From the IMG/VR virus record IMGVR_UViG_3300030107_002093, positions 38,726 to 102,725 of that record: DNA of 64,000 bases. The stretch is one strand, 5' to 3'. Of the stretch, positions 1-64,000 are shown piece after piece (position 1 is the stretch's first letter; the number at the start of each line of letters is the position of its first letter). The notes under the pieces were generated by a model, which had not been told where the DNA came from, searched no databases, and worked only from the letters and a program-made list of their open reading frames with translations. The stretch comes from a virus. The position numbers and the translations under genes are program-made.

Positions 1-3000
1 CTAAGGAATTCACTCTACACGATGCCGATGATGACTTGAAACTCTCTCTAGGTATGTCTGTGTTTAATGCTAGTAATGTGTTGTTAGGCAACATCACCGT
101 TGTCACACCTTTGACAAACAAGTTCAGACTAGACTATGCCAGAATAGCAATAACTGGCACTTCTACCAATTTTGACATCAAAATAGGGAAGACCGCTCAC
201 AATGTGGCATTCCGAACTGAAGGCAAATTCGGCAATACGATACATAGTCTAGGCAAGGAGAGAATGAATGCTACTCTCGTAGATGCTAACAGAACCTCTG
301 ATGATAGCAATTCCAGCAACTTCCACAAATGGGAGAATGCCTTCCCCAAGATGCATAGGCACACAGCCAACTCTGACTCGGTAACAGCAACTACCCTTGA
401 TGGGAACATGACTGGGCCGGGGAAATACATTACATTTGAAAAAGCGAATTTCAAAAATAACAAAATTCCTCTCATAACTGACGCAATACTAAACCAACCG
501 AGAAATAAGATGAGCCAATTAGCCCAATTCAACATATTGGATAATAGCGGTATACAACATTTGAGAATCAAAGAAGAAGACACCTTGATTCTTGAAAGAA
601 ACATTCACAACGATGGTTTGAATCTGATTGCATTTGAAGGAAAAGCGGCTAGAGATTCCTCTAATACATCTATAATAGTAATGAGTGACATTAGAAAACA
701 AACGGATTTAAGGAATATACTAGGCAATAATGACATTATAGAGATTGATGGATATCATTATGCAGTTGCCTCTGTAGCGGCTCAATCAAGCGGAACGCAG
801 AACATTACGATAAAGAACAAGAAACTCAAGACTGCTAATACTTGGAGTGGTAGTGCAGTAGCAGAGAACTTCTCTGGTAAGACATTGTTCCTACCTCCCT
901 ACACTGGCGTGATTAACACATCATTGGAACCAGACACGGAGTATAATTATGCAACTGGCAAACTTAGCATGTCAGAGGTCACTGTAGACAAGGAGAACAC
1001 CAAACTGTATAATGCCAGATTAGTGAGTGGTGTTTACAATGGACATGATAACAAGATTGACTATGGTGATAAGGATAACAAGTTCCTGAAGATTCAAGAC
1101 TCTGATAGAGTGTTCTACCAAAGAAGCAATGAGAATGCCAGTAGGTTCTACTACTATCGCGGTGGATATGCCATAAGTGACTCAGCATTCAACGGGATTG
1201 TCGAGGATGTCTCTAGCAAGTCCGAACACGGATTGACCACTTACAGTGTAGTTGGCAGAGATGAAACCTCCAAATTGCTTTCCCAGACAGTCAGTAAGAA
1301 CACTACCTTCATGGAGGATATAATACACACTTCAATCCCTCCTATTCTGAACCCTACGGCAATAACTGATTCTGAGGGAAACAATGTAAGCAATCTCAGC
1401 ATATCTGGAACTACTATTACATGGAATGATACTACCAACCTAAGCCCCACAAGATATGGTTTGGTTATGAACCAAGCCGGAGAGTTGATTGGGGAAGTCA
1501 AGCAATATGAGGAGAATTACAGTGGTGGCAATGATAGGATAACTCTCTATGATGCGGCCTATTCTACTCCTACCACAACTACATCGTTGTTGTATTATCA
1601 TCCATATACGTCTTCATGGGTCAATTATATCACAGGAACGAAAGCACTAGCAAGTAATGAGTTACACAATACTGGTATCAATGGGTTTACATCCATTAGC
1701 GAGAAGGGAATGGGATTCAATAGTGGTTTATCATTAGGAGGAACATTTGGCTCCAATTCTGCTACATTCACATATGAGGAGATGAAAGCCACTTCAAACA
1801 CTGGTAACTACAAGGAAGATAGAACATTGGGATATGACATTTCAAGTCCTAAATCTGTGTCTGTGAATGATTCCATATTTGCGTTTACTGCTGGTAATGA
1901 GAACGGTGTTACTGTAGATAAGATAGACATTGCGACTATCAATAAAGAGTCATTGGATATCGTGAGTATCAACGAGAAGGATGAAGGAGCAACAACGTTA
2001 TCCGTGTCTCCGATTTTCCCTGTAGTTCTAGGGAGACTAGATAGCAACAGTTCTGATAATAGAGGAAACTGCAATATCTATCTAGTAAACAATAACATAG
2101 ACACTGGTGGATTTATCCATAGACTACAAAACACCTTTGGGTCTGGTTATTTCGGGCCTAAAGAAAGCATACGGTATTGGGATTTGCAGAAGTTCGATGG
2201 TGGAACCATAACGAAGACACACGACAGTATCTACAGTAATGGGGTGAAACCCCAGAAGATACAAGGATATGGAGTAGGTTATGGTGTGCGCCCCAATGGG
2301 ACTATATTCACACCAACTGCAACGAATGACAACAAGCCTCTGGCTGGAAGCAATACAGTAAATGGATGGACATACGTTGCTAACTTCCTCGGAAATCAGA
2401 CTGATTCGCCTTTGATTCAATCATATCCAACAATTCGTGACCAAGGAACTTATGATGGAATCAATAGCGGCTATGCTCCCAATGGATACGAGGAAGACAT
2501 ACAATACTCACAGTTTGAGCATATAGACCCACGGTCAGAGACATATGAATTGTTAGCCGTGGGAGACACATTTCCAGCATCCAAACTGCGACATAACAAT
2601 CTAGGCTATCATACCAAGAACTATGATGACTTTTCAATAGTCCTTGAATCCGAATCCTCTGTTATTGGAAACACCTCTCATCAAAAATACACTGGGCAAA
2701 CCAAACAGACTCTTCAATCCAGTAACATGTTTGAGGAATCTTCTATCTCTAGTGCCACCCAAACCACGAATCAAGCGAGAAGGTTCGGTGTGATGAGACT
2801 AGTGGAAGCAACATTCGATTGGCATTTCAATCCAGTGGATTACGAATCGCTACCAAAGGCAGAGGACATCCCTACAGTCAGGGCTTTTGACTATGTTCAG
2901 GCAGACATGCCCCCTACTGTCGAGACTTCCACAAATGAAATAGTGATTGATAGCGAAGGAGTTCATACTAGCAACACTGTAGCAGAAACCACAGGGGATG

Positions 3001-6000
3001 TGTTCTACAAGAAAGCCAACATAGGACAATACCCCGCCAGTGCGGTTACTAATTTTGGGCTTGCTAGTGGGATAAACGGCTTTGTGATGTCTTACCGTCC
3101 TAGTGGGTTTGGAACGAGATATGCCCCAAATCTAATCTTCGACTCAACGGGACATGGCACTCTAACAGGACTATTGCGACATGAAGGAGGAAATCACTAC
3201 TATGGAGTTCAACCATTCAGAGTGTTTTCCACTACTGACTTCAACATTGACAACTTATCTGCAAGCGAGGGTAGTATTGATTTGAAAGCAGATAGGGCAA
3301 ATGGTAGAAACAACGTTAGATTCAGCCATGTGTGGATTTGCTCTCCAACCGTAGTAAGCACCAATTTCAAGTGGACTAAACAATTGGCTGACTCTAGTAA
3401 TGTAAACCACACATTCCAAGGCCATGATATTATTCTACCGTTAATATCAGAGGAATACAGGGGAACGTGGGCAGGTGGAGGTAGTAGTAACTTCACTAGA
3501 GAACCTGATAGAAAGGACAGGAATGTATCTGCTCACCATTATTTCGCATCATCACACAGGCATATTTCTAGAGTGATGGCGGGGTTGTATCATAGAGAAC
3601 TGAGCAATACTTCCTCAACTAAGACCTTCAGATACAGTGTTGGTCAAACTGCTGATAATAGCGCATCATTAGCGCACATATACGATGGGTGCATTGGGCT
3701 ATTCAGAGGATTCAAACAAGGCGCAGACGTTCATGCTGATGGTTTTGGTGCTGATATAATAGGGAACGATGACATCGTTCTTAGTTCACGACTAGCCCTA
3801 TCCAATGATGCCTCATATTCAGACTTCGTTACTAGTAATACTAATGATTTTGAGCAGGTTTCTAGAAACTTGATGGTTCAGGAATATGAAGATGTCAACT
3901 CCACAGTAGCCACTGCCTACTCTGATGGGGATACTAGTCTAGTTCTTGATGACGCTAGTGGTTTTGCTAGTGCTGGTAGTGGATTCATCAACGGTGTGGC
4001 GTTCACTTGGACAAATAAATCAAGTAACACTCTGACTGTCCCTGACCTGAATGATGATTACGCCGTGGGAGTTCTAGTAGAAGCAACCCAGATTAGCCTC
4101 GCTATGGTAGGAACCAAAGCAACTGATGGCATATTAGCAAACAACCCTTCTCTCCGCACAAGTGACCGAACACGCGCCGCAAGAAGATACGCATCCTCAA
4201 GCACGTTTAATTCTACAACCATAAGAGATACGGGCTTAATAGGTGACCGAACTAAAGGCGGGGTCTTCTCTGCACAAATGCTAGTAAAACCAACATTCAA
4301 CATCACACATGGGAGCAATGGAGTTGATGTATCATCAACTACTATGGAATTCACTCTTAATTCAGACACCGAACACGCATGGCTTAGTTACATGCCTGAT
4401 TTGACAGGATATTACCTAGTCACGGAAGCGGCTAACTACAACTTATCCACTGGTTCTGGAACTGCAACTGCCACTCTGAGAAACACTACTGCTGATATTA
4501 TACCTGCCACGATTGCGAAGATAACGAGTCATACCATAACCACCCCTCCTACAACTAGCAATACAGAAGCACATACAATAGTAGTCGATACGGCTATATC
4601 TGGGAGATGTAGGCTTATGCGGCCCTCAGAGGTAGCCTTCGATAATGTAGAGGGAGAAATCAAACTCAACACTCTCCTAACTGACGGCAAGGGAAGAGAT
4701 TGGAGAACCGGAGGTGCAAGGAGTTCTGTTGACGCAACATACTCAGAAAGCGCGTATCACATGTATCTGCTCTTAGACATTGATAACATCCACACCACGA
4801 TAGAAAGAAGAACCCCAGCAAACGCATTATCACTCTTTACTGATTTGTCTGATGGGGATGTTCTTGACATGAACGTATCAGACGGACAAAACAGACAACG
4901 TAGAAAAATAGTCTTCAAGAAAACAATAGACGTTGCTGATGGTAATAGTCAATCCGGGTTGACCCTAAAGGTTGATGGTGCGTTAAACGCTAATGGTGTT
5001 GCATCCTTTGGGGAAGTATTTGATATCACACTAGGAAGGAAGCCTAAGTTGAAGGAAATCAGGAAATGTCACATAGGAACCACATACTCCATTGGTTCTC
5101 AATTGGAAAAGGAAGTGGAGAATATAGTGAAACTCGCTGGTCTTGAATACAATGCGGCAAGGAGTTTCTCCAAACCAACTGGTAATATCATTAGCAGTGG
5201 AACCACTTCTGCTACTACAATAACTTGCACTGAGAACGTCACAGGCATTAGTAATGGTGATGTCATATATTCTTATGATGGACATTTAATTGGGGAGGTA
5301 AGCAACGTGACAAACGCTGTGATAACACTAACGAAAAAATACTATGCTCCGGCGCAGAATGATGAAATAGTGACGATAAACAATAAGACGTTTGTTACTA
5401 ATTTGAAGTTCGATAATAGCAACATGTATAATGCACTCAATTCATTAATCGTAAAGCGTGGATTAGATTACCGAATAAAGAACGGGGAATTCATAACAAG
5501 GAACATAGAAGATACTGATAGTCTGCGTAGTTATGCTTTGTCTTACAAGGAGTCTGGTCGTCTAATCAAAGTAGGGTCAAATAAATCCATGTTCGACAAG
5601 GCTAACAAGATAATCGTTATCGGAGATAAAGTCCAATATGAATTAGAAGAGCCTACTAAGAAGCAAGTAAGAGCAGTGAAGGTAGTTGACCCCACGATAA
5701 AGACTAGGACAGATGCAGAAACAAAGGCCGTAGAGTTAATGGAAATCTATAATGAAGGAACAAGAAAAATAGATATCGAATTACAGAAACAAGGACTAGA
5801 GTTACTTGAAGCCGGAGATATTCTTCGATTGAACTTCCCTAACCATAACATTCCAATAGATGACTATATCGTCTTTGAAATAGAAAACGTTCTTGCTGGA
5901 ACCCTCAAATTGAAAGTAGGGACATTTGACAAGACAATCGCTGAGAGGCTTAGTGAATTATCCAGTAGACAATCAGATGATAGCACTGTGCTATTGGGTA

Positions 6001-6227
6001 GAGATGCGGTAGTGCTTTCTGCTGGAAAATTCCTGTTCGATGCAATTAAACTAAAGAACATCAGTTTCTCCTATACAATAACGGGGTCATCCAATGCTCT
6101 ATCATATAACTCAAACATGGGCTTCGATGACTTAGTTGGGTTCACGGAGGAAGTAGGATTTGAGCATAGCACAGTTACCAAGAAGAGTTTCCAAGATAAG
6201 TTCTATGAACAGGAGGAGTATTCATGA
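1..6227 (+). CDS. Tail hub/baseplate-like protein, 5' truncated
   Basis: The reading frame is open from base 3 through the window start, so the N-terminus lies outside; the TTG at 36 and later ATGs are internal. At least 2070 residues are visible. Most of the protein is Ser/Thr/Asn-rich beta-type sequence typical of virion surface proteins. The last ~300 residues (a run around DKANKIIVIGDKVQYEL, then a segment about EAGDILRLNFP) resemble the domain of phage tail hub proteins that sits between the tail tube and the spike. That, and its place first in the tail module, suggests a baseplate or hub role. It ends in an ATGA overlap with the next gene, preceded by AGGAGG. The tail role is likely; the hub assignment is inference. 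Confidence 0.6.
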   Translation, partial: KEFTLHDADDDLKLSLGMSVFNASNVLLGNITVVTPLTNKFRLDYARIAITGTSTNFDIKIGKTAHNVAFRTEGKFGNTIHSLGKERMNATLVDANRTSDDSNSSNFHKWENAFPKMHRHTANSDSVTATTLDGNMTGPGKYITFEKANFKNNKIPLITDAILNQPRNKMSQLAQFNILDNSGIQHLRIKEEDTLILERNIHNDGLNLIAFEGKAARDSSNTSIIVMSDIRKQTDLRNILGNNDIIEIDGYHYAVASVAAQSSGTQNITIKNKKLKTANTWSGSAVAENFSGKTLFLPPYTGVINTSLEPDTEYNYATGKLSMSEVTVDKENTKLYNARLVSGVYNGHDNKIDYGDKDNKFLKIQDSDRVFYQRSNENASRFYYYRGGYAISDSAFNGIVEDVSSKSEHGLTTYSVVGRDETSKLLSQTVSKNTTFMEDIIHTSIPPILNPTAITDSEGNNVSNLSISGTTITWNDTTNLSPTRYGLVMNQAGELIGEVKQYEENYSGGNDRITLYDAAYSTPTTTTSLLYYHPYTSSWVNYITGTKALASNELHNTGINGFTSISEKGMGFNSGLSLGGTFGSNSATFTYEEMKATSNTGNYKEDRTLGYDISSPKSVSVNDSIFAFTAGNENGVTVDKIDIATINKESLDIVSINEKDEGATTLSVSPIFPVVLGRLDSNSSDNRGNCNIYLVNNNIDTGGFIHRLQNTFGSGYFGPKESIRYWDLQKFDGGTITKTHDSIYSNGVKPQKIQGYGVGYGVRPNGTIFTPTATNDNKPLAGSNTVNGWTYVANFLGNQTDSPLIQSYPTIRDQGTYDGINSGYAPNGYEEDIQYSQFEHIDPRSETYELLAVGDTFPASKLRHNNLGYHTKNYDDFSIVLESESSVIGNTSHQKYTGQTKQTLQSSNMFEESSISSATQTTNQARRFGVMRLVEATFDWHFNPVDYESLPKAEDIPTVRAFDYVQADMPPTVETSTNEIVIDSEGVHTSNTVAETTGDVFYKKANIGQYPASAVTNFGLASGINGFVMSYRPSGFGTRYAPNLIFDSTGHGTLTGLLRHEGGNHYYGVQPFRVFSTTDFNIDNLSASEGSIDLKADRANGRNNVRFSHVWICSPTVVSTNFKWTKQLADSSNVNHTFQGHDIILPLISEEYRGTWAGGGSSNFTREPDRKDRNVSAHHYFASSHRHISRVMAGLYHRELSNTSSTKTFRYSVGQTADNSASLAHIYDGCIGLFRGFKQGADVHADGFGADIIGNDDIVLSSRLALSNDASYSDFVTSNTNDFEQVSRNLMVQEYEDVNSTVATAYSDGDTSLVLDDASGFASAGSGFINGVAFTWTNKSSNTLTVPDLNDDYAVGVLVEATQISLAMVGTKATDGILANNPSLRTSDRTRAARRYASSSTFNSTTIRDTGLIGDRTKGGVFSAQMLVKPTFNITHGSNGVDVSSTTMEFTLNSDTEHAWLSYMPDLTGYYLVTEAANYNLSTGSGTATATLRNTTADIIPATIAKITSHTITTPPTTSNTEAHTIVVDTAISGRCRLMRPSEVAFDNVEGEIKLNTLLTDGKGRDWRTGGARSSVDATYSESAYHMYLLLDIDNIHTTIERRTPANALSLFTDLSDGDVLDMNVSDGQNRQRRKIVFKKTIDVADGNSQSGLTLKVDGALNANGVASFGEVFDITLGRKPKLKEIRKCHIGTTYSIGSQLEKEVENIVKLAGLEYNAARSFSKPTGNIISSGTTSATTITCTENVTGISNGDVIYSYDGHLIGEVSNVTNAVITLTKKYYAPAQNDEIVTINNKTFVTNLKFDNSNMYNALNSLIVKRGLDYRIKNGEFITRNIEDTDSLRSYALSYKESGRLIKVGSNKSMFDKANKIIVIGDKVQYELEEPTKKQVRAVKVVDPTIKTRTDAETKAVELMEIYNEGTRKIDIELQKQGLELLEAGDILRLNFPNHNIPIDDYIVFEIENVLAGTLKLKVGTFDKTIAERLSELSSRQSDDSTVLLGRDAVVLSAGKFLFDAIKLKNISFSYTITGSSNALSYNSNMGFDDLVGFTEEVGFEHSTVTKKSFQDKFYEQEEYS

Positions 6228-6556
6228 TAGTAGATAGTGGAAAGGAAGCATTAGCATCAACAATGGCAAGCACGTTTACAAAGGTAAGAATAGGCAATGG
6301 CGGCGATGACACGGCATCTTCGCAGACTGCTTTGGATGCCTTCGTAGCAGAGAAGACAGTAACCCCTTCTAGAATAGGGTCACAGTTGGTTTGGACTGCT
6401 TCTTTCACTGGTGCAGAGATTGGAACACAAGGAGTGTCAGAAATCGGAATATTCAATACCGCCGATACCCTATTGAGCCGAGTTACCTTCACGAATACTG
6501 GAGTAGTGCCATCGGCAGATACAGTGACATTCACAATTAGATTGGAGGTAGATTAA
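6224..6556 (+). CDS. Small tail/baseplate protein (110 aa)
   Basis: The start ATG overlaps the upstream stop (ATGA) and has a strong AGGAGG Shine-Dalgarno 8 nt upstream. The protein is short, mostly beta-type and Thr/Ser-rich, with a phrase GVSEIGIFNTADTLL like the core of phage tail-collar or fibre-attachment proteins, where a new structural element is announced by G-x-x-E-I-G-I. It lies between the large hub-like protein and the giant fibre, so it may link the fibre to the baseplate. The stop overlaps the next ATG by one base (TAATG). Confidence 0.5.
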   Translation: MIVDSGKEALASTMASTFTKVRIGNGGDDTASSQTALDAFVAEKTVTPSRIGSQLVWTASFTGAEIGTQGVSEIGIFNTADTLLSRVTFTNTGVVPSADTVTFTIRLEVD

Positions 6557-9500
6557 TGGTTAACAGTAATCCGGGCTTCTTGTCGACTCTATCTGCTAGT
6601 CCCAGCACTAGAATTGTAGATGGGACAGACAATATACACAGTGGTATAATCAACGCTCTGAACGTTGCCACTGGTGGTAATAGCGTTCTCAGTGGATTTA
6701 ACATCACACAAGAAGATGGTGGTGCATACACGAAGTATGACGTTGCATCTGGTAAGATAATGAGAAACGGTCTTCTAGTGTCTATCTCCGCTAGGAATGA
6801 CATAGAACCCGGTGTAGGAGAAAGAGCAGGTAATGATTGGTATGCCACTGTTGTAGTTGACGCATCGAATGTCATACAGATTAGGACTGGTGCTAATTCG
6901 TTAAGCACTGCCTCTGTATCCTCATTGACTGCTGGTGATATCCCTGTTGCTATAATCAAGTATCCAGCAGGTTCAGACCACGATGCTATAGACAGACTAG
7001 TTCAGTTCTTAGGTTATGACCAAACGACTAAGGGATTCAGTGCGATAAACAGTGGGTCAGAGACATTGAGGATAAATGCCAATGGAACTCTAACCAAGGG
7101 TTCCGCGACACTTACACTCCCCTCATCCACAGGAACTGTTGCTCTCACTTCTGACATAACTTACACATCTGCCATTTCAGAAGGGAACTCTGGACTGATT
7201 CCTAGTGGTGGTGTAGCAACTGCAAACATAGCCGATGATGCGGTAACATACGCGAAGATGCAGAATGTTTCTGCCACTAATAGAATTCTAGGTAGAGATA
7301 GTTCTGGGGCAGGTGTTGTAGAGGAAATAACCCCAGCAAACTTAGTTTCAATGCTTGGTATAGAAGCAAGTGCTACTGCTGACCAAACGGATGCTGAGAT
7401 TGAGACTGCTTACAATACCAGAGTCAGCCAAGTATCCTCAGCAGAAAGGACTGCTGGTAGTTCTACTGATATCAAGAGATATGCACCTGCTGATATCAAG
7501 AGCATGATTGACACTCATCAGACTGATACCAATACAGATGTGACCACCGCCAATCTAAAGACCAAACTAAATTCTGACTTTGGTAGCGATTTCACTATAG
7601 GTTCACAGACCAATGACACGGCTATCTTTACTGGTCATCTAACAGTAGGCGGAAACCTAACCGTCAATGGTGCTACACAGACTATCAACTCAACCGTTGT
7701 CACAGTTGATGACCCTGTATTCACATTGGGTGGGGATGGCACAGGAGCCAATGACAACAAGGATAGGGGAATAGAATTCAAGTGGCATAATGGTTCCTCT
7801 GGAAAGATAGGCTTCTTCGGGTTCGATGATAACACAGGGAAATTCACCTTCATCCCTGATGCTACCAATAACAGTGAAGTGTTCTCTGGAACTGCTGGAA
7901 CAATAGTAGCAGATTTGGAGGGTGGTGTTACAGGTAATGCCTCTACTGCGACTGCTCTAGCGACTTCTAGAAATTTCAGTATCACTGGTGATGTCACTGC
8001 AAGTGCCGTTGGGTTCACGGGTGCGGCAAATGTAGCCTTGTCAACCACTCTAGCGGATGATGCGGTTGCCACTGCCAAGATAGCAGATGACGCAGTGACT
8101 AGTGCTAAGATAGCAGATGGAACGATAGTCGCTGGTAACGTTGCAGATGATGCAATCACCTATGCCAAGATGCAAGACACCTCCACTAACAACAGGGTGC
8201 TAGGTGCTACTACTGCTGGCACGATTGGAGAGGTTCAAGTCGCTACGGCAATGATAGCAGACGATGCCATAACATCAGCGAAGATAGCAGACGATGCAGT
8301 CGGTGCTGACCAATTGGGGTCTAATGCAGTAGTAAACGCAAGTGTTGCCAGTGATGCGGCAATAGCGCAGAGCAAGATAGACGGATTAGTATCCGCTCTA
8401 AGTGGTAAGGAACCAAGCCTCACCATAAGTGATGGGCTGGATAGAAGCAGTGCTACATTGAAGGTTGACATTGATGGTCTTACTATCGAGAATGGTATTG
8501 ACAGAACGGCTGATTATCTGATGTATGACGATGCAACCAATGGGTTGAGGAGAATCAATCCAGCGAACTTGTTCGCGCTTCTCATTGCCTCGGACATACC
8601 AGACATATCTGCAAACTATCGGGCTACTGGAACGGCTATTGTCAATGCTGACATATCGAACAGTGCGGCAATTAGTGCAGATAAGATTGCTGATGGAACA
8701 ACTAACAAACTATTTACGGCTACACTGAAAACCAAACTTGATGGAATTGCCGCTAGTGCTACTGCTGGTGCTGACTGGAGTAGCAATGTTTCTAATATTT
8801 CTGTGACTAACGCACAACTTGCTGGAAGCATTGCAAACTCCAAACTAGCAAACTCAGGAGTTACTATCAATAGTAACTCAGTCAATCTTGGTGGGACTCT
8901 CACATTAGACACAGACGATTTCGCAGAAGGTAGCAACAAGTTCTACACTGATGAGAGAGTCGATGATAGAGTCAATGCTCTGATAACCGATGGAGAGGGA
9001 ATCACCACCACATACGATGATAGCGCAGGGACATTAACTGTAGCCGCAGAAAATGCTACTACTTCCAATAAGGGAGTAGCATCCTTCACTTCTGATATGT
9101 TTGATGTCTCTTCCGGTGTAGTTTCATTGAAGAACGGTGCAATACAAAATGCTCAGATAGCAAGCAATGCTAGTATTGCTCAAAGCAAGATAGCAAACTT
9201 AGTCTCCAATCTTTCTGATAAGGTTGAGACTCTAAGCGATTTAAACATCACTGCGTCTGCGGCAGAGATAAACATCCTAGATGGTGTCACAGGTGTTAGT
9301 GCCACAGAGATTGGCTATCTTGATGGAGTCACATCGGCAATACAAACCCAGTTAAACACAAAACTCTCCACTGTTGCAGTAGCGGATTTATCTGACATAA
9401 GCGCATTAGTGACTGCAATTAATAGTAATTCTACTGATGCTCAACTTCCAACTGCGAAGGCAGTTAAGGAGTATATCACACAACAAGAAGTAGAAGACCA

Positions 9501-12500
9501 CACATACACGATTGGTGTAGAACTCTCAGGTAGCATTCCCCTGATTAAAATATCAGACCAGTTTGGAGGTTCATCCACCCTTCAGGTAACTGGTGGGGAT
9601 AGAATAACAACGGGTGTAAATTCTGGGAGACTGACTATTTCAGATTCAGGAAAGGGTGCAGTAGCCAGCGCGTCTTTCAATCAAGGTCTACTAACTCTAA
9701 CTCACGATGATGGGACTACATCTACAGCGACTCTACCTGATGCCACAACAGATGCTCACGGTCTAATGACTGATGACCAATTTGATAAACTGGCTGGTAT
9801 CGAGGCATTAGCAGATGTTACCGATAAGGCAAATGTGGTGGCTTCTCTTGGACTTCTTAATGAGAGTGACACTCTTTACCTTGGTGATGCTGGCAATGAT
9901 ACTACTGTTAGGGTCAGGGGCAATTTCTTTGTTGATGGAACAACTACAACAATAAATCAGACTGAGATTAACGTTCAAGATGCAATTAAGTTTGAAGGGC
10001 AGACTGCTGATGACTACGAAACCATTCTTCGTATCATAGACCCAACTGCTGATAGAGTAATATCTCTCCCAGACATAACGGGAACTGTAGTCACAACAGG
10101 AGATTCACAGACTGTTGCTACAGGTATGATTGCAAACCTTGGAGTAACTACAGGTAAGATAAACAGTAATGCAGTCACTTCTGGAAAACTAGGAACAGGT
10201 GCGGTAATAACTGCAAAACTTGCTGATGATGCAGTCACCACAATTAAGATTACAGATGCGAATGTGACTACGGCTAAGATTGCTGATGATGCAGTTACAA
10301 TGGCTAAGATTGATGGGATTACAGATGCTGGTAGTGGTTCGGTAATCACCTCTGCTGAGAGAACCAAACTAAGTGGCATTGCAACAGGTGCAGAAGTGAA
10401 TGTCCAATCTGATTGGAATGCCTCTAGTGGGGATGCCAAGATTCTCAATAAGCCAAATGTTGCATACACATCTGCAATACCAAATGCTACTGCTTCACAG
10501 ACTGGCCTAGCGACTTCAACTCAGATTACCAAATTGGATGCAATTGACGCAAGTGCAGACGTTACTGATGCAACGACTGTGAATGCCGCAGGTGCGGTAA
10601 TGCACACAGATATACCAGATAGCGATACTGGTTTCATTAAGAGGACTGGTTCTGAGACATATGACATTGATACTAACACATATCTGACATCTCTAGCCAC
10701 CACCGGGTTAACTGATATTGCCCAATTAGAAACCAACTTGGCAAGTATCACAGATGACCATGCTGGACTAGCAACTGCAAAGGCAGTCAAAGCGTATGTG
10801 GATAGCATTCCCGGTGGAGTTGGAGGAATGTCATTCGTCTTAGAAGACGGAGATGGAACAGAAATTACAATTGCTGACTCCAAAGAAATCAAATTTGTTG
10901 AGGGTGGTTTAATTGATATTAATTGGACTGATACAGATAATGGAACGGATGCTGACCCATATGACCTGACATTCACAGTAGATAATGACCTAGCAAACTA
11001 CAGTAATACGAATAGTGGTTTCTCTACTACAAGCGCATTAACATCTGCAACTGCGGCTACTGCGATAACTGGTAAGGTATTGACGAACCTCTCTACAGGT
11101 AGTGGTGGAACAGTTGCGGCTACAGACACAATCCTAGCCGCATTCGGTAAACTAGAGAATAGAGTTGCACTCAATGATGCTAAGGTGACAAACACAGATG
11201 TTAGTGTAACAGAACCTAACCTCCGCACTACATTAACTGCTATTACTGAAAATGTGACAATCGGTGATGGAACAGATGTAACTGTGACTACTTCTGGAGC
11301 ATTGGTAGTTACAGGCAATCTAACAGTAAATGGAACAACTACGACTCTTGATACAACTAACTTGGCTATTGAAGATAAAAACATAGTCTTAGGAACTGGT
11401 AATGATACTGGTGAGATTCTAGATGCAACAGGCCTTACTCTAGAAGGAGGCAGTGGAGATGATATGACTCTACAGTATCTTGCTTCTGCTAATAGAATGG
11501 AATTGAAACTAGGGTCTAGTTATGGGGATTTGAAGGCTGGAACTGTAACGGGAACATTCGTAGGCGACTTAACGGGTGATGTGACAGGCAATGCCGATAC
11601 TGCAACCACTCTGGCTACGGCTAGAACTATTGCTGGGAAGTCTTTCAATGGTTCTGCCAATATCACGATAGCGACAACTGACCTATCTGATATCACGGCA
11701 TTGGATACAGACTTGTCATCTGTCAGTGCAAGTGATGATACTCTTGCTACGGCTAAGGCAATCAAGACATATGTAGATGCTCAAGTGGATACTGAGGACA
11801 CACTTGCTGAATTGGATGATACCAATATCGGTTCACTCTCGGCTGGGCATCTTCTCATTTATGATTCAACTGCTGGTGTTTGGGACAATGCAATCCCAAC
11901 AGGAACAGATACTACTACAGTAGACATGACGATTACTGGGGGAGATGGAACATTAGCAATCTCTGCTGACTTAAAGAATCCTGATGGTCTTACTGTCATC
12001 ACGGATGATGGTGCTGGCTCTACTCTAACTGCTACTGGAACAGACGAGATGATGGTATGGGATGTTGGTTCAAGTGCTTGGAGAGTAATGACTCTAGCAA
12101 ACCTATCTGACTTCGCAGTATCAAATGGTGCAGGTGGCATTAGTGCATACAAAACAATCTCCGTTCCAGACGATGGGAACTCAGGGCCAGACTCTCAGGC
12201 AAACGTAGTTGCTAGTGATACTGCTGATACCCTAGTTCTCAAGGGAGACTCAATTGCAATCACAACCGGAACTGACTTGATTAATTTCAATGTGAACATA
12301 GACGGTCTTACTGCTCTTGGTGGAACTGGGCTTCATCAGACGCAAGACCACTTCATGTTCTCAGACAATGGGACTGAGAAGAAGATTACATTCTCTAATC
12401 TTGAAGATGCCATCTTCGCCAATGTAAGTGGTGACGCTACAATAGCCGCAGGTGGGGCGTTGACCATTGGTAGTGGTGCAGTTGAGAATGGAATGTTAGC

Positions 12501-15500
12501 AACTGGAATTGACATGGACAAGTTGGATGGTGATTCCCTCGCAACTGCTATCACAGACTTCGCTCAAGATGACTTGGTAATTCTATCTGATACATCAGAT
12601 TCAGGTAATCTTGTGAAGATGACTACCTCTAACTTTGAGGATGCCATCTTCGGAAACGTTAGTGGAGATATCGCAATAGCGGCTGGTGGTGCGGCAACAA
12701 TACAAGCCAATAGCGTAGCACTAGGAACAGACACAACTGGAAACTACATGACGGATGTTTCTGCTGGAACAGGAATAGATGTCACTCATACTGCGGCAGA
12801 AGGCTCAACTGCTACTATTGCAGTAGACGTATCTGACTTCATGTCAAATGGTGCGAACAATAGGATTCTAACTGCAACTGGCACAGATGCCATGAATGCG
12901 GAGGCGAATCTAACCTTCGATGGAAGCACACTTGCAATTGCCGCAACTGGTGCGACAGGTGGTATTGGAGTATCAATGCAGAACAACGAGGGTAAGTTCC
13001 TCGCATATACTGATGGTGGAAACTTCGTAGTCAAGGATTACCAAATTGATACAGGGGGTTCTACAGACGGAACAGACCTATATCCATTCAAGATAATGGG
13101 AGGTTCTGCCAATAGTTCTCTCGTAGTTTCAAATGGGTTAGTTACTGTTGCAGGGGATTTGAAGGTAGGTGGAAATGACATCAAGGCATCTGATGGAACT
13201 ACTGCAATAACTCTATCCGGGGCTGATGCAACTACTGCTGGCATCATTTCAGGTCTTGATGGAAAATTAAAACTTGGCTCTTCTGGACAATTGGATATTG
13301 ACTTCGATGGCTCGCATTCACGCATAACCCATGATGCGGCAACAGACTCTTGGATGATATTCAAGAACGAAGATGGTGCAGGTTTCCAATTCAACATCGG
13401 TAGTGACAAGGGAATTGAGATAAACAAAGATGGTAATGTTGAGTTATATTATGATAACACTAAGACACTTGAAACTACTTCAACAGGTGTAACAGTAACA
13501 GGCGATTTGACAGTCACAGGTAATGATATCAAAGCATCTGATGGAACTACTGCTCTCAGTCTATCCGGTGCAGATGTAACTGTTGCAGGTGATTTGACTG
13601 TATCTGGAACTACTACGACTGTCAATTCAAACACCGTAAACATAGGAGATAGCATAATCACGCTAAACTCAGATGAGACAGGAACTCCTTCACAAGACGG
13701 TGGTATAGAGATTGAGAGAGGAACTTCAACTAACAAGTCATTCTATTGGGATGAGAGCGAAGATAAGTGGTCTGTCGGTTCTGAGACAATGGTAGCGGGA
13801 ACCTTTGAAGGAAATCTAACTGGAAATGTAACTGGAAATGCTAGTGGAACTGCGGCTACTGTCACAGGTGCGGCGCAGACAAACATTACCTCTCTTGGAA
13901 CTCTAACTGCTCTACAGGTAGACAATCTCAACGTTAACGGTAATACCATATCTAGCACAGACACAAATGGAGATATTACAGTCACACCTAACGGAACAGG
14001 AGATATTGTTCTTGATAGCCAAAAGTGGCCTCAAGCAGATGGAAGCGCAAATCAAATTCTTTCTACTAATGGAAGCGGTCAACTATCTTGGATTGATGCT
14101 ACTTCTGCGGCTGGTGGTGGAGATGGACTTACTCTAGCAAATGGTGCAGATAACAGAATAGTTACTGCTACTGGTTCTACAGGATTGAATGGTGAATCTA
14201 CTCTTACTTGGAATGGTAGTAAATTACACGTTGATAGAGGAACCGTTGTAGCGGCTTCGTTAACTTTTGATGCTGATGCGGCGGCAGTTATCTCATCTGA
14301 AAACTCACAGTTGGCATTTGGTTTGCACAACGCAAGTCCGTGGTGCTATTGGATGCAAGCAAGAACACATACAGATGGTGCTAGGCAGTTGATGATTAAC
14401 CCACTAGGAGGAAATGTGGGCATAGGTGCTTTGGATGCTGATGATTACAAATTGCACGTTAAAGGTGATTTCCAAGCACAAGGCGACCACACCGGAAACG
14501 TAGTCATTGACAACACAGGGACAGGTCAAACTATTCTCGCAAGTCACACAGGTTCGGGAAGTCCTGTGCCTTGGGATATTCGTGAGGCATCATCAACCAA
14601 TAGCGACTCAGCAAATTATGGGCCACTACATATCACAAGAATGAACATGGCCGCAGACGGCGCAGGTTCTAACATCCATTTTAGGACTAAGAAATACGAT
14701 AGTAACACTCCACAGGAAGTCGGTGGTATTGGTGCTACGATTGACGCAGGGCTTACTGCGGATACTACAATCACAGGTAGTCTTCACTTCTATACGACTG
14801 ATGCAGGTTCAACTCGTCAAGAGAAGATGACAATCAAATCCGATGGTAAAGTCGGAATAGGCATTACGAGTCCCGATGATATTCTCCATGTAAAGGGAAC
14901 CGATGCGGCAATTCTTGTCGAAGACGCAGGTTCAAACAGCAACCCTGCGGTTGAGATAAAGAACGATGCGGCTCATTGGAAATTACAGGCAAGGGGTGGA
15001 GATAGTGATAAATTCCGCATTGTCGAAGGTAGCAACACCCATGTCACAATTGATACATCCGGTAATGCCACAATAGCAGGTGCATTAACAGGAACTGGTT
15101 CTCTTACAATGAACTATGCAGGTTCAGATGGGTATGCTGATATTATCGGCCCGCTAAATAGGGATTTGAGATTCGTTCTCCGAGATAATGGTGATGGAGA
15201 TAGTTTCCTCTTTAGGAATGCGGCTGGAACAGACTTACTTGACCTCAGTAGAACAGGAAGTATGACCTTAAATGGCGCATTTTCAGCCACTACGAAGTCT
15301 TTCGATATAGAACACCCAACAGAAGAAGGGAAGAGATTGCATCACGGTTCTCTTGAAGGGCCGGAACACGGTGTTTACATTAGAGGCAGATTAGAAGGAG
15401 ATACGATTGAACTCCCTGACTACTGGCTAGGTCTAGTTGATGAGGATACAATCACAGTTCAACTAACTCCCAACAAGGGATTCCAGCAGATATACGTTGA

Positions 15501-15615
15501 CCACATAGAGGACAACAAGGTGTATGTGGGAACGCAAACTGATACACCAATTGACTGCTTCTACTTCATACAGGCTGAGAGAAAGGACGTTGAGAAAATG
15601 GTGGTGGAATACTAA
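6556..15615 (+). CDS. Giant tail fibre protein (3019 aa)
   Basis: This is a single uninterrupted frame of 3019 residues. It is made of many degenerate repeats: ADDAVT-AKI blocks (about residues 220-240, 500-590, 1190-1260), GNLTVNGTTTT-type blocks (about 370, 1120, 1590, 2350), GDVTGNA-TAT blocks and E-x-L-x-G-x-T-I beta units. Such repeats build trimeric shaft segments in marine phage fibres. The last ~100 residues (from HPTEEGKRLHHGSLEGPE through IELPDYWLGLVDEDTITVQL) match the C-terminal module known from cyanophage virion structural proteins. Segments near residues 1430-1480 and 2090-2130 recur in the 657-residue fibre at 17330. The product is probably the receptor-binding fibre on the virion surface. 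Confidence 0.85.
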   Translation: MVNSNPGFLSTLSASPSTRIVDGTDNIHSGIINALNVATGGNSVLSGFNITQEDGGAYTKYDVASGKIMRNGLLVSISARNDIEPGVGERAGNDWYATVVVDASNVIQIRTGANSLSTASVSSLTAGDIPVAIIKYPAGSDHDAIDRLVQFLGYDQTTKGFSAINSGSETLRINANGTLTKGSATLTLPSSTGTVALTSDITYTSAISEGNSGLIPSGGVATANIADDAVTYAKMQNVSATNRILGRDSSGAGVVEEITPANLVSMLGIEASATADQTDAEIETAYNTRVSQVSSAERTAGSSTDIKRYAPADIKSMIDTHQTDTNTDVTTANLKTKLNSDFGSDFTIGSQTNDTAIFTGHLTVGGNLTVNGATQTINSTVVTVDDPVFTLGGDGTGANDNKDRGIEFKWHNGSSGKIGFFGFDDNTGKFTFIPDATNNSEVFSGTAGTIVADLEGGVTGNASTATALATSRNFSITGDVTASAVGFTGAANVALSTTLADDAVATAKIADDAVTSAKIADGTIVAGNVADDAITYAKMQDTSTNNRVLGATTAGTIGEVQVATAMIADDAITSAKIADDAVGADQLGSNAVVNASVASDAAIAQSKIDGLVSALSGKEPSLTISDGLDRSSATLKVDIDGLTIENGIDRTADYLMYDDATNGLRRINPANLFALLIASDIPDISANYRATGTAIVNADISNSAAISADKIADGTTNKLFTATLKTKLDGIAASATAGADWSSNVSNISVTNAQLAGSIANSKLANSGVTINSNSVNLGGTLTLDTDDFAEGSNKFYTDERVDDRVNALITDGEGITTTYDDSAGTLTVAAENATTSNKGVASFTSDMFDVSSGVVSLKNGAIQNAQIASNASIAQSKIANLVSNLSDKVETLSDLNITASAAEINILDGVTGVSATEIGYLDGVTSAIQTQLNTKLSTVAVADLSDISALVTAINSNSTDAQLPTAKAVKEYITQQEVEDHTYTIGVELSGSIPLIKISDQFGGSSTLQVTGGDRITTGVNSGRLTISDSGKGAVASASFNQGLLTLTHDDGTTSTATLPDATTDAHGLMTDDQFDKLAGIEALADVTDKANVVASLGLLNESDTLYLGDAGNDTTVRVRGNFFVDGTTTTINQTEINVQDAIKFEGQTADDYETILRIIDPTADRVISLPDITGTVVTTGDSQTVATGMIANLGVTTGKINSNAVTSGKLGTGAVITAKLADDAVTTIKITDANVTTAKIADDAVTMAKIDGITDAGSGSVITSAERTKLSGIATGAEVNVQSDWNASSGDAKILNKPNVAYTSAIPNATASQTGLATSTQITKLDAIDASADVTDATTVNAAGAVMHTDIPDSDTGFIKRTGSETYDIDTNTYLTSLATTGLTDIAQLETNLASITDDHAGLATAKAVKAYVDSIPGGVGGMSFVLEDGDGTEITIADSKEIKFVEGGLIDINWTDTDNGTDADPYDLTFTVDNDLANYSNTNSGFSTTSALTSATAATAITGKVLTNLSTGSGGTVAATDTILAAFGKLENRVALNDAKVTNTDVSVTEPNLRTTLTAITENVTIGDGTDVTVTTSGALVVTGNLTVNGTTTTLDTTNLAIEDKNIVLGTGNDTGEILDATGLTLEGGSGDDMTLQYLASANRMELKLGSSYGDLKAGTVTGTFVGDLTGDVTGNADTATTLATARTIAGKSFNGSANITIATTDLSDITALDTDLSSVSASDDTLATAKAIKTYVDAQVDTEDTLAELDDTNIGSLSAGHLLIYDSTAGVWDNAIPTGTDTTTVDMTITGGDGTLAISADLKNPDGLTVITDDGAGSTLTATGTDEMMVWDVGSSAWRVMTLANLSDFAVSNGAGGISAYKTISVPDDGNSGPDSQANVVASDTADTLVLKGDSIAITTGTDLINFNVNIDGLTALGGTGLHQTQDHFMFSDNGTEKKITFSNLEDAIFANVSGDATIAAGGALTIGSGAVENGMLATGIDMDKLDGDSLATAITDFAQDDLVILSDTSDSGNLVKMTTSNFEDAIFGNVSGDIAIAAGGAATIQANSVALGTDTTGNYMTDVSAGTGIDVTHTAAEGSTATIAVDVSDFMSNGANNRILTATGTDAMNAEANLTFDGSTLAIAATGATGGIGVSMQNNEGKFLAYTDGGNFVVKDYQIDTGGSTDGTDLYPFKIMGGSANSSLVVSNGLVTVAGDLKVGGNDIKASDGTTAITLSGADATTAGIISGLDGKLKLGSSGQLDIDFDGSHSRITHDAATDSWMIFKNEDGAGFQFNIGSDKGIEINKDGNVELYYDNTKTLETTSTGVTVTGDLTVTGNDIKASDGTTALSLSGADVTVAGDLTVSGTTTTVNSNTVNIGDSIITLNSDETGTPSQDGGIEIERGTSTNKSFYWDESEDKWSVGSETMVAGTFEGNLTGNVTGNASGTAATVTGAAQTNITSLGTLTALQVDNLNVNGNTISSTDTNGDITVTPNGTGDIVLDSQKWPQADGSANQILSTNGSGQLSWIDATSAAGGGDGLTLANGADNRIVTATGSTGLNGESTLTWNGSKLHVDRGTVVAASLTFDADAAAVISSENSQLAFGLHNASPWCYWMQARTHTDGARQLMINPLGGNVGIGALDADDYKLHVKGDFQAQGDHTGNVVIDNTGTGQTILASHTGSGSPVPWDIREASSTNSDSANYGPLHITRMNMAADGAGSNIHFRTKKYDSNTPQEVGGIGATIDAGLTADTTITGSLHFYTTDAGSTRQEKMTIKSDGKVGIGITSPDDILHVKGTDAAILVEDAGSNSNPAVEIKNDAAHWKLQARGGDSDKFRIVEGSNTHVTIDTSGNATIAGALTGTGSLTMNYAGSDGYADIIGPLNRDLRFVLRDNGDGDSFLFRNAAGTDLLDLSRTGSMTLNGAFSATTKSFDIEHPTEEGKRLHHGSLEGPEHGVYIRGRLEGDTIELPDYWLGLVDEDTITVQLTPNKGFQQIYVDHIEDNKVYVGTQTDTPIDCFYFIQAERKDVEKMVVEY

Positions 15616-16385
15616 TGGGATTCTATAGCGGCCCAACAGTAGTGAATGATTCGCTTGTATTCTGCTTCGATGCAGGTAGCGATAAATGCACAGATGCAGA
15701 TGATGCATTAGCAAGCATGAGAGACATTGGGCCAGTCGCACATTCTTCTAGAACAGATAGGAGTATGAGTGGTGAAGGCATAGTTGCGAATATCTCATTC
15801 CCAACTGATACAGGTGCGGCTAAGGCAATCAACACAGGTGTCACATATCGAAGAAGTGATGGTGATTCTGCTGACCCTTCTAACTTTGAGAATAGAATAG
15901 CAATGGCTGATAATCTTGTCTTTGCAGACCAAGCCGCATGGAGTATGGAATTTTGGGCAAAACCCGATTCCGATTCAGAACATACGTTTCTGAGTCTAGC
16001 AGGTAAGGGTGGAACAAATAATTGGATGATTTGGCAACAAGGAAGTAGCACATGGTATCCTCGTTATCGAGATAACAATTCCAATTATTACAGGGATAGT
16101 GCTGACACCAATGTTTCAGGGCCGGATGACTGGCATCAAGTTGTGTTTACTGCTGATACAAGTAGAAACATTGGGTTCTATGTGGATGGTGCTTTGCTTG
16201 GTGGCACAACTCAAGCCGCAGATACCGCCGCGACAGTTAATAGGTTAATGGCAGGTTATTCATCTGGGACTTCTAGATATGGTTTTCAAGGTAGTATGCT
16301 TTGTGCTAGAATCTATGCTAAGACATTATCAGCCGCAGAAGTTCTACAAAACTTCAACGCAACAAGAGGGAGAGTGGGAATATGA
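15615..16385 (+). CDS. LamG/concanavalin-like lectin domain tail protein
   Basis: 256 residues, starting at a TAATG junction with the giant fibre. The centre (about residues 95-245) reads as a LamG/laminin-G-like jelly roll: a WSMEFWAKPDSD strand, a W-H-Q-V-V-F-T-A-D segment, then GFYVDGALLGG, and a final AARIYAKTLSAAEVLQNF-like helix that ends many such domains. The family binds carbohydrates or serves as a structural cap. Its place in the fibre gene cluster suggests an accessory adhesin on the tail. A paralogue-like protein lies two genes downstream at 16598. Confidence 0.7.
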   Translation: MGFYSGPTVVNDSLVFCFDAGSDKCTDADDALASMRDIGPVAHSSRTDRSMSGEGIVANISFPTDTGAAKAINTGVTYRRSDGDSADPSNFENRIAMADNLVFADQAAWSMEFWAKPDSDSEHTFLSLAGKGGTNNWMIWQQGSSTWYPRYRDNNSNYYRDSADTNVSGPDDWHQVVFTADTSRNIGFYVDGALLGGTTQAADTAATVNRLMAGYSSGTSRYGFQGSMLCARIYAKTLSAAEVLQNFNATRGRVGI

Positions 16386-16597
16386 AATACAAGATAAATG
16401 GAGTAGAGTATTCACAGAAACAATTAGAGAATATATTATCAGGTCTTACTGCTAAGTATTGTGATAGTGAAGGTAATCCTATTGTAGAATTACAAGATGC
16501 CGCATTACTAGCATTAGAGCAAGGTAGTAGTTTTGTTCCTCTTACATTTGACGAGGCGATGATTCGGTCTAGGTTATTACACACGGAGGAAGAATAA
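16382..16597 (+). CDS. Small acidic protein in tail cluster (71 aa)
   Basis: The start overlaps the previous stop (ATGA). The 71-residue product has no recognised domain. It begins MKYKINGVEYSQKQLEN and ends in an acidic EEE tail, and looks mostly helical, unlike its beta-rich neighbours. It is wedged between two LamG-like genes and is followed directly by the next ATG, so it is translated with them. It could be a fibre assembly chaperone, which are often small and encoded next to fibres, but this is only a positional guess. Confidence 0.6.
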   Translation: MKYKINGVEYSQKQLENILSGLTAKYCDSEGNPIVELQDAALLALEQGSSFVPLTFDEAMIRSRLLHTEEE

Positions 16598-17329
16598 ATG
16601 GGAGTTTCGGGTGGCCCTTCTATACCACAAAGCGGTATGCAATTGAATCTAGATGCTTCCAATAGCAAGAGTTCTCCCGGTAGTGGAACAACTTGGACTG
16701 ATGTTAGCGGAAATGGTAGAGACTTCACTTGGTCATCTGCACCCACATACAATACAAGACCTGTTGTTGGTGGATATCAACAACCAGATTCAATTGACTC
16801 TGCTATGTGTAGTGGCCCTGCTTCTGATTCATTCGGGATAACATCTTCGACAGGTGCTTCATTTGTCTTCTATTGCACCAATGATGCATTAACTGCTAAA
16901 TCTGCTTTCAAGTGGTATATGTATGATGGGACAGGAAGCGATGCAAGGGGATATTTTGCACATATTCCGTGGAATAATTCAAAAATCTACTTTGACACGA
17001 ATGGTTCTACATCTACTCAAAGTGGTGGAGGTAGATTGAATACAGATACATTAACCAATATTGTGAATTACTTTTGGGTTCATGTATTTACCAAATCAGC
17101 AGACGGGGCTACGATGAAGATATACAGAGATGGCGAGGAAGTAGCATCTAGAACTAATGCAGGGGCTTGTCCAACATTGAGTGATGATGCGGCCACGATT
17201 GGTGGAGATGATGTGTATGCCTCCGGTTGGGATGCCAAGATGGGCTATTTCCTATGCTACAACAGGGAACTAAGTGCTGATGAGGCAAAGCAAATAACTG
17301 CCGCATTGCGTGGAAGGGATGGTGCTTAG
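16598..17329 (+). CDS. LamG-like tail protein 2
   Basis: 243 residues, starting immediately after the preceding stop. The N-terminal phrase (a QLNLDASNSKSSPGSGTTW segment, then TDVSGNGRDFTW) is the typical opening of phage LamG/concanavalin-like proteins. Later parts include a V-H-V-F-T-K-S strand, KIYRDGEEVASR and a closing CYNRELSADEAKQI helix. It shares its architecture with the protein at 15615, so the two may have arisen by duplication. It is likely a carbohydrate-binding decoration on the tail fibre. Confidence 0.7.
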   Translation: MGVSGGPSIPQSGMQLNLDASNSKSSPGSGTTWTDVSGNGRDFTWSSAPTYNTRPVVGGYQQPDSIDSAMCSGPASDSFGITSSTGASFVFYCTNDALTAKSAFKWYMYDGTGSDARGYFAHIPWNNSKIYFDTNGSTSTQSGGGRLNTDTLTNIVNYFWVHVFTKSADGATMKIYRDGEEVASRTNAGACPTLSDDAATIGGDDVYASGWDAKMGYFLCYNRELSADEAKQITAALRGRDGA

Positions 17330-19303
17330 ATGGCGGATAGCGATAAGATAATCACAGTCACTCCTAATACGAGTGTAGCAACAACTCACCCTGAGATTAA
17401 ATTCGTAGGTAAGGATAACTCACCGATGTATCTCAAGGTGCTTGATGACAACACGCTTTCCTTTGAGGGAACAGAAGGACAGGTTTTCGCAATCAGTCCT
17501 ACAATGTCAAGTGGGGATATCTTCAGCGTCAATGATATTTCAGGAGTTCAAAGCATTTCGGTGAATGCTGATGGGACAATAACAATGGATGCACAGACTA
17601 AATCGACCACGATAAAGAACAACGCATCAGACACTTCTACTCTCATCCTAGAGAATACAAATGCTGATGAGGTTGATGGGCCTATATTGGAGTTCTATCG
17701 CAATACTCCATCCCCTGCGGATAATGGAGATGCTGGTGCTATTCAATGGACTATGACGAATGATAATGGCGACAAGCATGAGTATGGTAGATTATTCATG
17801 GAATACAATGATGCCTCAGATGGTGACGAAAGGGGCGAGATGATTTTCCAATTGACAGAAGATGGTGCAGTAGGACAAGAATACATGAGACTTCGTGGTG
17901 GTGTGAGACAGATTGAATTGAATACAAATGAAGATGACATAGACCTCGTTTACAATTCTGATGCGACTGCTAATTTTTTCTTCATTAATGCTAACACACA
18001 ACGAATAGGAATAGGAGATGCTGGTTCTGCTCCAAGTTACTTACTGCACCTAGAAGGAGTGGGTGGGGGTAATGGAGAGTTATTCGTTGAAAGGACTAGT
18101 GGCGCAGGTATTCACTTACAAGCACAAGCAAGTTATGGAATAATAGGGACGACAACCAATCATTCTCTTGGATTAAAGAGCAATGGTTCTGTTAGGTTGT
18201 ATGTTGAAGCAAGTGGCTCAGTTAGAATCATGCCGGAAGATGCTTCATCGGGAACCTTGAAACTATCTGGTGCGGCTACTGGTAGTGATGAAGGCGGTGA
18301 AATACAAATTGAAACTGCGGCTGACCATGATGGCACATACAACTTCTATCGTATAGATGCGTATCAAGATGATTTGAGAATTGGTCGTGCAGGTCAAACT
18401 GATTTCACACTTGACTCAAGCGGCAATATTACTATTGGCGGAGTAGTAGATGTTGGTAATCTAAAGATAGGTGGGGCGCAAGGAAGCGATGGTCAAGTCC
18501 TCACTTCAACAGGAAGCGGTGTTGCATGGGAAGCCGCAGGTGGAGGTTCTTCATTCTCTGTGAGTGATATTACAGGCGCAACTGCCTTAACAAGTGGTTT
18601 AGCATCAACTGATGAATTAGTTCTAAGTGATGGTGGAACACTCAAGAGAATGGATGTTTCTGTTCTTCAAACATATATGCAAGGTAATCTAACATTCACT
18701 ACAAATACAAATACTATGGGTAGTGGTTTTGTAATAGAAGACGGTGATTCAACAGAAGTTACCATTACAGAAAATAAAGAAGTTAAATTCAAAGAAGGAA
18801 CAGGCATTGAGATTAATTGGACTGATACAAGTCATGGTTCAGATGGTGACCCATATGACCTACAATTTACAGTAGATGTTTCTGACTTCATGAGCAACGG
18901 TTCTAACAATAGAGTCGTGACTGCTACAGGGACAGATGCGATGAACGCTGAAGGAAATTTAACCTTTGATGGTAGCACTCTAACTGTTACAGGAGATGTT
19001 GTAGCCACAGGAACAATGCAGGGCTATAAGACAGAAATTAAAGCAGTTAGTAGTAACACCACTTTAGCAGATGCGGATTCAGGAAAGACAGTCTATTGGA
19101 CAGGTGGAACACTAACACTACCTGCAACCGCACAAGCAGGGCAACAATATGTTGTCATCAATAATACAGGTGGTTCTGCTACACCCGCATTAGGAACATC
19201 AAACGCAATTGTTTCTGGTTGGACTGCTCATGCGGCTATGGATGATGAAACCGCTAGAACGTATATTTCCCCTGCGGCAAACAAGTGGTTGTATATCGGG
19301 TGA
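17330..19303 (+). CDS. Tail fibre protein 2 (657 aa)
   Basis: 657 residues, beginning exactly after the previous stop. It is fibre-like and beta-rich. Residues near 480-570 repeat parts of the giant fibre almost word for word: a VDVSDFMSNG-NNR block, TGTDAMNAE-NLTFDGSTL, and a block with EINWTD followed by DPYDL-FTVD. The C-terminal ~80 residues (TLADADSGKTVYW to the end) form a different tip. The shared blocks show recent duplication or recombination between fibre genes of the same virus. The likely role is a second, shorter fibre or a fibre distal segment. Confidence 0.75.
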   Translation: MADSDKIITVTPNTSVATTHPEIKFVGKDNSPMYLKVLDDNTLSFEGTEGQVFAISPTMSSGDIFSVNDISGVQSISVNADGTITMDAQTKSTTIKNNASDTSTLILENTNADEVDGPILEFYRNTPSPADNGDAGAIQWTMTNDNGDKHEYGRLFMEYNDASDGDERGEMIFQLTEDGAVGQEYMRLRGGVRQIELNTNEDDIDLVYNSDATANFFFINANTQRIGIGDAGSAPSYLLHLEGVGGGNGELFVERTSGAGIHLQAQASYGIIGTTTNHSLGLKSNGSVRLYVEASGSVRIMPEDASSGTLKLSGAATGSDEGGEIQIETAADHDGTYNFYRIDAYQDDLRIGRAGQTDFTLDSSGNITIGGVVDVGNLKIGGAQGSDGQVLTSTGSGVAWEAAGGGSSFSVSDITGATALTSGLASTDELVLSDGGTLKRMDVSVLQTYMQGNLTFTTNTNTMGSGFVIEDGDSTEVTITENKEVKFKEGTGIEINWTDTSHGSDGDPYDLQFTVDVSDFMSNGSNNRVVTATGTDAMNAEGNLTFDGSTLTVTGDVVATGTMQGYKTEIKAVSSNTTLADADSGKTVYWTGGTLTLPATAQAGQQYVVINNTGGSATPALGTSNAIVSGWTAHAAMDDETARTYISPAANKWLYIG

Positions 19304-19307
19304 TTGA

Positions 19308-19883
19308 ATGTCATACATGACAGGCTTGATTGGAACGTGTCAGCAATTGGAAGATGCGTCAGCAACTCCGGGGCCAACAGGAGTTTCCATTGCTACGAGT
19401 TCAAGTGGAAACTACAACAACTCGTTTAGTGTAGGAACTGGTGGGGGAAACCCCGGTTCTTCCCTTGATTTCAACGGTTCTTCTCTTGATGTTACTACAA
19501 TAGTATTGATGGAAGAAGGTAATGATGGCCCATATAAACAGGATTGGGGTAATGCCCCAACCGCCGTAGGTGATGTTTTCGCTTATCTCAGGGCTACAGG
19601 TGCGGCATCATATGAGATGCAGGGTTCTATTGCTTCATCTAGTCTTAGTAATGGTTGTTCTGCTTCATGGTCTGGTAGTGCTTTTACTTCACAAGATGGA
19701 ACGGGTTCTGGTGGTATTGGTAATTTCAGCATTAGTCACGGTGGTGGAAGGGGAGGATACTTCCTTCCCGCAGATGGAGATTGGGTGAGAGTAACGGTTG
19801 AAGGAACTGCAACGACAAGTGGTGGTGGAACAACAGATGCTAGTGATGTTACTATGAAAATTAACTTCTCAGGTGGATTGTGA
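19308..19883 (+). CDS. Gly/Ser-rich tail-module protein (191 aa)
   Basis: The start ATG lies 4 nt after the stop of the fibre gene. The product is 191 residues, rich in Gly, Ser and Thr, with short beta stretches and no recognised catalytic motif. The composition and position fit a virion surface protein or a fibre tip. Its sequence ends in a VTMKINFSGGL strand. No specific family is recognised. Confidence 0.6.
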   Translation: MSYMTGLIGTCQQLEDASATPGPTGVSIATSSSGNYNNSFSVGTGGGNPGSSLDFNGSSLDVTTIVLMEEGNDGPYKQDWGNAPTAVGDVFAYLRATGAASYEMQGSIASSSLSNGCSASWSGSAFTSQDGTGSGGIGNFSISHGGGRGGYFLPADGDWVRVTVEGTATTSGGGTTDASDVTMKINFSGGL

Positions 19884-19884
19884 A

Positions 19885-20430
19885 ATGACTAGAATAGAAG
19901 TAGACATACCTGAAGGAATCTCAGGGCAACATCAAATTGCTCACTATAACAAAGAAACAACAGATTATGATTGGCAGGGATATAGAGCAATGAAAAATTG
20001 TGCTTATGATACTCACACAGTATTAATCAAGGATACTTGTTCTATGCCTATAATGCAAAACTCAGAAGCAGAATACAATGAGCATCAATGGTTATGGGAT
20101 AATGCGACAGGTGATGTATTGGTTGGGGGTCTTGGTATAGGTATGATTCATCAGAAACTAATTGATAACCCCGATGTTACCTCAGTTACCATTATTGAAA
20201 TTTCTCAAGATGTAATTGATTTGGTTTGGGAGCATTGTGCTAAAGATGATACATTCACTTTAATTCTAAATGACTTTGAAACGTGGGTTCCACCCGAAGG
20301 AACGACCTTCGATACTATTTGGGCAGACAGTTGGATATTCGATAATGGTATATCCTATCCAGCATACCAAGAAAATATTCAGAACCACTATTCAGACTAC
20401 TGTGATAACTTCGGATTTTGGGGAACTTAG
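19885..20430 (+). CDS. SAM-dependent methyltransferase, spermidine-synthase-like
   Basis: I chose the ATG at 19885 (181 aa), which follows the previous stop by one base and has AGGTGG 8 nt upstream; a GTG at 19873 would overlap the previous gene. A Rossmann methyltransferase core is visible: motif I VGGLGIGM (residues 80-87), an acidic strand end IIEIS with Glu105 for ribose binding, and a FDTIWADSW strand near residue 148. The order resembles the spermidine synthase-like fold. The C-terminus is short. As the last gene of the tail operon it may modify a structural protein or a small molecule; the substrate is unknown. Confidence 0.65.
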   Translation: MTRIEVDIPEGISGQHQIAHYNKETTDYDWQGYRAMKNCAYDTHTVLIKDTCSMPIMQNSEAEYNEHQWLWDNATGDVLVGGLGIGMIHQKLIDNPDVTSVTIIEISQDVIDLVWEHCAKDDTFTLILNDFETWVPPEGTTFDTIWADSWIFDNGISYPAYQENIQNHYSDYCDNFGFWGT

Positions 20431-20517
20431 ATTAATTCACAGTCCCACCAACGGAACTTAGTCAATTTCACCTTCTTCAGTGGTAGATTCAAATCTGCAA
20501 CCCCATTTCAAATATGC

Positions 20518-20535
20518 AACGCAGTTAAGCGTTTT
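20518..20535 (+). terminator. Weak hairpin plus T-run at convergent junction
   Basis: AACGC (20518-20522) pairs with GCGTT (20529-20533) around a 6-nt loop and runs into TTTT. It lies between the end of the plus-strand tail operon and the end of the minus-strand operon, where a terminator is expected. The stem is only 5 bp, so this is a weak candidate. Confidence 0.3.
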
Positions 20536-20541
20536 ACCCCC

Positions 20542-20757
20542 CTATTGTGAGACTACAATTTCAATATCCGAGTCATAGTCATCTGAGTCATCATCCCACT
20601 GGCTCAACCATGCCCATTCTCGCATCATCATACCAAAGGCAAACAATCCAAGTCCAAGGGCGAACCCAATAATGATTAGAATCGGTAGGGCATCATCCCA
20701 GCCGACCAAATCACCAGATGATACTTCGTTTACTATTGTATTATCAAATAAAAACAA
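20542..20757 (-). CDS. Small single-pass membrane protein, TTG start
   Basis: 71 residues. The only plausible start is TTG at 20757, preceded by GGAG 9 nt upstream inside the end of the previous gene. A hydrophobic segment (about residues 24-44, LPILIIIGFALGLGLFAFGM) is followed by an acidic tail rich in Asp. The topology suggests one transmembrane helix. It is the last gene of the long minus-strand block. The function is unknown; holin-like or envelope-interaction roles are possible but unsupported. Confidence 0.6.
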   Translation of the reverse strand: MFLFDNTIVNEVSSGDLVGWDDALPILIIIGFALGLGLFAFGMMMREWAWLSQWDDDSDDYDSDIEIVVSQ

Positions 20758-20761
20758 TTTA

Positions 20762-21022
20762 TCACGCTCCTAATTTATTGTTTCTCACAATCTGACAACA
20801 GAAGCGAATCTTCTGTGTCGAATGTAAATTCCAAAAGTGGTTTTCCTCCACCTTGAATTGCTTCTCAATGTATTCACAAAGTTCCTTTCTGGACATAGCC
20901 TCAAAATCTTCATCGATTTCCAGTCCTAGCACCGGGCCAGTTTCATGAATGAGTTTTTTGTCTAACCAAACATAGGTGTTTCCCATTAGTGAAAGCAACT
21001 TACGAATGACCCACTGCTTCAT
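20762..21022 (-). CDS. Hypothetical protein (86 aa)
   Basis: I chose ATG 21022, which overlaps the stop of the 31-residue gene upstream (ATGA), instead of a TTG 30 nt further out. The product has 86 residues, a basic N-terminus (MKQWVIRKLLSL), an acidic middle and a Cys pair near the end (FCCQI). No family is recognised. Confidence 0.55.
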   Translation of the reverse strand: MKQWVIRKLLSLMGNTYVWLDKKLIHETGPVLGLEIDEDFEAMSRKELCEYIEKQFKVEENHFWNLHSTQKIRFCCQIVRNNKLGA

Positions 21023-21114
21023 GCTTGACACACCCAATAATCCCAATCCCAATCCGGATGTTTAGCCATGAGTTCCTTCAATCTACGATTATCCCTATCT
21101 TTCTCATTAGCCAT
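21019..21114 (-). CDS. Microprotein (31 aa)
   Basis: A short frame MANEKDRDNRRLKELMAKHP followed by DWDWDYWVCQA and a stop that overlaps the next ATG (ATGA), the coupling used throughout this block. GTAGGAAGG lies about 12 nt upstream as a possible ribosome site. The frame stays open upstream to a TAA near 21188, with a Cys-containing stretch, so a longer form from a non-ATG start is possible. Confidence 0.4.
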   Translation of the reverse strand: MANEKDRDNRRLKELMAKHPDWDWDYWVCQA

Positions 21115-21426
21115 TCTGTGAGCCTTCCTACTTCCACAACGCTCCACACCAAAACAACCAATTACTTCTATTTTTCTATCTAGTGTTTATTTCTCACTTT
21201 CAGGAATAACATATTTTTCCAATAGAGCAACCACACACAGGAAAAAAATCGGCGGTTTTCCGAGGTTTAAATATGAATGGCAAGCCGTTTCCCTACAAAA
21301 AAATGTTTATTTCTAATTAAAAACGATATAATTCCTTTAGTTTTAATGTGAAACGATTAAACGAGGAAAAAGAGAAAATAAACCGCAATTTTTGCGCAAA
21401 AAAAAGGCGGGGGGCAATGGCCGGAA
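21115..21426 (-). promoter_or_regulatory. AT-rich intergenic region with T-runs and a TATA-like box
   Basis: This stretch holds no convincing gene apart from a possible non-ATG extension of the 31-residue gene. Read on the minus strand it has three T-runs (opposite A8 at 21398-21405, A7 at 21297-21303 and A7 at 21242-21248), the form archaeal terminators take, and an ATATTTAAA box at 21266-21274 resembling an archaeal TATA element. It may end the main minus-strand transcript and restart one for the last three genes. Confidence 0.4.
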
Positions 21427-21567
21427 CTAATTTTCCGACCAAAGCCCTTTACATTCACGGCACTGCCAAATTTTCATTTTAGTAGCAGAGCCAACAACTC
21501 TTGCGTTAAGACGTATTGGAATATTGGTAACGCTACAGAACCTACAAGTTTCCTTGAGTCCCACCAC
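21427..21567 (-). CDS. Zinc-ribbon microprotein (46 aa)
   Basis: A 46-residue frame starting at GTG 21567, with a GAGGAG Shine-Dalgarno just upstream inside the previous gene. It holds two Cys pairs, TCRFC and QCREC, spaced about 25 residues apart, which is the pattern of a single zinc ribbon. It overlaps the end of the upstream membrane-protein gene by 26 nt. It belongs to the many one-ribbon proteins of this block, likely nucleic-acid or RNA polymerase binding. Confidence 0.6.
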   Translation of the reverse strand: MVGLKETCRFCSVTNIPIRLNARVVGSATKMKIWQCRECKGLWSEN

Positions 21568-21712
21568 GTTCCATCTCCTCTGCAATTAACTTGTCCATAT
21601 ACTCGTCAATGCTTCTCTCATCATACTTCGACCCACCAAAGGCGGCGAAGAAAAGCAGACTAATCACTACCACAAATATTGTCCATGCCATCCATTCTAA
21701 TGCCGTTGCCAT
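21542..21712 (-). CDS. Small single-pass membrane protein (56 aa)
   Basis: The ATG at 21712 overlaps the stop of the exonuclease gene (TAATG). The 56-residue product has one hydrophobic helix (residues 9-26, MAWTIFVVVISLLFFAAF style) followed by a charged cytoplasmic-type tail. The coupling and clear membrane helix make it a likely real gene. The function is unknown. Confidence 0.6.
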   Translation of the reverse strand: MATALEWMAWTIFVVVISLLFFAAFGGSKYDERSIDEYMDKLIAEEMERGGTQGNL

Positions 21713-22305
21713 TACCAATCAACTCCTAAATCGAGGACTTCCTCTTGTTCTATGGAGAAGCCCTTCACTACTTTATTGTTCTGGCCGTGTTTCCATAGGT
21801 CAAATACGAGTTGACAGTCCTTTAGACAGTAATCTGCGACCTCAGAATAACCACCAGCCTTCCATACTTCAGGAGCCATCGCACTCTCCATTATCTTATC
21901 AGAGCCAAGGGTGTGTTGAACAAGGTTAGACAGAGAATACCTCTCACCAAACTCCTTGTTCAGTATCCTACTAGTGTCGATGTATGCTCGCTTATCCAAG
22001 TATTTCTTGATGCAGAAGATGTCCATAGCGTTCTTCAAAACGGGAAGGTCGAACCCGACTATGTTGTGTCCCAAGAGGACACCACCCTTCTCAAGGTGGT
22101 CATCCAAGTCAAACTTCAGTTGCGACAGGGGTTTGATTTCCACGTTGCTTTTCTTCAGGTCATCCACTGCCTTGTCGATGTAGATATTGCCCACATCACC
22201 GTCCCATGTGCATACTGTGCTAACTTGAAACATGTGGGTGTTACCCCAACCGCCTATGTCATGAGACATATTCTTAGTTTCCAAGTCTATTGCCAATACA
22301 TTCAT
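21712..22305 (-). CDS. DEDD-type 3'-5' exonuclease
   Basis: 197 residues with the three motifs of the DnaQ/RNase H-like exonuclease fold. Exo I is AIDLET (Asp7, Glu9), Exo II is LLGHNIVGFDLPVL with its Asp, and Exo III is a DYCLKDCQLVFDL segment (Y-x3-D). The protein stands alone and is not fused to a polymerase. The split polymerase in this block keeps its own exonuclease motifs, so this enzyme may serve repair, RNA primer trimming or degradation of host DNA. The start overlaps the previous gene (ATGA). Confidence 0.8.
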   Translation of the reverse strand: MNVLAIDLETKNMSHDIGGWGNTHMFQVSTVCTWDGDVGNIYIDKAVDDLKKSNVEIKPLSQLKFDLDDHLEKGGVLLGHNIVGFDLPVLKNAMDIFCIKKYLDKRAYIDTSRILNKEFGERYSLSNLVQHTLGSDKIMESAMAPEVWKAGGYSEVADYCLKDCQLVFDLWKHGQNNKVVKGFSIEQEEVLDLGVDW

Positions 22306-22562
22306 TGTTTCTTACCACCAGTGTCTTCTTCTGTTCCTGACCAAAGTTCAGCAATCTTATTTTGCTTCGTTTTCGTTGGGTCTGGTGCTTCTATAGCCGC
22401 TCCCTTGACTATCCATGCAACAATATACTCGCCATTGTTGATGGTTATCATGGTGGACAAAGCCCATCCCTCAGCCCCGTAGGTGTTCAACGATTCGTTG
22501 ATTACCTTTGGGCCGTCATTCACATTAAACACTAGATATTGGTGTTCGTATATGTCACTCAT
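22302..22562 (-). CDS. DUF4177-like small protein
   Basis: 86 residues. The N-terminal ~50 residues (an HQYLVF strand, then LNTYGAEGWALSTMI) follow the pattern of DUF4177-type small alpha/beta proteins, in which Y-x-V, a helix and an E-G-W turn precede a final strand. The C-terminal third is charged and probably flexible. It overlaps the helicase gene upstream by 8 nt. The function of the family is unknown. Confidence 0.5.
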   Translation of the reverse strand: MSDIYEHQYLVFNVNDGPKVINESLNTYGAEGWALSTMITINNGEYIVAWIVKGAAIEAPDPTKTKQNKIAELWSGTEEDTGGKKQ

Positions 22563-24039
22563 TGTTTTTCGCCTCCACTAATCTCACATAAGCCCTTCTG
22601 CCTATCATCTTTGTCTCAAATTTATCTCCCAAGTCATTGAACCAACGGTATACAGTGGCTTGACCCTTACTGGTAGTCTTTCTAACTTGCTCTAACATAG
22701 CCGTTTTATTCACCCATTCGTCATCTCCCTTCTTTTTCATGGACATGTATATTTTCCTGAATACTCCATAGTTTGCCTTGTCCTGTAATCCAGTTGCTTG
22801 CACCTTTAGTGCCGTATCTAACCATGATACCAATGATTGATAACACTGTCGAACCAAGAAGGAAGCCTGTCTGACGTTCTTCTCAGTCACAATATACCTC
22901 TTGGACTTATCAGTGATACTAGGTGCTTCCGCAATAGCAGAGAGAACTGCCATTCTAACTAGCGTCCCATTCAACCTCGTAATGAAGTTACTAGCAATAC
23001 TGAATACTTCTGGTCTAGCAGATGCCACATAATTCCTCATCTTCCATGATTCGTTCTTCAAGGAATCCTTGACTCCCTCACCGAACTTCACCGTAGTCAA
23101 CGGGTCTTGACCGTTCTCATCGTAGTGGTTCTTCAAGACATCGTATATCTTCACGAAGTTATTTGCGAATTTGGTGATTGGTAAATCTCTGTTGGATATC
23201 GTTCCTACCTCATCTAGAATAGCATCCCTCAATTCGTCTTGAATTGTCTGAGGAACTTCCCTGATGTAAATCAGGCATCGCTGAATGACACCCTTCTCTG
23301 CTATCACACCAGTCAGTGTCTTTGGTATGTATGTGGTAGCGAAGAGTGACCTACGACATCTACACTCAATGGTATCTCCATCCTTGAGTTTCTTCGTGAT
23401 AACCCAGTTCTCACCGTGTAGAGAATTCATGAATGTATTGAGATACATTACCACGTTCTCTTTGTGTTGAGACTGTTTGAACACACCAGAATACTCAAAC
23501 TCATCATAGGCGGCTAATCCATTGCCTTCCAACGCTCCATCGATTTGAACGGCAACCTGTCTTCTGACCATATTACCGTTCTCATCTTCCTCTTCTTCAA
23601 ACTCAGTTCCCATAGAACCAACCAATGCCGCATCAGTAGTGTCTTTCACTGAGAATATATCAAAGTCTGTGTTATATTTGTCATTAATCAAATCGAAAGT
23701 CAATCTAGATACAGGCCCAAAGAAATCATAGAGAGTAGACTTACCAGTTCCCGATGTCTGCATCCAAAGGAATTGAACTCTGGTATCATCAATCCTCCTC
23801 CCATGTGGGATTGATACCATGTCTTTGCATAACTGTCCTAATAGGGCATAGAAGGATACTGCTGAAGGCACGGGGTTGTATAGCGACACCTGCTCTGCGC
23901 TTCTCATGTATGCCTCTACCACCTTTGGTAGGACAGACTCTTTCGCTCGTCTTTGTATCTGTGCTAGAGAAGCCGTGTTCTCCTGTTGCTCAAAATACAG
24001 TCTATCTTCTTCTTCATTATCATATATTTCCATTTTCAT
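22555..24039 (-). CDS. Putative replicative helicase (DUF3987/MCM-like P-loop ATPase)
   Basis: 494 residues. Walker A is TSGTGKST (residues 95-102) and Walker B LAAYDEFE (176-182, Asp179-Glu180), with an ATTYIP sensor-like strand near 248. An acidic insertion lies between the Walker motifs. The C-terminal ~70 residues look like a winged helix (a NKTAMLEQVRKTTSKGQATV stretch). This order is that of DUF3987/MCM-like helicases of archaea and phages. It lies next to the primase and XPF-like genes, so it is the best candidate for the replicative helicase. An ordinary MCM zinc domain is not seen. Confidence 0.6.
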   Translation of the reverse strand: MKMEIYDNEEEDRLYFEQQENTASLAQIQRRAKESVLPKVVEAYMRSAEQVSLYNPVPSAVSFYALLGQLCKDMVSIPHGRRIDDTRVQFLWMQTSGTGKSTLYDFFGPVSRLTFDLINDKYNTDFDIFSVKDTTDAALVGSMGTEFEEEEDENGNMVRRQVAVQIDGALEGNGLAAYDEFEYSGVFKQSQHKENVVMYLNTFMNSLHGENWVITKKLKDGDTIECRCRRSLFATTYIPKTLTGVIAEKGVIQRCLIYIREVPQTIQDELRDAILDEVGTISNRDLPITKFANNFVKIYDVLKNHYDENGQDPLTTVKFGEGVKDSLKNESWKMRNYVASARPEVFSIASNFITRLNGTLVRMAVLSAIAEAPSITDKSKRYIVTEKNVRQASFLVRQCYQSLVSWLDTALKVQATGLQDKANYGVFRKIYMSMKKKGDDEWVNKTAMLEQVRKTTSKGQATVYRWFNDLGDKFETKMIGRRAYVRLVEAKNNE

Positions 24040-24722
24040 ATCACCTGCTTATCCTCCGAATTCATTAATCCGTGGACTCTTTCAGCCAACACTTTACCGA
24101 ACCCATCTAGCATGGCTATCTCTGATGGTGGTGTTTCCCCTATCTCCATTAAGGAGCCAAATTCGTCTATCAACGTCTTGGCCTTCTTCTCACTAATTCC
24201 GGGGATAGTAGTGAGAACGTCTAATCTCAAATCAGTAGTGCTTATTCTCCGTTGTTTAATCAAACGTGGATTGTATACATCTCTGTCAATGGGTTGCATC
24301 TTACAGACTACGCATATCATATGAGCCGCAGTCTTAGCATCTTTCACCCATAGGACACTTGCATCCATGTCTAGCATTATCTTACCAAACGCTCCATGAA
24401 ACTTATTCGATATCGAATTGAAGTGTCCCTTGCCATATTGCCTATAGGCCTTGTATGCAGTATTGAAATCTCCATACACGATTACTATGTTATTGTCGAA
24501 AGCCCTATCCATATTGTCTAATTGATTCCATAGTCTCTTGTTCAATATGGACTGTAGGAAATCGAATGCTGACTTAGCCTCAAAGCATACATCATTGAAT
24601 ACATAGTCTCCTATCTCTAACCATTCCTTTTCAAATGGTATATTCATGGTAGATGCCTTATCGATTACAAAGGCACTCAATTCTGAATCCTCTCTGCTAT
24701 CAATCACCAACTTACTCATCAT
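24036..24722 (-). CDS. XPF/ERCC4-family structure-specific nuclease
   Basis: 228 residues. The nuclease domain has Asp8, GDY with Asp39, and the signature E-x-K-x3-D as Glu48, Lys50 and Asp54 (EAKSAFD, where the family has ERKxxxD). Residues ~165-222 form a tandem helix-hairpin-helix: LTTIPGISEKKAKTL then IAMLDGFGKVLAERV. This is the minimal XPF/Mus81/Hef nuclease architecture without a helicase. Such enzymes cut forks and flaps, often together with PCNA, though no PIP motif is seen at its end. The gene overlaps the primase stop by 11 nt. Confidence 0.85.
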   Translation of the reverse strand: MMSKLVIDSREDSELSAFVIDKASTMNIPFEKEWLEIGDYVFNDVCFEAKSAFDFLQSILNKRLWNQLDNMDRAFDNNIVIVYGDFNTAYKAYRQYGKGHFNSISNKFHGAFGKIMLDMDASVLWVKDAKTAAHMICVVCKMQPIDRDVYNPRLIKQRRISTTDLRLDVLTTIPGISEKKAKTLIDEFGSLMEIGETPPSEIAMLDGFGKVLAERVHGLMNSEDKQVI

Positions 24723-25704
24723 GATACCTCCAACACTTACCTACACAATAGCCCTGTGGTATCAGAACTCCCTTACAACTAGGAGCATGATAGCCACGAT
24801 TGACTATGAAATCAACATGGCTCTTGGTCTTCCTCTCATCCCAATCCAACCATATGTCATCCTTAGAGGCAATCGTCTTCAACTCCTCCATGATAGTATC
24901 AGTGATTTGCTTCTTGGCATCTTCATTGACCTCTCTCACACCAAGGCTCAATAAGTCACGGAACCACTGAACAAGATACACCCTAGCATAGTGGCTAGGA
25001 TTCTCCACAGTGATTGAACTATGCAAGCATGGTAGTATGGGCAGACGACCCAATGGCTTAGGGACTTCTACCTCCTCTTCCGATACTGCGACTGGCTTTA
25101 CCTTCGGCCATTGTATTAGTTTGTCTCCCCACAATGTCTTGGCTTTTGCATTCCCTACTGAGAACGTTCTTTCTGGTATGTTTTTCTCAAACGTTCTAGG
25201 ATTGATAAAATAACAATAGTATCCATCAGTGCTTAGGTTCATCGTATTAGGAACCCTACGAAGTCTATTGGTCTGTATGCCAGTTCTATCAAGCGTTGGA
25301 TAATCCTTAGCCAACTCGGAATAATACCGTTGAACGCTTCGGATATCATCAGCCACCTCACCGTAAGCGATGATGTGAAATCCTTTCCCTGAGAATATGG
25401 TGTCATGCTTGATATTATGACTACGAAAGTATTCGTGAACTGCTCTGAAATCCTCATACGCATTCTCAAGAGGCTCATCGTGAGCATCGAAATCTAGGAA
25501 CATCCTATCGATTACTACAGATGAGTCCACCTTCGCATTGTCAGTGAAATCAGCGTAGTCATACACTGTCGTGTAGCAGTTCATTCTTCCGTTGTAGGTA
25601 TTAACCCAATCAACGAATTCCTTCTTACTCTTCACTATCTTTCTTTTCATCTGTGGTGCGTTTCTTAGATGGCTTCCCGCCCACACTTCTCTCGGAAATC
25701 TCAT
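24712..25704 (-). CDS. DNA primase: PriS-type catalytic domain fused to PriL-like Fe-S domain
   Basis: I chose ATG 25704 (330 aa) because GGAGG sits 8 nt upstream; a start 15 nt further out lies on top of that site. The archaeo-eukaryotic primase core shows FLDFDAHD (Asp71, Asp73 metal ligands), FSGKGFH (Ser105, His110) and RRVPNTMN (~150). The C-terminal part has LPCLHS (Cys226), a helix resembling the SHYARVYL region of PriL, then APSCKG (Cys310) and GYCVGKC (Cys320, Cys324). These four cysteines match the iron-sulphur cluster domain of the large primase subunit. The gene thus appears to combine both subunits in one chain. Confidence 0.85.
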   Translation of the reverse strand: MRFPREVWAGSHLRNAPQMKRKIVKSKKEFVDWVNTYNGRMNCYTTVYDYADFTDNAKVDSSVVIDRMFLDFDAHDEPLENAYEDFRAVHEYFRSHNIKHDTIFSGKGFHIIAYGEVADDIRSVQRYYSELAKDYPTLDRTGIQTNRLRRVPNTMNLSTDGYYCYFINPRTFEKNIPERTFSVGNAKAKTLWGDKLIQWPKVKPVAVSEEEVEVPKPLGRLPILPCLHSSITVENPSHYARVYLVQWFRDLLSLGVREVNEDAKKQITDTIMEELKTIASKDDIWLDWDERKTKSHVDFIVNRGYHAPSCKGVLIPQGYCVGKCWRYHDE

Positions 25705-26038
25705 TTTCAATTCCTCCATTAAAATTTACATTTGCGTTCATTAGTTCTTCTTTCAGGTATTGTGCTACCCAACCCTTCAATGCATCGTGCCTTACTCTGT
25801 AGAATAAACCACCAAATGTCTCGATACCATGAGCGTAATAATCTCCTGATTTTGATGCTTCCTCTAGCATTTTTGTGATACCTTCTCCTTCACACATCCT
25901 AGCGATGAAACCGTAATCCAGTTCCTTTTCTAGGATATCAGCAAACTCTTTCACAATACCTTCCATGTCTTGCAAGTCTGCAAAAGTCCATTTCTTTTCA
26001 ATCAACAATTCTTTAACTCTATCTTTTATCTGTTTCAT
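25625..26038 (-). CDS. Hypothetical protein upstream of primase (137 aa)
   Basis: The ATG overlaps the stop of the small membrane-protein gene before it (TAATG). The product is 137 residues, mainly helical and charged, with a KKRTTDEKKDSEE tail. Its last ~80 nt overlap the start of the primase, so the two are probably translationally coupled. No domain is recognised. A primase- or helicase-associated factor is possible from position only. Confidence 0.6.
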   Translation of the reverse strand: MKQIKDRVKELLIEKKWTFADLQDMEGIVKEFADILEKELDYGFIARMCEGEGITKMLEEASKSGDYYAHGIETFGGLFYRVRHDALKGWVAQYLKEELMNANVNFNGGIENEISERSVGGKPSKKRTTDEKKDSEE

Positions 26039-26169
26039 TATATCAACTCAAATACCTTCGCTATCAATAACAACGACAGGAATATGTTTACCCCTGCCGC
26101 TACTGTTCTAAACAAGGCCATCGTAGCGAAATGGTCTTGCCCCCAATGTTCTATGTCATCACCGTTCAA
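26038..26169 (-). CDS. Small hydrophobic protein, TTG start (43 aa)
   Basis: TTG at 26169 overlaps the TGA of the polymerase C-terminal gene (TTGA), and GGAG lies 6 nt upstream. The frame ends in TAATG, the start of the next gene. The 43-residue product has a charged start (MNGDDIEHWG) and a hydrophobic C-terminal helix (about residues 18-43). The exact fit between two genes, with coupling at both ends, supports it. Confidence 0.55.
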   Translation of the reverse strand: MNGDDIEHWGQDHFATMALFRTVAAGVNIFLSLLLIAKVFELI

Positions 26170-27038
26170 AACCACTCCTCCAAACTACTTTGTTTTATGT
26201 CCTTCTTTATCTGCATTACATTCCATCCCATTGCTCTGAATATAGGGTCAGCCTTCTTCATGATTGACCCAGCATAGTGTAGCCAATCAGGGGTATATCC
26301 ATCGAAGTCGCTCTCCGTTAGCCCTGCCACATACTTCGGTTCAACAGTCTTTTGGTGTATAGGATGGAAATACACGTTGTTAGGATTCACTATCCTACAA
26401 AAGAGATAGGAGTCTGTTATCGGCACATCATTGATGGCATTGTAGTATACAATACCCTCGATGCCAGCACCAATGGTTGGCCTCTTTCCTTCTAGTGTCT
26501 GCAATGTCATGTTATTGCAACACGCCCCATTAGTCAAGGAATCGAAATCATTCTTCCTTTTGCAATTACTGCACTTGACCTTGAATCTCTCTTCCCTGAA
26601 TCGACTACGCTTCAAAATGTCAGTAATCGGAATCTGTCCTGATAAAACCGTGTAATATTTATCTCTCAAAAATTCCACTATTTCTGCTTCATCCTTGTTT
26701 TCAACCCACATGTTGAGAACTGCTATCTGAACTTCCTTGGCTAGTTTAGTCTCAGAGACTCTCTTAGCAGTGAAGCCAGTCATGGTGAATTCCTTGTCAT
26801 CTAGGAACTTACCATCCTTCCAAGTAATCAAACCAGCGTTTCTGTTCTTTACACAACCAACACCGAGGGATTCAAAGTATTTCTCAAACTCAAGAACCAC
26901 AGGGTGTTCGTCTAACTCTAGGAGATTAGGAAAGAACTTCCTTACATGGTCATTGAGTTTACCCAAGTTCTCTTGTGCTTCCTCAACAGAATCCACTTGG
27001 CAGTAGATTGAATCTGTATGTCCGTAAACTACTTTCAT
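26166..27038 (-). CDS. DNA polymerase B, C-terminal subunit (motif C, thumb, PIP box)
   Basis: 290 residues, starting just before polymerase motif C, YGHTDS (residues 5-10); the first Asp of the usual YGDTDS is His, while the catalytic Asp9 is kept. Then follow KYFESLGVGCVKNRNAGL palm/thumb sequence, an inserted Cys cluster (KCSNC and ACC, ~155-175) and a thumb. The last eight residues, QSSLEEWF, form a textbook PCNA-interacting motif. Together with the gene at 28127 it forms a complete B-family polymerase; the two products must associate to be active. No intein residues are present at either break. Confidence 0.9.
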   Translation of the reverse strand: MKVVYGHTDSIYCQVDSVEEAQENLGKLNDHVRKFFPNLLELDEHPVVLEFEKYFESLGVGCVKNRNAGLITWKDGKFLDDKEFTMTGFTAKRVSETKLAKEVQIAVLNMWVENKDEAEIVEFLRDKYYTVLSGQIPITDILKRSRFREERFKVKCSNCKRKNDFDSLTNGACCNNMTLQTLEGKRPTIGAGIEGIVYYNAINDVPITDSYLFCRIVNPNNVYFHPIHQKTVEPKYVAGLTESDFDGYTPDWLHYAGSIMKKADPIFRAMGWNVMQIKKDIKQSSLEEWF

Positions 27039-27220
27039 TTCTTCTCCTCCTTGTGTTCATCCAACAAATGCCCTGCCCTTGCTTGTAATTCATAGGCATA
27101 ACATTGTTTACAGTAATGAGTCTTTGACACTAGGTCACTTTTGTTTGATGGCATTAACCGACAACTTCTGTAGCCTAAGTCAATAACAGTCGCAGGTTCT
27201 TCACAATTATAACACTTCAT
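27035..27220 (-). CDS. Zinc-finger microprotein (61 aa)
   Basis: 61 residues with CYNC at the N-terminus, a third Cys at YRSC and CKQC near residue 38, enough for one or two zinc sites, followed by a helical, basic/acidic tail. Its stop overlaps the start of the polymerase C-terminal gene (ATGA). It is one of six small genes filling the gap between the two polymerase halves. Confidence 0.65.
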   Translation of the reverse strand: MKCYNCEEPATVIDLGYRSCRLMPSNKSDLVSKTHYCKQCYAYELQARAGHLLDEHKEEKK

Positions 27221-27453
27221 TCTTCCCTCTCCATATATTTTGTGTGGTCTTTGGGCAACTTGTGTTGTCTCCTAACCATCATGTTACTAAGATAGGTGCT
27301 GATGTTAGTAGCCCCTGTTCGGAACCGCTTCTCGGCAACCTTGTCTCCTTCTGGAACCATCTCAGCCATTAGTCCATCTAACCATGCTCTACGACCAACC
27401 CATTCTAGTATCTCGTATTCCACATGGGCTACGCTTCTTGCTCTACTGGTCAT
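27217..27453 (-). CDS. Small basic protein in polymerase gap (78 aa)
   Basis: 78 residues, coupled by ATGA at both ends. It is helical and basic with no cysteines, unlike its neighbours; the centre reads RRAWLDGLMAEMV and the tail RRQHKLPKDHTKY. No family is recognised. A small DNA-binding or polymerase-associated protein is possible. Confidence 0.6.
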   Translation of the reverse strand: MTSRARSVAHVEYEILEWVGRRAWLDGLMAEMVPEGDKVAEKRFRTGATNISTYLSNMMVRRQHKLPKDHTKYMEREE

Positions 27454-27656
27454 TCTACCTCACCTTCCGATGGCTGACAATCACTATTATAGCAAAGAAA
27501 CGTAACCTCATGTTGCACTTCGTAGTTTACATCCATAGGTGAGTCGTATTCGGGATGGCCTCTCCAACCCTCATAAAAGCAATAAGTGGACGGTTGTATA
27601 TACATATTCTCTCCACACTTCGGACATTTTACGTTCATAGCGGTCTTCCAAGTCAT
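27450..27656 (-). CDS. Zinc-ribbon microprotein, paralogue of 27835 (68 aa)
   Basis: 68 residues with KCPKCGENMY near the start and TFLCYNSDC near the end. The protein at 27835 has the same plan: CPKCGKEMYYN, then SFNCYNEEC. The two are clearly paralogues, with a Trp/Tyr/acidic middle between the ribbon halves. The cysteine spacing fits one zinc ribbon with a long insert. Role unknown. Confidence 0.65.
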   Translation of the reverse strand: MTWKTAMNVKCPKCGENMYIQPSTYCFYEGWRGHPEYDSPMDVNYEVQHEVTFLCYNSDCQPSEGEVE

Positions 27657-27838
27657 TCTTCCTCACCATATCCCCAATTCTTCAAGTCCTTCTCAGTCCA
27701 AGGAGTTCTCATTTGAATCACATCAGCAACTAACTGGTTGATACATGTTGGACAGACCGGGCCTGATGTTGTGCTTTGTAGGGTTATTACACCCACACCA
27801 ACATTACCACCTTCTACATTACAAATTACACATTTCAT
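27653..27838 (-). CDS. Zinc-finger microprotein (61 aa)
   Basis: 61 residues with CVIC at residues 3-6 and CPTC near residue 29, a compact treble-clef-like spacing, then a helix and an acidic EEE end. It is coupled by ATGA to both neighbours. It lies between the two paralogous ribbon proteins of the polymerase gap. Confidence 0.65.
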   Translation of the reverse strand: MKCVICNVEGGNVGVGVITLQSTTSGPVCPTCINQLVADVIQMRTPWTEKDLKNWGYGEEE

Positions 27839-28029
27839 ATGTCATCCTCCTTCGGTTTGCACTCTTCGTTGTAGCAATTGAAGGAAACTTCGTAGCACCC
27901 TTCATAGTAGCCGTTCAATTCATCATCATCCCAGCGAACGTGCCACTGCTCCTCTGTTGTTTTCAAGAACATATTGTAATACATCTCCTTTCCACACTTC
28001 GGGCAGTTTGGTCTGAAAAAACTATTCAT
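27835..28029 (-). CDS. Zinc-ribbon microprotein, paralogue of 27450 (64 aa)
   Basis: 64 residues; N-terminal CPKCGKEMYYN and C-terminal FNCYNEECKP match the layout of the protein at 27450, with an acidic and aromatic middle. Its ATG overlaps the stop of the 34-residue gene upstream. The duplication is local, separated only by one unrelated zinc gene. Confidence 0.65.
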   Translation of the reverse strand: MNSFFRPNCPKCGKEMYYNMFLKTTEEQWHVRWDDDELNGYYEGCYEVSFNCYNEECKPKEDDI

Positions 28030-28130
28030 TTCTTATTCCTCCTTTCCATATTACGTTGGTATCTTTCCCATGTCATTCCTTCGTCAAAGGTCAACCACTT
28101 CCATAGTTTCTTTATCCACTTAATCATCAT
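28026..28130 (-). CDS. Basic microprotein directly after polymerase N-half (34 aa)
   Basis: A 34-residue frame, MMIKWIKKLWKWLTFDEG then a basic tail ending RRNKK. The start overlaps the stop of the polymerase N-terminal gene and the stop overlaps the next ATG, exactly filling the space. The N-terminal half is amphipathic and rich in Trp and Lys, as in membrane-active or protein-docking peptides. Function unknown. Confidence 0.5.
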   Translation of the reverse strand: MMIKWIKKLWKWLTFDEGMTWERYQRNMERRNKK

Positions 28131-29788
28131 AACTCCCTCGCTTTGAATGCGGCCTCTCTAATGGCCTGTCTTGCACTAGCAGTGATACTAGCCGCAAGGT
28201 CTACGTTAGCCCAACCAAACCCCTGATATGCAATGATACCATAGAAGGAAGCCATCAATCTCTTGACTGCTAATTGGTTGTTATTCCACTTGTTATAATC
28301 ACTTGTCGTTTCAGCGTTTCTCATCAAGGACTTGTATTCATTCCTCAATTGCTTCAACTCAAGTAGAGCCTTCGGGAGAATCCCCAACTCATCAGTTTTG
28401 AAATACATCATCTCGTATTCGGTTTCAGCACTGAAATCCTTGGGGGTTTTGATATTGACTCCAAAGGCAGTCGGTTCATCAGAGATTGTCTCAAATGAAA
28501 TGTTACGCGCAATTGTCATGCTCGGATAAAGCCCAGCGAAATCGAATGCGGCGACACCCAAATGTAATCCATTTGTGGACTCACTGAGCGGGTCATACAC
28601 CATTGCCCCATCGTATGCTACCCTCTGCCCTTTCTCGCCAGTAGGAGCCTTCCAAGGGGCATTTCTCATGAAATATATGCCTCCCATGTTACTTGCATAG
28701 AAACATGCATCGAAGGGAGCCTTCAGAAGTCTCTGGAGTGACAGTATTGCTTCTGTTGTGTGTTGCATTTCATCTATTCGGACTAATAGTTCAACGTCAA
28801 CCCTCGCGTATTCCAAATAGGTTTCAGTATCCTCAAGCCAACCCCTTGCAAAGAACTCATTCTTATCAGGGAACTTCTCACTGACGAGTTTCTTTGAACC
28901 TAGAACTGTCTCTGCAACGTAATCCAATGCCATTGACGGTAGTGTCCCTCTTTGTGCATCGTTCCATTGTCTCTCAAATGCCATGTCCAGAGGCACACAT
29001 ATCCTTCCCTTGATTGGTTGTGATATAGGAGAGTAGTTGTGAATCGCTTCTTCATAGCCTGACTTGTTCACTCCTGTTATCTCGTTGAATGGAGACATCA
29101 AACGTGGGTCTAAACCGTGAGCCACTATACGTTCAATCAACTTAGGCAAGTCGAACTTCCAACCGAACCAAGAGATAAGCATGTCAGGGTCTTGTTCAAT
29201 CATATCAGCCATGAACGCAACTAACATCTTCTGCTCTGAATGGTATAGACGATTTGTAGAAACATCGTATCCCTTTTCTAGCATTTCCTCTACGTTTGGA
29301 CACCACCAATAAGTAGTGTATCTTCTCTTGTAATTATCATATACAACAATACAAGTGATAGCACCGTCATGTTCTCCACCTTGCATCCACTCCATATCCC
29401 AATACCACTTACGCATCTCGTATTCTGGTATCTCATCTATGCAATCCACCGCATACCTGTAATGGTGTGCAACATCTGCTTCATATGTCTGACCTAACTT
29501 ATCGCGTAACCTGTAGGAGTATGATGGCCTTGCTGGTTTCCAAGTGACCTTGACTAAATCATTACCCTCTAGGTTCTTGTAGTCACCTTCCTCGGTGTTT
29601 ATCTCAAGTCGAAACCTACCCCACCTATCCTTGAACATCAAGTTCTCTATCTCCGTATATGGAGAGTCCTTCTCAATGAAGAAGTATGGCGGGAACTCCT
29701 TGAAAGAGACAACTTTCTCTTCTCTCTCAAGGGTTTCCGGGTTTCTAGTTCTTATTCCTATTCCATCGTTTATTCTACTAATTATCAT
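28127..29788 (-). CDS. DNA polymerase B, N-terminal subunit (exonuclease, motifs A and B)
   Basis: 553 residues. The 3'-5' exonuclease shows Exo I YWDMEW (Asp131, Glu133), Exo II WKFDLP (Asp213; the usual Asn is absent) and Exo III YARVD (Tyr327, Asp331). Polymerase motif A is AAFDFAGLYPS (Asp416) and motif B is KRLMASFYG (Lys509-Gly517), where the common Asn is Ala. The chain stops about 35 residues after motif B, and motif C is supplied by the gene at 26166. Both halves are intact, so this is gene fission and not decay. Confidence 0.9.
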   Translation of the reverse strand: MIISRINDGIGIRTRNPETLEREEKVVSFKEFPPYFFIEKDSPYTEIENLMFKDRWGRFRLEINTEEGDYKNLEGNDLVKVTWKPARPSYSYRLRDKLGQTYEADVAHHYRYAVDCIDEIPEYEMRKWYWDMEWMQGGEHDGAITCIVVYDNYKRRYTTYWWCPNVEEMLEKGYDVSTNRLYHSEQKMLVAFMADMIEQDPDMLISWFGWKFDLPKLIERIVAHGLDPRLMSPFNEITGVNKSGYEEAIHNYSPISQPIKGRICVPLDMAFERQWNDAQRGTLPSMALDYVAETVLGSKKLVSEKFPDKNEFFARGWLEDTETYLEYARVDVELLVRIDEMQHTTEAILSLQRLLKAPFDACFYASNMGGIYFMRNAPWKAPTGEKGQRVAYDGAMVYDPLSESTNGLHLGVAAFDFAGLYPSMTIARNISFETISDEPTAFGVNIKTPKDFSAETEYEMMYFKTDELGILPKALLELKQLRNEYKSLMRNAETTSDYNKWNNNQLAVKRLMASFYGIIAYQGFGWANVDLAASITASARQAIREAAFKAREL

Positions 29789-29792
29789 AATC

Positions 29793-30584
29793 TCACCTTG
29801 TTAGGTAAGGAGCCTTAATCATCATCCTGTTTGATGATGAGAACAGTATCGGGCTATCGTCCTTCATGTATATCGTTACAGGGCCGTGCATGAACCCACT
29901 GAAGGGGCCAGTGAACTCAACTGTTGATGGGTCACCAACTCCCTCCAATAACTCAATCTCAATCTCAATATTATCCACTTCGCTTTTCTTTGAACTAATG
30001 GTTAGTTTATCACCACCATATTCAAACTTGTATCTAGCCACACCAAGAACGTCACACGCCTTGGATGCCTCTATCATGTCTGCTTCCACAGTGCTTAGTT
30101 TACATTCATACTCTGTCTTACCGAATGACACTCCTCCTACAGATGGGGTTCCTTCTATGGTCGGGCCAGTCAACTGTAACATGTCATAGTTAGTAATCCT
30201 CGTAACCATATCCATGTTAGGGTGTGTTAGCACCTTAGACATGGATGCCTTCTTACCTGCACTACTCAATGTAATGTAGTCATCAGAGGTAAACGTGACA
30301 TCCTCACTGAATACCTTCAAATGCTTCAACATTGCACTTATATCAACAACGCACATTCCAGTCGCATTGTCTTCATCGGTAAACCAATGGTCTATTCTAC
30401 AAGCGACTGATGCACTAGCATTCACTATGTTCAATATAGTGTGCGGTGGATTACCCTCGATAAGTAACACTGCATATTCTGATAATGAACCGTTCTTTGA
30501 TTCATGTCCGTTGTAATACTTACCCTTTAGGTAAACGTCTTCTAGATAATTTCTTAATTTCTTTGCTTTAATTGTAAATCTCAT
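29793..30584 (-). CDS. PCNA sliding clamp
   Basis: I chose ATG 30584 (263 aa), which overlaps the upstream stop (ATGA) and has GGAG upstream; a TTG six bases out is less likely. The length and the two-domain pattern fit PCNA. The C-terminal part, VTIYMKDDSPILF followed by MMIKAPYL, matches the end of archaeal PCNA, where an acidic turn precedes the last strands. It would hold the polymerase, the clamp loader and other PIP-box proteins found in this window on DNA. It lies directly downstream of a Cas4-like nuclease and just upstream of the polymerase N-half in transcription order. Confidence 0.85.
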   Translation of the reverse strand: MRFTIKAKKLRNYLEDVYLKGKYYNGHESKNGSLSEYAVLLIEGNPPHTILNIVNASASVACRIDHWFTDEDNATGMCVVDISAMLKHLKVFSEDVTFTSDDYITLSSAGKKASMSKVLTHPNMDMVTRITNYDMLQLTGPTIEGTPSVGGVSFGKTEYECKLSTVEADMIEASKACDVLGVARYKFEYGGDKLTISSKKSEVDNIEIEIELLEGVGDPSTVEFTGPFSGFMHGPVTIYMKDDSPILFSSSNRMMIKAPYLTR

Positions 30585-31447
30585 AACCAACTCTCCTCGT
30601 TAGCGGCATCACAAATTCCATAGTAACTACAACTAGCACAGGTCTTTGCAAAATACTTCGTGGGGAATATCCCATTCTCATATGAATGAAGCAATTGGGA
30701 CATCCCCTTAATCACCGAAGTGTAACTTCCTTTCTTCTTCGGTTCCAGATGGATGTAGTTAGACGCTGGGTAATACCAGCCCCAATGCGTGATGGGTATG
30801 TTCCTATCCAACCCATGTTCTCTCAGTGTCTCTTCAGGACAGTTCTCAAACAACAACTGATAGAAGGCCATTTCCTTCCTCATCATCGTAGTCTTGTAGT
30901 CCTTCCAAGCACCAGTCTTCAACTCCATAGGAATGTATGCACCATCCTCATGAAACATACGGTCAATGATTCCCTGTAAGTGAACAACATAATCCCTACT
31001 AAGGGGAAACTTCTCGTTGCCATCTGCTTCTATTGTTATCTCAGCATCCAGCATCACCTCATTGACCACGGGTATGAAGTCCTCCATCATCGATTCGGCC
31101 TTTGCCTCTAAGAAGCGATTGGCCTCAAAGATGGACATAGCCTCATACATCTCCGTGTAGTCATCAATGGGATGAAGACTCATACAGTAATTCACAAGTT
31201 CCGCATGGGAGAGGTTCTCCGCCTTCTTTATGTCGAAGGCATTGAAGAAGTCCTCTCTTGCATTGTGAATTATAGTTCCCTTGACCATTGCCTCAGTTTG
31301 GTCTTGAGGCAGTTTGTCTATGTAACTGAACTCGTATTTCTTCGGACACCAATTGTATGAACCAAACGAAGACTTGGTAATCTTCAGGATTGGTGCATCA
31401 GGGTCGTCATAGTTCTCTGGTTGGAACTGATAGGTATACTCTCTCAT
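30581..31447 (-). CDS. Cas4/RecB-like Fe-S PD-(D/E)XK nuclease
   Basis: I chose ATG 31447 (288 aa) because it overlaps the upstream stop (ATGA). The nuclease core has His61, Asp162 (LQGIIDRMF) and Glu175-x-Lys177 (PMELKTG). Cys34 (NWCPKKYEF) together with Cys270, Cys273 and Cys279 (CASCSYYGIC) forms the four-cysteine iron-sulphur staple seen in Cas4 and AddB nucleases. No cas genes or CRISPR arrays are near, so a role in recombination or end processing during replication fits better than adaptation. Confidence 0.85.
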   Translation of the reverse strand: MREYTYQFQPENYDDPDAPILKITKSSFGSYNWCPKKYEFSYIDKLPQDQTEAMVKGTIIHNAREDFFNAFDIKKAENLSHAELVNYCMSLHPIDDYTEMYEAMSIFEANRFLEAKAESMMEDFIPVVNEVMLDAEITIEADGNEKFPLSRDYVVHLQGIIDRMFHEDGAYIPMELKTGAWKDYKTTMMRKEMAFYQLLFENCPEETLREHGLDRNIPITHWGWYYPASNYIHLEPKKKGSYTSVIKGMSQLLHSYENGIFPTKYFAKTCASCSYYGICDAANEESWL

Positions 31448-32307
31448 AGTTCTCCCTTCTTTAATGAAGGAAGACCCGTCCAAACTACCTCACCATTCTT
31501 AATCGTCAAAACGGTGTTTCTTGTTCCAATCAGTTCCGGCTTAATCGCACTTGCTTCTATCAGAGCAGTAAATACAGTTTCCGTCTTACTAATCTTCCTT
31601 TCCATTCTTATTGTAGAAGTAAAGATGTCCTCTGTTGAATCATGCCAATTGGCAATGATACCAACGGGGCTACCATCCACATACTTCTCCTTTGAATGGG
31701 CAATCACAATCCTATGACAATCCATCTCTAGAATCTTCTTGTGTAAGAAGTTCTTGTATGGTGTGTTCCTATCTCCCCATACGAAAGGCAACTGCTTGAT
31801 TACCGTATCAGCATCAAGGTTGTGCTTTATCCTCATGTATGTCTCACATACATCAGTGAGGAACTTATCAGCACCGTCAATAATAACTGCCTTCAATGTT
31901 CCATCCTTCAGATATGTCATTGCTTCCTCATAGTGCATCTCTGCGTTATGCTTGGTAGCCTTGATATCAACAAGGGTATCTGGATGTCTCTCAATAGGAT
32001 TGAACACAACTAGGTTCTCTACATTGTCGTAATGATTCCTCTTTACGTCAATGAACCTATTGTCATAGTCCCATACAAAGACATGCATACCATTCGCTAT
32101 ATCCTCTTCTGTGAGGAGGTCTGCCGCAAGAGCAGACTTGGCGGTTTTGGGTGCGCCCCAAATACCACAACAGAGATAGTTCTTATCCCTGTCTTGAGCC
32201 GCCTTCCTCTTAGCGAGATACGCTTCTCTTCCTAATGCGAAAGAGCCTTTTTCCTTGTCATTCGTTTTTACTGCTTCATTTGTTTTACTCGTAGTCCATG
32301 CCGTCAT
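31444..32307 (-). CDS. RecA/RadA-like recombination ATPase (Sak4-like)
   Basis: The ATG at 32307 (287 aa) was chosen because further upstream Met codons lie deep in the previous gene. Walker A is GAPKTAKS (residues 51-58) and Walker B AVIIDGADK (140-148); a RIVIAHSKE strand follows near 215. The G-x-P-K-x-x-K-S type P-loop is characteristic of phage Sak4/RadA-like single-strand annealing ATPases. It sits between a putative ssDNA-binding protein and the Cas4-like nuclease, consistent with a small recombination module. Confidence 0.7.
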   Translation of the reverse strand: MTAWTTSKTNEAVKTNDKEKGSFALGREAYLAKRKAAQDRDKNYLCCGIWGAPKTAKSALAADLLTEEDIANGMHVFVWDYDNRFIDVKRNHYDNVENLVVFNPIERHPDTLVDIKATKHNAEMHYEEAMTYLKDGTLKAVIIDGADKFLTDVCETYMRIKHNLDADTVIKQLPFVWGDRNTPYKNFLHKKILEMDCHRIVIAHSKEKYVDGSPVGIIANWHDSTEDIFTSTIRMERKISKTETVFTALIEASAIKPELIGTRNTVLTIKNGEVVWTGLPSLKKGEL

Positions 32308-32569
32308 TTTCATCACCATTTTCATAATGCACCAATCTATTTCCACAGGTGCGTAGTATCTCATTCAAGTCCTTGTATGAGACTTTCAGTCTTACTTCCT
32401 TACCGGATAGAGTATGGAGTTTAACCCAGAACTCTCCGGTTTCGTGGTTCTTCTTCCATGTCACAAAATCAACGTTCTGTGCTGGAATAGAATAACTCCC
32501 CCCGTGTATTACGGAGTCACCATCAGCGTAGGTGCTGATAGTGTAGGATTTGTAATATCCCTTGCTCAT
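32285..32569 (-). CDS. Hypothetical protein (94 aa)
   Basis: ATG 32569 overlaps the upstream stop (ATGA). The 94-residue product looks like a small beta barrel (SYTISTYADGDSV, VKLHTLSGKEVRLKVSY) with an acidic tail (GDENDGMDYE). A single OB- or SH3-like fold would fit this pattern, but no motif proves it. It overlaps the RadA-like gene by 23 nt. Confidence 0.6.
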   Translation of the reverse strand: MSKGYYKSYTISTYADGDSVIHGGSYSIPAQNVDFVTWKKNHETGEFWVKLHTLSGKEVRLKVSYKDLNEILRTCGNRLVHYENGDENDGMDYE

Positions 32570-32778
32570 TGCAAGGCCTCCTTCATTTCCCAATCTACTG
32601 CATAGGCGATTTGCTTTCTCATGCCTATACCGAACCTTCGCTCATAAGCCTCAAAGAAATCCCTTGCCGTTTCACATCCTACGTCCTCACATAGAGATTC
32701 TACGGTTGAACGGGTATACTCATCAAGGTCGCCCGGTGCTATGAATGTAGCCAATCTAATTGCTTCGTGATAACTCAT
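32566..32778 (-). CDS. Small helical protein (70 aa)
   Basis: ATG 32778 overlaps the stop of the putative ssDNA-binding protein (ATGA), giving 70 residues. The sequence is helical, acidic, with two Cys near the middle (SLCEDVGC). No family is recognised. It is translated between the putative ssDNA-binding protein and the 94-residue protein. Confidence 0.55.
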   Translation of the reverse strand: MSYHEAIRLATFIAPGDLDEYTRSTVESLCEDVGCETARDFFEAYERRFGIGMRKQIAYAVDWEMKEALQ

Positions 32779-33995
32779 GAGAAAAACCAATCCGTTTCTT
32801 CTTCCTCTGTGAACTCAATCTTATCTGGGTTTCCACCCCTTGCCTTGAGAACGTGTATCCCTGTTACGTTTATCGTCACACTCTGTATGTTGCCTTCAGA
32901 ATCACTTCCTTGTGAAGTCCTTCCTACAACAATCACATTAGAACCAATGCCGAAATCTATCTCCATGTTAGAGGGTATCCAACAAGTGACTCCACTGAAT
33001 CCATCATCGTTGAAGTCGAAGTCAGTGTTCAAGTCATCAAGGGTCATAATCCTGTTACCGTTCTTGGTAGGGTTCATGTTGATGTTAGTCACACTACCAT
33101 CAGTGAACACAAACCTATCATTGTAGTTCTTCTGACCCACAGTGCTATGATACCTATCCAAGTCAATTAGTGGACTGAAGTTACCCTCAGAATGGGACAT
33201 CAGTTCATCTTGTATAGAAACATCAGAGACATCCACTGGTTCTGTATTGTCACTATTGTAGGCTAAAGACCCAGCAGTCACATCAGTCCCACCGTGTATT
33301 CTATCCTCATGGGTGGAGTTAGTGATACATGAGAACGATACGAACTCAAACGTCTTAGGGTCGAAATTCACACTGTGTGGCCCCTTGTAACTGAAGAAGT
33401 ATTTCCCCAACTTACCAGCGACCTCACCGATGAATATTCCTGACCTTCTGAACTCAGACTTAGCCAAGGGCTTACCGTAGTTCTTGTTTACGAAGGTTCC
33501 ATATTTCTCTGTTGAATCCAGAGGGACTAGATACCTACCATCGTCTAGTTCAACGTGGTTCTCAGGTAACTTACCAAACACGCGAATTACCTCCTCGCCG
33601 TCTTTCATCATCTGCCCCTCATACTTGTCTCCCGTCATAGGAGTGAACAGTGCGACCTTGCCTAGTTCGTATGTAGTGTCTGAATCTCGGTGATACTCTC
33701 CTACTATCCTGTCTCTCTGTATAGCCATCATATCCCTAGCCTCGTCAAGAGAGATGAAGAAGCCAAATGCTGGCTTCCAGAACTCATCATCACCACCTGA
33801 AGACGCTGGCCTCTGTTGTGCTAGTTTAGCACCACTGAAGTATTGTCTCCATAGCCCTCTTGCCAAGAGGGGTTCCTCTGTGGCATCCACATCATTCTGT
33901 GTGCAGATGTCATTGAATTTCTTCAATGCCTCTTCCTCACTCATGCCGAGTATATCGGCGGCTTTTCTTATTTCTTCCATTATTGTTTCATCCAT
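32775..33995 (-). CDS. Putative ssDNA-binding (RPA-like) protein
   Basis: The ATG at 33995 (406 aa) has GGAAGGAATAAAA directly upstream, the same leader as the gene at 47202. The N-terminus is helical; the centre and C-terminus are beta-rich, and the last ~100 residues (CWIPSNMEIDFGIGSNVIVV, then VTINVTGIHVL) resemble an OB fold. It ends in an acidic tail with aromatics, EEEETDWFFS, similar in kind to the protein-docking tails of SSB, T4 gp32 and T7 gp2.5. Together with position in the replication block this supports an RPA-like role; no signature motif proves it. Confidence 0.5.
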   Translation of the reverse strand: MDETIMEEIRKAADILGMSEEEALKKFNDICTQNDVDATEEPLLARGLWRQYFSGAKLAQQRPASSGGDDEFWKPAFGFFISLDEARDMMAIQRDRIVGEYHRDSDTTYELGKVALFTPMTGDKYEGQMMKDGEEVIRVFGKLPENHVELDDGRYLVPLDSTEKYGTFVNKNYGKPLAKSEFRRSGIFIGEVAGKLGKYFFSYKGPHSVNFDPKTFEFVSFSCITNSTHEDRIHGGTDVTAGSLAYNSDNTEPVDVSDVSIQDELMSHSEGNFSPLIDLDRYHSTVGQKNYNDRFVFTDGSVTNINMNPTKNGNRIMTLDDLNTDFDFNDDGFSGVTCWIPSNMEIDFGIGSNVIVVGRTSQGSDSEGNIQSVTINVTGIHVLKARGGNPDKIEFTEEEETDWFFS

Positions 33996-33997
33996 TT

Positions 33998-34240
33998 TTA
34001 TTCCTTCCTTTTTCTTTTTTCGTTTAGCATTTCCAATACGGCTTCTGCACTTATGACAACACCTGCCAATATCCAGAACCAATCGGAATCTAATGTCAAT
34101 ACCCCTGCTAACTTCAGCAAGGGTAGTGTAATCAGGAGTATTCCTCCTAGTAGAATAATCTCATACCTAAGCATTAGGTGTTTGAAATCATCCAAATCTG
34201 TCTTTCCATCTTTGTTAAAATCTAATATCTTTTTTACCAT
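33998..34240 (-). CDS. EF-hand-like loop plus two-helix membrane protein
   Basis: ATG 34240 (80 aa) follows GAAGATGGA. Residues 7-19, DFNKDGKTDLDDF, have the D-x-N-x-D-G-x-x-D pattern of EF-hand or dockerin calcium loops. Two hydrophobic helices follow (about 27-45 and 52-70), then a basic KRKRKE end. The arrangement suggests a membrane protein with a calcium-binding N-terminus. Function unknown. Confidence 0.6.
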   Translation of the reverse strand: MVKKILDFNKDGKTDLDDFKHLMLRYEIILLGGILLITLPLLKLAGVLTLDSDWFWILAGVVISAEAVLEMLNEKRKRKE

Positions 34241-34241
34241 A

Positions 34242-34328
34242 TCAATTCCATCTTCTATTGTTATCAAATATTATTTTGTATAATCCTCTCATTATTACGA
34301 ATGCAAAAAATACCTCTATTCCTGTCAT
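34242..34328 (-). CDS. Hydrophobic microprotein (28 aa)
   Basis: A 28-residue frame whose ATG overlaps the stop of the RFC small subunit (ATGA) and whose stop lies 1 nt before the next ATG. The N-terminal half (EVFFAFVIM) is hydrophobic, the tail basic. The fit between two genes is the main support. Confidence 0.35.
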   Translation of the reverse strand: MTGIEVFFAFVIMRGLYKIIFDNNRRWN

Positions 34329-35236
34329 ATCATCTGCCCTATCATCCAAGAAGCAAGCACCTTTGGAGTCATACTTGAACTCCGCCACTCTGCTTCCCCG
34401 ACAACCCGCAGTAATTTGAACTTTTCATTACTGGTCATATCAGTCTTTATGATAGTATCATGCAGACCGATGCATACGGTCTTCATTTCTATTGAATCGT
34501 AAAGTAAACTATGCACTCTTTCCACCGCTTCTGTATATTTATTTTCATTGACCAATTCTAATATTTCTGTGTAAGGCAATAGGTGTTTGTCGACTTGCTT
34601 GAGGAGGCTGGATTTGCTAGAAATCGCCGCCTGAAGTTCCGTCAACCCTCTTCTCACATCTCCATGTAGGGACTCTATGAAGATTTCTATCTCATCCTCG
34701 TAGGTGTTAGCAATACCCTCATTCTTCAGCGCATTAGTCAATATGGCATACATGTGGTGATGCTCCAATCTCTTGAAGGCATAGTTGGCACACCTTGAAA
34801 TCAAGGGGTGAATTATCTTATGTCTGTCATTGCAAGTTATGATGAACCTACAGTTGTCAGCATACCTTTCCATGATTCTCTTCAACGCATTCTGCGCATC
34901 CCTAGTCATACCATCCATCTCATCAAGAAGTATAATCTTGAAAGGAGCATCCCCTATCTTACTAGTAGATGCAATCTCCTTAATCCTAGTTCTAACAGTC
35001 TCTAGTTTCCTATCATCTGAAGCATTGATTTCAAAGAAGTTTGACTTGACATCATCCCTCAGCATATCATTCGCTAGAGATATAGCCGCCGCAGTCTTAC
35101 CTACTCCCGCTATACCATACAATAGGACATTGGGCATCTCTTGTTCCATCACCCAATGTTCCGCGTCCAAAGTGAAGTTCATTTGGCCGATAATCTCGTT
35201 TAGTTTTCTTGGTCTATATTTTTCTGTCCACAACAT
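34325..35236 (-). CDS. Replication factor C small subunit (clamp loader ATPase)
   Basis: 303 residues, near the usual RFC-S length. It starts LWTEKYRPRKLNEIIGQ, the classic RFC box. Walker A is GIAGVGKT, Walker B LLDEMDGM, a TCND sensor 1 follows, then the SRC motif (LISRCANYAF) holding the arginine finger that acts on a neighbouring subunit. The C-terminal domain is the usual helical collar. It loads PCNA (29793) at primer ends, probably with the RFC-L-like protein at 35855. Confidence 0.9.
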   Translation of the reverse strand: MLWTEKYRPRKLNEIIGQMNFTLDAEHWVMEQEMPNVLLYGIAGVGKTAAAISLANDMLRDDVKSNFFEINASDDRKLETVRTRIKEIASTSKIGDAPFKIILLDEMDGMTRDAQNALKRIMERYADNCRFIITCNDRHKIIHPLISRCANYAFKRLEHHHMYAILTNALKNEGIANTYEDEIEIFIESLHGDVRRGLTELQAAISSKSSLLKQVDKHLLPYTEILELVNENKYTEAVERVHSLLYDSIEMKTVCIGLHDTIIKTDMTSNEKFKLLRVVGEAEWRSSSMTPKVLASWMIGQMI

Positions 35237-35565
35237 TATTCTTCCTCCTCACATATATCACAATACCAATTTTCTACATTCCGCATATCATCCCAATCAC
35301 CGTGGAAAGACATTAGATTGTATATGTCATGGACATTATCCAGTTTGTGTTTTATACGATATGCGTTTGAAGGTATACACTTCTCACATACGAAGCCTTC
35401 AAACCCTACCTCTTCAATAGAATCCTCAAACATTTCCCCATAATGATGACCTGTTACGGCATCACTAAGTAATTGGTCTACTGCTTCTTCTTCACTAGTG
35501 GCCTGAACCAGACCCTCTAATTTTACTGTTAATTCAATTTTATATTCTTTCATTTTTATGCTCAT
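35236..35565 (-). CDS. Zinc-binding small protein (109 aa)
   Basis: 109 residues. The N-terminal half reads as an alpha/beta domain (EYKIELTVKLEGLVQATSEE), the C-terminal half holds CEKC and CDIC pairs 40 residues apart and ends EEEE. The start is at a TAATG junction. It lies between the two clamp loader genes; a link to the loader is only positional. Confidence 0.6.
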   Translation of the reverse strand: MSIKMKEYKIELTVKLEGLVQATSEEEAVDQLLSDAVTGHHYGEMFEDSIEEVGFEGFVCEKCIPSNAYRIKHKLDNVHDIYNLMSFHGDWDDMRNVENWYCDICEEEE

Positions 35566-35855
35566 TATTCTTCCTCCTCATACGTCTTCCCATCTATTTC
35601 TCCTATATACTGCCATAGTCCAACTGCGCTCTTTCTACCAGCATTTGGATAGAACCTGAAATCAGGATGTATCCTTATTAAACTGGTTAACTGAATAGCA
35701 GTGGTTCCAGCATGTTGACTTACTCTACCACTAACTCCAACATAGTTGTTCATATAGTGCCTCATTTCTGCTAGAGAGAACAGTGTTCTTTTCTTCATTT
35801 TACCGAACTTCACCATAGCATTTTTCTTGTAAGTATGTTTTATTGGCCCAGCCAT
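35565..35855 (-). CDS. Hypothetical basic protein (96 aa)
   Basis: ATG 35855 overlaps the stop of the RFC-L-like gene (TAATG), giving 96 residues. The protein is basic, with KMKKRTLFSLAEMRHYMNNY and then VSGRVSQHAGTTAIQL, suggesting a small helix plus beta hairpin DNA-binding domain. It ends in the EEE run seen in several genes here. No family recognised. Confidence 0.55.
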   Translation of the reverse strand: MAGPIKHTYKKNAMVKFGKMKKRTLFSLAEMRHYMNNYVGVSGRVSQHAGTTAIQLTSLIRIHPDFRFYPNAGRKSAVGLWQYIGEIDGKTYEEEE

Positions 35856-36688
35856 TACAACCACGCCTCTAGTGTCTCTTGTGGTGCTATAGGAGCATAA
35901 CGCTTCTTGCGCTTCTTCTCTCCTAGTTTCAGCATCCTACATTCCGTATTATCTAACACGGACTTCGCATATTCTCTAAAGGATTCATCCTTCAATAAGT
36001 CCTTCAATAGGTGAGCATCTGCTCTCCTAAGTTTTAGTTTATAGCAAATCTTCGGTAATGTCGAATATGCCTTTCTCTGTGGCATTACCATCTTGCGTTG
36101 CATTCTACCATTATGAGAGTAGGCCAACATCTCATAGAAGTAGTCATTTGACCACCTTCTCTTGACATAGAAGTCAATGAAGGATAGTTTGTTTGGATGC
36201 ACATTGGGTGCAATCCATGAGAGTATCTGAATATCAGGAGGTTTGCTTATCATGAGCATGTCCTTGACCTCTTCCCTATCAGGATTCCTGAGATACTCCT
36301 TAATCATAGGGAACATATCGATATCATAGTTCACTGGTTCGTCAGACCTCGGTGCTATCTCCTTTATCTCTTCAGCCATTGTCTTCTTAGTGGCTCTCTT
36401 CAATTTGCAGAGGCTCATCAGTTTCTTAGGAACGTCCTTTTGGTTATCAGACATCAACACTACTTGACCTCTGTATTCTAGTATGGTCTTCCTAATCAAT
36501 TCAACATTAGCCTTGTAGTGAACCTCATCAATGATGATGCCCCTTTCTGGTGGGATGCTATAGTTGTCTTCTATGTTAAACTCATTAGCATACTGAATGA
36601 TAGGGTCGTCAGAAACGAAGGACATTGCCTTCTTCATCTTCTCTGTGTCTGTTTTCCCTACTACTATTATTGCTCTATTCTGATTCAT
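35855..36688 (-). CDS. Divergent RFC large-subunit-like protein with PIP box
   Basis: I chose ATG 36688 (277 aa); two more Met codons lie just upstream. The N-terminus AIIVVGKTDTEK is a degenerate P-loop, and a GIIIDEVHY strand stands where Walker B is expected, followed by VVLMSDNQKDVP. The rest is helical. The C-terminus QETLEAWL is a PCNA-interacting motif, as at the end of archaeal RFC-L. Position one gene from RFC-S supports a second clamp loader subunit. ATP hydrolysis is doubtful because the P-loop is incomplete. Confidence 0.55.
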   Translation of the reverse strand: MNQNRAIIVVGKTDTEKMKKAMSFVSDDPIIQYANEFNIEDNYSIPPERGIIIDEVHYKANVELIRKTILEYRGQVVLMSDNQKDVPKKLMSLCKLKRATKKTMAEEIKEIAPRSDEPVNYDIDMFPMIKEYLRNPDREEVKDMLMISKPPDIQILSWIAPNVHPNKLSFIDFYVKRRWSNDYFYEMLAYSHNGRMQRKMVMPQRKAYSTLPKICYKLKLRRADAHLLKDLLKDESFREYAKSVLDNTECRMLKLGEKKRKKRYAPIAPQETLEAWL

Positions 36689-37001
36689 CGTTTTCATTAG
36701 GCTCATCTATAACCCTCACTTCCATTATTTCTTCATATTTGGCTTCACACTTGGCACAATATACCTGCATGACATACCACTTCAACCCATTCTCTTCCTT
36801 TATCCCTGCATCGTATCCGAAGTCTTGGTCACCACACTCATTGCAACCCTTCTTCACTCTATCAAACACATGATGTTCAATGATTTCTGCATCATCCTCC
36901 ATCTTGGCTACTGCATTATTGAATGCCACATTGACATTACAAGCATTACACAACTCACCCATGAGAACGGGCCTAATCTGACATCTAGGACAACGCTTCA
37001 T
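36675..37001 (-). CDS. Double zinc-ribbon protein (108 aa)
   Basis: 108 residues with four Cys pairs: CPRC and CNAC in the N-terminal 22 residues, CNEC and CAKC around residues 53 and 83. This fits two zinc ribbons joined by a helix. The C-terminus is acidic. It overlaps the RFC-L-like gene by 14 nt. Such proteins often bind RNA polymerase or nucleic acid. Confidence 0.65.
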   Translation of the reverse strand: MKRCPRCQIRPVLMGELCNACNVNVAFNNAVAKMEDDAEIIEHHVFDRVKKGCNECGDQDFGYDAGIKEENGLKWYVMQVYCAKCEAKYEEIMEVRVIDEPNENDESE

Positions 37002-37393
37002 GTTAATCCCTTTATTTTTAGAATGTGGTCAAGACCCTTTTGGGTTAGATGTTCCCCATTAGAACACATTACTAGGCATTCCTTGAAGGTTGTCCAAAAT
37101 GGGTTCATTGGTAAATCAGGAATCAATTCCTCGCAGGTTCTATTGAGGTTGGTCATGTTAGTAATCAGCAAGATTGGTCTTGGTCTACTCTTGCTTTCCT
37201 TCTCCTTCAACTTGCTCTCAATCTCATATTGCAATAAAGACCTATGAACTCCTACGAGGAACGTCTTGTGTCCTCTAAGACATATCCTCAATCTAACTCG
37301 ATAGCCTAGCGTGACGTTGTGTTCCTTCGCTACTATAATCTCAGGGATAGCAGAGGCAATCATGATTCCCTGTAACTGCCCCTTGCTGAACAT
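36998..37393 (-). CDS. LAGLIDADG-like domain protein, probably non-catalytic
   Basis: 131 residues. GQLQGIMIASA near the start sits where homing endonucleases have LAGLIDADG, followed by strand-turn-strand YRVRLRICLRGH, a helix LLQYEIESKLKEKE, and a closing HLTQKGLDHILKIK as in single-motif LAGLIDADG enzymes. The catalytic acidic residue of the motif is Ser here, so cleavage activity is unlikely. It may be a domesticated DNA-binding remnant. The match rests on pattern only. Confidence 0.4.
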   Translation of the reverse strand: MFSKGQLQGIMIASAIPEIIVAKEHNVTLGYRVRLRICLRGHKTFLVGVHRSLLQYEIESKLKEKESKSRPRPILLITNMTNLNRTCEELIPDLPMNPFWTTFKECLVMCSNGEHLTQKGLDHILKIKGLT

Positions 37394-37424
37394 ACATCTA
37401 CCTGCTAGATTTGGTAGTTAAAAG

Positions 37425-38954
37425 TTATGCCATTACCTCTACGTCTTGTATGTTGTTTATGTCAGACACATACTTGTCTCTTCGTATCCTCTTGACTCTT
37501 GGGAACCTTATCGAATAGTTTCCAGAAGCGTCTTGTGATATCAAATCACCAGTGACTTCTAGCACTATTCTAGGTAGCAGTTCAAACGTGTTATTAGAAT
37601 AATTGTCGACTATCTTCTTACATTCCGTGGTTAGCATAATCAAATCACTATCTGAGAAGCCACTACCTACGAATCCTAACTCCACGAACTCACCACTCCA
37701 TTCTCCTTTGACTGATATACCAAAGGAACCGAACACATCTGACCGCTTGCCTTCACCATATCTAGCAGAAGTGATAACAACATCCAACTCTACTCTTGCT
37801 GGCTTGTGTTTCAATAGTGAGGAAGACCTCTTACCAACGTCATACACTGCACTCTTGTCCTTTATCATGATACCCTCATGTCCCATGCTAATTGCGGTAT
37901 TATACGCGGCTTCTATTGGGTGGTTATCATCCCATGAATCTGCTCTGTATTCACTAGGGAAGTCTTGTAGAAGGGATAACCTCAGTCCATAAGAACGACC
38001 TATCAGTGTCTCTTCCATGTAATACAACACATCGAATATTGCTAGTTTAACAGGACACTCCCTAACTGCGGCTTCCTTGTCCTTGGAATGAACTCTCTTT
38101 GCTAGGAGTTTATGTTCCGCAGGTGAACCATCAGCCCTCACAGGATATATCTCGGTATCAATAATGAACTGATGCGCGTTGAATGTCTTGACTATCTCCA
38201 CTATATCGGGATATTGTTCAGTGACTACATTTCCCTTACGATTGAATATGATGACGTTATCATCAAACCTATGAATCTGATACCTATTACCATCATACTT
38301 CACATCAATGAGATACTGGTCTGGTAATTTACCCGCAAATTTCTTCGCCAGAACGCAAGGTATGAACCCCCCATGCATTACTGTGCATGGAGGGTTTTGC
38401 CCATTCATTAGATAACGATATACGATTGATGACTTGTGGAATTTACCATACATCAATACTTTGTTATCGGAAAAGTAATCTGCTAACGCCTTGTTTACCG
38501 TTGAACAAGATACACCGTTCCTCGGAGTCCGTAGCCAATACCTCAAGAACCACTTCAACTCCAATCCGTTCATCTCGTTGATGGCTTCCTTGAAGAGTTC
38601 ATAGGAATGACCATTACTAACAGAACAATCCATAGTCAATAGATGTATTAGACTCTTCATTGATATGTTACTACTAACAGAGGACTCCCCGATGAATTGA
38701 CGCATCCCTTCACCTAAGTCACCCCACATATTCTCGTATTCTACTACTTCGTCATCGAAGCAACCCAAGGCATTAGCAATCCATTTCCTAGCATTAGTGA
38801 GTCCGATGTTATTACTCTCATATTCCTCACATAGGATGCGAACTAATATCTCACCGTCATCCAAGAACGTAGAGAAGTTCTCAGAAAGAGTCTTTCTCTT
38901 TCCTTTTGAGTTCTCTAACGCTTCACATAAATTACTGAATCTACTCAGTGTCAT
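37425..38954 (-). CDS. ATP-dependent DNA ligase
   Basis: 509 residues, close to archaeal LigB-type ligases. Motif I is DVKYDGNR with the adenylated Lys219, followed by IDTEIY (motif III), FDVLYY (IIIa), HEGIMIK (IV) and LLKHKPA (V). An N-terminal helical DNA-binding domain (1-200) precedes the nucleotidyl transferase core, and an OB domain follows from ~390. It seals Okazaki fragments in the virus-coded replisome. The start overlaps the PC4-like gene end. Confidence 0.9.
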   Translation of the reverse strand: MTLSRFSNLCEALENSKGKRKTLSENFSTFLDDGEILVRILCEEYESNNIGLTNARKWIANALGCFDDEVVEYENMWGDLGEGMRQFIGESSVSSNISMKSLIHLLTMDCSVSNGHSYELFKEAINEMNGLELKWFLRYWLRTPRNGVSCSTVNKALADYFSDNKVLMYGKFHKSSIVYRYLMNGQNPPCTVMHGGFIPCVLAKKFAGKLPDQYLIDVKYDGNRYQIHRFDDNVIIFNRKGNVVTEQYPDIVEIVKTFNAHQFIIDTEIYPVRADGSPAEHKLLAKRVHSKDKEAAVRECPVKLAIFDVLYYMEETLIGRSYGLRLSLLQDFPSEYRADSWDDNHPIEAAYNTAISMGHEGIMIKDKSAVYDVGKRSSSLLKHKPARVELDVVITSARYGEGKRSDVFGSFGISVKGEWSGEFVELGFVGSGFSDSDLIMLTTECKKIVDNYSNNTFELLPRIVLEVTGDLISQDASGNYSIRFPRVKRIRRDKYVSDINNIQDVEVMA

Positions 38955-39162
38955 CTATACCATCTACTATCTTATTGAGTGCCTTACTCAGGTTCACTAC
39001 TTCATTCATATTCACACGGATTCCCTTCTTGGTTGGCTTACCGTTATTGAACCACCTGATGTCAACCACCTTAATGTTCCAATACTCACCTTCCTTTATC
39101 TGAATCTCATTGTTTGCATCTCTTGGTATCCTTGCTATAATATCCCATTTGTCATTGTCCAT
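38941..39162 (-). CDS. PC4-like ssDNA-binding transcription coactivator
   Basis: 73 residues. The core VVDIRWFNNGKPTKKGIRV followed by a helix NLSKALNKIVDG matches the PC4/p15 fold: four strands with the D-I-R-x-F/W and G-K-P-x-x-K-G-I signatures, then one helix. PC4 proteins dimerise, bind single-stranded DNA and melted promoters. With the viral TFB at 42501 it may steer transcription or protect ssDNA. Confidence 0.7.
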   Translation of the reverse strand: MDNDKWDIIARIPRDANNEIQIKEGEYWNIKVVDIRWFNNGKPTKKGIRVNMNEVVNLSKALNKIVDGIDDTE

Positions 39163-39562
39163 CTTCTATTCCTCCCTTGAATTCCTGTAGTTGTTTAATC
39201 GACTTGAAGTATCTAGGGGACTCCAACTCATCCACTCTGTGTGCTACCCACACAACTCCACCGAGACTACTAATCTTCACTAGTTCGTATGTCTTCTCCC
39301 CGACTTGGAACATGTCCTCAGTCTCTACTTCTGGGACAAGCCCGAAGTGCTTCGTCAACTCAAAGGAAATGGAGCCGAGGTTCTCAGCAATATACTGAAC
39401 AATCAGGTGTCGTTGAATAGGAACCTTAGCATCAACAGTGACTTCTATTCTCCCTATCATATTACACACCTTACACTTGTTCCCCTCACATATCGGGCAG
39501 GGAATCTCAGCAGGTAATGGTGCAGGGAATCTAACAGTCACCGCACGTTTCACAGTTTCCAC
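39152..39562 (-). CDS. Zinc-finger protein (136 aa)
   Basis: 136 residues. The N-terminus has CPICEGNKCKVCNMIGR, two CxxC pairs like half of a DnaJ-type zinc domain. The rest is an alpha/beta domain with no recognised motif (DMFQVGEKTYELVKISS strand region). It overlaps the PC4-like gene by 11 nt and the lipoprotein gene by 13 nt. Confidence 0.6.
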   Translation of the reverse strand: METVKRAVTVRFPAPLPAEIPCPICEGNKCKVCNMIGRIEVTVDAKVPIQRHLIVQYIAENLGSISFELTKHFGLVPEVETEDMFQVGEKTYELVKISSLGGVVWVAHRVDELESPRYFKSIKQLQEFKGGIEDGQ

Positions 39563-39933
39563 AACCTATACACAACTGTGCAGTTGTAGTCATATCCCCT
39601 CAGTTCAATCAGACTCAATGTGGCTTCACCCATAACTGGTGCGTGTCCCTGTCTGAAAGATACATTGTCCACCGTGAAATACGGCTTCATGTCAACAGTC
39701 AGGTTAACTGTCTCATTATACATGATAGCACTTGCAGAGAATATCTCCACAAGAGTTGAATTATTACCGAATGTAATTACTGGTAATGTGCTATTGTTGG
39801 TATCCTCGTATGTGAAGTTGTGATACTCAGTAACCCACAGAGGGTCATTGCCCTCAACTGGTGGGTCTGGTATCATCTCAGCACAACCTGCTAGTGCAGG
39901 GCTGATTAGTAGTAATACTAGCAACATTCGCAT
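39550..39933 (-). CDS. Predicted secreted lipoprotein (127 aa)
   Basis: 127 residues. The N-terminus is a short hydrophobic signal ending in a lipobox (LLISPALAGC), so Cys17 would become lipid-anchored and the rest would face outside. The mature part has many Asn-x-Ser/Thr sites (NFT, NNS, NST, NET, NLT, NVS, NCT), which archaea often glycosylate. It stands alone among cytoplasmic replication genes. It could alter the host surface, for example to exclude other viruses, but that is inference. Confidence 0.7.
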   Translation of the reverse strand: MRMLLVLLLISPALAGCAEMIPDPPVEGNDPLWVTEYHNFTYEDTNNSTLPVITFGNNSTLVEIFSASAIMYNETVNLTVDMKPYFTVDNVSFRQGHAPVMGEATLSLIELRGYDYNCTVVYRLWKL

Positions 39934-40250
39934 TCTGAATCACCTTCCTTTGCCTTACGCTCAAAGAACGCTTCTCTCTTCTCTTCCATCAGTCCTTCAA
40001 TTTGAGATTTCAACCCGTCTATCTCGGCTTGCATCTTCTGCTTGTCGCTACGCTTGTCAAGATACACATCGCATAGTTCGATTATACTCGCAGTCGCTTC
40101 TATGCGATGTGAGCGAAGACCTATATCGTCTATTTCTGATGCGAGTTTTCGTATCAATGCGAACTGCTCCAACATCCGCTTCTCGCACTCCTCAAGATGT
40201 GCAATCATAGCATCCTTGTCACCGCTCATGCCTACTAGCCATCTACCCAT
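39918..40250 (-). CDS. Coiled-coil protein (110 aa)
   Basis: 110 residues; ATG 40250 has a perfect GGAGG 7 nt upstream. Heptad-type helices span about residues 12-100 (CEKRMLEQFALIRKLASEID; KMQAEIDGLKSQIEGLMEEK). It ends in SECECC, three cysteines that could bind metal. It overlaps the lipoprotein start by 16 nt. Function unknown. Confidence 0.6.
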   Translation of the reverse strand: MGRWLVGMSGDKDAMIAHLEECEKRMLEQFALIRKLASEIDDIGLRSHRIEATASIIELCDVYLDKRSDKQKMQAEIDGLKSQIEGLMEEKREAFFERKAKEGDSECECC

Positions 40251-40252
40251 GT

Positions 40253-40354
40253 CTATTCCTCCTCGACAATAGGCTTGGCTTCTTTTGTAAAGGTGAACCC
40301 AAACTCCTCAAGGGTAGTCTGTCTTGTGTTCTTTCCTGTTGTTTTTCTTTCCAT
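40253..40354 (-). CDS. PIP-box microprotein (33 aa)
   Basis: A 33-residue frame beginning MERKTTGKNTRQ. Residues 12-19, QTTLEEFG, fit the PCNA-interacting motif (Q-x-x-L-x-x-F-aromatic) except that Gly replaces the second aromatic, with Phe20 next to it. AGGAAGAATAAG precedes the ATG, and the frame fills the space between the JAB and coiled-coil genes. Apart from a short basic head and a KPIVEEE tail, the protein is little more than this motif, so it may compete for, or tether something to, the viral or host PCNA. Confidence 0.5.
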   Translation of the reverse strand: MERKTTGKNTRQTTLEEFGFTFTKEAKPIVEEE

Positions 40355-40355
40355 C

Positions 40356-40898
40356 TTATTCTTCCTCCATTTTTATTTCTTCTTGTTTTATTTCTAGTTC
40401 TTCTTCTTCGGTCTTGTAATTAACCACTGTTTCTGGTGGTTCCATCACTCCGAACATTACCTTCTTCGCAATCTGCGAGTCTAATCCATATGCTAAATAC
40501 TCATTGTCTCCTAACACTATGGCCGACTCCAATACTGGCTTCCATGTCTTCAACGACTTCCAATCAGTCATGCTCCAAAAAGCAGTCCCGAAAGGATGTG
40601 TGTGTATCCAGCACTTGATGGGCAACTTCATCGGTGCGCCATTGATTAACTCGTCTTCATGTCCTTCAAAGGAAACGAATCCCGGTGTTCCGTAACTGAT
40701 GTATAGATTCTCATTTGAATCTACCATCACTTGGACTTCCCTTGGGATGTCAAACGCTTTCTGCGATGCGTTCCAAATCACACTGAGGAAAGTCTCAGTA
40801 GTGTTGTTGGGATACAACCACTCGATGTCGTCCTTCAGTTGCTTGTATGCATCTCTTATGTTTTTCTTCCAATTCTTATTCAATACTTCTTCATTCAT
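40356..40898 (-). CDS. JAB/MPN metalloprotease (deubiquitinase-like)
   Basis: 180 residues. The JAMM motif is complete: IHTHPFGTAFWSMTDW with His99, His101, Ser109 and Asp112, and a possible upstream Glu in TETFLSVIW. The C-terminus is a Glu-rich tail. JAB enzymes cleave after the Gly-Gly of ubiquitin-like proteins, either to mature them or to release conjugates. An E1-like protein (41699) and a beta-grasp protein ending GGSL (46999) are in the same gene block, so the three probably work together. Phage tail JAB proteins also exist, but this one is far from the tail genes. Confidence 0.8.
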   Translation of the reverse strand: MNEEVLNKNWKKNIRDAYKQLKDDIEWLYPNNTTETFLSVIWNASQKAFDIPREVQVMVDSNENLYISYGTPGFVSFEGHEDELINGAPMKLPIKCWIHTHPFGTAFWSMTDWKSLKTWKPVLESAIVLGDNEYLAYGLDSQIAKKVMFGVMEPPETVVNYKTEEEELEIKQEEIKMEEE

Positions 40899-40899
40899 T

Positions 40900-41139
40900 T
40901 TATGCTCCTCCTAAATTTGCTATAATAGCATCTTGTTCGTTCTGGAAGTTATGATATGCTTCGTGTCCAGAAATGAAACCACCAGCATGTCTCTTTGTTC
41001 CTAAGAACTCCTCCCCACAAGCAGGGCATGTAACCTTTACAATCTCTGCTTGTAGATAATACCCATCTGTGGATATTACAGTCATTATTTTGTCTAAGTC
41101 TTCTTCACTTAAATCGTGTATATCACTATCTTCACTCAT
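40900..41139 (-). CDS. C2H2-type zinc-finger protein ending Gly-Gly-Ala
   Basis: 79 residues. The centre reads CPACGEEFLGTKRHAGG then SGHEAYHNF, a C2-H2 finger like TFIIIA. The N-terminus is acidic. The last residues are NLGGA, leaving one residue after a Gly-Gly. The gene lies between the JAB protease and the gene next to the E1-like protein, so processing of this tail is conceivable, but the body does not look like a beta-grasp fold. Confidence 0.6.
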   Translation of the reverse strand: MSEDSDIHDLSEEDLDKIMTVISTDGYYLQAEIVKVTCPACGEEFLGTKRHAGGFISGHEAYHNFQNEQDAIIANLGGA

Positions 41140-41702
41140 TCTTCTTCACTCCAATCTCTTTTCTTTTCCCATTTTCCATACGCCATTTCAAATCCATCTG
41201 CAAAGTATTCATTGTTTGGACTGAACATCTTTATTTCATACTTGTAGCATTCTCCGCACATGATATATTTACTCATTGTGGCGGTTGATTTGTTGACAAG
41301 CGTGTCAAACCTCTTCGCACCACCCGGAACATATTCTTCGCAGTTGAAACAAACAATATCCCTATTCTCATTCGTTTTCACATATACCTTCAATGGTTTT
41401 CTGTAATTGTCATAATGAGAATGTAATATTCCAGATATAACATCAGGGAACTTGTAAATTACACGGTTGAAATAGTTCTTAGAAGAAAACAATTGTCTTC
41501 TCTTTAGTCTCCTATTCCCCTGTCGCACACCCGCGATGCTTAGGTCTTTCAACTTGGTATATGGTAGCGATTCCAAGTAATCTATTACCTCATGAATAGT
41601 AACTATGTCTCCGACCTTAAGAAAATCGAAGAACTCTCTAAGAGAGTTTGTCAATTTCTTATGGTTGTAGTTTCTAACATTTCCATTCGGCATGCATATC
41701 AC
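41136..41702 (-). CDS. Winged-helix-like protein with zinc ribbon (188 aa)
   Basis: Starts at GTG 41702 (overlapping the E1 stop, GTGA) or at ATG 41693. The N-terminal ~75 residues look like a winged helix (LTNSLREFFDFLKVGDIVTI, then a basic GNRRLKRRQ). The second half has CFNC and CGEC pairs that form a zinc site. It ends in EEE. Position between E1 and JAB suggests a link to that system or plain DNA binding; neither is proven. Confidence 0.55.
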   Translation of the reverse strand: MICMPNGNVRNYNHKKLTNSLREFFDFLKVGDIVTIHEVIDYLESLPYTKLKDLSIAGVRQGNRRLKRRQLFSSKNYFNRVIYKFPDVISGILHSHYDNYRKPLKVYVKTNENRDIVCFNCEEYVPGGAKRFDTLVNKSTATMSKYIMCGECYKYEIKMFSPNNEYFADGFEMAYGKWEKKRDWSEEE

Positions 41703-42298
41703 ACATTCAATATTATCTTGTCAGCCACATCATCGTGGTCAGGCCACCATCTCTGAATCCATTGTGCGGCAATGCCAGCAATAGCCATATGCATTGTGTT
41801 CATCGTGTCAGCCGCACCTTCCCATCCCTCTCCCTGACAGGAGAAGGAACCTTCTGGCCCACTCAATAATGCATCAACCAAGTTCTCGTCTACCTTGTAT
41901 GAAATTAATGCCGCGTTTCTACCCTGTGCGCGTAAATCTAGCCACTTAATCTTCGCAGAGTCTCCATACCCCTGTCGGTATAGAAGACGGCGAACTGCAA
42001 GGTTGTCTGCGCAACAGATTACCAAGTCATATCCCTTGAGTTGCTTCTCAATGTGAACCTTGAATGGAACCGCATTGCAACTAGCAGACCATGTGTCTAC
42101 TTTCAGTTCACCTACATCATGGTCACTATACATCTGATTGCCAAGGTTACCCTTCTCTACCTTATCGTCATCAAAGACTGTTATGTCGTATAGATGCACA
42201 CCCGGCATATCAGTTCTACATCTCTGGTTTATTCTATTCAGGTTGTGAATGAGGTAACTACCTATTCCACCTGCGCCTATTATCATTATCTTTCTCAT
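41699..42298 (-). CDS. ThiF/E1-like adenylyltransferase
   Basis: 199 residues, shorter than canonical ThiF/MoeB (~245). The nucleotide-binding loop GAGGIGSYL (residues 8-16), an acidic FDDDKVEKGNLGNQM segment (42-56, where E1s have D-x-V-E-x-S-N-L-x-R-Q), and a CCADN motif (95-99, Asp98) are all E1 features. Cys154 in SFSCQGEG is a candidate thioester cysteine. The enzyme would adenylate the C-terminal Gly of a ubiquitin-like protein for conjugation or sulphur transfer. A JAB protease and a Gly-Gly-tailed protein are encoded nearby. Confidence 0.8.
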   Translation of the reverse strand: MRKIMIIGAGGIGSYLIHNLNRINQRCRTDMPGVHLYDITVFDDDKVEKGNLGNQMYSDHDVGELKVDTWSASCNAVPFKVHIEKQLKGYDLVICCADNLAVRRLLYRQGYGDSAKIKWLDLRAQGRNAALISYKVDENLVDALLSGPEGSFSCQGEGWEGAADTMNTMHMAIAGIAAQWIQRWWPDHDDVADKIILNV

Positions 42299-42383
42299 TT
42301 TCTTTCATCTCCATATATTGTTTTAGTGTCAAGGATAGTCCTCTTTCCTTCATTTCAAGATACAACTCCTTGACAAGTCCCAT
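42258..42383 (-). CDS. Charged microprotein before E1 (41 aa)
   Basis: ATG 42383 has GAGG about 7 nt upstream and yields 41 residues, MGLVKELYLEMKERGLSLTL and then a very charged Lys/Arg/Asn/Asp tail. It overlaps the E1 start by 41 nt. A longer version from 42443 would run inside the zinc-ribbon gene, so the shorter form is preferred. Function unknown. Confidence 0.45.
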   Translation of the reverse strand: MGLVKELYLEMKERGLSLTLKQYMEMKENEKDNDNRRRWNR

Positions 42384-42384
42384 C

Positions 42385-42504
42385 TTAATTCCTCTTAGCC
42401 TGTTTTCTCTCGGCCTTCTTTTGCTTGAGGTAGCATCTATCACACACTACATATGAGCGTCTATATTTCTTACGTCCACACTCACAGTATTCCTTCCCCC
42501 TCAA
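42385..42504 (-). CDS. Zinc-ribbon microprotein, TTG start (39 aa)
   Basis: TTG 42504 overlaps the stop of the TFB gene (TTGA). The frame holds YCECGRKKYRRS and CDRCYLKQ, two Cys pairs of a small zinc ribbon, and a very basic C-terminus (KKAERKQAKRN). The layout suits nucleic-acid binding. It fills the gap between TFB and the next gene exactly. Confidence 0.55.
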   Translation of the reverse strand: MRGKEYCECGRKKYRRSYVVCDRCYLKQKKAERKQAKRN

Positions 42505-43412
42505 TATCTCACGCCCGATACGAAGTCCTCGACATCCATATCAGATAATCTCTTCCTATCAAGCCCGAATATATCTGCAAATTTTTGCAGAGCGAATCTC
42601 AATCCAATCACTGATGAATTCCATACATCACATATGTTATCTTGTGTGATTGACTCATCCGTCATTTTAGCAGTCCACCAGAAAGTAGCCGCTAACATGG
42701 TATCGGAATACCTCATGTCCAATGCTTCTATATGCCTAGAGACATATTCCACCATCTTCAATACACATATCCTATAGTATTGGGACACCTCAGTATCCAA
42801 CTTACCTATTAGCACAGTCGCCTTCTGAATATGATTCTCAATAGCGAAGACATGTGCCTTACGTTGATGTCTTGCTATACGCCTAGCCATCTTTGATATC
42901 TCATTCTGTTTTACCTTGGTGTATTTGGCATGGTCTTGGATATTACAAACAATCCCTGCTTCCTTCAATACATAGTAGGTAAGACCAGCACATCTTCTCT
43001 CTACACTGCTTCCTCTGAATATCCTTTCACGACACAGTGTCTTGTAATACCCATGAGTCCTATCTTTGATATCCCAACCACTAACGTAGTATGAGAGTGT
43101 AGTGTTGATTAGGAGTTTAGCCCTTCTCTCTGATTCTGTTTCTGGCTGGCTTCTCAGTTGCTCTCTATATAGAGCGAACTTACCACTACTGCCATAGGCC
43201 TCTTGCTTTTTGATATAAGAACCCAATCTACCCGTTGTGACTCCGCGTTTATCATCGTCACTTAGTTTGATTACTTGTGTAGTTTCTTCAAATGGATTCA
43301 CTACTAGAACCAAACCGCAGTCATCGCATGTCCTTTCACCTAAATGCTCAATGAATGTAAAATCCTTGCAACCACATTCCTTACACATGTCACCCGTAGT
43401 TGTCAGGTTCAT
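42501..43412 (-). CDS. tfb: Transcription factor B (TFB/TFIIB homologue)
   Basis: 303 residues, the normal archaeal TFB length. The N-terminal zinc ribbon has Cys10, Cys13, Cys29 and Cys32 (CKEC, CDDCG). A B-finger/linker region follows, then two cyclin-like repeats (about 95-190 and 200-295), the second carrying a helix-turn-helix for the promoter BRE. TFB recruits archaeal RNA polymerase to TBP-bound promoters. A virus-coded copy could redirect host polymerase to viral promoters, possibly those with the unusual repeats at 54-58 kb. Confidence 0.85.
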   Translation of the reverse strand: MNLTTTGDMCKECGCKDFTFIEHLGERTCDDCGLVLVVNPFEETTQVIKLSDDDKRGVTTGRLGSYIKKQEAYGSSGKFALYREQLRSQPETESERRAKLLINTTLSYYVSGWDIKDRTHGYYKTLCRERIFRGSSVERRCAGLTYYVLKEAGIVCNIQDHAKYTKVKQNEISKMARRIARHQRKAHVFAIENHIQKATVLIGKLDTEVSQYYRICVLKMVEYVSRHIEALDMRYSDTMLAATFWWTAKMTDESITQDNICDVWNSSVIGLRFALQKFADIFGLDRKRLSDMDVEDFVSGVRY

Positions 43413-44728
43413 CTGTATAACGCTCCTTCTTGTGGGTCACGTCTGTAGAATTCTCTTCTATATCTCTCCTCATACCTAAGAGCAACAGTAGGCGGATACG
43501 GGTATGTTTTAGCAACAATCTTCTTGTCCTTAATAGAACGGTAGGGCTTTAGTAGAGTCCTATCGAACCTATGCTTTCCATCCCATTTCGCTGATAGTGG
43601 TTCAAGACTGCGTAGCGTGTATATCATGTCACCAGCCTGTCTATCATTTAGAAGCATCATAGCCCTAGCCGCTAGTTGGTCACCAATGCTAGAGTTGACA
43701 TGTAGGTTGTCTATGCATATCGGGCCACTCCAGTCCTTGCCACTCCAATAGTATGTATTCACCTTCTGGTGGTTCTGCTTCATTCCCCTCTCAGCATCAG
43801 CGATAATCCAATCAGCATCCTTGCCTCTTACGAATAGTGCCATGTATCCCTCATGTAGAACTAGTTCTATGTTATCATACTCTGACGATAAGTCCTGTAG
43901 GAGTTCCTTCGCTCTAGTCTCCACCATATCTTGTGTTCTGTTCTGCATCAACCATGCTATCATCAACTTGAGTTGGCTTTCTGTAGGCTCTTCACCCATT
44001 AGTCTAGTCCACAGTTTCTTCGGTGTTATCCTATACCAAGTCTTAGACCTTGATAGGTTAAGACCGAATGTGTTGATGAAGGTATTCAAATTACTAACGC
44101 TTATCTCACCCCATATGCCTTCTGAAATCTCAAGCACCGCAGTCTTCTCACCTATCAGTGATGTGTTGATTCTAACATCTATCTTAGTTCCATCATCCCA
44201 GAACTGATACGGTGTCCTGTTCTCAAGAGCATACAATACATTAGCAGGGTATGTTACAACTGTGTCAATATAGTTCTCAAGGCTTTCAGCACTTCTGTCA
44301 AAACAACTCTTGAAGATGACCTTCGCAATAGCCCTCGATATGTCCTCAAGATTCATTCTCTGACTGTTGAGAGTATAGACCGAGTTGTTCTTCTGTATCC
44401 ATAGCATAGCATCCCCATCATCCCTCTTGAAGGTAATAATGGCAGTCCACCTATCCCAAGGGGTCACATCTATGTAGCGATATTTAGTGCTAGGAGCCTT
44501 TGGTATCAGATAGTTTCTCACACTAGTAGCGAGCATCTCGTTAGCAGGGTCTAGTTTCTTACTTTCCCTTGAGGCAATGGATAGTTTTGAACTCTGAATA
44601 ACCTTCTCACCTAAGTGATTGGTTCTCCTTCCTAACTTATGCTGAACGCCAGTTACTCTCATCAAAAAAGTAGTTTCGTATAGTTCCCCTGAGTCATCAG
44701 GTCTTGGTATGCAGTATCGTATTTTCAT
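43409..44728 (-). CDS. Large hypothetical protein (439 aa)
   Basis: ATG 44728 was chosen because GGTGATT lies just upstream; 44746 is the alternative. The 439-residue product overlaps the TFB start by 4 nt. It has mixed alpha/beta composition and many Trp and Arg residues (DVTPWDRWTAIITF near 95, YWSGKDWSG near 340), with a basic YRREFYRRDPQEG end. No motif is recognised. Its size and place between ribonucleotide reductase and TFB mark it as a core gene of unknown role. Confidence 0.7.
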   Translation of the reverse strand: MKIRYCIPRPDDSGELYETTFLMRVTGVQHKLGRRTNHLGEKVIQSSKLSIASRESKKLDPANEMLATSVRNYLIPKAPSTKYRYIDVTPWDRWTAIITFKRDDGDAMLWIQKNNSVYTLNSQRMNLEDISRAIAKVIFKSCFDRSAESLENYIDTVVTYPANVLYALENRTPYQFWDDGTKIDVRINTSLIGEKTAVLEISEGIWGEISVSNLNTFINTFGLNLSRSKTWYRITPKKLWTRLMGEEPTESQLKLMIAWLMQNRTQDMVETRAKELLQDLSSEYDNIELVLHEGYMALFVRGKDADWIIADAERGMKQNHQKVNTYYWSGKDWSGPICIDNLHVNSSIGDQLAARAMMLLNDRQAGDMIYTLRSLEPLSAKWDGKHRFDRTLLKPYRSIKDKKIVAKTYPYPPTVALRYEERYRREFYRRDPQEGALYR

Positions 44729-44987
44729 AATAATCACCGTATTCATCTTTATTCATTGTATAGTATTCTTTTTTCTCGTAGAGGTCTAATAGTTCCTCAT
44801 AATTCTTGAAGGTTGAGTAACCTCCTTTAATCAATCGCATTATGCCATACTTCATTTCTGCGAATGATGTTCTCTTCCTTTCATATAGGTGAAAGGCCAA
44901 TCTCGCTGATTCCTTAGCACCAGCATTTGACATTGAGGAGACAATCTCCTCTTCAATAAGTAGCCATGCCTTCGGATTAGATTTCAC
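44697..44987 (-). CDS. Small helical protein after RNR (96 aa)
   Basis: I prefer GTG 44987 (96 aa), with AGGTGG 5 nt upstream inside the end of the reductase gene; the ATG at 45035 would overlap that gene by 59 nt. The product is helical with aromatic and charged residues (HLYERKRTSFAEMKYGIMRL). No family recognised. The start is the least certain point. Confidence 0.55.
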   Translation of the reverse strand: MKSNPKAWLLIEEEIVSSMSNAGAKESARLAFHLYERKRTSFAEMKYGIMRLIKGGYSTFKNYEELLDLYEKKEYYTMNKDEYGDYYENTILHTKT

Positions 44988-46896
44988 AACTTCCACCTGC
45001 ACAGGCAACTTCGCCTTGCAGATTTGTATTGTCATTGTATTCTAACACTTCGGTTAGGTCTATTTGTTTTAATTTGGCGAACATATCATTATATTGTTCT
45101 TCTTCTATTGCTTCAAATGGTGCTTGTGTATATACACCATTGTCGAATGGTATAACAGATATCCCATTGTAGAAATGTCTGTTATCCCACATCCATTCTT
45201 TCACTTCATCCCACTCTTCATCCCTTACGTTGACTGTGGCTGAAACGTTGTGCGAGTTAACGCCAGACACATGCCCAGCACGAACCCAATTGACTGAGAA
45301 CTTCTTCAATCTATTCAACATTGACAGAGCAGACTCCTCTCTAGTGATTATATCACCAGATGGAGCCTTCTGTGGTATTGCTAGTATTGCTTGGTTCTCA
45401 TCCCACTCGTCATCCTCGACCAACTCTGGGAGTTTGTCTTTCAGATACAAGTAAATGGCTTCGGTTTTCAATACCCGAATCCTACGAATGTAATAATTGG
45501 AATACCATGCATGTATTCCTGATGATGTGCCTAACACACAACTGGTTGTTCCAGCAGGTTTGACACACGTTGTCCTTGCGGCAACATTGATTCCCAATAG
45601 TTTAGCATAGACATTGTTCTCAGCCATAACTTCGTTTGCCGCCGCTTGAAGGTCTAGTTCCTTCAGTTTGTTGCTTGCTATACCTGTCATTGATATCCCA
45701 ATCAATGCCTCCTTCTCAGTGGTAGTCTTCCAAGACTGCCTCAGATAATGGAAATCAGTGTAGGTCGCTTGTAGTGTTCCGAGGAAAGTTGCCGCTCTTA
45801 CTCTCTCTTCCAAGTCCTCTTGACTAGTGACAGTTGATACGTTGACTTCACACAAGTTGCAGAACTGATGATTTTTCAAACTTATCTCTGCACAGGGATT
45901 CGTTCCCCAATCCTTGTCATTGGAGAAGAATATACCCGGCTCACCAGTCTTGTTGGCTCTGGTTCTATTCCACAAGTCATCGAAGAACTCCTTCTCGCAC
46001 TTCTCTCTAATGAGAACTGCTGAGTTGTTCGCTCTTGCTCTTTGTGGATTAGTATCCCAATACTCACCGTTCTTAGCGTTAATCATATCATTGTCATCAG
46101 CGTTGAACAGACTAATCATAGCCGCTCTTCTGATACCACCAGCGAGAACCGCATCAGCAATGTGACACATAACGTCATGTGCTTCTATTGGTTTCATCTG
46201 GTAGTCATCTTCCATATTAAGCAACATGTTCTCGATAGTGACAATACACTTCCTCAATGGAGCAGGGCCGGGAGCCTTACCACCACTAGTCTTCAATGGT
46301 GAACCCTTTGGCCTTACATCCGAATAGTCGAAACGTGGTGTTGTCGTTCTAACACCCGTGTATGCCTCCATTAGAACCTTAACGGCATCAGCCCATCCCT
46401 CAATGGAATCAGCAACTAGATGTCGATAAGTTCTATCAGCATTAGGCTTCAATATACGAGGCAATTGCTCTACATGGTGTCTCTGAACAGAATACCCAAC
46501 CCCTGTGCCGCCCAGCAACAGGAACATGGCTTCTGAAAATGACTCTATAGAGTCAATCGCCATGTATGCACAGTTGTATATTCTGTTCGGAGACAATTCA
46601 ATCGATTTACCTGCGAACTGCATAGAACGCATGGAAGGCAGAACCTTCTTGTCCAATACGAATTCATAGGCCCAATCTATGACTTCGGGAAACCCGTGTA
46701 AGTGAGAGAACTTCTTCTTGTGCATTTCCTTATTTCTATTACAAATCTCTTCCCAAGATTCTCTCCTGAAATTCAATTCGTCATATTTAGCATACTTCAT
46801 GTGTGAAGTTATTTCCGATAGTATCTCTTGTTGTAGTTCCATAGATTTCACTCTCTTTTTGATTTCTGTCAGGCTTCCCACCTGACTGACAACCAT
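44977..46896 (-). CDS. Class II (B12-dependent) ribonucleoside-triphosphate reductase
   Basis: 639 residues, of the monomeric RTPR type. The cysteines match the Lactobacillus enzyme one for one. Cys109 (YNCAY) and Cys346 form the redox pair. Cys335 in NPCAEI, with Glu337, is the thiyl-radical residue, and its 11-residue distance to Cys346 is the same as in RTPR. Cys632 and Cys637 (CAGGSC) are the C-terminal shuttle pair. It makes dNTPs from NTPs in the host cytoplasm with adenosylcobalamin and without oxygen dependence. Start 46896 lies ~40 nt after a TATA-like box; Met at 46842 is an alternative. Confidence 0.9.
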   Translation of the reverse strand: MVVSQVGSLTEIKKRVKSMELQQEILSEITSHMKYAKYDELNFRRESWEEICNRNKEMHKKKFSHLHGFPEVIDWAYEFVLDKKVLPSMRSMQFAGKSIELSPNRIYNCAYMAIDSIESFSEAMFLLLGGTGVGYSVQRHHVEQLPRILKPNADRTYRHLVADSIEGWADAVKVLMEAYTGVRTTTPRFDYSDVRPKGSPLKTSGGKAPGPAPLRKCIVTIENMLLNMEDDYQMKPIEAHDVMCHIADAVLAGGIRRAAMISLFNADDNDMINAKNGEYWDTNPQRARANNSAVLIREKCEKEFFDDLWNRTRANKTGEPGIFFSNDKDWGTNPCAEISLKNHQFCNLCEVNVSTVTSQEDLEERVRAATFLGTLQATYTDFHYLRQSWKTTTEKEALIGISMTGIASNKLKELDLQAAANEVMAENNVYAKLLGINVAARTTCVKPAGTTSCVLGTSSGIHAWYSNYYIRRIRVLKTEAIYLYLKDKLPELVEDDEWDENQAILAIPQKAPSGDIITREESALSMLNRLKKFSVNWVRAGHVSGVNSHNVSATVNVRDEEWDEVKEWMWDNRHFYNGISVIPFDNGVYTQAPFEAIEEEQYNDMFAKLKQIDLTEVLEYNDNTNLQGEVACAGGSCEI

Positions 46897-46932
46897 ATCC
46901 CGTTGCTGGGTTTTTTGCGTTATTCAGACCGC

Positions 46933-46939
46933 ATATAAT
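46933..46939 (-). promoter_or_regulatory. TATA-like box before ribonucleotide reductase
   Basis: The 102 bp between the reductase and the beta-grasp gene hold no gene. On the minus strand ATTATATGC at about 46931-46939 lies ~40 nt before ATG 46896, the right distance for an archaeal TATA box and a short leader. A BRE is not obvious. Confidence 0.35.
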
Positions 46940-46998
46940 GCTTAGGCAATATTAACAGAGTTGCACTTAAGCATTGCTGATTTTGGAAGATGATAGGT

Positions 46999-47202
46999 TC
47001 AGAGAGAACCTCCGACCATAGCCGGAATCAGGTTGACTGAATCAACCCCATCCCAACTAACTGCCGAAATATTCTCCCTTGAAACCATCTCACCATTCAC
47101 GAATACCCAATGTGTAGGGTGGTCGTTTATCTGGTCGATAACTTCACTGGCGGTAACTTGTAGTTCCGTGTGTCCTGTATCATTCATTATTCTCAATAGC
47201 AT
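46999..47202 (-). CDS. Ubiquitin/ThiS/MoaD-like beta-grasp protein ending GGSL
   Basis: 67 residues; GGAAGGAATAAAA precedes the ATG. The pattern is that of a minimal beta-grasp: strand MLLRIMND, strand TELQVT, helix SEVIDQIND, strand WVFVNGEMVS, then WDGVDSVNLIPAMVGG. The N-G-E turn, the D-G-V-D-S-V-x-L-I-P stretch and the closing Gly64-Gly65 are hallmarks of ThiS, MoaD and ubiquitin-like modifiers. Two residues (Ser-Leu) follow the Gly-Gly, so a protease such as the JAB enzyme (40356) would have to trim it before the E1-like protein (41699) could act. Confidence 0.7.
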   Translation of the reverse strand: MLLRIMNDTGHTELQVTASEVIDQINDHPTHWVFVNGEMVSRENISAVSWDGVDSVNLIPAMVGGSL

Positions 47203-47239
47203 TTTTATTCCTTCCTTGTTTCTTCCATAATCTTGAGGC

Positions 47240-47491
47240 CTATGAAGCCTCCGGTCTGTTCTGCTGGTTTAGTTGCTCCACAAGCCTCTGTTGCTCCTGT
47301 AGCCTACCAGTGAGGATGTTGATTGTCTGCTCATAGTGCTTGCAGAGTGCAATATACTGTTGCAACTGGTTCGCAAGGTTCTGTGCAGTTCCCTGTAGGT
47401 TCAGAGCATTCTGTTGCAATTCTGCAAGAGCCGTCTGAGCCTCTTCCTCATCTTTCTTCGTTGTTTTCTTCGTTGTTTTCTTCTCAGTCAT
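47240..47491 (-). CDS. Coiled-coil protein with Lys-rich head (83 aa)
   Basis: ATG 47491 (83 aa) has AGGTGA upstream. A KKTTKKTTKK head is followed by a long helix rich in Gln, Leu and Ala (residues ~18-78), predicted as a coiled coil, with a single Cys. It may oligomerise and bind nucleic acid through the basic head. Function unknown. Confidence 0.6.
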   Translation of the reverse strand: MTEKKTTKKTTKKDEEEAQTALAELQQNALNLQGTAQNLANQLQQYIALCKHYEQTINILTGRLQEQQRLVEQLNQQNRPEAS

Positions 47492-48635
47492 TTCTTTCAC
47501 CTTTCAATTCATCAATTAATATTGAAATCTCTCTATTTGTATCGGGTATTTCCCCTTCGTATCCTAATGCTTTGACGTATGACTTTTGGGCATCAGAGGC
47601 CGGTTTATCGTTACGCCGGACTATTTTATTTAGAGTTTGGGCCTGTCTCTCTGTCGGGTCAGCCCCATTAGAGAGCCTTCTCCTCATATCACGGAGGAAA
47701 CTCTTCTCCCAATCATTCATCCCATCATCCTCAGTGAATACGCGGAAGCCGAAGTAGTCACAAACCGTCTTGAACTTGGCTTCTTCCTTCTCCTTACGAG
47801 CAGAGCGTAGTAGAGCATTCTTCTCTACCATTGCTATTCTCCTTGCTTCCTTCTGAGCATCCAAGTCATTGAGTTCCTCAATCCTCTTGGCAACCATCTC
47901 ATCTTCCTTGGCTACCTTCTCCTTGTGTTCCTCAATGAAGGCCCAGAACATAACTAGGTCATCCCATAGTTTGTCGTTGGGATATCCCCTTGTGTTTATC
48001 TGTGCCTTCGCATTGTCAGGATGATTCCATCTCCATACGATAGAAGCCATCTCATAATCGGTATCACCGAATGAGCCTGTTCCCTTCTTGCGTATAGCAG
48101 TAACAGGAACAGTCGTTCTAAGTGTTTCATCGTAACGATACTTACCCTTCTTCTGCCTGACGTTCAATCTAAGGTCTAGTTCCTTGATGTCATCGAACAT
48201 CTCAGTGAAATCCTCACCGTGAACATTCCACCAAGCAGTCTGCTTCAGTGCTTCCACACGAACATTAATCCACTGCTCAATCATCTCTTCAGAAATCTCA
48301 CCAGCCTTCAAGCCAGTCTCCTCACGAATAGCCCTGAGAATCAGATACGAGTTGATGTGGTCTGAACCTACGGCTCTCCTCACATCAGTCTCAGTATTGT
48401 GTATCTCAAAGTGATATGTGATATTGTGACCACACATACAGTAGCCTAGTGACTCCACCCAATCGGGCTTCTCGCCTAGTGTTCTCCACCATACGTTGCC
48501 TGTCGCAATCCACTCATGCTTGGCTTCATCGTAGTTGTCTGCCTTGGATAGGTCAACCATGTTCTGCTTCAGTTTCCTATCCCAATGACCATCTCCGAGT
48601 TCCCTCTTCCTTGGCAACTCTGTTATTTCAGCCAT
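47484..48635 (-). CDS. Phage-type protein with N-terminal zinc motif (383 aa)
   Basis: 383 residues. Near residue 65, YCMCGHNITYHFEIHN followed by VGSDHI resembles a metal-binding motif found in many phage proteins of unknown function. The middle is charged and coiled-coil-like (HKEKVAKEDEMVAKRIEELN). The end, DKPASDAQKSYVKALGY then TNREISILIDEL, is the small helical module common in phage helicase- and nuclease-associated proteins. The role is probably DNA-related. Confidence 0.6.
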   Translation of the reverse strand: MAEITELPRKRELGDGHWDRKLKQNMVDLSKADNYDEAKHEWIATGNVWWRTLGEKPDWVESLGYCMCGHNITYHFEIHNTETDVRRAVGSDHINSYLILRAIREETGLKAGEISEEMIEQWINVRVEALKQTAWWNVHGEDFTEMFDDIKELDLRLNVRQKKGKYRYDETLRTTVPVTAIRKKGTGSFGDTDYEMASIVWRWNHPDNAKAQINTRGYPNDKLWDDLVMFWAFIEEHKEKVAKEDEMVAKRIEELNDLDAQKEARRIAMVEKNALLRSARKEKEEAKFKTVCDYFGFRVFTEDDGMNDWEKSFLRDMRRRLSNGADPTERQAQTLNKIVRRNDKPASDAQKSYVKALGYEGEIPDTNREISILIDELKGERND

Positions 48636-48877
48636 TAGTCCATCCTCTCATACGCACGTTGTTCTTGTAGATGAGCAGTGAGCAGTTCGTCTATCTTCTC
48701 ATACAAAGCCTCAGCACACCCACCAATCGTCTTGCGATATAGTGAGAGCCAAATCTTGTGTTCCGAATTTAGAACCACCTTTGGTTCATCTCTATCGTTC
48801 ATCGTTATTACAATAGGTGGCATTTCCTCATCGTTAACCAACCTAAATTCTACATTTATTTCTTTCTTCATTTTCAT
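48635..48877 (-). CDS. Hypothetical protein (80 aa)
   Basis: 80 residues, coupled to the gene before it by ATGA. The N-terminal half is beta-type (INVEFRLVND, PIVITMNDRDEPKVVL), the C-terminal half helical (GGCAEALYEKIDELLTAH). No family recognised. Confidence 0.6.
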   Translation of the reverse strand: MKMKKEINVEFRLVNDEEMPPIVITMNDRDEPKVVLNSEHKIWLSLYRKTIGGCAEALYEKIDELLTAHLQEQRAYERMD

Positions 48878-50751
48878 TCCTCCAATTTCCTTTTCATTTC
48901 CTTAGTCATCTTCATTACTACATTCTGATGATAGTCTCTAATCATATCACCAATGTCTTCTCTTCCTTGCATGTCGAATGTCTCTGCAAGCCCTATACAT
49001 TCATTGCTTGAACCAGACACATAACTTCGATTCCATATTGGGATGTCACCATGAACACCTTTCACGGGCTTTCCGAACCTACTTAGAACAACATAGATAG
49101 GGCTGAACCCATGTCTCTTTATCGCTCTCTTGCACTTAGCATCCAACTCTTGTCTATACTCTAATGAGGTAGTAGCATTACCCTCGTAGCACTTTGGCAA
49201 TGTCTTCTTCCAATGATGCCCCACACCATAGCCCTCGTAATGATAATCTCCCTGACCTTCAACGATGAAAGACAGTTCTCTACTAATGCCATCTATTCTC
49301 ATTGGTAACTTTGAGTGTTTGTATCTAGCGACCCTTCCTGTTCTTGTTGGAATTTGCAGTTTGTCATCCCATTTGTAGTCATTACCAAAGTGTGTTAGAA
49401 CGTTAGACAACATCCTGCTCATCTTCTTCTCACCGACTAGCATTCTATTCCATAGGTTCTGCTCCATCTCATACTCAGGCCATAGAAGTTCTACTATCTT
49501 CTTAATACCAAGAAGAGTAGTCTTAGTCTTCGGGTCATACAACTTAGAGATTGCATGAGCAATCTTGTTGGCTCTGCTAACTCCACCATCAATATGATAT
49601 ATCTCATCGGCAGTCAAATTTATGACTTGTTCTAAATCACTCCTACTACTGTTAAATGGGAAATCCTCTACTGTGATGTAGACATCAAGTTCAGGTAGAA
49701 GATAATTGAAGAACCAATGTCTTCCATCTTCAATTGTTATCTCTTCTTTGTATAGACCATTCCTAGTGTTGGAATCACAAACTATCTTGTAGTCTGATTC
49801 AGTCATAATCAACTCGTCACAAACATGTTCTTGGAACGCTTTTATGAACGCCCAAGTCGATTCGTAAAGAGGGTCAGGTTGACCTTCAAAACCACCAATA
49901 TACAATCTGGGATACGCTGGTAACCACGGATGTTCTCTCAAAAGAACCTCTTTGTATTTATTATAACTTCCTAACATTTTCATATCGTCAAACGTAGGAT
50001 TACCACCGTATATCTCTGATACCATCTTTTTGAATAGCGATGGTTCGTTTATCTGAACCGAGTCATCCGAGATAACACCGTAAGTCTTCAACGCCTGTCT
50101 GCTTGTTCGCTTGAGTTTCCAAACAGGCCAACTCTGAACTTCATTAGGAAACATTTGGTCTATCACCCACATGAACATAGAAATATTCACGGGTCTAGTG
50201 TCTTGGCTCTTCTGTCTATGGTTAGGCTTCTTGTAATACTTACCAAACCTTGACCTCTTCTCCCAGAAGTTCATCATCGAACTATACTTCGTGGTGTTGA
50301 GATAATCAAAGAGTTCTTGCATTGGGCCTTCAATCTGAATACCACCAATTTTCATGTTTTCCCAAACTAGTTGCATGAAATCCCAACCGTCATAGGTCGA
50401 AGGAGTATCGCTCTTGTTAAGTCCTAGATACTCACGAATCTCGATTAACTTCTGCCTAACAAACTCGTTATCAACGAATACTCTCTTCTCCTCTAGAAGC
50501 ACGCTTCGGTATAGTGATGGTGAACAGTCGTCACATATCGACTTCCCTTCACGAATCGCAACACCTATTCTGTTCTCTTCTTCAATGTTACCAAGCCATC
50601 CATCCTTTCTACCAGCAATTCGACCATATCTCTTTGCCCAATCGACTAGTAACATAGGTTGGTAACAAACCTTGCAATGTTTAACTTGATTCCAAGTGTC
50701 CTCATTAAAGGGAGTCCTACCAAAGTTTTTACTTCCTTTTGGTCTTCCCAT
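48874..50751 (-). CDS. AT-hook protein with a PD-(D/E)XK/EDxHD-like nuclease region (625 aa)
   Basis: 625 residues. It begins GRPKGSKNFG, an AT-hook-like DNA minor groove motif, followed by CKVC and CDDC (zinc site). At ~495-570 the segment RIDGISRELSFIVEGQGDYHY, then ELDAKCKRAIKRHG and a YVVL strand, follow the layout of Vsr/EDxHD-type nucleases: a D on one strand, E-x-x-G-x-x-H on the next, then D-x-x-K. The rest is unrecognised. It could be a DNA-cutting enzyme acting on host or competing DNA; this reading is by pattern only. Confidence 0.45.
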   Translation of the reverse strand: MGRPKGSKNFGRTPFNEDTWNQVKHCKVCYQPMLLVDWAKRYGRIAGRKDGWLGNIEEENRIGVAIREGKSICDDCSPSLYRSVLLEEKRVFVDNEFVRQKLIEIREYLGLNKSDTPSTYDGWDFMQLVWENMKIGGIQIEGPMQELFDYLNTTKYSSMMNFWEKRSRFGKYYKKPNHRQKSQDTRPVNISMFMWVIDQMFPNEVQSWPVWKLKRTSRQALKTYGVISDDSVQINEPSLFKKMVSEIYGGNPTFDDMKMLGSYNKYKEVLLREHPWLPAYPRLYIGGFEGQPDPLYESTWAFIKAFQEHVCDELIMTESDYKIVCDSNTRNGLYKEEITIEDGRHWFFNYLLPELDVYITVEDFPFNSSRSDLEQVINLTADEIYHIDGGVSRANKIAHAISKLYDPKTKTTLLGIKKIVELLWPEYEMEQNLWNRMLVGEKKMSRMLSNVLTHFGNDYKWDDKLQIPTRTGRVARYKHSKLPMRIDGISRELSFIVEGQGDYHYEGYGVGHHWKKTLPKCYEGNATTSLEYRQELDAKCKRAIKRHGFSPIYVVLSRFGKPVKGVHGDIPIWNRSYVSGSSNECIGLAETFDMQGREDIGDMIRDYHQNVVMKMTKEMKRKLEE

Positions 50752-50753
50752 TT

Positions 50754-51101
50754 TTATTCACCTCTCGGTGTTCTTACTTGCTTAACTTCGTCAACTGCAT
50801 AGGTGATATTCTTGGGAGGCTTATCCTCGTAGTCCCAAGTCTCCTTCATCAGTTCATCGTAGTTCTCCTCATCCACGAATGGTGAACAACACAGTTCATC
50901 ATCCTGAAGCCAACTGACTCCTCTCCTGTATCTCAGGATAGCCAGTTCATCCAACGCTAACTGAAGTAATGACTTCAAATCACCACGACTCAACGTGTAT
51001 AGTTTAGTTCTCTTCAGGAATATCGGTGCGAAGTTCCTTCCTCGCATCAATATTATTCCCTCTTCTTTCCATAGTTTCTCTTCTGCTAACATCTTTCTCA
51101 C
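50754..51101 (-). CDS. Hypothetical protein (115 aa)
   Basis: 115 residues; starts at an ATGA overlap with the membrane-protein gene. A basic/hydrophobic N-terminal half (NFAPIFLKRTKLYTLSRGDL) is followed by an acidic half with a Cys pair (DDELCCSPF) and ends VKQVRTPRGE. No family recognised. Confidence 0.55.
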   Translation of the reverse strand: MRKMLAEEKLWKEEGIILMRGRNFAPIFLKRTKLYTLSRGDLKSLLQLALDELAILRYRRGVSWLQDDELCCSPFVDEENYDELMKETWDYEDKPPKNITYAVDEVKQVRTPRGE

Positions 51102-51415
51102 TTGTTATATTTTGGTAGTTGTTTGCTTGCGAACTCAATCGTTGTCTCCACTGGATTCTCATTGAACTCCTCAAGTCTTTCCTTCACTTCATCGATTGTC
51201 TCACCACGAAGTGCGTCCTTTATTTCGTCACCCCACAATGTGAGCAACGACCAGCCATATGCCGGAATCAATAGTTGCATTGCCATCTGCTCTCCAAGGA
51301 ATTCTTGAATCACATACCACGTTGCAACCATTGAAGTCAATAGAGTGGAAGTTAATCCACTCGCTACTAATTTAATTATCATATTATTCATTTTATTCAT
51401 CTCTTTATTATACAT
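51098..51415 (-). CDS. Two-helix membrane protein (105 aa)
   Basis: 105 residues, first gene after a 300-bp gap. Two hydrophobic helices (about 13-33 and 42-60, with TSTLLTSMVATWYVIQEFL and MQLLIPAYGWSLLTLW) are followed by a long acidic amphipathic C-terminal helix. The topology fits a small inner membrane protein. Function unknown. Confidence 0.6.
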   Translation of the reverse strand: MYNKEMNKMNNMIIKLVASGLTSTLLTSMVATWYVIQEFLGEQMAMQLLIPAYGWSLLTLWGDEIKDALRGETIDEVKERLEEFNENPVETTIEFASKQLPKYNK

Positions 51416-51715
51416 TTATTTTAATCTCTTTTTTTGTAGGAAGGTGACACGTTCCTTGTGACCACAATTTTCGGTCACGGGTGACCCCTGTGAAATTTCA
51501 CGGGTGAAACGCCTCGCGCTTCCTCATCCTTTATTCTAGGTTATCTATTTCTAATCCAGACACAATTCCGTGAGGAAAATAGTCTAGAAAAAAATCGCTA
51601 TTTGTTGGGGAATCAGGTTCGTGCTGACAGAAGAGAAAGAACTGGCACTATTCCAGAAATGTGTGAACATTGCATAACCTTTTCCTGATATTATTTGGCA
51701 AACCCCGTGTTATCA
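51416..51715 (-). promoter_or_regulatory. 300-bp gap with two adjacent palindromes
   Basis: No gene is seen. GGTCAC-GG-GTGACC (51473-51486) and, directly after it, GTGAAATTTCAC (51490-51501, extendable to 18 bp with one mismatch) stand side by side. Several further GTGAC/GTGAA words lie around them (51444, 51458, 51504). The gap precedes the membrane-protein gene on the minus strand, so it is probably a promoter/operator region; dyads of this type are typical of dimeric repressors. Confidence 0.5.
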
Positions 51716-52210
51716 CTAACTATCGTCCATTGGATAGATAGTCCGTGAGTGGTAATGTGCGTCATCTTTGGGTGCGTCTGAGAGTCTCTCTGTTGGACAC
51801 ATCTCATACACAACCTCAACCTTCTTCTTATTGGACTTTGGGTCTACAGTTGTCCATGTTATCTGCTTCGGTTTATCGTCTAAGAACTTAGCAAGTTCAA
51901 TAGCGATATTCCCGTTATCCTTCTCGTCCTCAAATGACGCGACTTCCTCTCCGTCTACTCTGACGGAAAAGTGTGAGTCGTAGAGCGGATGCTTCTTCAT
52001 TACACCACCAAGTCCCATTGCGACTGTGCCATTCTCAAGCATCCACTTCATGTCTGCGATGTTACTAGGTTCCCTGTTCCATACAGGTTGCACCTTCTCC
52101 ATCGCATCGATAGCACATCTAAGTGCTTGGCCTAGTATATACTGGCCCCTGAAACTATTGATGAACTCAATAGCATCGCTTTCTAAAAATAAATCATCTT
52201 CTAAATCCAT
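51716..52210 (-). CDS. Hypothetical protein (164 aa)
   Basis: ATG 52210 (164 aa) lies inside the end of the previous gene. An acidic helical N-terminus (DLEDDLFLESDAIEFINSF) is followed by an alpha/beta body (SHFSVRVDGEEVASFEDE; KQITWTTVDPKSNKKKVEVV) and a short acidic tail. No recognised motif. It is the last gene before the 51.4-51.7 kb gap. Confidence 0.6.
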   Translation of the reverse strand: MDLEDDLFLESDAIEFINSFRGQYILGQALRCAIDAMEKVQPVWNREPSNIADMKWMLENGTVAMGLGGVMKKHPLYDSHFSVRVDGEEVASFEDEKDNGNIAIELAKFLDDKPKQITWTTVDPKSNKKKVEVVYEMCPTERLSDAPKDDAHYHSRTIYPMDDS

Positions 52211-52415
52211 TATCAATCACCCCTGAATCTTTAACATTCTCTTCCATAAATTTCGTCAAATGTTGGATATTTATCGATGTTCTCTCAAGGATATAGGCCT
52301 TAACCTTGTGCCATCCCTTGAGTTCTTCATACATATCTTCAATATCCATAATGTTCTGCAAGGTAAATTTCTCCAACTTTCTGAGTTTTTCTTTCAATTC
52401 TTCAACGTTGTCCAT
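52194..52415 (-). CDS. Helical protein (73 aa)
   Basis: 73 residues, nearly all helix with heptad features (VEELKEKLRKLEKFTLQNIM). The start directly follows the stop of the gene before it, and its end overlaps the next. Possibly a small coiled-coil oligomer; function unknown. Confidence 0.55.
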   Translation of the reverse strand: MDNVEELKEKLRKLEKFTLQNIMDIEDMYEELKGWHKVKAYILERTSINIQHLTKFMEENVKDSGVIDNGFRR

Positions 52416-52637
52416 TCACTCTTCCTCCTCTATTACTTCCATCACTTCATTCGCTTCCATGAAGAATCCCTGATTCACAAGGTTCCCCATTACTTTCTTC
52501 ATAGTATTCATCCTATCATCCAACCCCTTGAGTCGGTTGATAATCTGCCAATACTCAGCCAATGACATAACCATGAGAACTTCATCCTCATCATATTCGT
52601 CAAAGGCTCCACCATTTCTTACTGCTATTCCTGTCAT
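52416..52637 (-). CDS. Acidic helical protein (73 aa)
   Basis: ATG 52637 (73 aa) is preferred over a start 9 nt upstream. It has an acidic N-terminus (FDEYDEDEVLMVM) and two helices, ending EVIEEEE. No family recognised. It follows the structured non-coding stretch at 52647-53026. Confidence 0.5.
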   Translation of the reverse strand: MTGIAVRNGGAFDEYDEDEVLMVMSLAEYWQIINRLKGLDDRMNTMKKVMGNLVNQGFFMEANEVMEVIEEEE

Positions 52638-52646
52638 ATTAATCAC

Positions 52647-53026
52647 TTATTTTATTTTACAGAGAAACAAACGTTCTATGCCGATGTGTAACGAGGGGAA
52701 CGAATCCCTATGACTCGGTGCGAAAGGGAATGATTACCCCTTCTGATTCACTAATACCTTTCACCAACCGCACATAACCTGCATTCCCTTTCGGGGTTTA
52801 TAGCGCAATGCCCAGCGGCTTACCTAACCGCCAGATGTGTTCTCAATCGTTAAGTGTTATCAGATTACCTCCGATTCATTAACGTCTTGGGTTGAACTCT
52901 ATCTCTTCTTGTTTTTTACTTTACCAAACTCTGTTTTAACAGACTACTTGTGTAGTAATGACTTCCCCCGCTAAGGTTTATCGCCACTCTAGTCAATCAC
53001 GTTTTCATCTGAGTCGCACCGAAGTG
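52647..53026 (-). ncRNA. Candidate structured non-coding region
   Basis: 380 bp without a gene. CGAAAGGGAATG (52721-52732) and CATTCCCTTTCG (52782-52793) are perfect 12-bp complements enclosing ~50 bp. GCGG (52815-52818) pairs with CCGC (52828-52831), and CGTTAA / TTAACG words enclose a further loop near 52850-52880. Such stacked pairing suggests a folded RNA or a cruciform control element. No tRNA or known RNA family is recognised, and strand is inferred from the surrounding operon. Confidence 0.35.
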
Positions 53027-53479
53027 CTAGTCCTGTCTCCCTTGAGAGACTAGGAGTAATACGAGATACCCAATCAAATCCTTGATGATATCATCGTCAC
53101 TCTCCATTGAATCATTACCCAACATTAGGCGATTCAACTTGTCGTCAATTCTGACCTTGATTTGCTCGTCCGTAGATGCCTTGGAGAAGATACGATTGGG
53201 ACTCAAAGCCGAGTCTCCATACTGCTCATTCTTCGCCAATAACAACTTCTTGACTTCCTCTAATACTGCTTCTATTTCTTCCTGACTATTTGCCATTTTC
53301 TTCCACTTCCTACTGCTCTTCGCTAATCCCTCAAATGGGTTGTCACCCACATGAGCCTTGTTCCCTAGAGTGCTTAGATACTTACTAGGGACATACTCCT
53401 CAAGATGGTTGTCCTTCGCCATCTCATGATATTCGTCAATTGTCTTCTTCACATCTTTTTCTACTTTCTTCCATGCCAT
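53027..53479 (-). CDS. Nmad1/DUF1599- or MazG-like all-alpha protein
   Basis: ATG 53479 (150 aa) has AGGTG upstream. The second half, LLLAKNEQYGDSA then a basic/acidic VRIDDKLNRLMLG and DDIIKDLIGYLVLLL, is the pattern of DUF1599/nucleotide-modification-associated proteins, related in shape to MazG pyrophosphatases (E-x-Y-G, then D-x-x-x-R, then D-L-x-x-Y). It might act on nucleotides. It is the first gene of the long minus-strand block, so it is expressed earliest from the divergent region. Confidence 0.6.
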   Translation of the reverse strand: MAWKKVEKDVKKTIDEYHEMAKDNHLEEYVPSKYLSTLGNKAHVGDNPFEGLAKSSRKWKKMANSQEEIEAVLEEVKKLLLAKNEQYGDSALSPNRIFSKASTDEQIKVRIDDKLNRLMLGNDSMESDDDIIKDLIGYLVLLLVSQGRQD

Positions 53480-53567
53480 GTTTCTCACACCTTTCTCATC
53501 GAATGAGAGATATTATTCTTCCCCTCTCCGCCATCCAGTCCTCCGATTTCCAACTGACGTTTCTCAT

Positions 53568-53741
<174 letters not shown>

Positions 53742-53845
53742 GCATCTCTGTCAGTTCATATACTCCTGACTAGGGCTACTCATACTTGATATTCTATAGT
53801 AGTATATCATTGATTATTCTATATATTATATTATATTAATATGCA

Positions 53846-53886
53846 TACCAGATAGAGAGGGAGAGAAAAGTCTCTCTATACTGGTA
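53846..53886. promoter_or_regulatory. Strong hairpin next to AT-rich tract
   Basis: TACCAG-ATAGAGAG (53846-53859) pairs with CTCTCTAT-a-CTGGTA (53872-53886): 14 base pairs with one bulged A and a 12-nt loop. It follows directly on a stretch of A and T. The position in the divergent region suggests an operator, leader structure or origin element. Confidence 0.55.
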
Positions 53887-54050
53887 GCAATTAATTTACA
53901 CAGGTGAGTATTATCAGTTAAGTATACAATTAGAATAAGACACACTTTCCGAGTGTCTCAGATTCTCAAAAGTAGTCACCCTCAAACCCTTTTAAAGACG
54001 CCCTCCGCTAAACTGCACCTCCGACTGAATAGTCCTAATGCGAAGATACT

Positions 54051-54090
54051 ACCATATGGTAAGGGACACTTTGAGGACACACCTCATAAG
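54051..54090 (+). repeat. Cassette repeat, element 1 (right half)
   Basis: ACCATATGGT (54051-54060), ACTTTG (54068-54073) and CCTCATAAG (54082-54090) in the order shared by all copies. The left arm (ACAAAGT) is missing. It lies 60 nt before the first cassette gene, so the missing half may mark the end of the array. Confidence 0.75.
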
Positions 54091-54149
54091 ACTTCCAACC
54101 CCCATACTATTGTCTCGGAGGAGGCACAACCAACACAGGAGAGAATGAT

Positions 54150-54614
54150 ATGGCAGAAATGAAGAATTGGAATGAGTTCAGCACAACCGTGAACAGTTTC
54201 TTGGATGGAGGGTCAGTCGACAAGATGACTGCCTCGACTTGCAGGACACTGCTCGGAAAAGGAGACAACAACGTAACGGCACAGACAAAGGTGTCCTCGG
54301 CAATAAAGACCATGCTAGAGGACTTCGATGGCGCACCAGTCGGTAGGGCATCCGCTCTAACTGGCGATGCGCTAACTTCCTTTGTGGGTGCAAGCAAGGA
54401 GATTGAGGCAATTGCTTCCGTCTTCGATGCTCACCCCTCAATCAGGGGCCTTATCCTTCCACACGGAAGGAGCAAGGAAGCCGTCTTTGATGACGGTAAC
54501 GCATGGGTGGCTTTCATAGTCGCACAGATGCGCCGAAACGCTATCTCAGCAAGCAAGGCTGGCTGGGATGGTTCACCGGACACTCTAGTGTCCTTCCTTC
54601 AGGAGGGAAACTGA
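54150..54614 (+). CDS. Cassette protein, MAEM family 1 (154 aa)
   Basis: 154 residues with AGGAG upstream. It starts MAEMKNWNEF and has the same upstream layout (repeat, then GGAGAGA before ATGGCAGAAATG) as the gene at 56745. Residues ~33-60, LLGKGDNNVT then SAIKTMLEDF, resemble LVKAGDAKPS then SAIRTCFSDI in that protein, so the two are likely distant paralogues. Mostly helical, no known domain. Role unknown. Confidence 0.65.
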   Translation: MAEMKNWNEFSTTVNSFLDGGSVDKMTASTCRTLLGKGDNNVTAQTKVSSAIKTMLEDFDGAPVGRASALTGDALTSFVGASKEIEAIASVFDAHPSIRGLILPHGRSKEAVFDDGNAWVAFIVAQMRRNAISASKAGWDGSPDTLVSFLQEGN

Positions 54615-54653
54615 GTCGGTGATGTTGTCTCCTCCAGACACATCAAGGTTCCC

Positions 54654-54704
54654 ACAAAGTTCCGAACCATATGGTATGATACTTTGCTCAGCATACCTCA
54701 TAAG
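54654..54704 (+). repeat. Cassette repeat, element 2
   Basis: ACAAAGT (54654-54660), 5 nt, ACCATATGGT (54666-54675), 5 nt, ACTTTG (54681-54686), then CCTCATAAG (54696-54704). The inner arms are mirror-symmetric. It lies 40 nt after one gene and 22 nt before the next. Confidence 0.8.
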
Positions 54705-54725
54705 TCTGCAAGGGTAACTACTACC

Positions 54726-55454
54726 ATGTTGACATATGTAAGAACATACGAGATAACCTACGACAGAACGACAAGTGAGAAGATGCCACAATTGAACACT
54801 AAACTGTTCACCAGTGGTGTCAGAACATGCAACAAATACAGTAGCGATTTGGATGACCACCACTACGGAATGCAAGAATACGAGGATAGGGAAACATCCT
54901 ACATGATTGACATGATGGGTAAGATTGGTGTCATGGATTTCATGTATAGGAGCGATGCCCAGAAAGCAGAGGAGCAACTACAGAAGGCATTCCCATACGA
55001 GGATATTCACATGTATGAGGAATCGAAGGTCAAGAGTGGTGAGAAAGAGAAGGGGCCAAGAGGAGAATACCTAATTCACACTGATTACGACTACTGCCTC
55101 AAATACTACAACCCACATCAGACAGTTGATGAGAATGTGAAGGTAGTTGCCACACTACACACCACCTACAATGAGACAAAACTCAAATTCGTCATCACAT
55201 GGCAATCAGAGAAGGTCGCAAGGAAGGCTAAGATTGAGCAGAAGTGCGTAGATGCCCCACTAGCAATAATGGGGAAGATACAACACGTTGTTGAGAAGTC
55301 TTTGAGGGAACTCAATGATTGGGAAACCGAAGTTTTCGACAATGCGGAGATTGGTTGCCACTTCGATGTCATCAGTGAGAGCAGAAGTGAATGCACTCCT
55401 GATATTATCGAGAGAGTTAGAGCCGAGAAGAGGAAGAACGAGGAGGAAGAGTGA
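54726..55454 (+). CDS. Cassette protein (242 aa)
   Basis: I chose ATG 54726 (242 aa); a TTG at 54684 would start inside the repeat. The protein is charged and alpha/beta, with MLTYVRTYEITYD at the start, a possible beta sheet (KVVATLHTTYNETKLKFVITW) near residue 155, and a long C-terminal helix ending RKNEEEE. No family recognised. It heads a three-gene unit (with 55457 and 55660). Confidence 0.6.
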   Translation: MLTYVRTYEITYDRTTSEKMPQLNTKLFTSGVRTCNKYSSDLDDHHYGMQEYEDRETSYMIDMMGKIGVMDFMYRSDAQKAEEQLQKAFPYEDIHMYEESKVKSGEKEKGPRGEYLIHTDYDYCLKYYNPHQTVDENVKVVATLHTTYNETKLKFVITWQSEKVARKAKIEQKCVDAPLAIMGKIQHVVEKSLRELNDWETEVFDNAEIGCHFDVISESRSECTPDIIERVRAEKRKNEEEE

Positions 55455-55456
55455 AT

Positions 55457-55660
55457 ATGACAGATTACACAGTGAAGAATGGAGCAGTAGTAAGAGAAGA
55501 TGTGAAACCATACAAGTATGAACTGGAAGTTGGACACTCCAAGAGTGGTTCAGACCATGTTATCGTCATCAAGAGTCTAAGGGTTCGTGGCGATGACTTG
55601 GCTGAGTCACTTGCTGAGTTGAAAGCCGCTCTACGAGCATTCAGGGAGATGAATCTCTGA
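55457..55660 (+). CDS. Small cassette protein (67 aa)
   Basis: ATG 55457 lies 2 nt after the previous stop, with GAGGAAGAG before it. The 67-residue product has two strands (YKYELEVGHSKSG; HVIVIKSLRVRG) and a C-terminal helix (LAELKAALRAFREM). No family recognised. Its stop overlaps the next ATG. Confidence 0.6.
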   Translation: MTDYTVKNGAVVREDVKPYKYELEVGHSKSGSDHVIVIKSLRVRGDDLAESLAELKAALRAFREMNL

Positions 55661-56007
55661 TGCCATTGATAGTTGGAATAGTAAACGGCCCTGACAAGGG
55701 GTTCTCTAGTGAGGAGATTAGTTTCATCAACAGTTTCGGCATAGGTGTCTTAGCGATGGCGGCTTGTGTGGGTAGAGTAGATGACCCACAGAAGTTCCAT
55801 GATAGGATACAAATGACTAATCTCGTTACGGGAATATTCAACTTCCTACCTAGTTGGTTCACCGTTGAGTTCTGTGGCAGACTACAAGCCGCAGATTGGT
55901 CAGCCAACGTTACCACAGAGTCACATACGATGTGGAAGAACCGTATGAAGCAACGACTGTGGGATGATATCAAGAGAGACTACGCAAAGAGTTGTGAGGA
56001 GGAGTGA
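55660..56007 (+). CDS. Cassette protein (115 aa)
   Basis: 115 residues; the ATG overlaps the previous stop. The N-terminal half is hydrophobic and may contain one membrane-like helix (SFGIGVLAMAACVG); the C-terminal half is basic with KNRMKQRLWDDIKRD and ends CEEE. No family recognised. Confidence 0.55.
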   Translation: MPLIVGIVNGPDKGFSSEEISFINSFGIGVLAMAACVGRVDDPQKFHDRIQMTNLVTGIFNFLPSWFTVEFCGRLQAADWSANVTTESHTMWKNRMKQRLWDDIKRDYAKSCEEE

Positions 56008-56021
56008 TTACAAGTTGGCGA

Positions 56022-56044
56022 GGCTACATAAACAGGTGGTAGCC
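56022..56044 (+). promoter_or_regulatory. Stem-loop after cassette unit 2
   Basis: GGCTAC (56022-56027) pairs with GTAGCC (56039-56044) around an 11-nt loop, 15 nt after the stop at 56007. It may protect or end the transcript. Confidence 0.35.
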
Positions 56045-56135
56045 CAAAACCGTAACCGATATGCACAGAGCAATCTGATAATACATAGAGCATTAAGAAG
56101 TCGGGTAAGCCAACACACCCTTCAGGGTATGGGCG

Positions 56136-56169
56136 ACAAAGTGCCATACCATATGGTGGTAAACTTTGT
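56136..56169 (+). repeat. Cassette repeat, element 3
   Basis: ACAAAGT (56136-56142), 5 nt, ACCATATGGT (56148-56157), 5 nt, ACTTTGT (56163-56169): a perfect symmetric copy of the inner arms. The outer CCTCATAAG arm is not present; ACACCTTGTT follows instead. Confidence 0.8.
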
Positions 56170-56242
56170 GGACACCTTGTTCAATTGTGCTGGAACCGTC
56201 AAGGAGGAGAGGAGAGCATCGTTGCAAGTTGCTAAGTCTTAG

Positions 56243-56619
56243 TTCCGACTCATGGCTAGGGGTGTATTCCGGATTCACCCTAGTCTGATTGCGCACTTCT
56301 CAGTCTACAGAGCATTCGTCTTGCTAGTCTCTTGGCACTCCTATCAGTTCCAGTGGAATTGAAGGTGGTAGAGTGGATTGGTTTCCCAGAGCCACTAATC
56401 CGCATGGGCGCAAGGTTCACAGTTTTGTAATTGCAAATCTTAACCCGCTGATACCGCGTAACCTATCAGGAGTAATCCCGACTTTCAACGGCTCCTATCT
56501 CTAGGTGCGATTGCCCCACTACAGGGAGGTTGCGTGCCTTTGACCCCTTGCGAAGGTCACATTCAGCCACTACCGTGTCCCTCCGGCCAAGGGGGACAAT
56601 AGTATGGTAGCCAGCACAT
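56243..56619 (+). ncRNA. Candidate structured RNA between repeats 3 and 4
   Basis: 377 bp without a gene, lying between two cassette repeats where other units carry genes. Stem-loops follow each other: CTAGGGGTG/CACCCTAG (56256-56283), CTGATA/TATCAG (56448-56469), AGGAG/CTCCT (56468-56496), TGACC/GGTCA near 56549-56567, and TGTCCC/GGGACA near 56577-56599. Local GC is higher than in the AT-rich spacers. This suggests a folded RNA carried as a cassette. No known RNA family or tRNA is recognised. Confidence 0.4.
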
Positions 56620-56688
56620 CTTATGAGGTGTCATTACAAAGTTATGCTTACCATATGGTAGGATACTTTGTCAACATACCCTCATAAG
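56620..56688 (+). repeat. Cassette repeat, element 4 (most complete)
   Basis: CTTATGAGG (56620-56628), ACAAAGT (56636-56642), ACCATATGGT (56650-56659), ACTTTGT (56665-56671), CCTCATAAG (56680-56688). Both outer and inner arms are inverted copies, making a 69-bp interrupted palindrome with a near-constant spacing. It serves as the type copy for the other five. Confidence 0.9.
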
Positions 56689-56744
56689 GGTGGTTTGTCA
56701 GTAATAGTTGTCCCGAAAGACACACTCTAACAGGAGAGAGACAC

Positions 56745-57269
56745 ATGGCAGAAATGACAGATGACAAATGGAATGCAATAAAGACGAAGATTGAACTGTG
56801 GTTTACTAACCACGAAGATTGGGAGGATACGCACCTTGAGTTGCTATCAGTTCCCAATCTGGTGAAGGCTGGCGATGCAAAGCCAAGCAAGAGGACTGCA
56901 CTATACAGTGCAATCCGAACATGCTTCTCGGACATACCCGACAAACCTTTCACTACCGGAAAGAAGAGCGCAATGCCTGACGAAACTCAGTCATTCCGTG
57001 ACGGAGAACTCGCTACTATCAAGAAGGCTCTAGAGTCTTGCTTCGATGATTGTGAGCAGATGTCAAGGTATCTAGTGCGCAACAAGAGAAGTGGCGGCGG
57101 TCTATTCACCGATGGTGCGGATTTCGCACAGACTATGGTTGACGCGGCAAGACTTCGTATGAATGCGGCATTCAATGCTCACCTAAAGAGTGACGACAAA
57201 GCCGATTATATCTGGGACGGTTCCGACAAGGGACTTGTATGCCAGATTCCTCCCAAGGAGGACAATTGA
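56745..57269 (+). CDS. Cassette protein, MAEM family 2 (174 aa)
   Basis: 174 residues, starting MAEMTDDKWN after AGGAGAGAGACAC. It resembles the protein at 54150 in its start, its helical make-up and a SAIRTCFSDI segment near residue 55. It has several Cys (ESCFDDCEQM) that are lacking in the other. No known domain. Each paralogue follows a copy of the palindromic repeat. Confidence 0.65.
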   Translation: MAEMTDDKWNAIKTKIELWFTNHEDWEDTHLELLSVPNLVKAGDAKPSKRTALYSAIRTCFSDIPDKPFTTGKKSAMPDETQSFRDGELATIKKALESCFDDCEQMSRYLVRNKRSGGGLFTDGADFAQTMVDAARLRMNAAFNAHLKSDDKADYIWDGSDKGLVCQIPPKEDN

Positions 57270-57358
57270 GTAAGTGACCTTTCGGGACACACACATTCGA
57301 TAAAGAGGTAAGGATTCAGGGTATACCACTTGAGGAATCCAGTAAACTAGTGACAAGA

Positions 57359-57384
57359 CCTCATGCACCCAACGGGGTGCGAGG
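57359..57384 (+). promoter_or_regulatory. Stem-loop in the 57.3-57.5 kb spacer
   Basis: CCTC (57359-57362) plus GCACCC (57365-57370) pair with GGGTGC (57375-57380) and GAGG (57381-57384): ten base pairs with a 2-nt bulge and 4-nt loop. It lies 90 nt after the 56745 gene and before repeat 5, and may act as terminator or processing site. The rest of the 218-bp spacer shows GGATTC/GAATCC pairing (about 57314-57342) and no gene. Confidence 0.45.
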
Positions 57385-57416
57385 TTAACCCACCACTAAC
57401 CCCTCTATAGGGTAGC

Positions 57417-57464
57417 CCAAAGTGCAACCATATGGTAAGGATACTTTGAATCACGCACCTCATA
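57417..57464 (+). repeat. Cassette repeat, element 5
   Basis: CCAAAGT (57417-57423), 3 nt, ACCATATGGT (57427-57436), 6 nt, ACTTTG (57443-57448) and CCTCATA (57458-57464). Arms are slightly decayed but in the same order. It lies 24 nt before the next cassette gene. Confidence 0.75.
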
Positions 57465-57487
57465 GGTGAGACTGTCTGGCATATATC

Positions 57488-57733
57488 ATGAAGAACGTGG
57501 CATTTCAGAGGAGACACTTCAACTGGATGGTTGGATTAATGGTAGAAATGGACTTGTCGGAGGAGCAAACCGATTGGATGATAATGAGACTATCGGAGAC
57601 TAACGACAATTTCAATGAGAGGACATTCAGACTCAGTTTGATGAGAGAATTGAATGCGAGAGAGACAACTAGTCTATTCTCAAGCCCCTTAACATACAAA
57701 GGGTTAGGATTGAGGACAAAGGAGGAAGAATAA
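57488..57733 (+). CDS. Small helical cassette protein (81 aa)
   Basis: 81 residues, mainly helical (HFNWMVGLMVEMDLSEEQ; RTFRLSLMRELNARE) with an EEE end. Its stop overlaps the next ATG (TAATG). First of a three-gene unit. No family recognised. Confidence 0.6.
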   Translation: MKNVAFQRRHFNWMVGLMVEMDLSEEQTDWMIMRLSETNDNFNERTFRLSLMRELNARETTSLFSSPLTYKGLGLRTKEEE

Positions 57734-57933
57734 TGGGAAGATTTACGACATACTACGACCACTATAACATCAAGTGCGATTTATCCACAATGTGCGGGTG
57801 TGAACTATGCTGTGGGGAGGCATACATTGACACAAGCGGAAACGTGGTTTATCTTGATGAAGAGGACTTTACTGGTGACTACCTCACACCAGAAGACATC
57901 AAGAGGATTGAGGCAAAGAAGGAGGAAGAATAA
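57733..57933 (+). CDS. Cys-rich small cassette protein (66 aa)
   Basis: 66 residues. Residues 15-29 carry KCDLSTMCGCELCCGEA, five Cys in a row of 13 residues, consistent with a zinc or iron site, followed by an acidic body and an EEE tail. TAATG overlaps at both ends. No family recognised. Confidence 0.6.
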   Translation: MGRFTTYYDHYNIKCDLSTMCGCELCCGEAYIDTSGNVVYLDEEDFTGDYLTPEDIKRIEAKKEEE

Positions 57934-58133
57934 TGGGAACAAGTTGGAACAAGAGACACGCGACAACCATCATCGGGGTTAACGGTGACGCTATCGACAG
58001 AAGCGGAATGCAAAAGGCCCACTGGCGAAGGTATGACCTATGGAAGCAACGCTTCCTAGACAAGCGAACCAAGAAGTGGGACGAGAGACTCATCAAGGAG
58101 TGGTTGAAGCCACTTGTTGACGAGGAGGAGTGA
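57933..58133 (+). CDS. Small basic cassette protein (66 aa)
   Basis: 66 residues, basic and Trp-rich (KAHWRRYDLWKQRFLDKRTK), with an acidic DEEE end. The start is at a TAATG junction. A DNA-binding or packaging-linked protein is possible. It is the last cassette gene before repeat 6. Confidence 0.55.
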   Translation: MGTSWNKRHATTIIGVNGDAIDRSGMQKAHWRRYDLWKQRFLDKRTKKWDERLIKEWLKPLVDEEE

Positions 58134-58152
58134 CGACCTCAACGGGGTTTCC

Positions 58153-58178
58153 ACAAAGTTCACAACCATATGGCTTTG
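58153..58178 (+). repeat. Cassette repeat, element 6 (left half)
   Basis: ACAAAGT (58153-58159), 5 nt, ACCATATGG (58165-58173), then a shortened CTTTG. The right arm is lost. With element 1, which lacks the left arm, it brackets the array as half sites at both ends. Confidence 0.75.
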
Positions 58179-58457
58179 CAATGTGAAATTTTTTTTCCTT
58201 GATTAATGCAGACTGCATTCAAACTGGAAAAATTTCGCCTTTCATACAATAATATAATGTGATTTATAGTTATCCGCTATGATAATTAGACGGAGGAATA
58301 AGCACAGATAAAAACAATTGGAATAAAATGTTATTACATTCTTATTCTGGGAATAGAACAAATTGATGAAAAAAAAAATCGCAAGTGCCAAACAAATTCC
58401 GGGTATTTTTTTGAAAAAGAGTGGTAAAATATGTTTAACCAAGGAGTTGTATTCTAG
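58179..58457 (+). promoter_or_regulatory. AT-rich gap: terminator, palindrome and promoter
   Basis: No gene is seen. A T8 run at about 58189-58198 would end the cassette transcript. AATGCAG-A-CTGCATT (58205-58219) is a perfect 15-bp palindrome, a likely operator. Further on, AT-rich words (TAAAATATG near 58426) could serve as TATA for the next operon, whose first gene has AAGGAG 11 nt before the ATG. Confidence 0.45.
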
Positions 58458-58658
58458 ATGGATTGGCAGAAGAAGTTGAAAACTGAGAAACAGGGCAAGG
58501 AGTGGCTTGACTATGAGTCCGATAAGCCAAAGTTGGGGAAATGCAAGGTTGCGTTATGTGTTGCTAGGGATTGTATGCACAATGAGGGCGGAAATTGCAC
58601 TTTGGACAGTATTACCGTCAATGCGAAGGGCGGATGTAGCCAATATTCCGAAAAATAG
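58458..58658 (+). CDS. DUF1540-like metal-binding protein (66 aa)
   Basis: 66 residues. The C-terminal half, LGKCKVALCVARDCMHN then NCTLDSITVN and GGCSQY, follows the DUF1540 pattern of conserved Cys around a short beta hairpin. The start MDWQKKLK echoes the M-x-W-x-x-x-L-K tag of the genes downstream. Likely a small zinc protein of the same set. Confidence 0.6.
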   Translation: MDWQKKLKTEKQGKEWLDYESDKPKLGKCKVALCVARDCMHNEGGNCTLDSITVNAKGGCSQYSEK

Positions 58659-58666
58659 GTGGGAAT

Positions 58667-59368
58667 ATGGCAGATTGGACGGAAATTCTCAAGAAACCGC
58701 TAATTTCCATCCCAAAACAGAAGATTCGGATTAAAAAGCCGAAGAAAATAGAGCAAGAGGACGATTGTAAGAGGAAATTGAAGGAAATCGCCCAGAGAGT
58801 GCTAAATGCTCCATTATTTGACAAGGAATTCAAACTTAACGGTTCAGAGTGGACATCAGAACGTGTTAGAACGGAGGAATTACCAGATGCAGCCTCATAT
58901 AGCATTGCTGATGGTAGACATGGGGGGAAACTGAAGGTGGGAACATGGCTTCCAGAAGAATTGCGCGGAAATGCGACTAATGGTGCAATAGGCTATCTTC
59001 GTGGGGCAGGTTCCGATGCTGATATCAATGAGTTGCCAGAAAAGATATGTTGTGAGGCGTTGAAGCATCTGAAGGCGGTTTCTAATGGAGAGGTTCTTTC
59101 TGAGCAAACACTCGTTGGATGGACAGTTGGCTCGCGTGTTAAACTAGAGACATATGGGAGAAACCCTACAGTCCATCTGTGGAATAGGGAGGTCTACATC
59201 AAGAATGCACAAGGCCCGACACCTCAACTGTCGATTGGTATTTCTCTGAAGTTTTTCATCCCAACTCCCTTCGGTGGTCGAACAAGAGATGTAGAGACTG
59301 CTAACTTGAGAGAAGTCACTAGGGTCTTCAAGGAATGTGACAGGATGTTCAAGGAGGCGGTAGGTTGA
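58667..59368 (+). CDS. Tagged paralogue 1 (233 aa)
   Basis: 233 residues. The N-terminus, MADWTEILKKPLISIPK followed by IRIKKPKKIE and a Cys, is shared with the next three genes. A second common spot is ICCEALKHL near residue 125 (VACKFLELL in the 60470 protein). The remaining body is alpha/beta and unique. The basic, proline-containing tag looks like an address or docking signal. Function unknown. Confidence 0.65.
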   Translation: MADWTEILKKPLISIPKQKIRIKKPKKIEQEDDCKRKLKEIAQRVLNAPLFDKEFKLNGSEWTSERVRTEELPDAASYSIADGRHGGKLKVGTWLPEELRGNATNGAIGYLRGAGSDADINELPEKICCEALKHLKAVSNGEVLSEQTLVGWTVGSRVKLETYGRNPTVHLWNREVYIKNAQGPTPQLSIGISLKFFIPTPFGGRTRDVETANLREVTRVFKECDRMFKEAVG

Positions 59369-59841
59369 GTTGGTTTGACATTATCAAGGAGCCTTTGATA
59401 TCTATTCCCAAAGGCAGTGTTAGAATCAAGAAGCCTAAGAAGATTGAGACTAATGATAAATGTCTACCGAAAGTCAAGAAGTTCCTTTGGGATGTCTTTC
59501 CTATTATTGCAAATGAGTCAGATTTCACAATATTGTTTGAAAAAGATGGTGGTCATTGCTATGTGCAGGATTTCAATATATCAGAAGAGTATGCATGTAA
59601 AATTCTACAAGCCATGTCCATGAACAGTCCTCCGAGGGGATTTATGATAAGTTGGGCCGAAGGAAATGTGGCGTATCTCGATAGTAATTTGACCGATGAT
59701 GAATTACGCTTTCACGATATGCCTTTGATGAAGATAACCAATCCACCATATAACTGTGAAATAAATTATGTGGGAGCAAAACCGTTAACCTCAGAAAGAT
59801 GGTCAGAGATATTGGATAAAATTAAGGATGTGTTTCCATGA
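59365..59841 (+). CDS. Tagged paralogue 2 (158 aa), TTG start
   Basis: TTG 59365 overlaps the previous stop (TTGA), with AAGGAGG 8 nt upstream. The tag reads SWFDIIKEPLISIPK then VRIKKPKKIE and Cys34. The second common spot is YACKILQAM. The body is shorter than in its relatives. The use of TTG is certain because the tag aligns from that codon. Confidence 0.65.
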   Translation: MSWFDIIKEPLISIPKGSVRIKKPKKIETNDKCLPKVKKFLWDVFPIIANESDFTILFEKDGGHCYVQDFNISEEYACKILQAMSMNSPPRGFMISWAEGNVAYLDSNLTDDELRFHDMPLMKITNPPYNCEINYVGAKPLTSERWSEILDKIKDVFP

Positions 59842-60473
59842 GTTGGTTCGATATTCTGAAGGAGCCACTTATCTCTGTGCCTAAGAGCATAGTTAGCATG
59901 AAGAAGCCAAAGAAGGTTGAGATTAAGGAGGATTGCAAGGAGAGGTTGGGTGCTTTCATAGAGAAGGTCAAAAGTATTGTTCCTAGTGGCTCTGTGTATG
60001 AACCATATGGCCCATTCACAAAATATATTGAAGGTATGAATAGAAGAAACTACTACTATCAAAAGTGGGATGAAGTTTCTGAAGAGGTAGCATGTAAAAT
60101 AATTGAAATGTTGAGAAAGGAAGCCAACAATAAGGACTATGCTGATGGGGGAGTAACTTATCGAGGGAAGTTTCCTAAAGTCAGGGAAAAACACGGAAAC
60201 ATGTCGAGATTAGCAGAAGTTGACGATTATGAGATTGAAGTTGAATTTGCTAAATCCGATATGGCTTTAACTAATAGAATGGAAAACAGAGGGAGACTAT
60301 TAATTTATGTGTTTTCCGGTAGTAAAAAACTGTATCTACTAAGAGTATACCTCAGAATTGGTGATGTAGTTGAGCCTGATACTGCAACAGTAGCACCACC
60401 ACCGAGAGCCAGACCCAACGAAGAGCAAGAAGACTTTGATAATTACGATAAGATAAAGGCGGTCATTCCATGA
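59838..60473 (+). CDS. Tagged paralogue 3 (211 aa)
   Basis: ATG overlaps the previous stop (ATGA). Tag SWFDILKEPLISVPK, then MKKPKKVE and Cys; second spot VACKIIEML near residue 90. The C-terminal part has a proline/arginine stretch (VAPPPRARPNEEQED). The body otherwise differs from the other members. Confidence 0.65.
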   Translation: MSWFDILKEPLISVPKSIVSMKKPKKVEIKEDCKERLGAFIEKVKSIVPSGSVYEPYGPFTKYIEGMNRRNYYYQKWDEVSEEVACKIIEMLRKEANNKDYADGGVTYRGKFPKVREKHGNMSRLAEVDDYEIEVEFAKSDMALTNRMENRGRLLIYVFSGSKKLYLLRVYLRIGDVVEPDTATVAPPPRARPNEEQEDFDNYDKIKAVIP

Positions 60474-61267
60474 ATTGGTTCGATATTCTAAAGTTGCAAA
60501 TCAACATTCCTAAGCAGAAGGTTAGGATAAATAAGCCCAAGAAGATAGAGGAGGAGGAGTCTGGCTGTCGTGAGAAGATGAAGCGTGTCTTGGACACATG
60601 GGGGAATAGTCAGGAGGACATTAAATCAGAATCACTGAAAGTGGCTGAATCGATTTGGGATGAGTATTTCGGTGGTGTCTACGACCATTATCTACACAGT
60701 GACTCAGGGGATAAAATCACCATAGAAGATAGTTACATCACAAGATGGGAATCTGGGACAGGGGGCAAGCCTATTCCGAAGAAGATGAAACACATAGGCA
60801 GGGGAGGGGTTTTTGACATCAACCTGAGTAATCTCCATATTGTAGATGAAACAATTGGTGGTGCGCAGTTTGAAGGCTCTGACACAGAAGCACTCATGGA
60901 GGGTGTTCCAGAATCAGTTGCATGTAAGTTCCTAGAACTGCTCAACACGGCAACTGGTAAGACTGGGGAATGGGAACAATCTATCTCCGATTTGGAAGGT
61001 TGGGACTTACTTGGTTTTACTAGGTATGTCCCTGATAGGAATCGGTTTGGTTTTACAGTGATTACCACTGGAATGAGAACTGAGAGTAAGCATAAGAGGC
61101 TTGATGAGGATTGGTATGAGATGAGTTACTTGTTTGAATTAGACCCGTGGTATCTCCAAGGAATCGAAGATACCGAGCAATGGAGTGTGTATGATGACGC
61201 TCTATTAACCAAATTGATGAAGGAAGGGTGGCAACAGATAAACAGTAAGGTGAGGTCAATGCTATGA
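60470..61267 (+). CDS. Tagged paralogue 4 (265 aa)
   Basis: ATG overlaps the previous stop. Tag NWFDILKLQINIPK (one residue shorter), then VRINKPKKIE and Cys; second spot VACKFLELL near residue 155. Largest of the four, with a Trp- and acid-rich body. No recognised domain. Confidence 0.65.
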   Translation: MNWFDILKLQINIPKQKVRINKPKKIEEEESGCREKMKRVLDTWGNSQEDIKSESLKVAESIWDEYFGGVYDHYLHSDSGDKITIEDSYITRWESGTGGKPIPKKMKHIGRGGVFDINLSNLHIVDETIGGAQFEGSDTEALMEGVPESVACKFLELLNTATGKTGEWEQSISDLEGWDLLGFTRYVPDRNRFGFTVITTGMRTESKHKRLDEDWYEMSYLFELDPWYLQGIEDTEQWSVYDDALLTKLMKEGWQQINSKVRSML

Positions 61268-61309
61268 TTCAGAAGAATAAAGTGTTGTCTGTAATTGGAG
61301 GTCGGTGAG

Positions 61310-62299
61310 ATGGTAGAGGATTCTAAAGACAAGATGCCTGATGTGATTAGGAATTTGGATATCTTGCAGATTGTCGAAGGGACGAAGTATAGCGATATTT
61401 TCTCCAAGATTGGCGATAAGGGATTAATGGATTCTGCCGTTCAATTCGCACATGAGAACATCACGGCGTTGTCGGAAATCAAGGCGAAGAGCCAGAGGAT
61501 GACCAAGCCATATTCGGATAACCCACACGCGCCTGAAGATGTGGAGTCTGATGTGAATGACCCCACTGAGTATCAGGGCATGACAATAGATGAACAGGAG
61601 AGTGCTACCAATGCCATTCTCAAGGAGCCTCTTAGTTTGGCAATGCAACAGGTTCACGACTACATAGAGGAAATACGCAATAAAGACGATGAAGAAGAAG
61701 AGGAGGAGGACTTCCATCTGGACTTGAACAAGTATGACCCTAAGAACATGAACATCGATTCGGGTCTTATGGGCCAATTGGAGGAGATGGATTTGTTTGA
61801 GGCAGTTGCTCACAATGCCTCCGCGAACATTCCAGATGAGTTGTTGTCCACTCTAGAGCCAGAGGAGAAGAGCGCATTCAGAGCGTCTTACAAGAAACTG
61901 TTGGAGAGTCCCATCGGCAAGGCGTATATTGCACATGCGTTCCTGTCTACCTTATCTGCTATGGATGCCGAGCAGTTGTTCTCAATGGGTGGAGTAGAGG
62001 AGATGATGGCTGAAGAGGAGATAGAGCCACAGGAGGATGTCACTGATGAGGTGGATTTCCATGATGAGTCTTGGCAAGATAAACTTGAGAGGAGCGACAA
62101 GGGAGATGGGTGGTTCACGGTTCTAAGAAGCAGTGGGGCAGTGATGAGTTCTGGTGGTGCTACTGGTGATTTGTTCAATACTAGTTTTGGTATTCACATA
62201 ATCAAGCCCAAGAAGAAGCCTTTCGATGAAGGGACTCTATGGGATAATGGAAAGACGAAGTGTAAGAAGTGCGGGTGTTCCGATGGGTGTGATTGTTAA
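61310..62299 (+). CDS. Acidic protein with Cys-rich end (329 aa)
   Basis: ATG 61310 (329 aa) has GGAGG 8 nt upstream; a TTG at 61295 would put the ribosome site inside the gene. The protein is very acidic, with a run of Asp/Glu (~130) and helical blocks, and ends in IHIIKPKKKPFDEG, then CKKCGCSDGCDC, a compact metal site. The IKPKKKP part is reminiscent of the tag in the four genes before it. Scaffold-like composition, but no family recognised. Confidence 0.6.
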   Translation: MVEDSKDKMPDVIRNLDILQIVEGTKYSDIFSKIGDKGLMDSAVQFAHENITALSEIKAKSQRMTKPYSDNPHAPEDVESDVNDPTEYQGMTIDEQESATNAILKEPLSLAMQQVHDYIEEIRNKDDEEEEEEDFHLDLNKYDPKNMNIDSGLMGQLEEMDLFEAVAHNASANIPDELLSTLEPEEKSAFRASYKKLLESPIGKAYIAHAFLSTLSAMDAEQLFSMGGVEEMMAEEEIEPQEDVTDEVDFHDESWQDKLERSDKGDGWFTVLRSSGAVMSSGGATGDLFNTSFGIHIIKPKKKPFDEGTLWDNGKTKCKKCGCSDGCDC

Positions 62300-63456
62300 T
62301 GGCTAAGAAGAAACTCAAGAAGGATAGAGTCACATTGGCTCTGGGGAAGTATAAGTTGCACAGTCGGCGTAACTACAAACTGTTCACCAAGGATTGGGTT
62401 GAGTGGAAGAGAGCCACGAAGGGATTGAAGGGTGCGACTATTGGTAACTACAAACTAAGTGAGAGCCTGTATGACATGGTTCGGAATCAGGGCTTCAAAG
62501 GACGGCAAGCACAGAACAGTGGCCCTAATGCTGAACCTTGGTCTAGAGAGGCAATGGATGCGATGGATGAAATCGGTGAATTGTTCAGGACACAGGACTA
62601 CGAGGAGAGCCATCTTGACAAACTGAAAGCACTCGACAAGCAGATGGATGAGTGGAGCGTCAACACCGAAGCGGGTAGTGGCAATGCGGCTAACATCCTA
62701 TTCACTGAGCCGAGGAATTGGGATGACGAGGATGGGACTATTGGTGATTATCAGAAGGTCTATGGTCATTACATGACGGAGAAGTATTGTCGTTATCGGA
62801 ACGCTTGGAAGGATGCTGATTTGAAACCAGTTGACAGTGGATGGTATTCCTATAGCGAGGGAGAGGCAAAGCCCCCTATGTGGCAAGCGATGTATGGAGA
62901 GGGAAACATCGTTGGTCGGAATTCTCTGAGCCTACATAAGATAATCAAGAATGCGATTAAGGACTTGGAGAGCCTTGACTTTGAATTAGATGCCAATACC
63001 CCTATTCCCATTCATGGGCAGGGTTCTGCTAAACTGGCATTGGAAATTGCTGAGATTGCAAGGATGTTCAAATTTATGGTAGACCATGAGGAATTCACGA
63101 CCCCTTCTGGTAACTTCGCTACGACTAGGGCCGCTTCTTCAATCAAGCAAACTCCTATTCTAATTCGCAATCAGAGGGAAGTCAATCTGATTAAGAGAAT
63201 AGAGAAGGACTTGGGTGGAATACCAAATGACATCGAGAAGATATACATTACAATGTCAAGGAGGCAGATGGCTCACATGGCGAAACTAGCAGGTTGGGAA
63301 CCACACAAGGATTCGGCCTACATGAAGAGGAAGAGGCGAGAAGAGGAAGAAGCCCAGCAAGCAGAGGCTCAAGAGAAAGAAGGAGATGATGAAGTGAAGA
63401 CCAGTGCAGATGTAGAAGTTAGAGATTGGAGAAGCATAATGAAGGTGAATGCATGA
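62299..63456 (+). CDS. Hypothetical basic protein (385 aa)
   Basis: ATG 62299 at a TAATG junction (385 aa). The N-terminus is very basic (MAKKKLKKDRVTLALGKYK), the middle helical with many Trp/Tyr, and the C-terminus highly charged (KRKRREEEEAQQAEAQEKEG) before a VEVRDWRSIMKVNA end. No recognised motif. Possibly a virion or packaging protein by position. Confidence 0.6.
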   Translation: MAKKKLKKDRVTLALGKYKLHSRRNYKLFTKDWVEWKRATKGLKGATIGNYKLSESLYDMVRNQGFKGRQAQNSGPNAEPWSREAMDAMDEIGELFRTQDYEESHLDKLKALDKQMDEWSVNTEAGSGNAANILFTEPRNWDDEDGTIGDYQKVYGHYMTEKYCRYRNAWKDADLKPVDSGWYSYSEGEAKPPMWQAMYGEGNIVGRNSLSLHKIIKNAIKDLESLDFELDANTPIPIHGQGSAKLALEIAEIARMFKFMVDHEEFTTPSGNFATTRAASSIKQTPILIRNQREVNLIKRIEKDLGGIPNDIEKIYITMSRRQMAHMAKLAGWEPHKDSAYMKRKRREEEEAQQAEAQEKEGDDEVKTSADVEVRDWRSIMKVNA

Positions 63457-63533
63457 AGTGCGATTGTTTGAAATTAGGAATTAACACTGCGATTACAGTC
63501 TGTTGTCCATATTGCTTTGAGGGGTTGAACTAG
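63453..63533 (+). CDS. Cys-rich microprotein (26 aa)
   Basis: A 26-residue frame MKCDCLKLGINTAITVCCPY then CFEGLN. The start overlaps the previous stop (ATGA) and the stop is directly followed by the next ATG. Five cysteines in CDC and CCPYC fit one zinc site. Both couplings support it. Confidence 0.5.
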   Translation: MKCDCLKLGINTAITVCCPYCFEGLN

Positions 63534-64000
63534 ATGGGATGGGAAGACGTATTGAAACAACCACCGATGCAAGAGATGCCACCGCCACCACCGCCGCCAC
63601 CACCTATGGGTGGCCCTATGCCCCCGCCCCCACCGATGGATGGTATGGGAATGCCACCACCACCAATGGGAATGCCACCTGCTCCACCACCGGAGCCACC
63701 AACAGTGAATCCCACTGATGAGCCGGAGTTCTCAGTTGACCCTGAAGAGGATGATGACGAGGAGCAGAAGACTGGTATCAGAATCAAGAAAGAGGATTGG
63801 TTCAATGAGGTGGAGAAAGGTAGGCTCTCTGATTTCGCAGATAGGATGATGCCATCTAGAGTTGAAGAGAGAAACAAGAGAGAGCGTAACCAAGCACTAT
63901 TGGATGCTCAGGATTTGAGAGAGAAGGCCAGATACGGAACTAGTGATGAGATGTTCCAAGAATGGATGGCATCAAATCCAGATTCATTTCCAGATGGTTC
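63534..64000 (+). CDS. Proline/methionine-rich protein, 3' truncated
   Basis: The frame is open from ATG 63534 to the window end (155 complete codons). It begins GWEDVLKQPP, close to the W-x-x-I-L-K-x-P tag of the paralogues upstream. Residues ~11-60 are runs of Pro with Met and Gly; then an acidic stretch and GIRIKKEDWFNEVEKG, which recalls the IRIKKP part of the tag. The remainder is charged and helical. It may be a virion assembly factor, but the C-terminus is not seen. Confidence 0.65.
   Translation, partial: MGWEDVLKQPPMQEMPPPPPPPPPMGGPMPPPPPMDGMGMPPPPMGMPPAPPPEPPTVNPTDEPEFSVDPEEDDDEEQKTGIRIKKEDWFNEVEKGRLSDFADRMMPSRVEERNKRERNQALLDAQDLREKARYGTSDEMFQEWMASNPDSFPDG

What the first reader, a model, noticed from the sequence alone, without database searches (positions are those of the whole stretch)
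40356..47202. Viral ubiquitin-like system: E1, JAB protease and a Gly-Gly-tailed beta-grasp protein
Three parts of a ubiquitin-type pathway lie in one minus-strand block: a ThiF/E1-like enzyme (41699-42298; GAGGIG loop, CCADN, candidate Cys154), a complete JAMM protease (40356-40898; H-T-H-P, S, D) and a 67-residue ThiS/MoaD/ubiquitin-like protein (46999-47202) ending ...VGGSL. The two extra residues after Gly-Gly would need the protease, as in ubiquitin maturation. No E2 is visible, so the pathway could be direct E1 conjugation, or thiocarboxylate sulphur transfer. Known prokaryotic sets of this kind occur in bacteria, phages and some archaea; a set inside an archaeal virus replication block would be unusual. 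Targets could be host proteins or replisome parts.
Basis: partly seen in the sequence, partly recalled or inferred. Interest (0 to 1): 0.85.

Follow-up and report, generated by a model that had tools for sequence, protein, structure and literature searches.

The report
Archaeal virus ubiquitin-like activation module
A lineage of large marine viruses that probably infect archaea always carries three genes for making and activating a small ubiquitin-like tag protein (the tag, its activating enzyme and the protease that trims it), which suggests that these viruses tag proteins, or possibly carry sulphur, with machinery of their own.

Summary
The window is part of a 102.7-kb tailed-virus record, most likely archaeal (magrovirus-like). 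The E1 (41699-42298) is a clear ThiF-family protein, closest to the PRTRC-system ThiF. The JAB protein (40356-40898) has the full JAMM signature, and its profile is closest to deubiquitinases (AMSH, archaeal Rpn11). The 67-residue protein (46999-47202) is predicted to be a beta-grasp, ThiS-like. All 107 distinct relatives keep Gly-Gly; 97 carry 1-3 extra residues of many sequences and 10 end exactly at Gly-Gly, as expected of a processed precursor.

The three genes are core. They co-occur wherever flanks allow, on one strand in 185 of 185 loci, and all are in 14 of 14 long records found through the terminase. Neighbours such as ribonucleotide reductase are often absent.

Whether the activated tail modifies proteins (favoured) or carries sulphur is open: capped Gly-Gly tails plus a JAMM protease also occur in bacterial sulphur carriers. 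A neighbouring protein (43409-44746), present in every trio locus, has one invariant Cys in a GPICIDN motif resembling an E2 active site; this is a lead, not a demonstration. The Gly-Gly tail of the zinc-finger protein between E1 and JAB is a Shine-Dalgarno artefact.

The parts
46999..47202 (-). Ubl: 67-residue ThiS-like beta-grasp protein, tail ...PAMVGG|SL (predicted cleavage after Gly65)
41699..42298 (-). E1-like ThiF-family adenylyltransferase, 199 aa; GAGGIG loop, Lys66, CCADN, invariant Cys154 in GSFSCQ; lacks the NLxRQ arginine and the C-terminal CxxC zinc motifs of MoeB/ThiF
40356..40898 (-). JAMM/JAB metalloprotease, 180 aa; Glu54, His99, His101, Ser109, Asp112
43409..44746 (-). Always-associated 445-aa protein; C-terminal region has an invariant Cys344 in GPICIDN (candidate E2-like domain, unproven)
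40900..41139 (-). C2H2-type zinc-finger protein between E1 and JAB; its Gly-Gly+1 tail is the Shine-Dalgarno sequence of the next gene, so it is not counted as a modifier
42501..43412 (-). TFIIB-like protein between the candidate E2 and E1 (context)
   Evidence: Pfam Zn_Ribbon_TF 5e-4; in 181/185 trio loci
44977..46896 (-). B12-type ribonucleotide reductase between Ubl and the rest (context; not always present)
   Evidence: phrog_367 2.8e-129; 124/185 trio loci

Best explanation
The trio is a virus-encoded ubiquitin-like activation module that is core to this virus lineage. The 67-residue Ubl is made as a capped precursor. The JAMM protease cuts off the one or two residues after Gly65 (inferred from sequence and precedent). 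The E1 adenylates the exposed Gly-Gly carboxylate and may hold it on Cys154 (inferred from family chemistry and alignment). The activated Ubl is then attached to lysines of viral or host proteins, directly from E1 or through the neighbouring 43409-44746 protein acting as an E2 (inferred, weakest step), and the same JAMM enzyme removes it again. The setting suggests replication, repair or transcription proteins of virus or host as targets (inference only). Shown here: the gene set, motifs, predicted beta-grasp fold, tail pattern and obligate co-occurrence. Not shown: any chemical step. The narrower claim, that the trio is a real Ubl maturation and activation module whatever its end use, I hold at about 0.93; the confidence given here is for the full statement with protein modification as the end use.
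For: Co-occurrence of all three wherever flanks allow (divergent loci resolved) and in 14/14 long records found through terminase. Invariant Gly-Gly with variable caps, including 10 natural cap-less forms. The JAMM profile is closest to deubiquitinases AMSH and CsRpn11, and fold matches include Rpn11-Ub and PfJAMM1-SAMP2 complexes. An archaeal Rpn11 is known to cut a ubiquitin precursor exactly after Gly-Gly and also to act on conjugates (PMC6043591). E1 is closest to PRTRC ThiF (hhalign 3.6e-20), from a system with a Ubl-like, an E2-like and a JAB protein and no annotated sulphur genes inside the clusters viewed. No rhodanese, ATP_bind_3 (tRNA-thiolation-type) or PALP enzyme in 11 of these viral genomes. 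43409-44746 is in 185/185 trio loci, and among 24 families compared with an E2 profile PRTRC protein B ranks first and this family second, both aligned on the active-site Cys.
Against: The Ubl is ThiS-like and aligns along its length with E. coli ThiS. GG-capped sulphur carriers processed by JAMM exist (PMC6006322). E1 lacks a separate Cys domain and the NLxRQ arginine. The E2 reading has low HHalign probability (1-3%) and no Pfam or PDB support. Few lysines in the Ubl (34/107 have none) fit a modifier that avoids self-conjugation, but E. coli ThiS also has none. The host could supply sulphur-relay partners.
Confidence: 0.55

Rival explanations
1. Sulphur carrier: the capped Ubl is trimmed by JAMM, adenylated by E1 and turned into a C-terminal thiocarboxylate that donates sulphur to a viral or host small molecule, nucleotide or tRNA.
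Against: No rhodanese, ATP_bind_3 or PALP enzyme in 11 viral genomes; no acceptor enzyme recognised near the trio; JAMM closest to deubiquitinases; E1 closest to PRTRC ThiF, not MoeB/ThiF.
Confidence: 0.27
2. Host-hijack cassette: the viral Ubl feeds into, or competes with, the host's own SAMP/Urm1 pathway, and the viral JAMM strips host modifiers; the viral E1 is an accessory.
For: Most archaea encode their own Ubl proteins of the ThiS and MoaD groups (PMC2948915); the host of this virus was not examined.
Against: The virus carries its own E1 in every testable genome, with conserved catalytic residues; a hijacker would not need to keep all three.
Confidence: 0.1
3. Unrelated small protein: the 67-residue protein is not a modifier, and Gly-Gly is incidental; E1 modifies another substrate.
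For: 10 of 46 relatives weakly match the T4 PinA Lon-inhibitor family (best 1.4e-4); sequence E-values to ThiS are modest; Ubl and E1 genes are about 4.7 kb apart.
Against: Predicted beta-grasp with a Gly-Gly tail of low confidence, i.e. probably flexible; listed PDB matches are mainly Ub/Ubl proteins; 107/107 Gly-Gly with 14 codon pairs; unbroken co-occurrence.
Confidence: 0.05

Closest known systems
PRTRC system (ParB-related, ThiF-related cassette) of bacterial plasmids: proteins A (JAB), B (Prok-E2_D), C (Ubl-like), F, ThiF
   Same: Best E1 match; Ubl-like, JAB and ThiF in one strand block, the Ubl-like gene first and JAB and E1 near each other; protein B is a Prok-E2_D. That A is a JAB and C a Ubl is from my knowledge of the families and the 2006 description of such operons (PMC1779556).
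   Different: Viral E1 is below the PRTRC_ThiF cut-off (62.8 vs 144.75 bits); no Prok-E2_D in viral genomes; protein C has no Gly-Gly end: most copies seen end in KG or have more residues after KG; no ParB or protein E partner was seen near the viral trio
crAss-like phage (Steigviridae) JAB + ThiF pair, e.g. crAss001 gp77-gp76
   Same: Viral JAB next to ThiF-family E1 in a replication region with RNR; E1 also lacks the NLxRQ arginine; profile match E1 1.3e-16, JAB 1e-4
   Different: E1 has an extra N-terminal region of about 160 aa, JAB is over 400 aa, no Gly-Gly Ubl recognised here; bacterial host
Capped sulphur-carrier systems (QbsE/QbsD, PtmS2/PtmS1)
   Same: Sulphur-carrier protein with 1-2 residues after Gly-Gly and a JAMM protease to remove them (PMC6006322)
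   Different: No recognised sulphur source or acceptor gene in the virus
Archaeal ubiquitin system of Caldiarchaeum (CsUb, CsRpn11)
   Same: JAMM among the closest in sequence profile and closest in fold; precursor cut after Gly-Gly (PMC6043591)
   Different: A full E1, E2 and small-RING cascade is known from an uncultured archaeon (PMC5654768 abstract), with a ubiquitin rather than a ThiS-like modifier
SAMP/JAMM system of haloarchaea
   Same: Beta-grasp GG modifier, ThiF-type E1 and JAMM (family background from PMC2948915 and PMC4443979); fold match to PfJAMM1-SAMP2
   Different: Cellular, not viral; family membership of the viral proteins not established

Membership tests
ThiF/E1-like adenylyltransferase superfamily | Significant match to the family model above the curated cut-off | tested here: met
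   Pfam ThiF 57 bits vs cut-off 28.1
ThiF/E1-like adenylyltransferase superfamily | ATP-site residues: GxGGxG, Asp, NLxRQ arginine, Lys, Asp-Asn | tested here: inconclusive
   All conserved in 12 relatives except the arginine of NLxRQ, replaced mostly by Tyr or Asn; crAss E1 also lacks it
JAMM/JAB metalloprotease | Glu + H-x-H-x7-S-x2-D metal site | tested here: met
   Glu54, His99, His101, Ser109, Asp112 invariant; H-x-H-P-x6-S-x2-D in 126/128
JAMM/JAB metalloprotease | JAMM fold | tested here: met
   AF2 pLDDT 92.5; the top PDB fold hits are JAMM enzymes with probability about 1, though TM-scores are only about 0.4
Beta-grasp ThiS/MoaD/Ubl | Beta-grasp fold | tested here: met
   AF2 model order E-E-H-E-E-H-E; matches to ubiquitin, NEDD8, MoaD, sulphur carrier; probabilities up to 1.00 but E-values not below 0.001
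Beta-grasp ThiS/MoaD/Ubl | C-terminal Gly-Gly, exposed or exposable | tested here: met
   107/107; caps 0-3 residues
ThiS family proper (Pfam PF02597) | Score above the Pfam ThiS cut-off | tested here: not met
   Window copy 17.3 bits vs 22.5; so I call it ThiS-like, not a ThiS
PRTRC system | ThiF over the TIGR03736 cut-off and a Prok-E2_D protein B | tested here: not met
   62.8 vs 144.75 bits; no PF14460 in 11 viral genomes while it rings in PRTRC plasmids
E2/UBC (for 43409-44746) | UBC fold with catalytic Cys | tested here: inconclusive
Protein-conjugating Ubl system | Isopeptide-linked Ubl on target proteins | not testable with these tools
   Needs biochemistry
Sulphur-carrier (thiocarboxylate) system | Sulphur donor (rhodanese) and acceptor enzyme encoded with the carrier | tested here: not met
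   No PF00581, PF01171 or PF00291 match in 11 viral genomes; the host could supply them, so this lowers but does not exclude the reading
Magrovirales | Relation to reference magroviruses | not tested
   ON649702 and OR863078 not in the collections; supported indirectly by split PolB, RFC-like and TFB-like proteins, portal hits only in archaeal viruses, genome size and gene layout (PMC10768690)

The most novel reading that the evidence does not exclude
A complete, virus-owned ubiquitin-like conjugation pathway (capped modifier, E1, a divergent E2 of a new family, and a deconjugating JAMM) is an obligate core function of a marine archaeal virus lineage and controls their replication or the host proteome.
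Probability: 0.25. Interest if true: 0.92.

Novelty: new variant of a known kind. Interest (0 to 1): 0.74.

Why it matters
If true, a whole lineage of marine viruses, most likely of archaea, depends on its own ubiquitin-like activation module. Such a set would be a minimal system (one modifier, one short E1, one JAMM) in which the split between sulphur transfer and protein modification can be tested directly. It would also show that tailed viruses of archaea run protein tagging as a core replication-phase function, not as an occasional accessory, and would give a tractable handle on viruses that have not been cultured.

Tried and rejected
Zinc-finger protein 40900-41139 as a second Gly-Gly modifier: rejected. 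Its tail is mostly GGAGGA with a start codon right after (48 of 49 GG-ending relatives) and 11 of 60 distinct relatives lack it, so it is the next gene's Shine-Dalgarno sequence. The EEE tail of JAB is the same effect (GAGGAAGAA); that of 41136-41702 probably is too (not checked in the DNA). Other GG-tailed small ORFs in the window: two, neither convincing. 43409-44746 in Pfam and PDB: nothing; HHalign to PRTRC F and crAss gp78 not significant, and its weak match to PRTRC B is off the active site. Prok-E2_D search in 190 genomes of one class: nothing rang, uninformative. Host from cellular genomes: only three E1 hits, on contigs of Maricaulis and Altibacter MAGs, read as misbinned viral contigs. 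JAB and Ubl in phage records by tblastn: no meaningful match. Druskaviridae HCTV-5: no PRTRC_ThiF-type E1. Apparent losses of E1/JAB in divergent loci were flank or contig-end effects: 9 of 10 records have both and the tenth locus runs to its contig end. Literature search for a described Ubl-E1-JAB trio in archaeal viruses: none found in the open-licence library; two primary magrovirus papers (PMC5434244, PMC11706807) are not held, so prior mention there cannot be excluded.
Full report
What is there. The window is bases 38726-102725 of a 102,725-base IMG/VR virus record. It is a tailed virus: terminase, portal and head protease lie upstream. The portal matches only archaeal viruses, mainly haloarchaeal Druskaviridae. 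The minus-strand block has a split family-B polymerase, a replication-factor-C-like ATPase, an ATP-dependent ligase and a TFIIB-like zinc-ribbon protein. Size, two oppositely transcribed clusters and split PolB fit published magrovirus descriptions (PMC10768690; PMC12999244). The reference genomes are not in the collections, so 'magrovirus of Poseidoniales' is inference.

The three genes. E1 (41699-42298) is ThiF family by Pfam (2.1e-15), and its best curated match is the PRTRC-system ThiF (2.9e-17, below that family's cut-off). In 12 relatives the nucleotide loop, Lys66, CC-x-DN and GSFSCQ are kept; Cys154 aligns with the cysteines of E. coli ThiF and MoeB, PRTRC ThiF and crAss-like E1. The arginine of NLxRQ is replaced. 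JAB (40356-40898) is weak on its own, but its family profile reaches AMSH-like protease (3.5e-6) and Caldiarchaeum Rpn11 (5.9e-6); Glu54, His99, His101, Ser109 and Asp112 are invariant. The AlphaFold2 model has pLDDT 92.5 and matches JAMM enzymes, including Rpn11-ubiquitin and PfJAMM1-SAMP2 complexes, with high probability but modest TM-scores. The Ubl (46999-47202) is predicted to be a beta-grasp, pLDDT 86, matching ubiquitin, NEDD8, MoaD and a sulphur carrier, with high probability but E-values that do not pass 0.001; it aligns along its length with E. coli ThiS.

The tail. Among 107 distinct relatives with complete ends, all keep Gly-Gly: 10 end there, 38 have one further residue, 57 two and 2 three, using 14 codon pairs; a first set of 91 had 34 different tails, counting 'none' as one. 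Invariant Gly-Gly with a variable or absent cap is what selection for the processed form predicts. The same check exposed an artefact: the zinc-finger protein between E1 and JAB also ends in Gly-Gly plus one, but there the codons are mostly GGAGGA followed at once by a start codon, i.e. a Shine-Dalgarno sequence, and 11 of 60 relatives lack it.

Co-occurrence. Profile scans of IMG/VR gave 227 E1, 209 Ubl and 292 JAB relatives; the best 80 of each were kept. Where the flank was long enough by thresholds that I set, the partners were present in 50/50 and 72/72 (E1-seeded), 71/71 and 69/69 (Ubl-seeded), 46/46 and 60/60 (JAB-seeded), and on one strand in all 185 loci with all three. The seed sets share contigs and are not independent. 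Seeding with a neighbour near JAB gave no exception. Seeding with one near Ubl gave gaps in 10 loci, of which nine records have both genes further away; the tenth locus runs to its contig end. The best test is the terminase seed, far from the trio: 14 of 14 records of 82-102 kb have one copy of each. In the 185 trio loci, RNR is found in 124 and the zinc-finger protein in 118 (not corrected for truncation), so the trio is kept while neighbours come and go.

A possible fourth part. 43409-44746 is found in all 185 trio loci. It has a single invariant Cys344 in GPICIDN, followed by what looks like a helix (NSSIGDQ.A.RA) and preceded by a helix and strand-like segments (my reading of the alignment); the order resembles a UBC domain. 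HHalign probability is only 1-3%, and Pfam and PDB searches are negative. I give the E2 reading about 0.35.

Mechanism. Trimming by JAMM and adenylation by E1 follow from family knowledge. The next step is open. For protein modification: deubiquitinase-like JAMM, PRTRC-like E1, no rhodanese, ATP_bind_3 or PALP gene in 11 viral genomes, possible E2. For sulphur transfer: ThiS-like sequence and the precedent of capped sulphur carriers with one or two residues after Gly-Gly that need a JAMM protease (PMC6006322). The Ubl is poor in lysine (34/107 with none; 1.2% overall against about 8% in three neighbours), but E. coli ThiS has none either, so this does not decide. Archaeal Rpn11 cutting a ubiquitin precursor exactly after Gly-Gly and acting on conjugates (PMC6043591) shows that one JAMM enzyme can do both jobs.

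Relation to what is known. Bacterial E1/JAB/Ubl operons were predicted in 2006 (PMC1779556). A ThiF-family gene was reported as one of the most prevalent AMGs among predicted archaeal viral genomes, with ubiquitination suggested (PMC8276007). crAss-like phages have JAB next to E1. I found no report of the full trio with a capped Gly-Gly Ubl as a core set of an archaeal virus lineage, within an open-licence library that lacks key papers. I therefore call it a new variant of a known kind.

Noticed in passing
window 40900-41139 and 40356-40898 (minus strand): Conserved protein tails (GG+1 and EEE) are Shine-Dalgarno sequences of the next gene read as codons; a general trap when reading tail motifs in compact viral genomes.
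   Followed up: yes
window 26166-29788 (minus strand): Family-B DNA polymerase split into two ORFs (28127-29788 and 26166-27038) with several tiny ORFs between.
   Followed up: partly
window 44977-46896 (minus strand): Ribonucleotide reductase is 54-58% identical to enzymes of bacterial phages (Microcystis, Oceanospirillum, Vibrio), unlike the archaeal-type replication genes; present in 124 of 185 trio loci.
   Followed up: partly
window 36-6227 and 6556-15615 (plus strand): Two very long ORFs of 2063 and 3019 codons, probably tail or adhesin proteins.
   Followed up: no
window 47484-48635 and 39152-39562 (minus strand): Two strongly conserved proteins of unknown function (383 aa, and 136 aa with a CPxC...CxxC zinc motif) flank the module.
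   Followed up: partly
record IMGVR_UViG_3300021958_000021 (loci L383, L406): A 184.7-kb record holds two copies each of E1 and JAB about 90 kb apart, which looks like two related genomes joined or a dimer.
   Followed up: no
Ubl family, alignment A4: 10 of 46 members weakly match T4 PinA, a Lon protease inhibitor family (best 1.4e-4).
   Followed up: no
L239-L241: Contigs of this virus lineage are binned in Maricaulis and Altibacter MAGs, probably by mistake.
   Followed up: no
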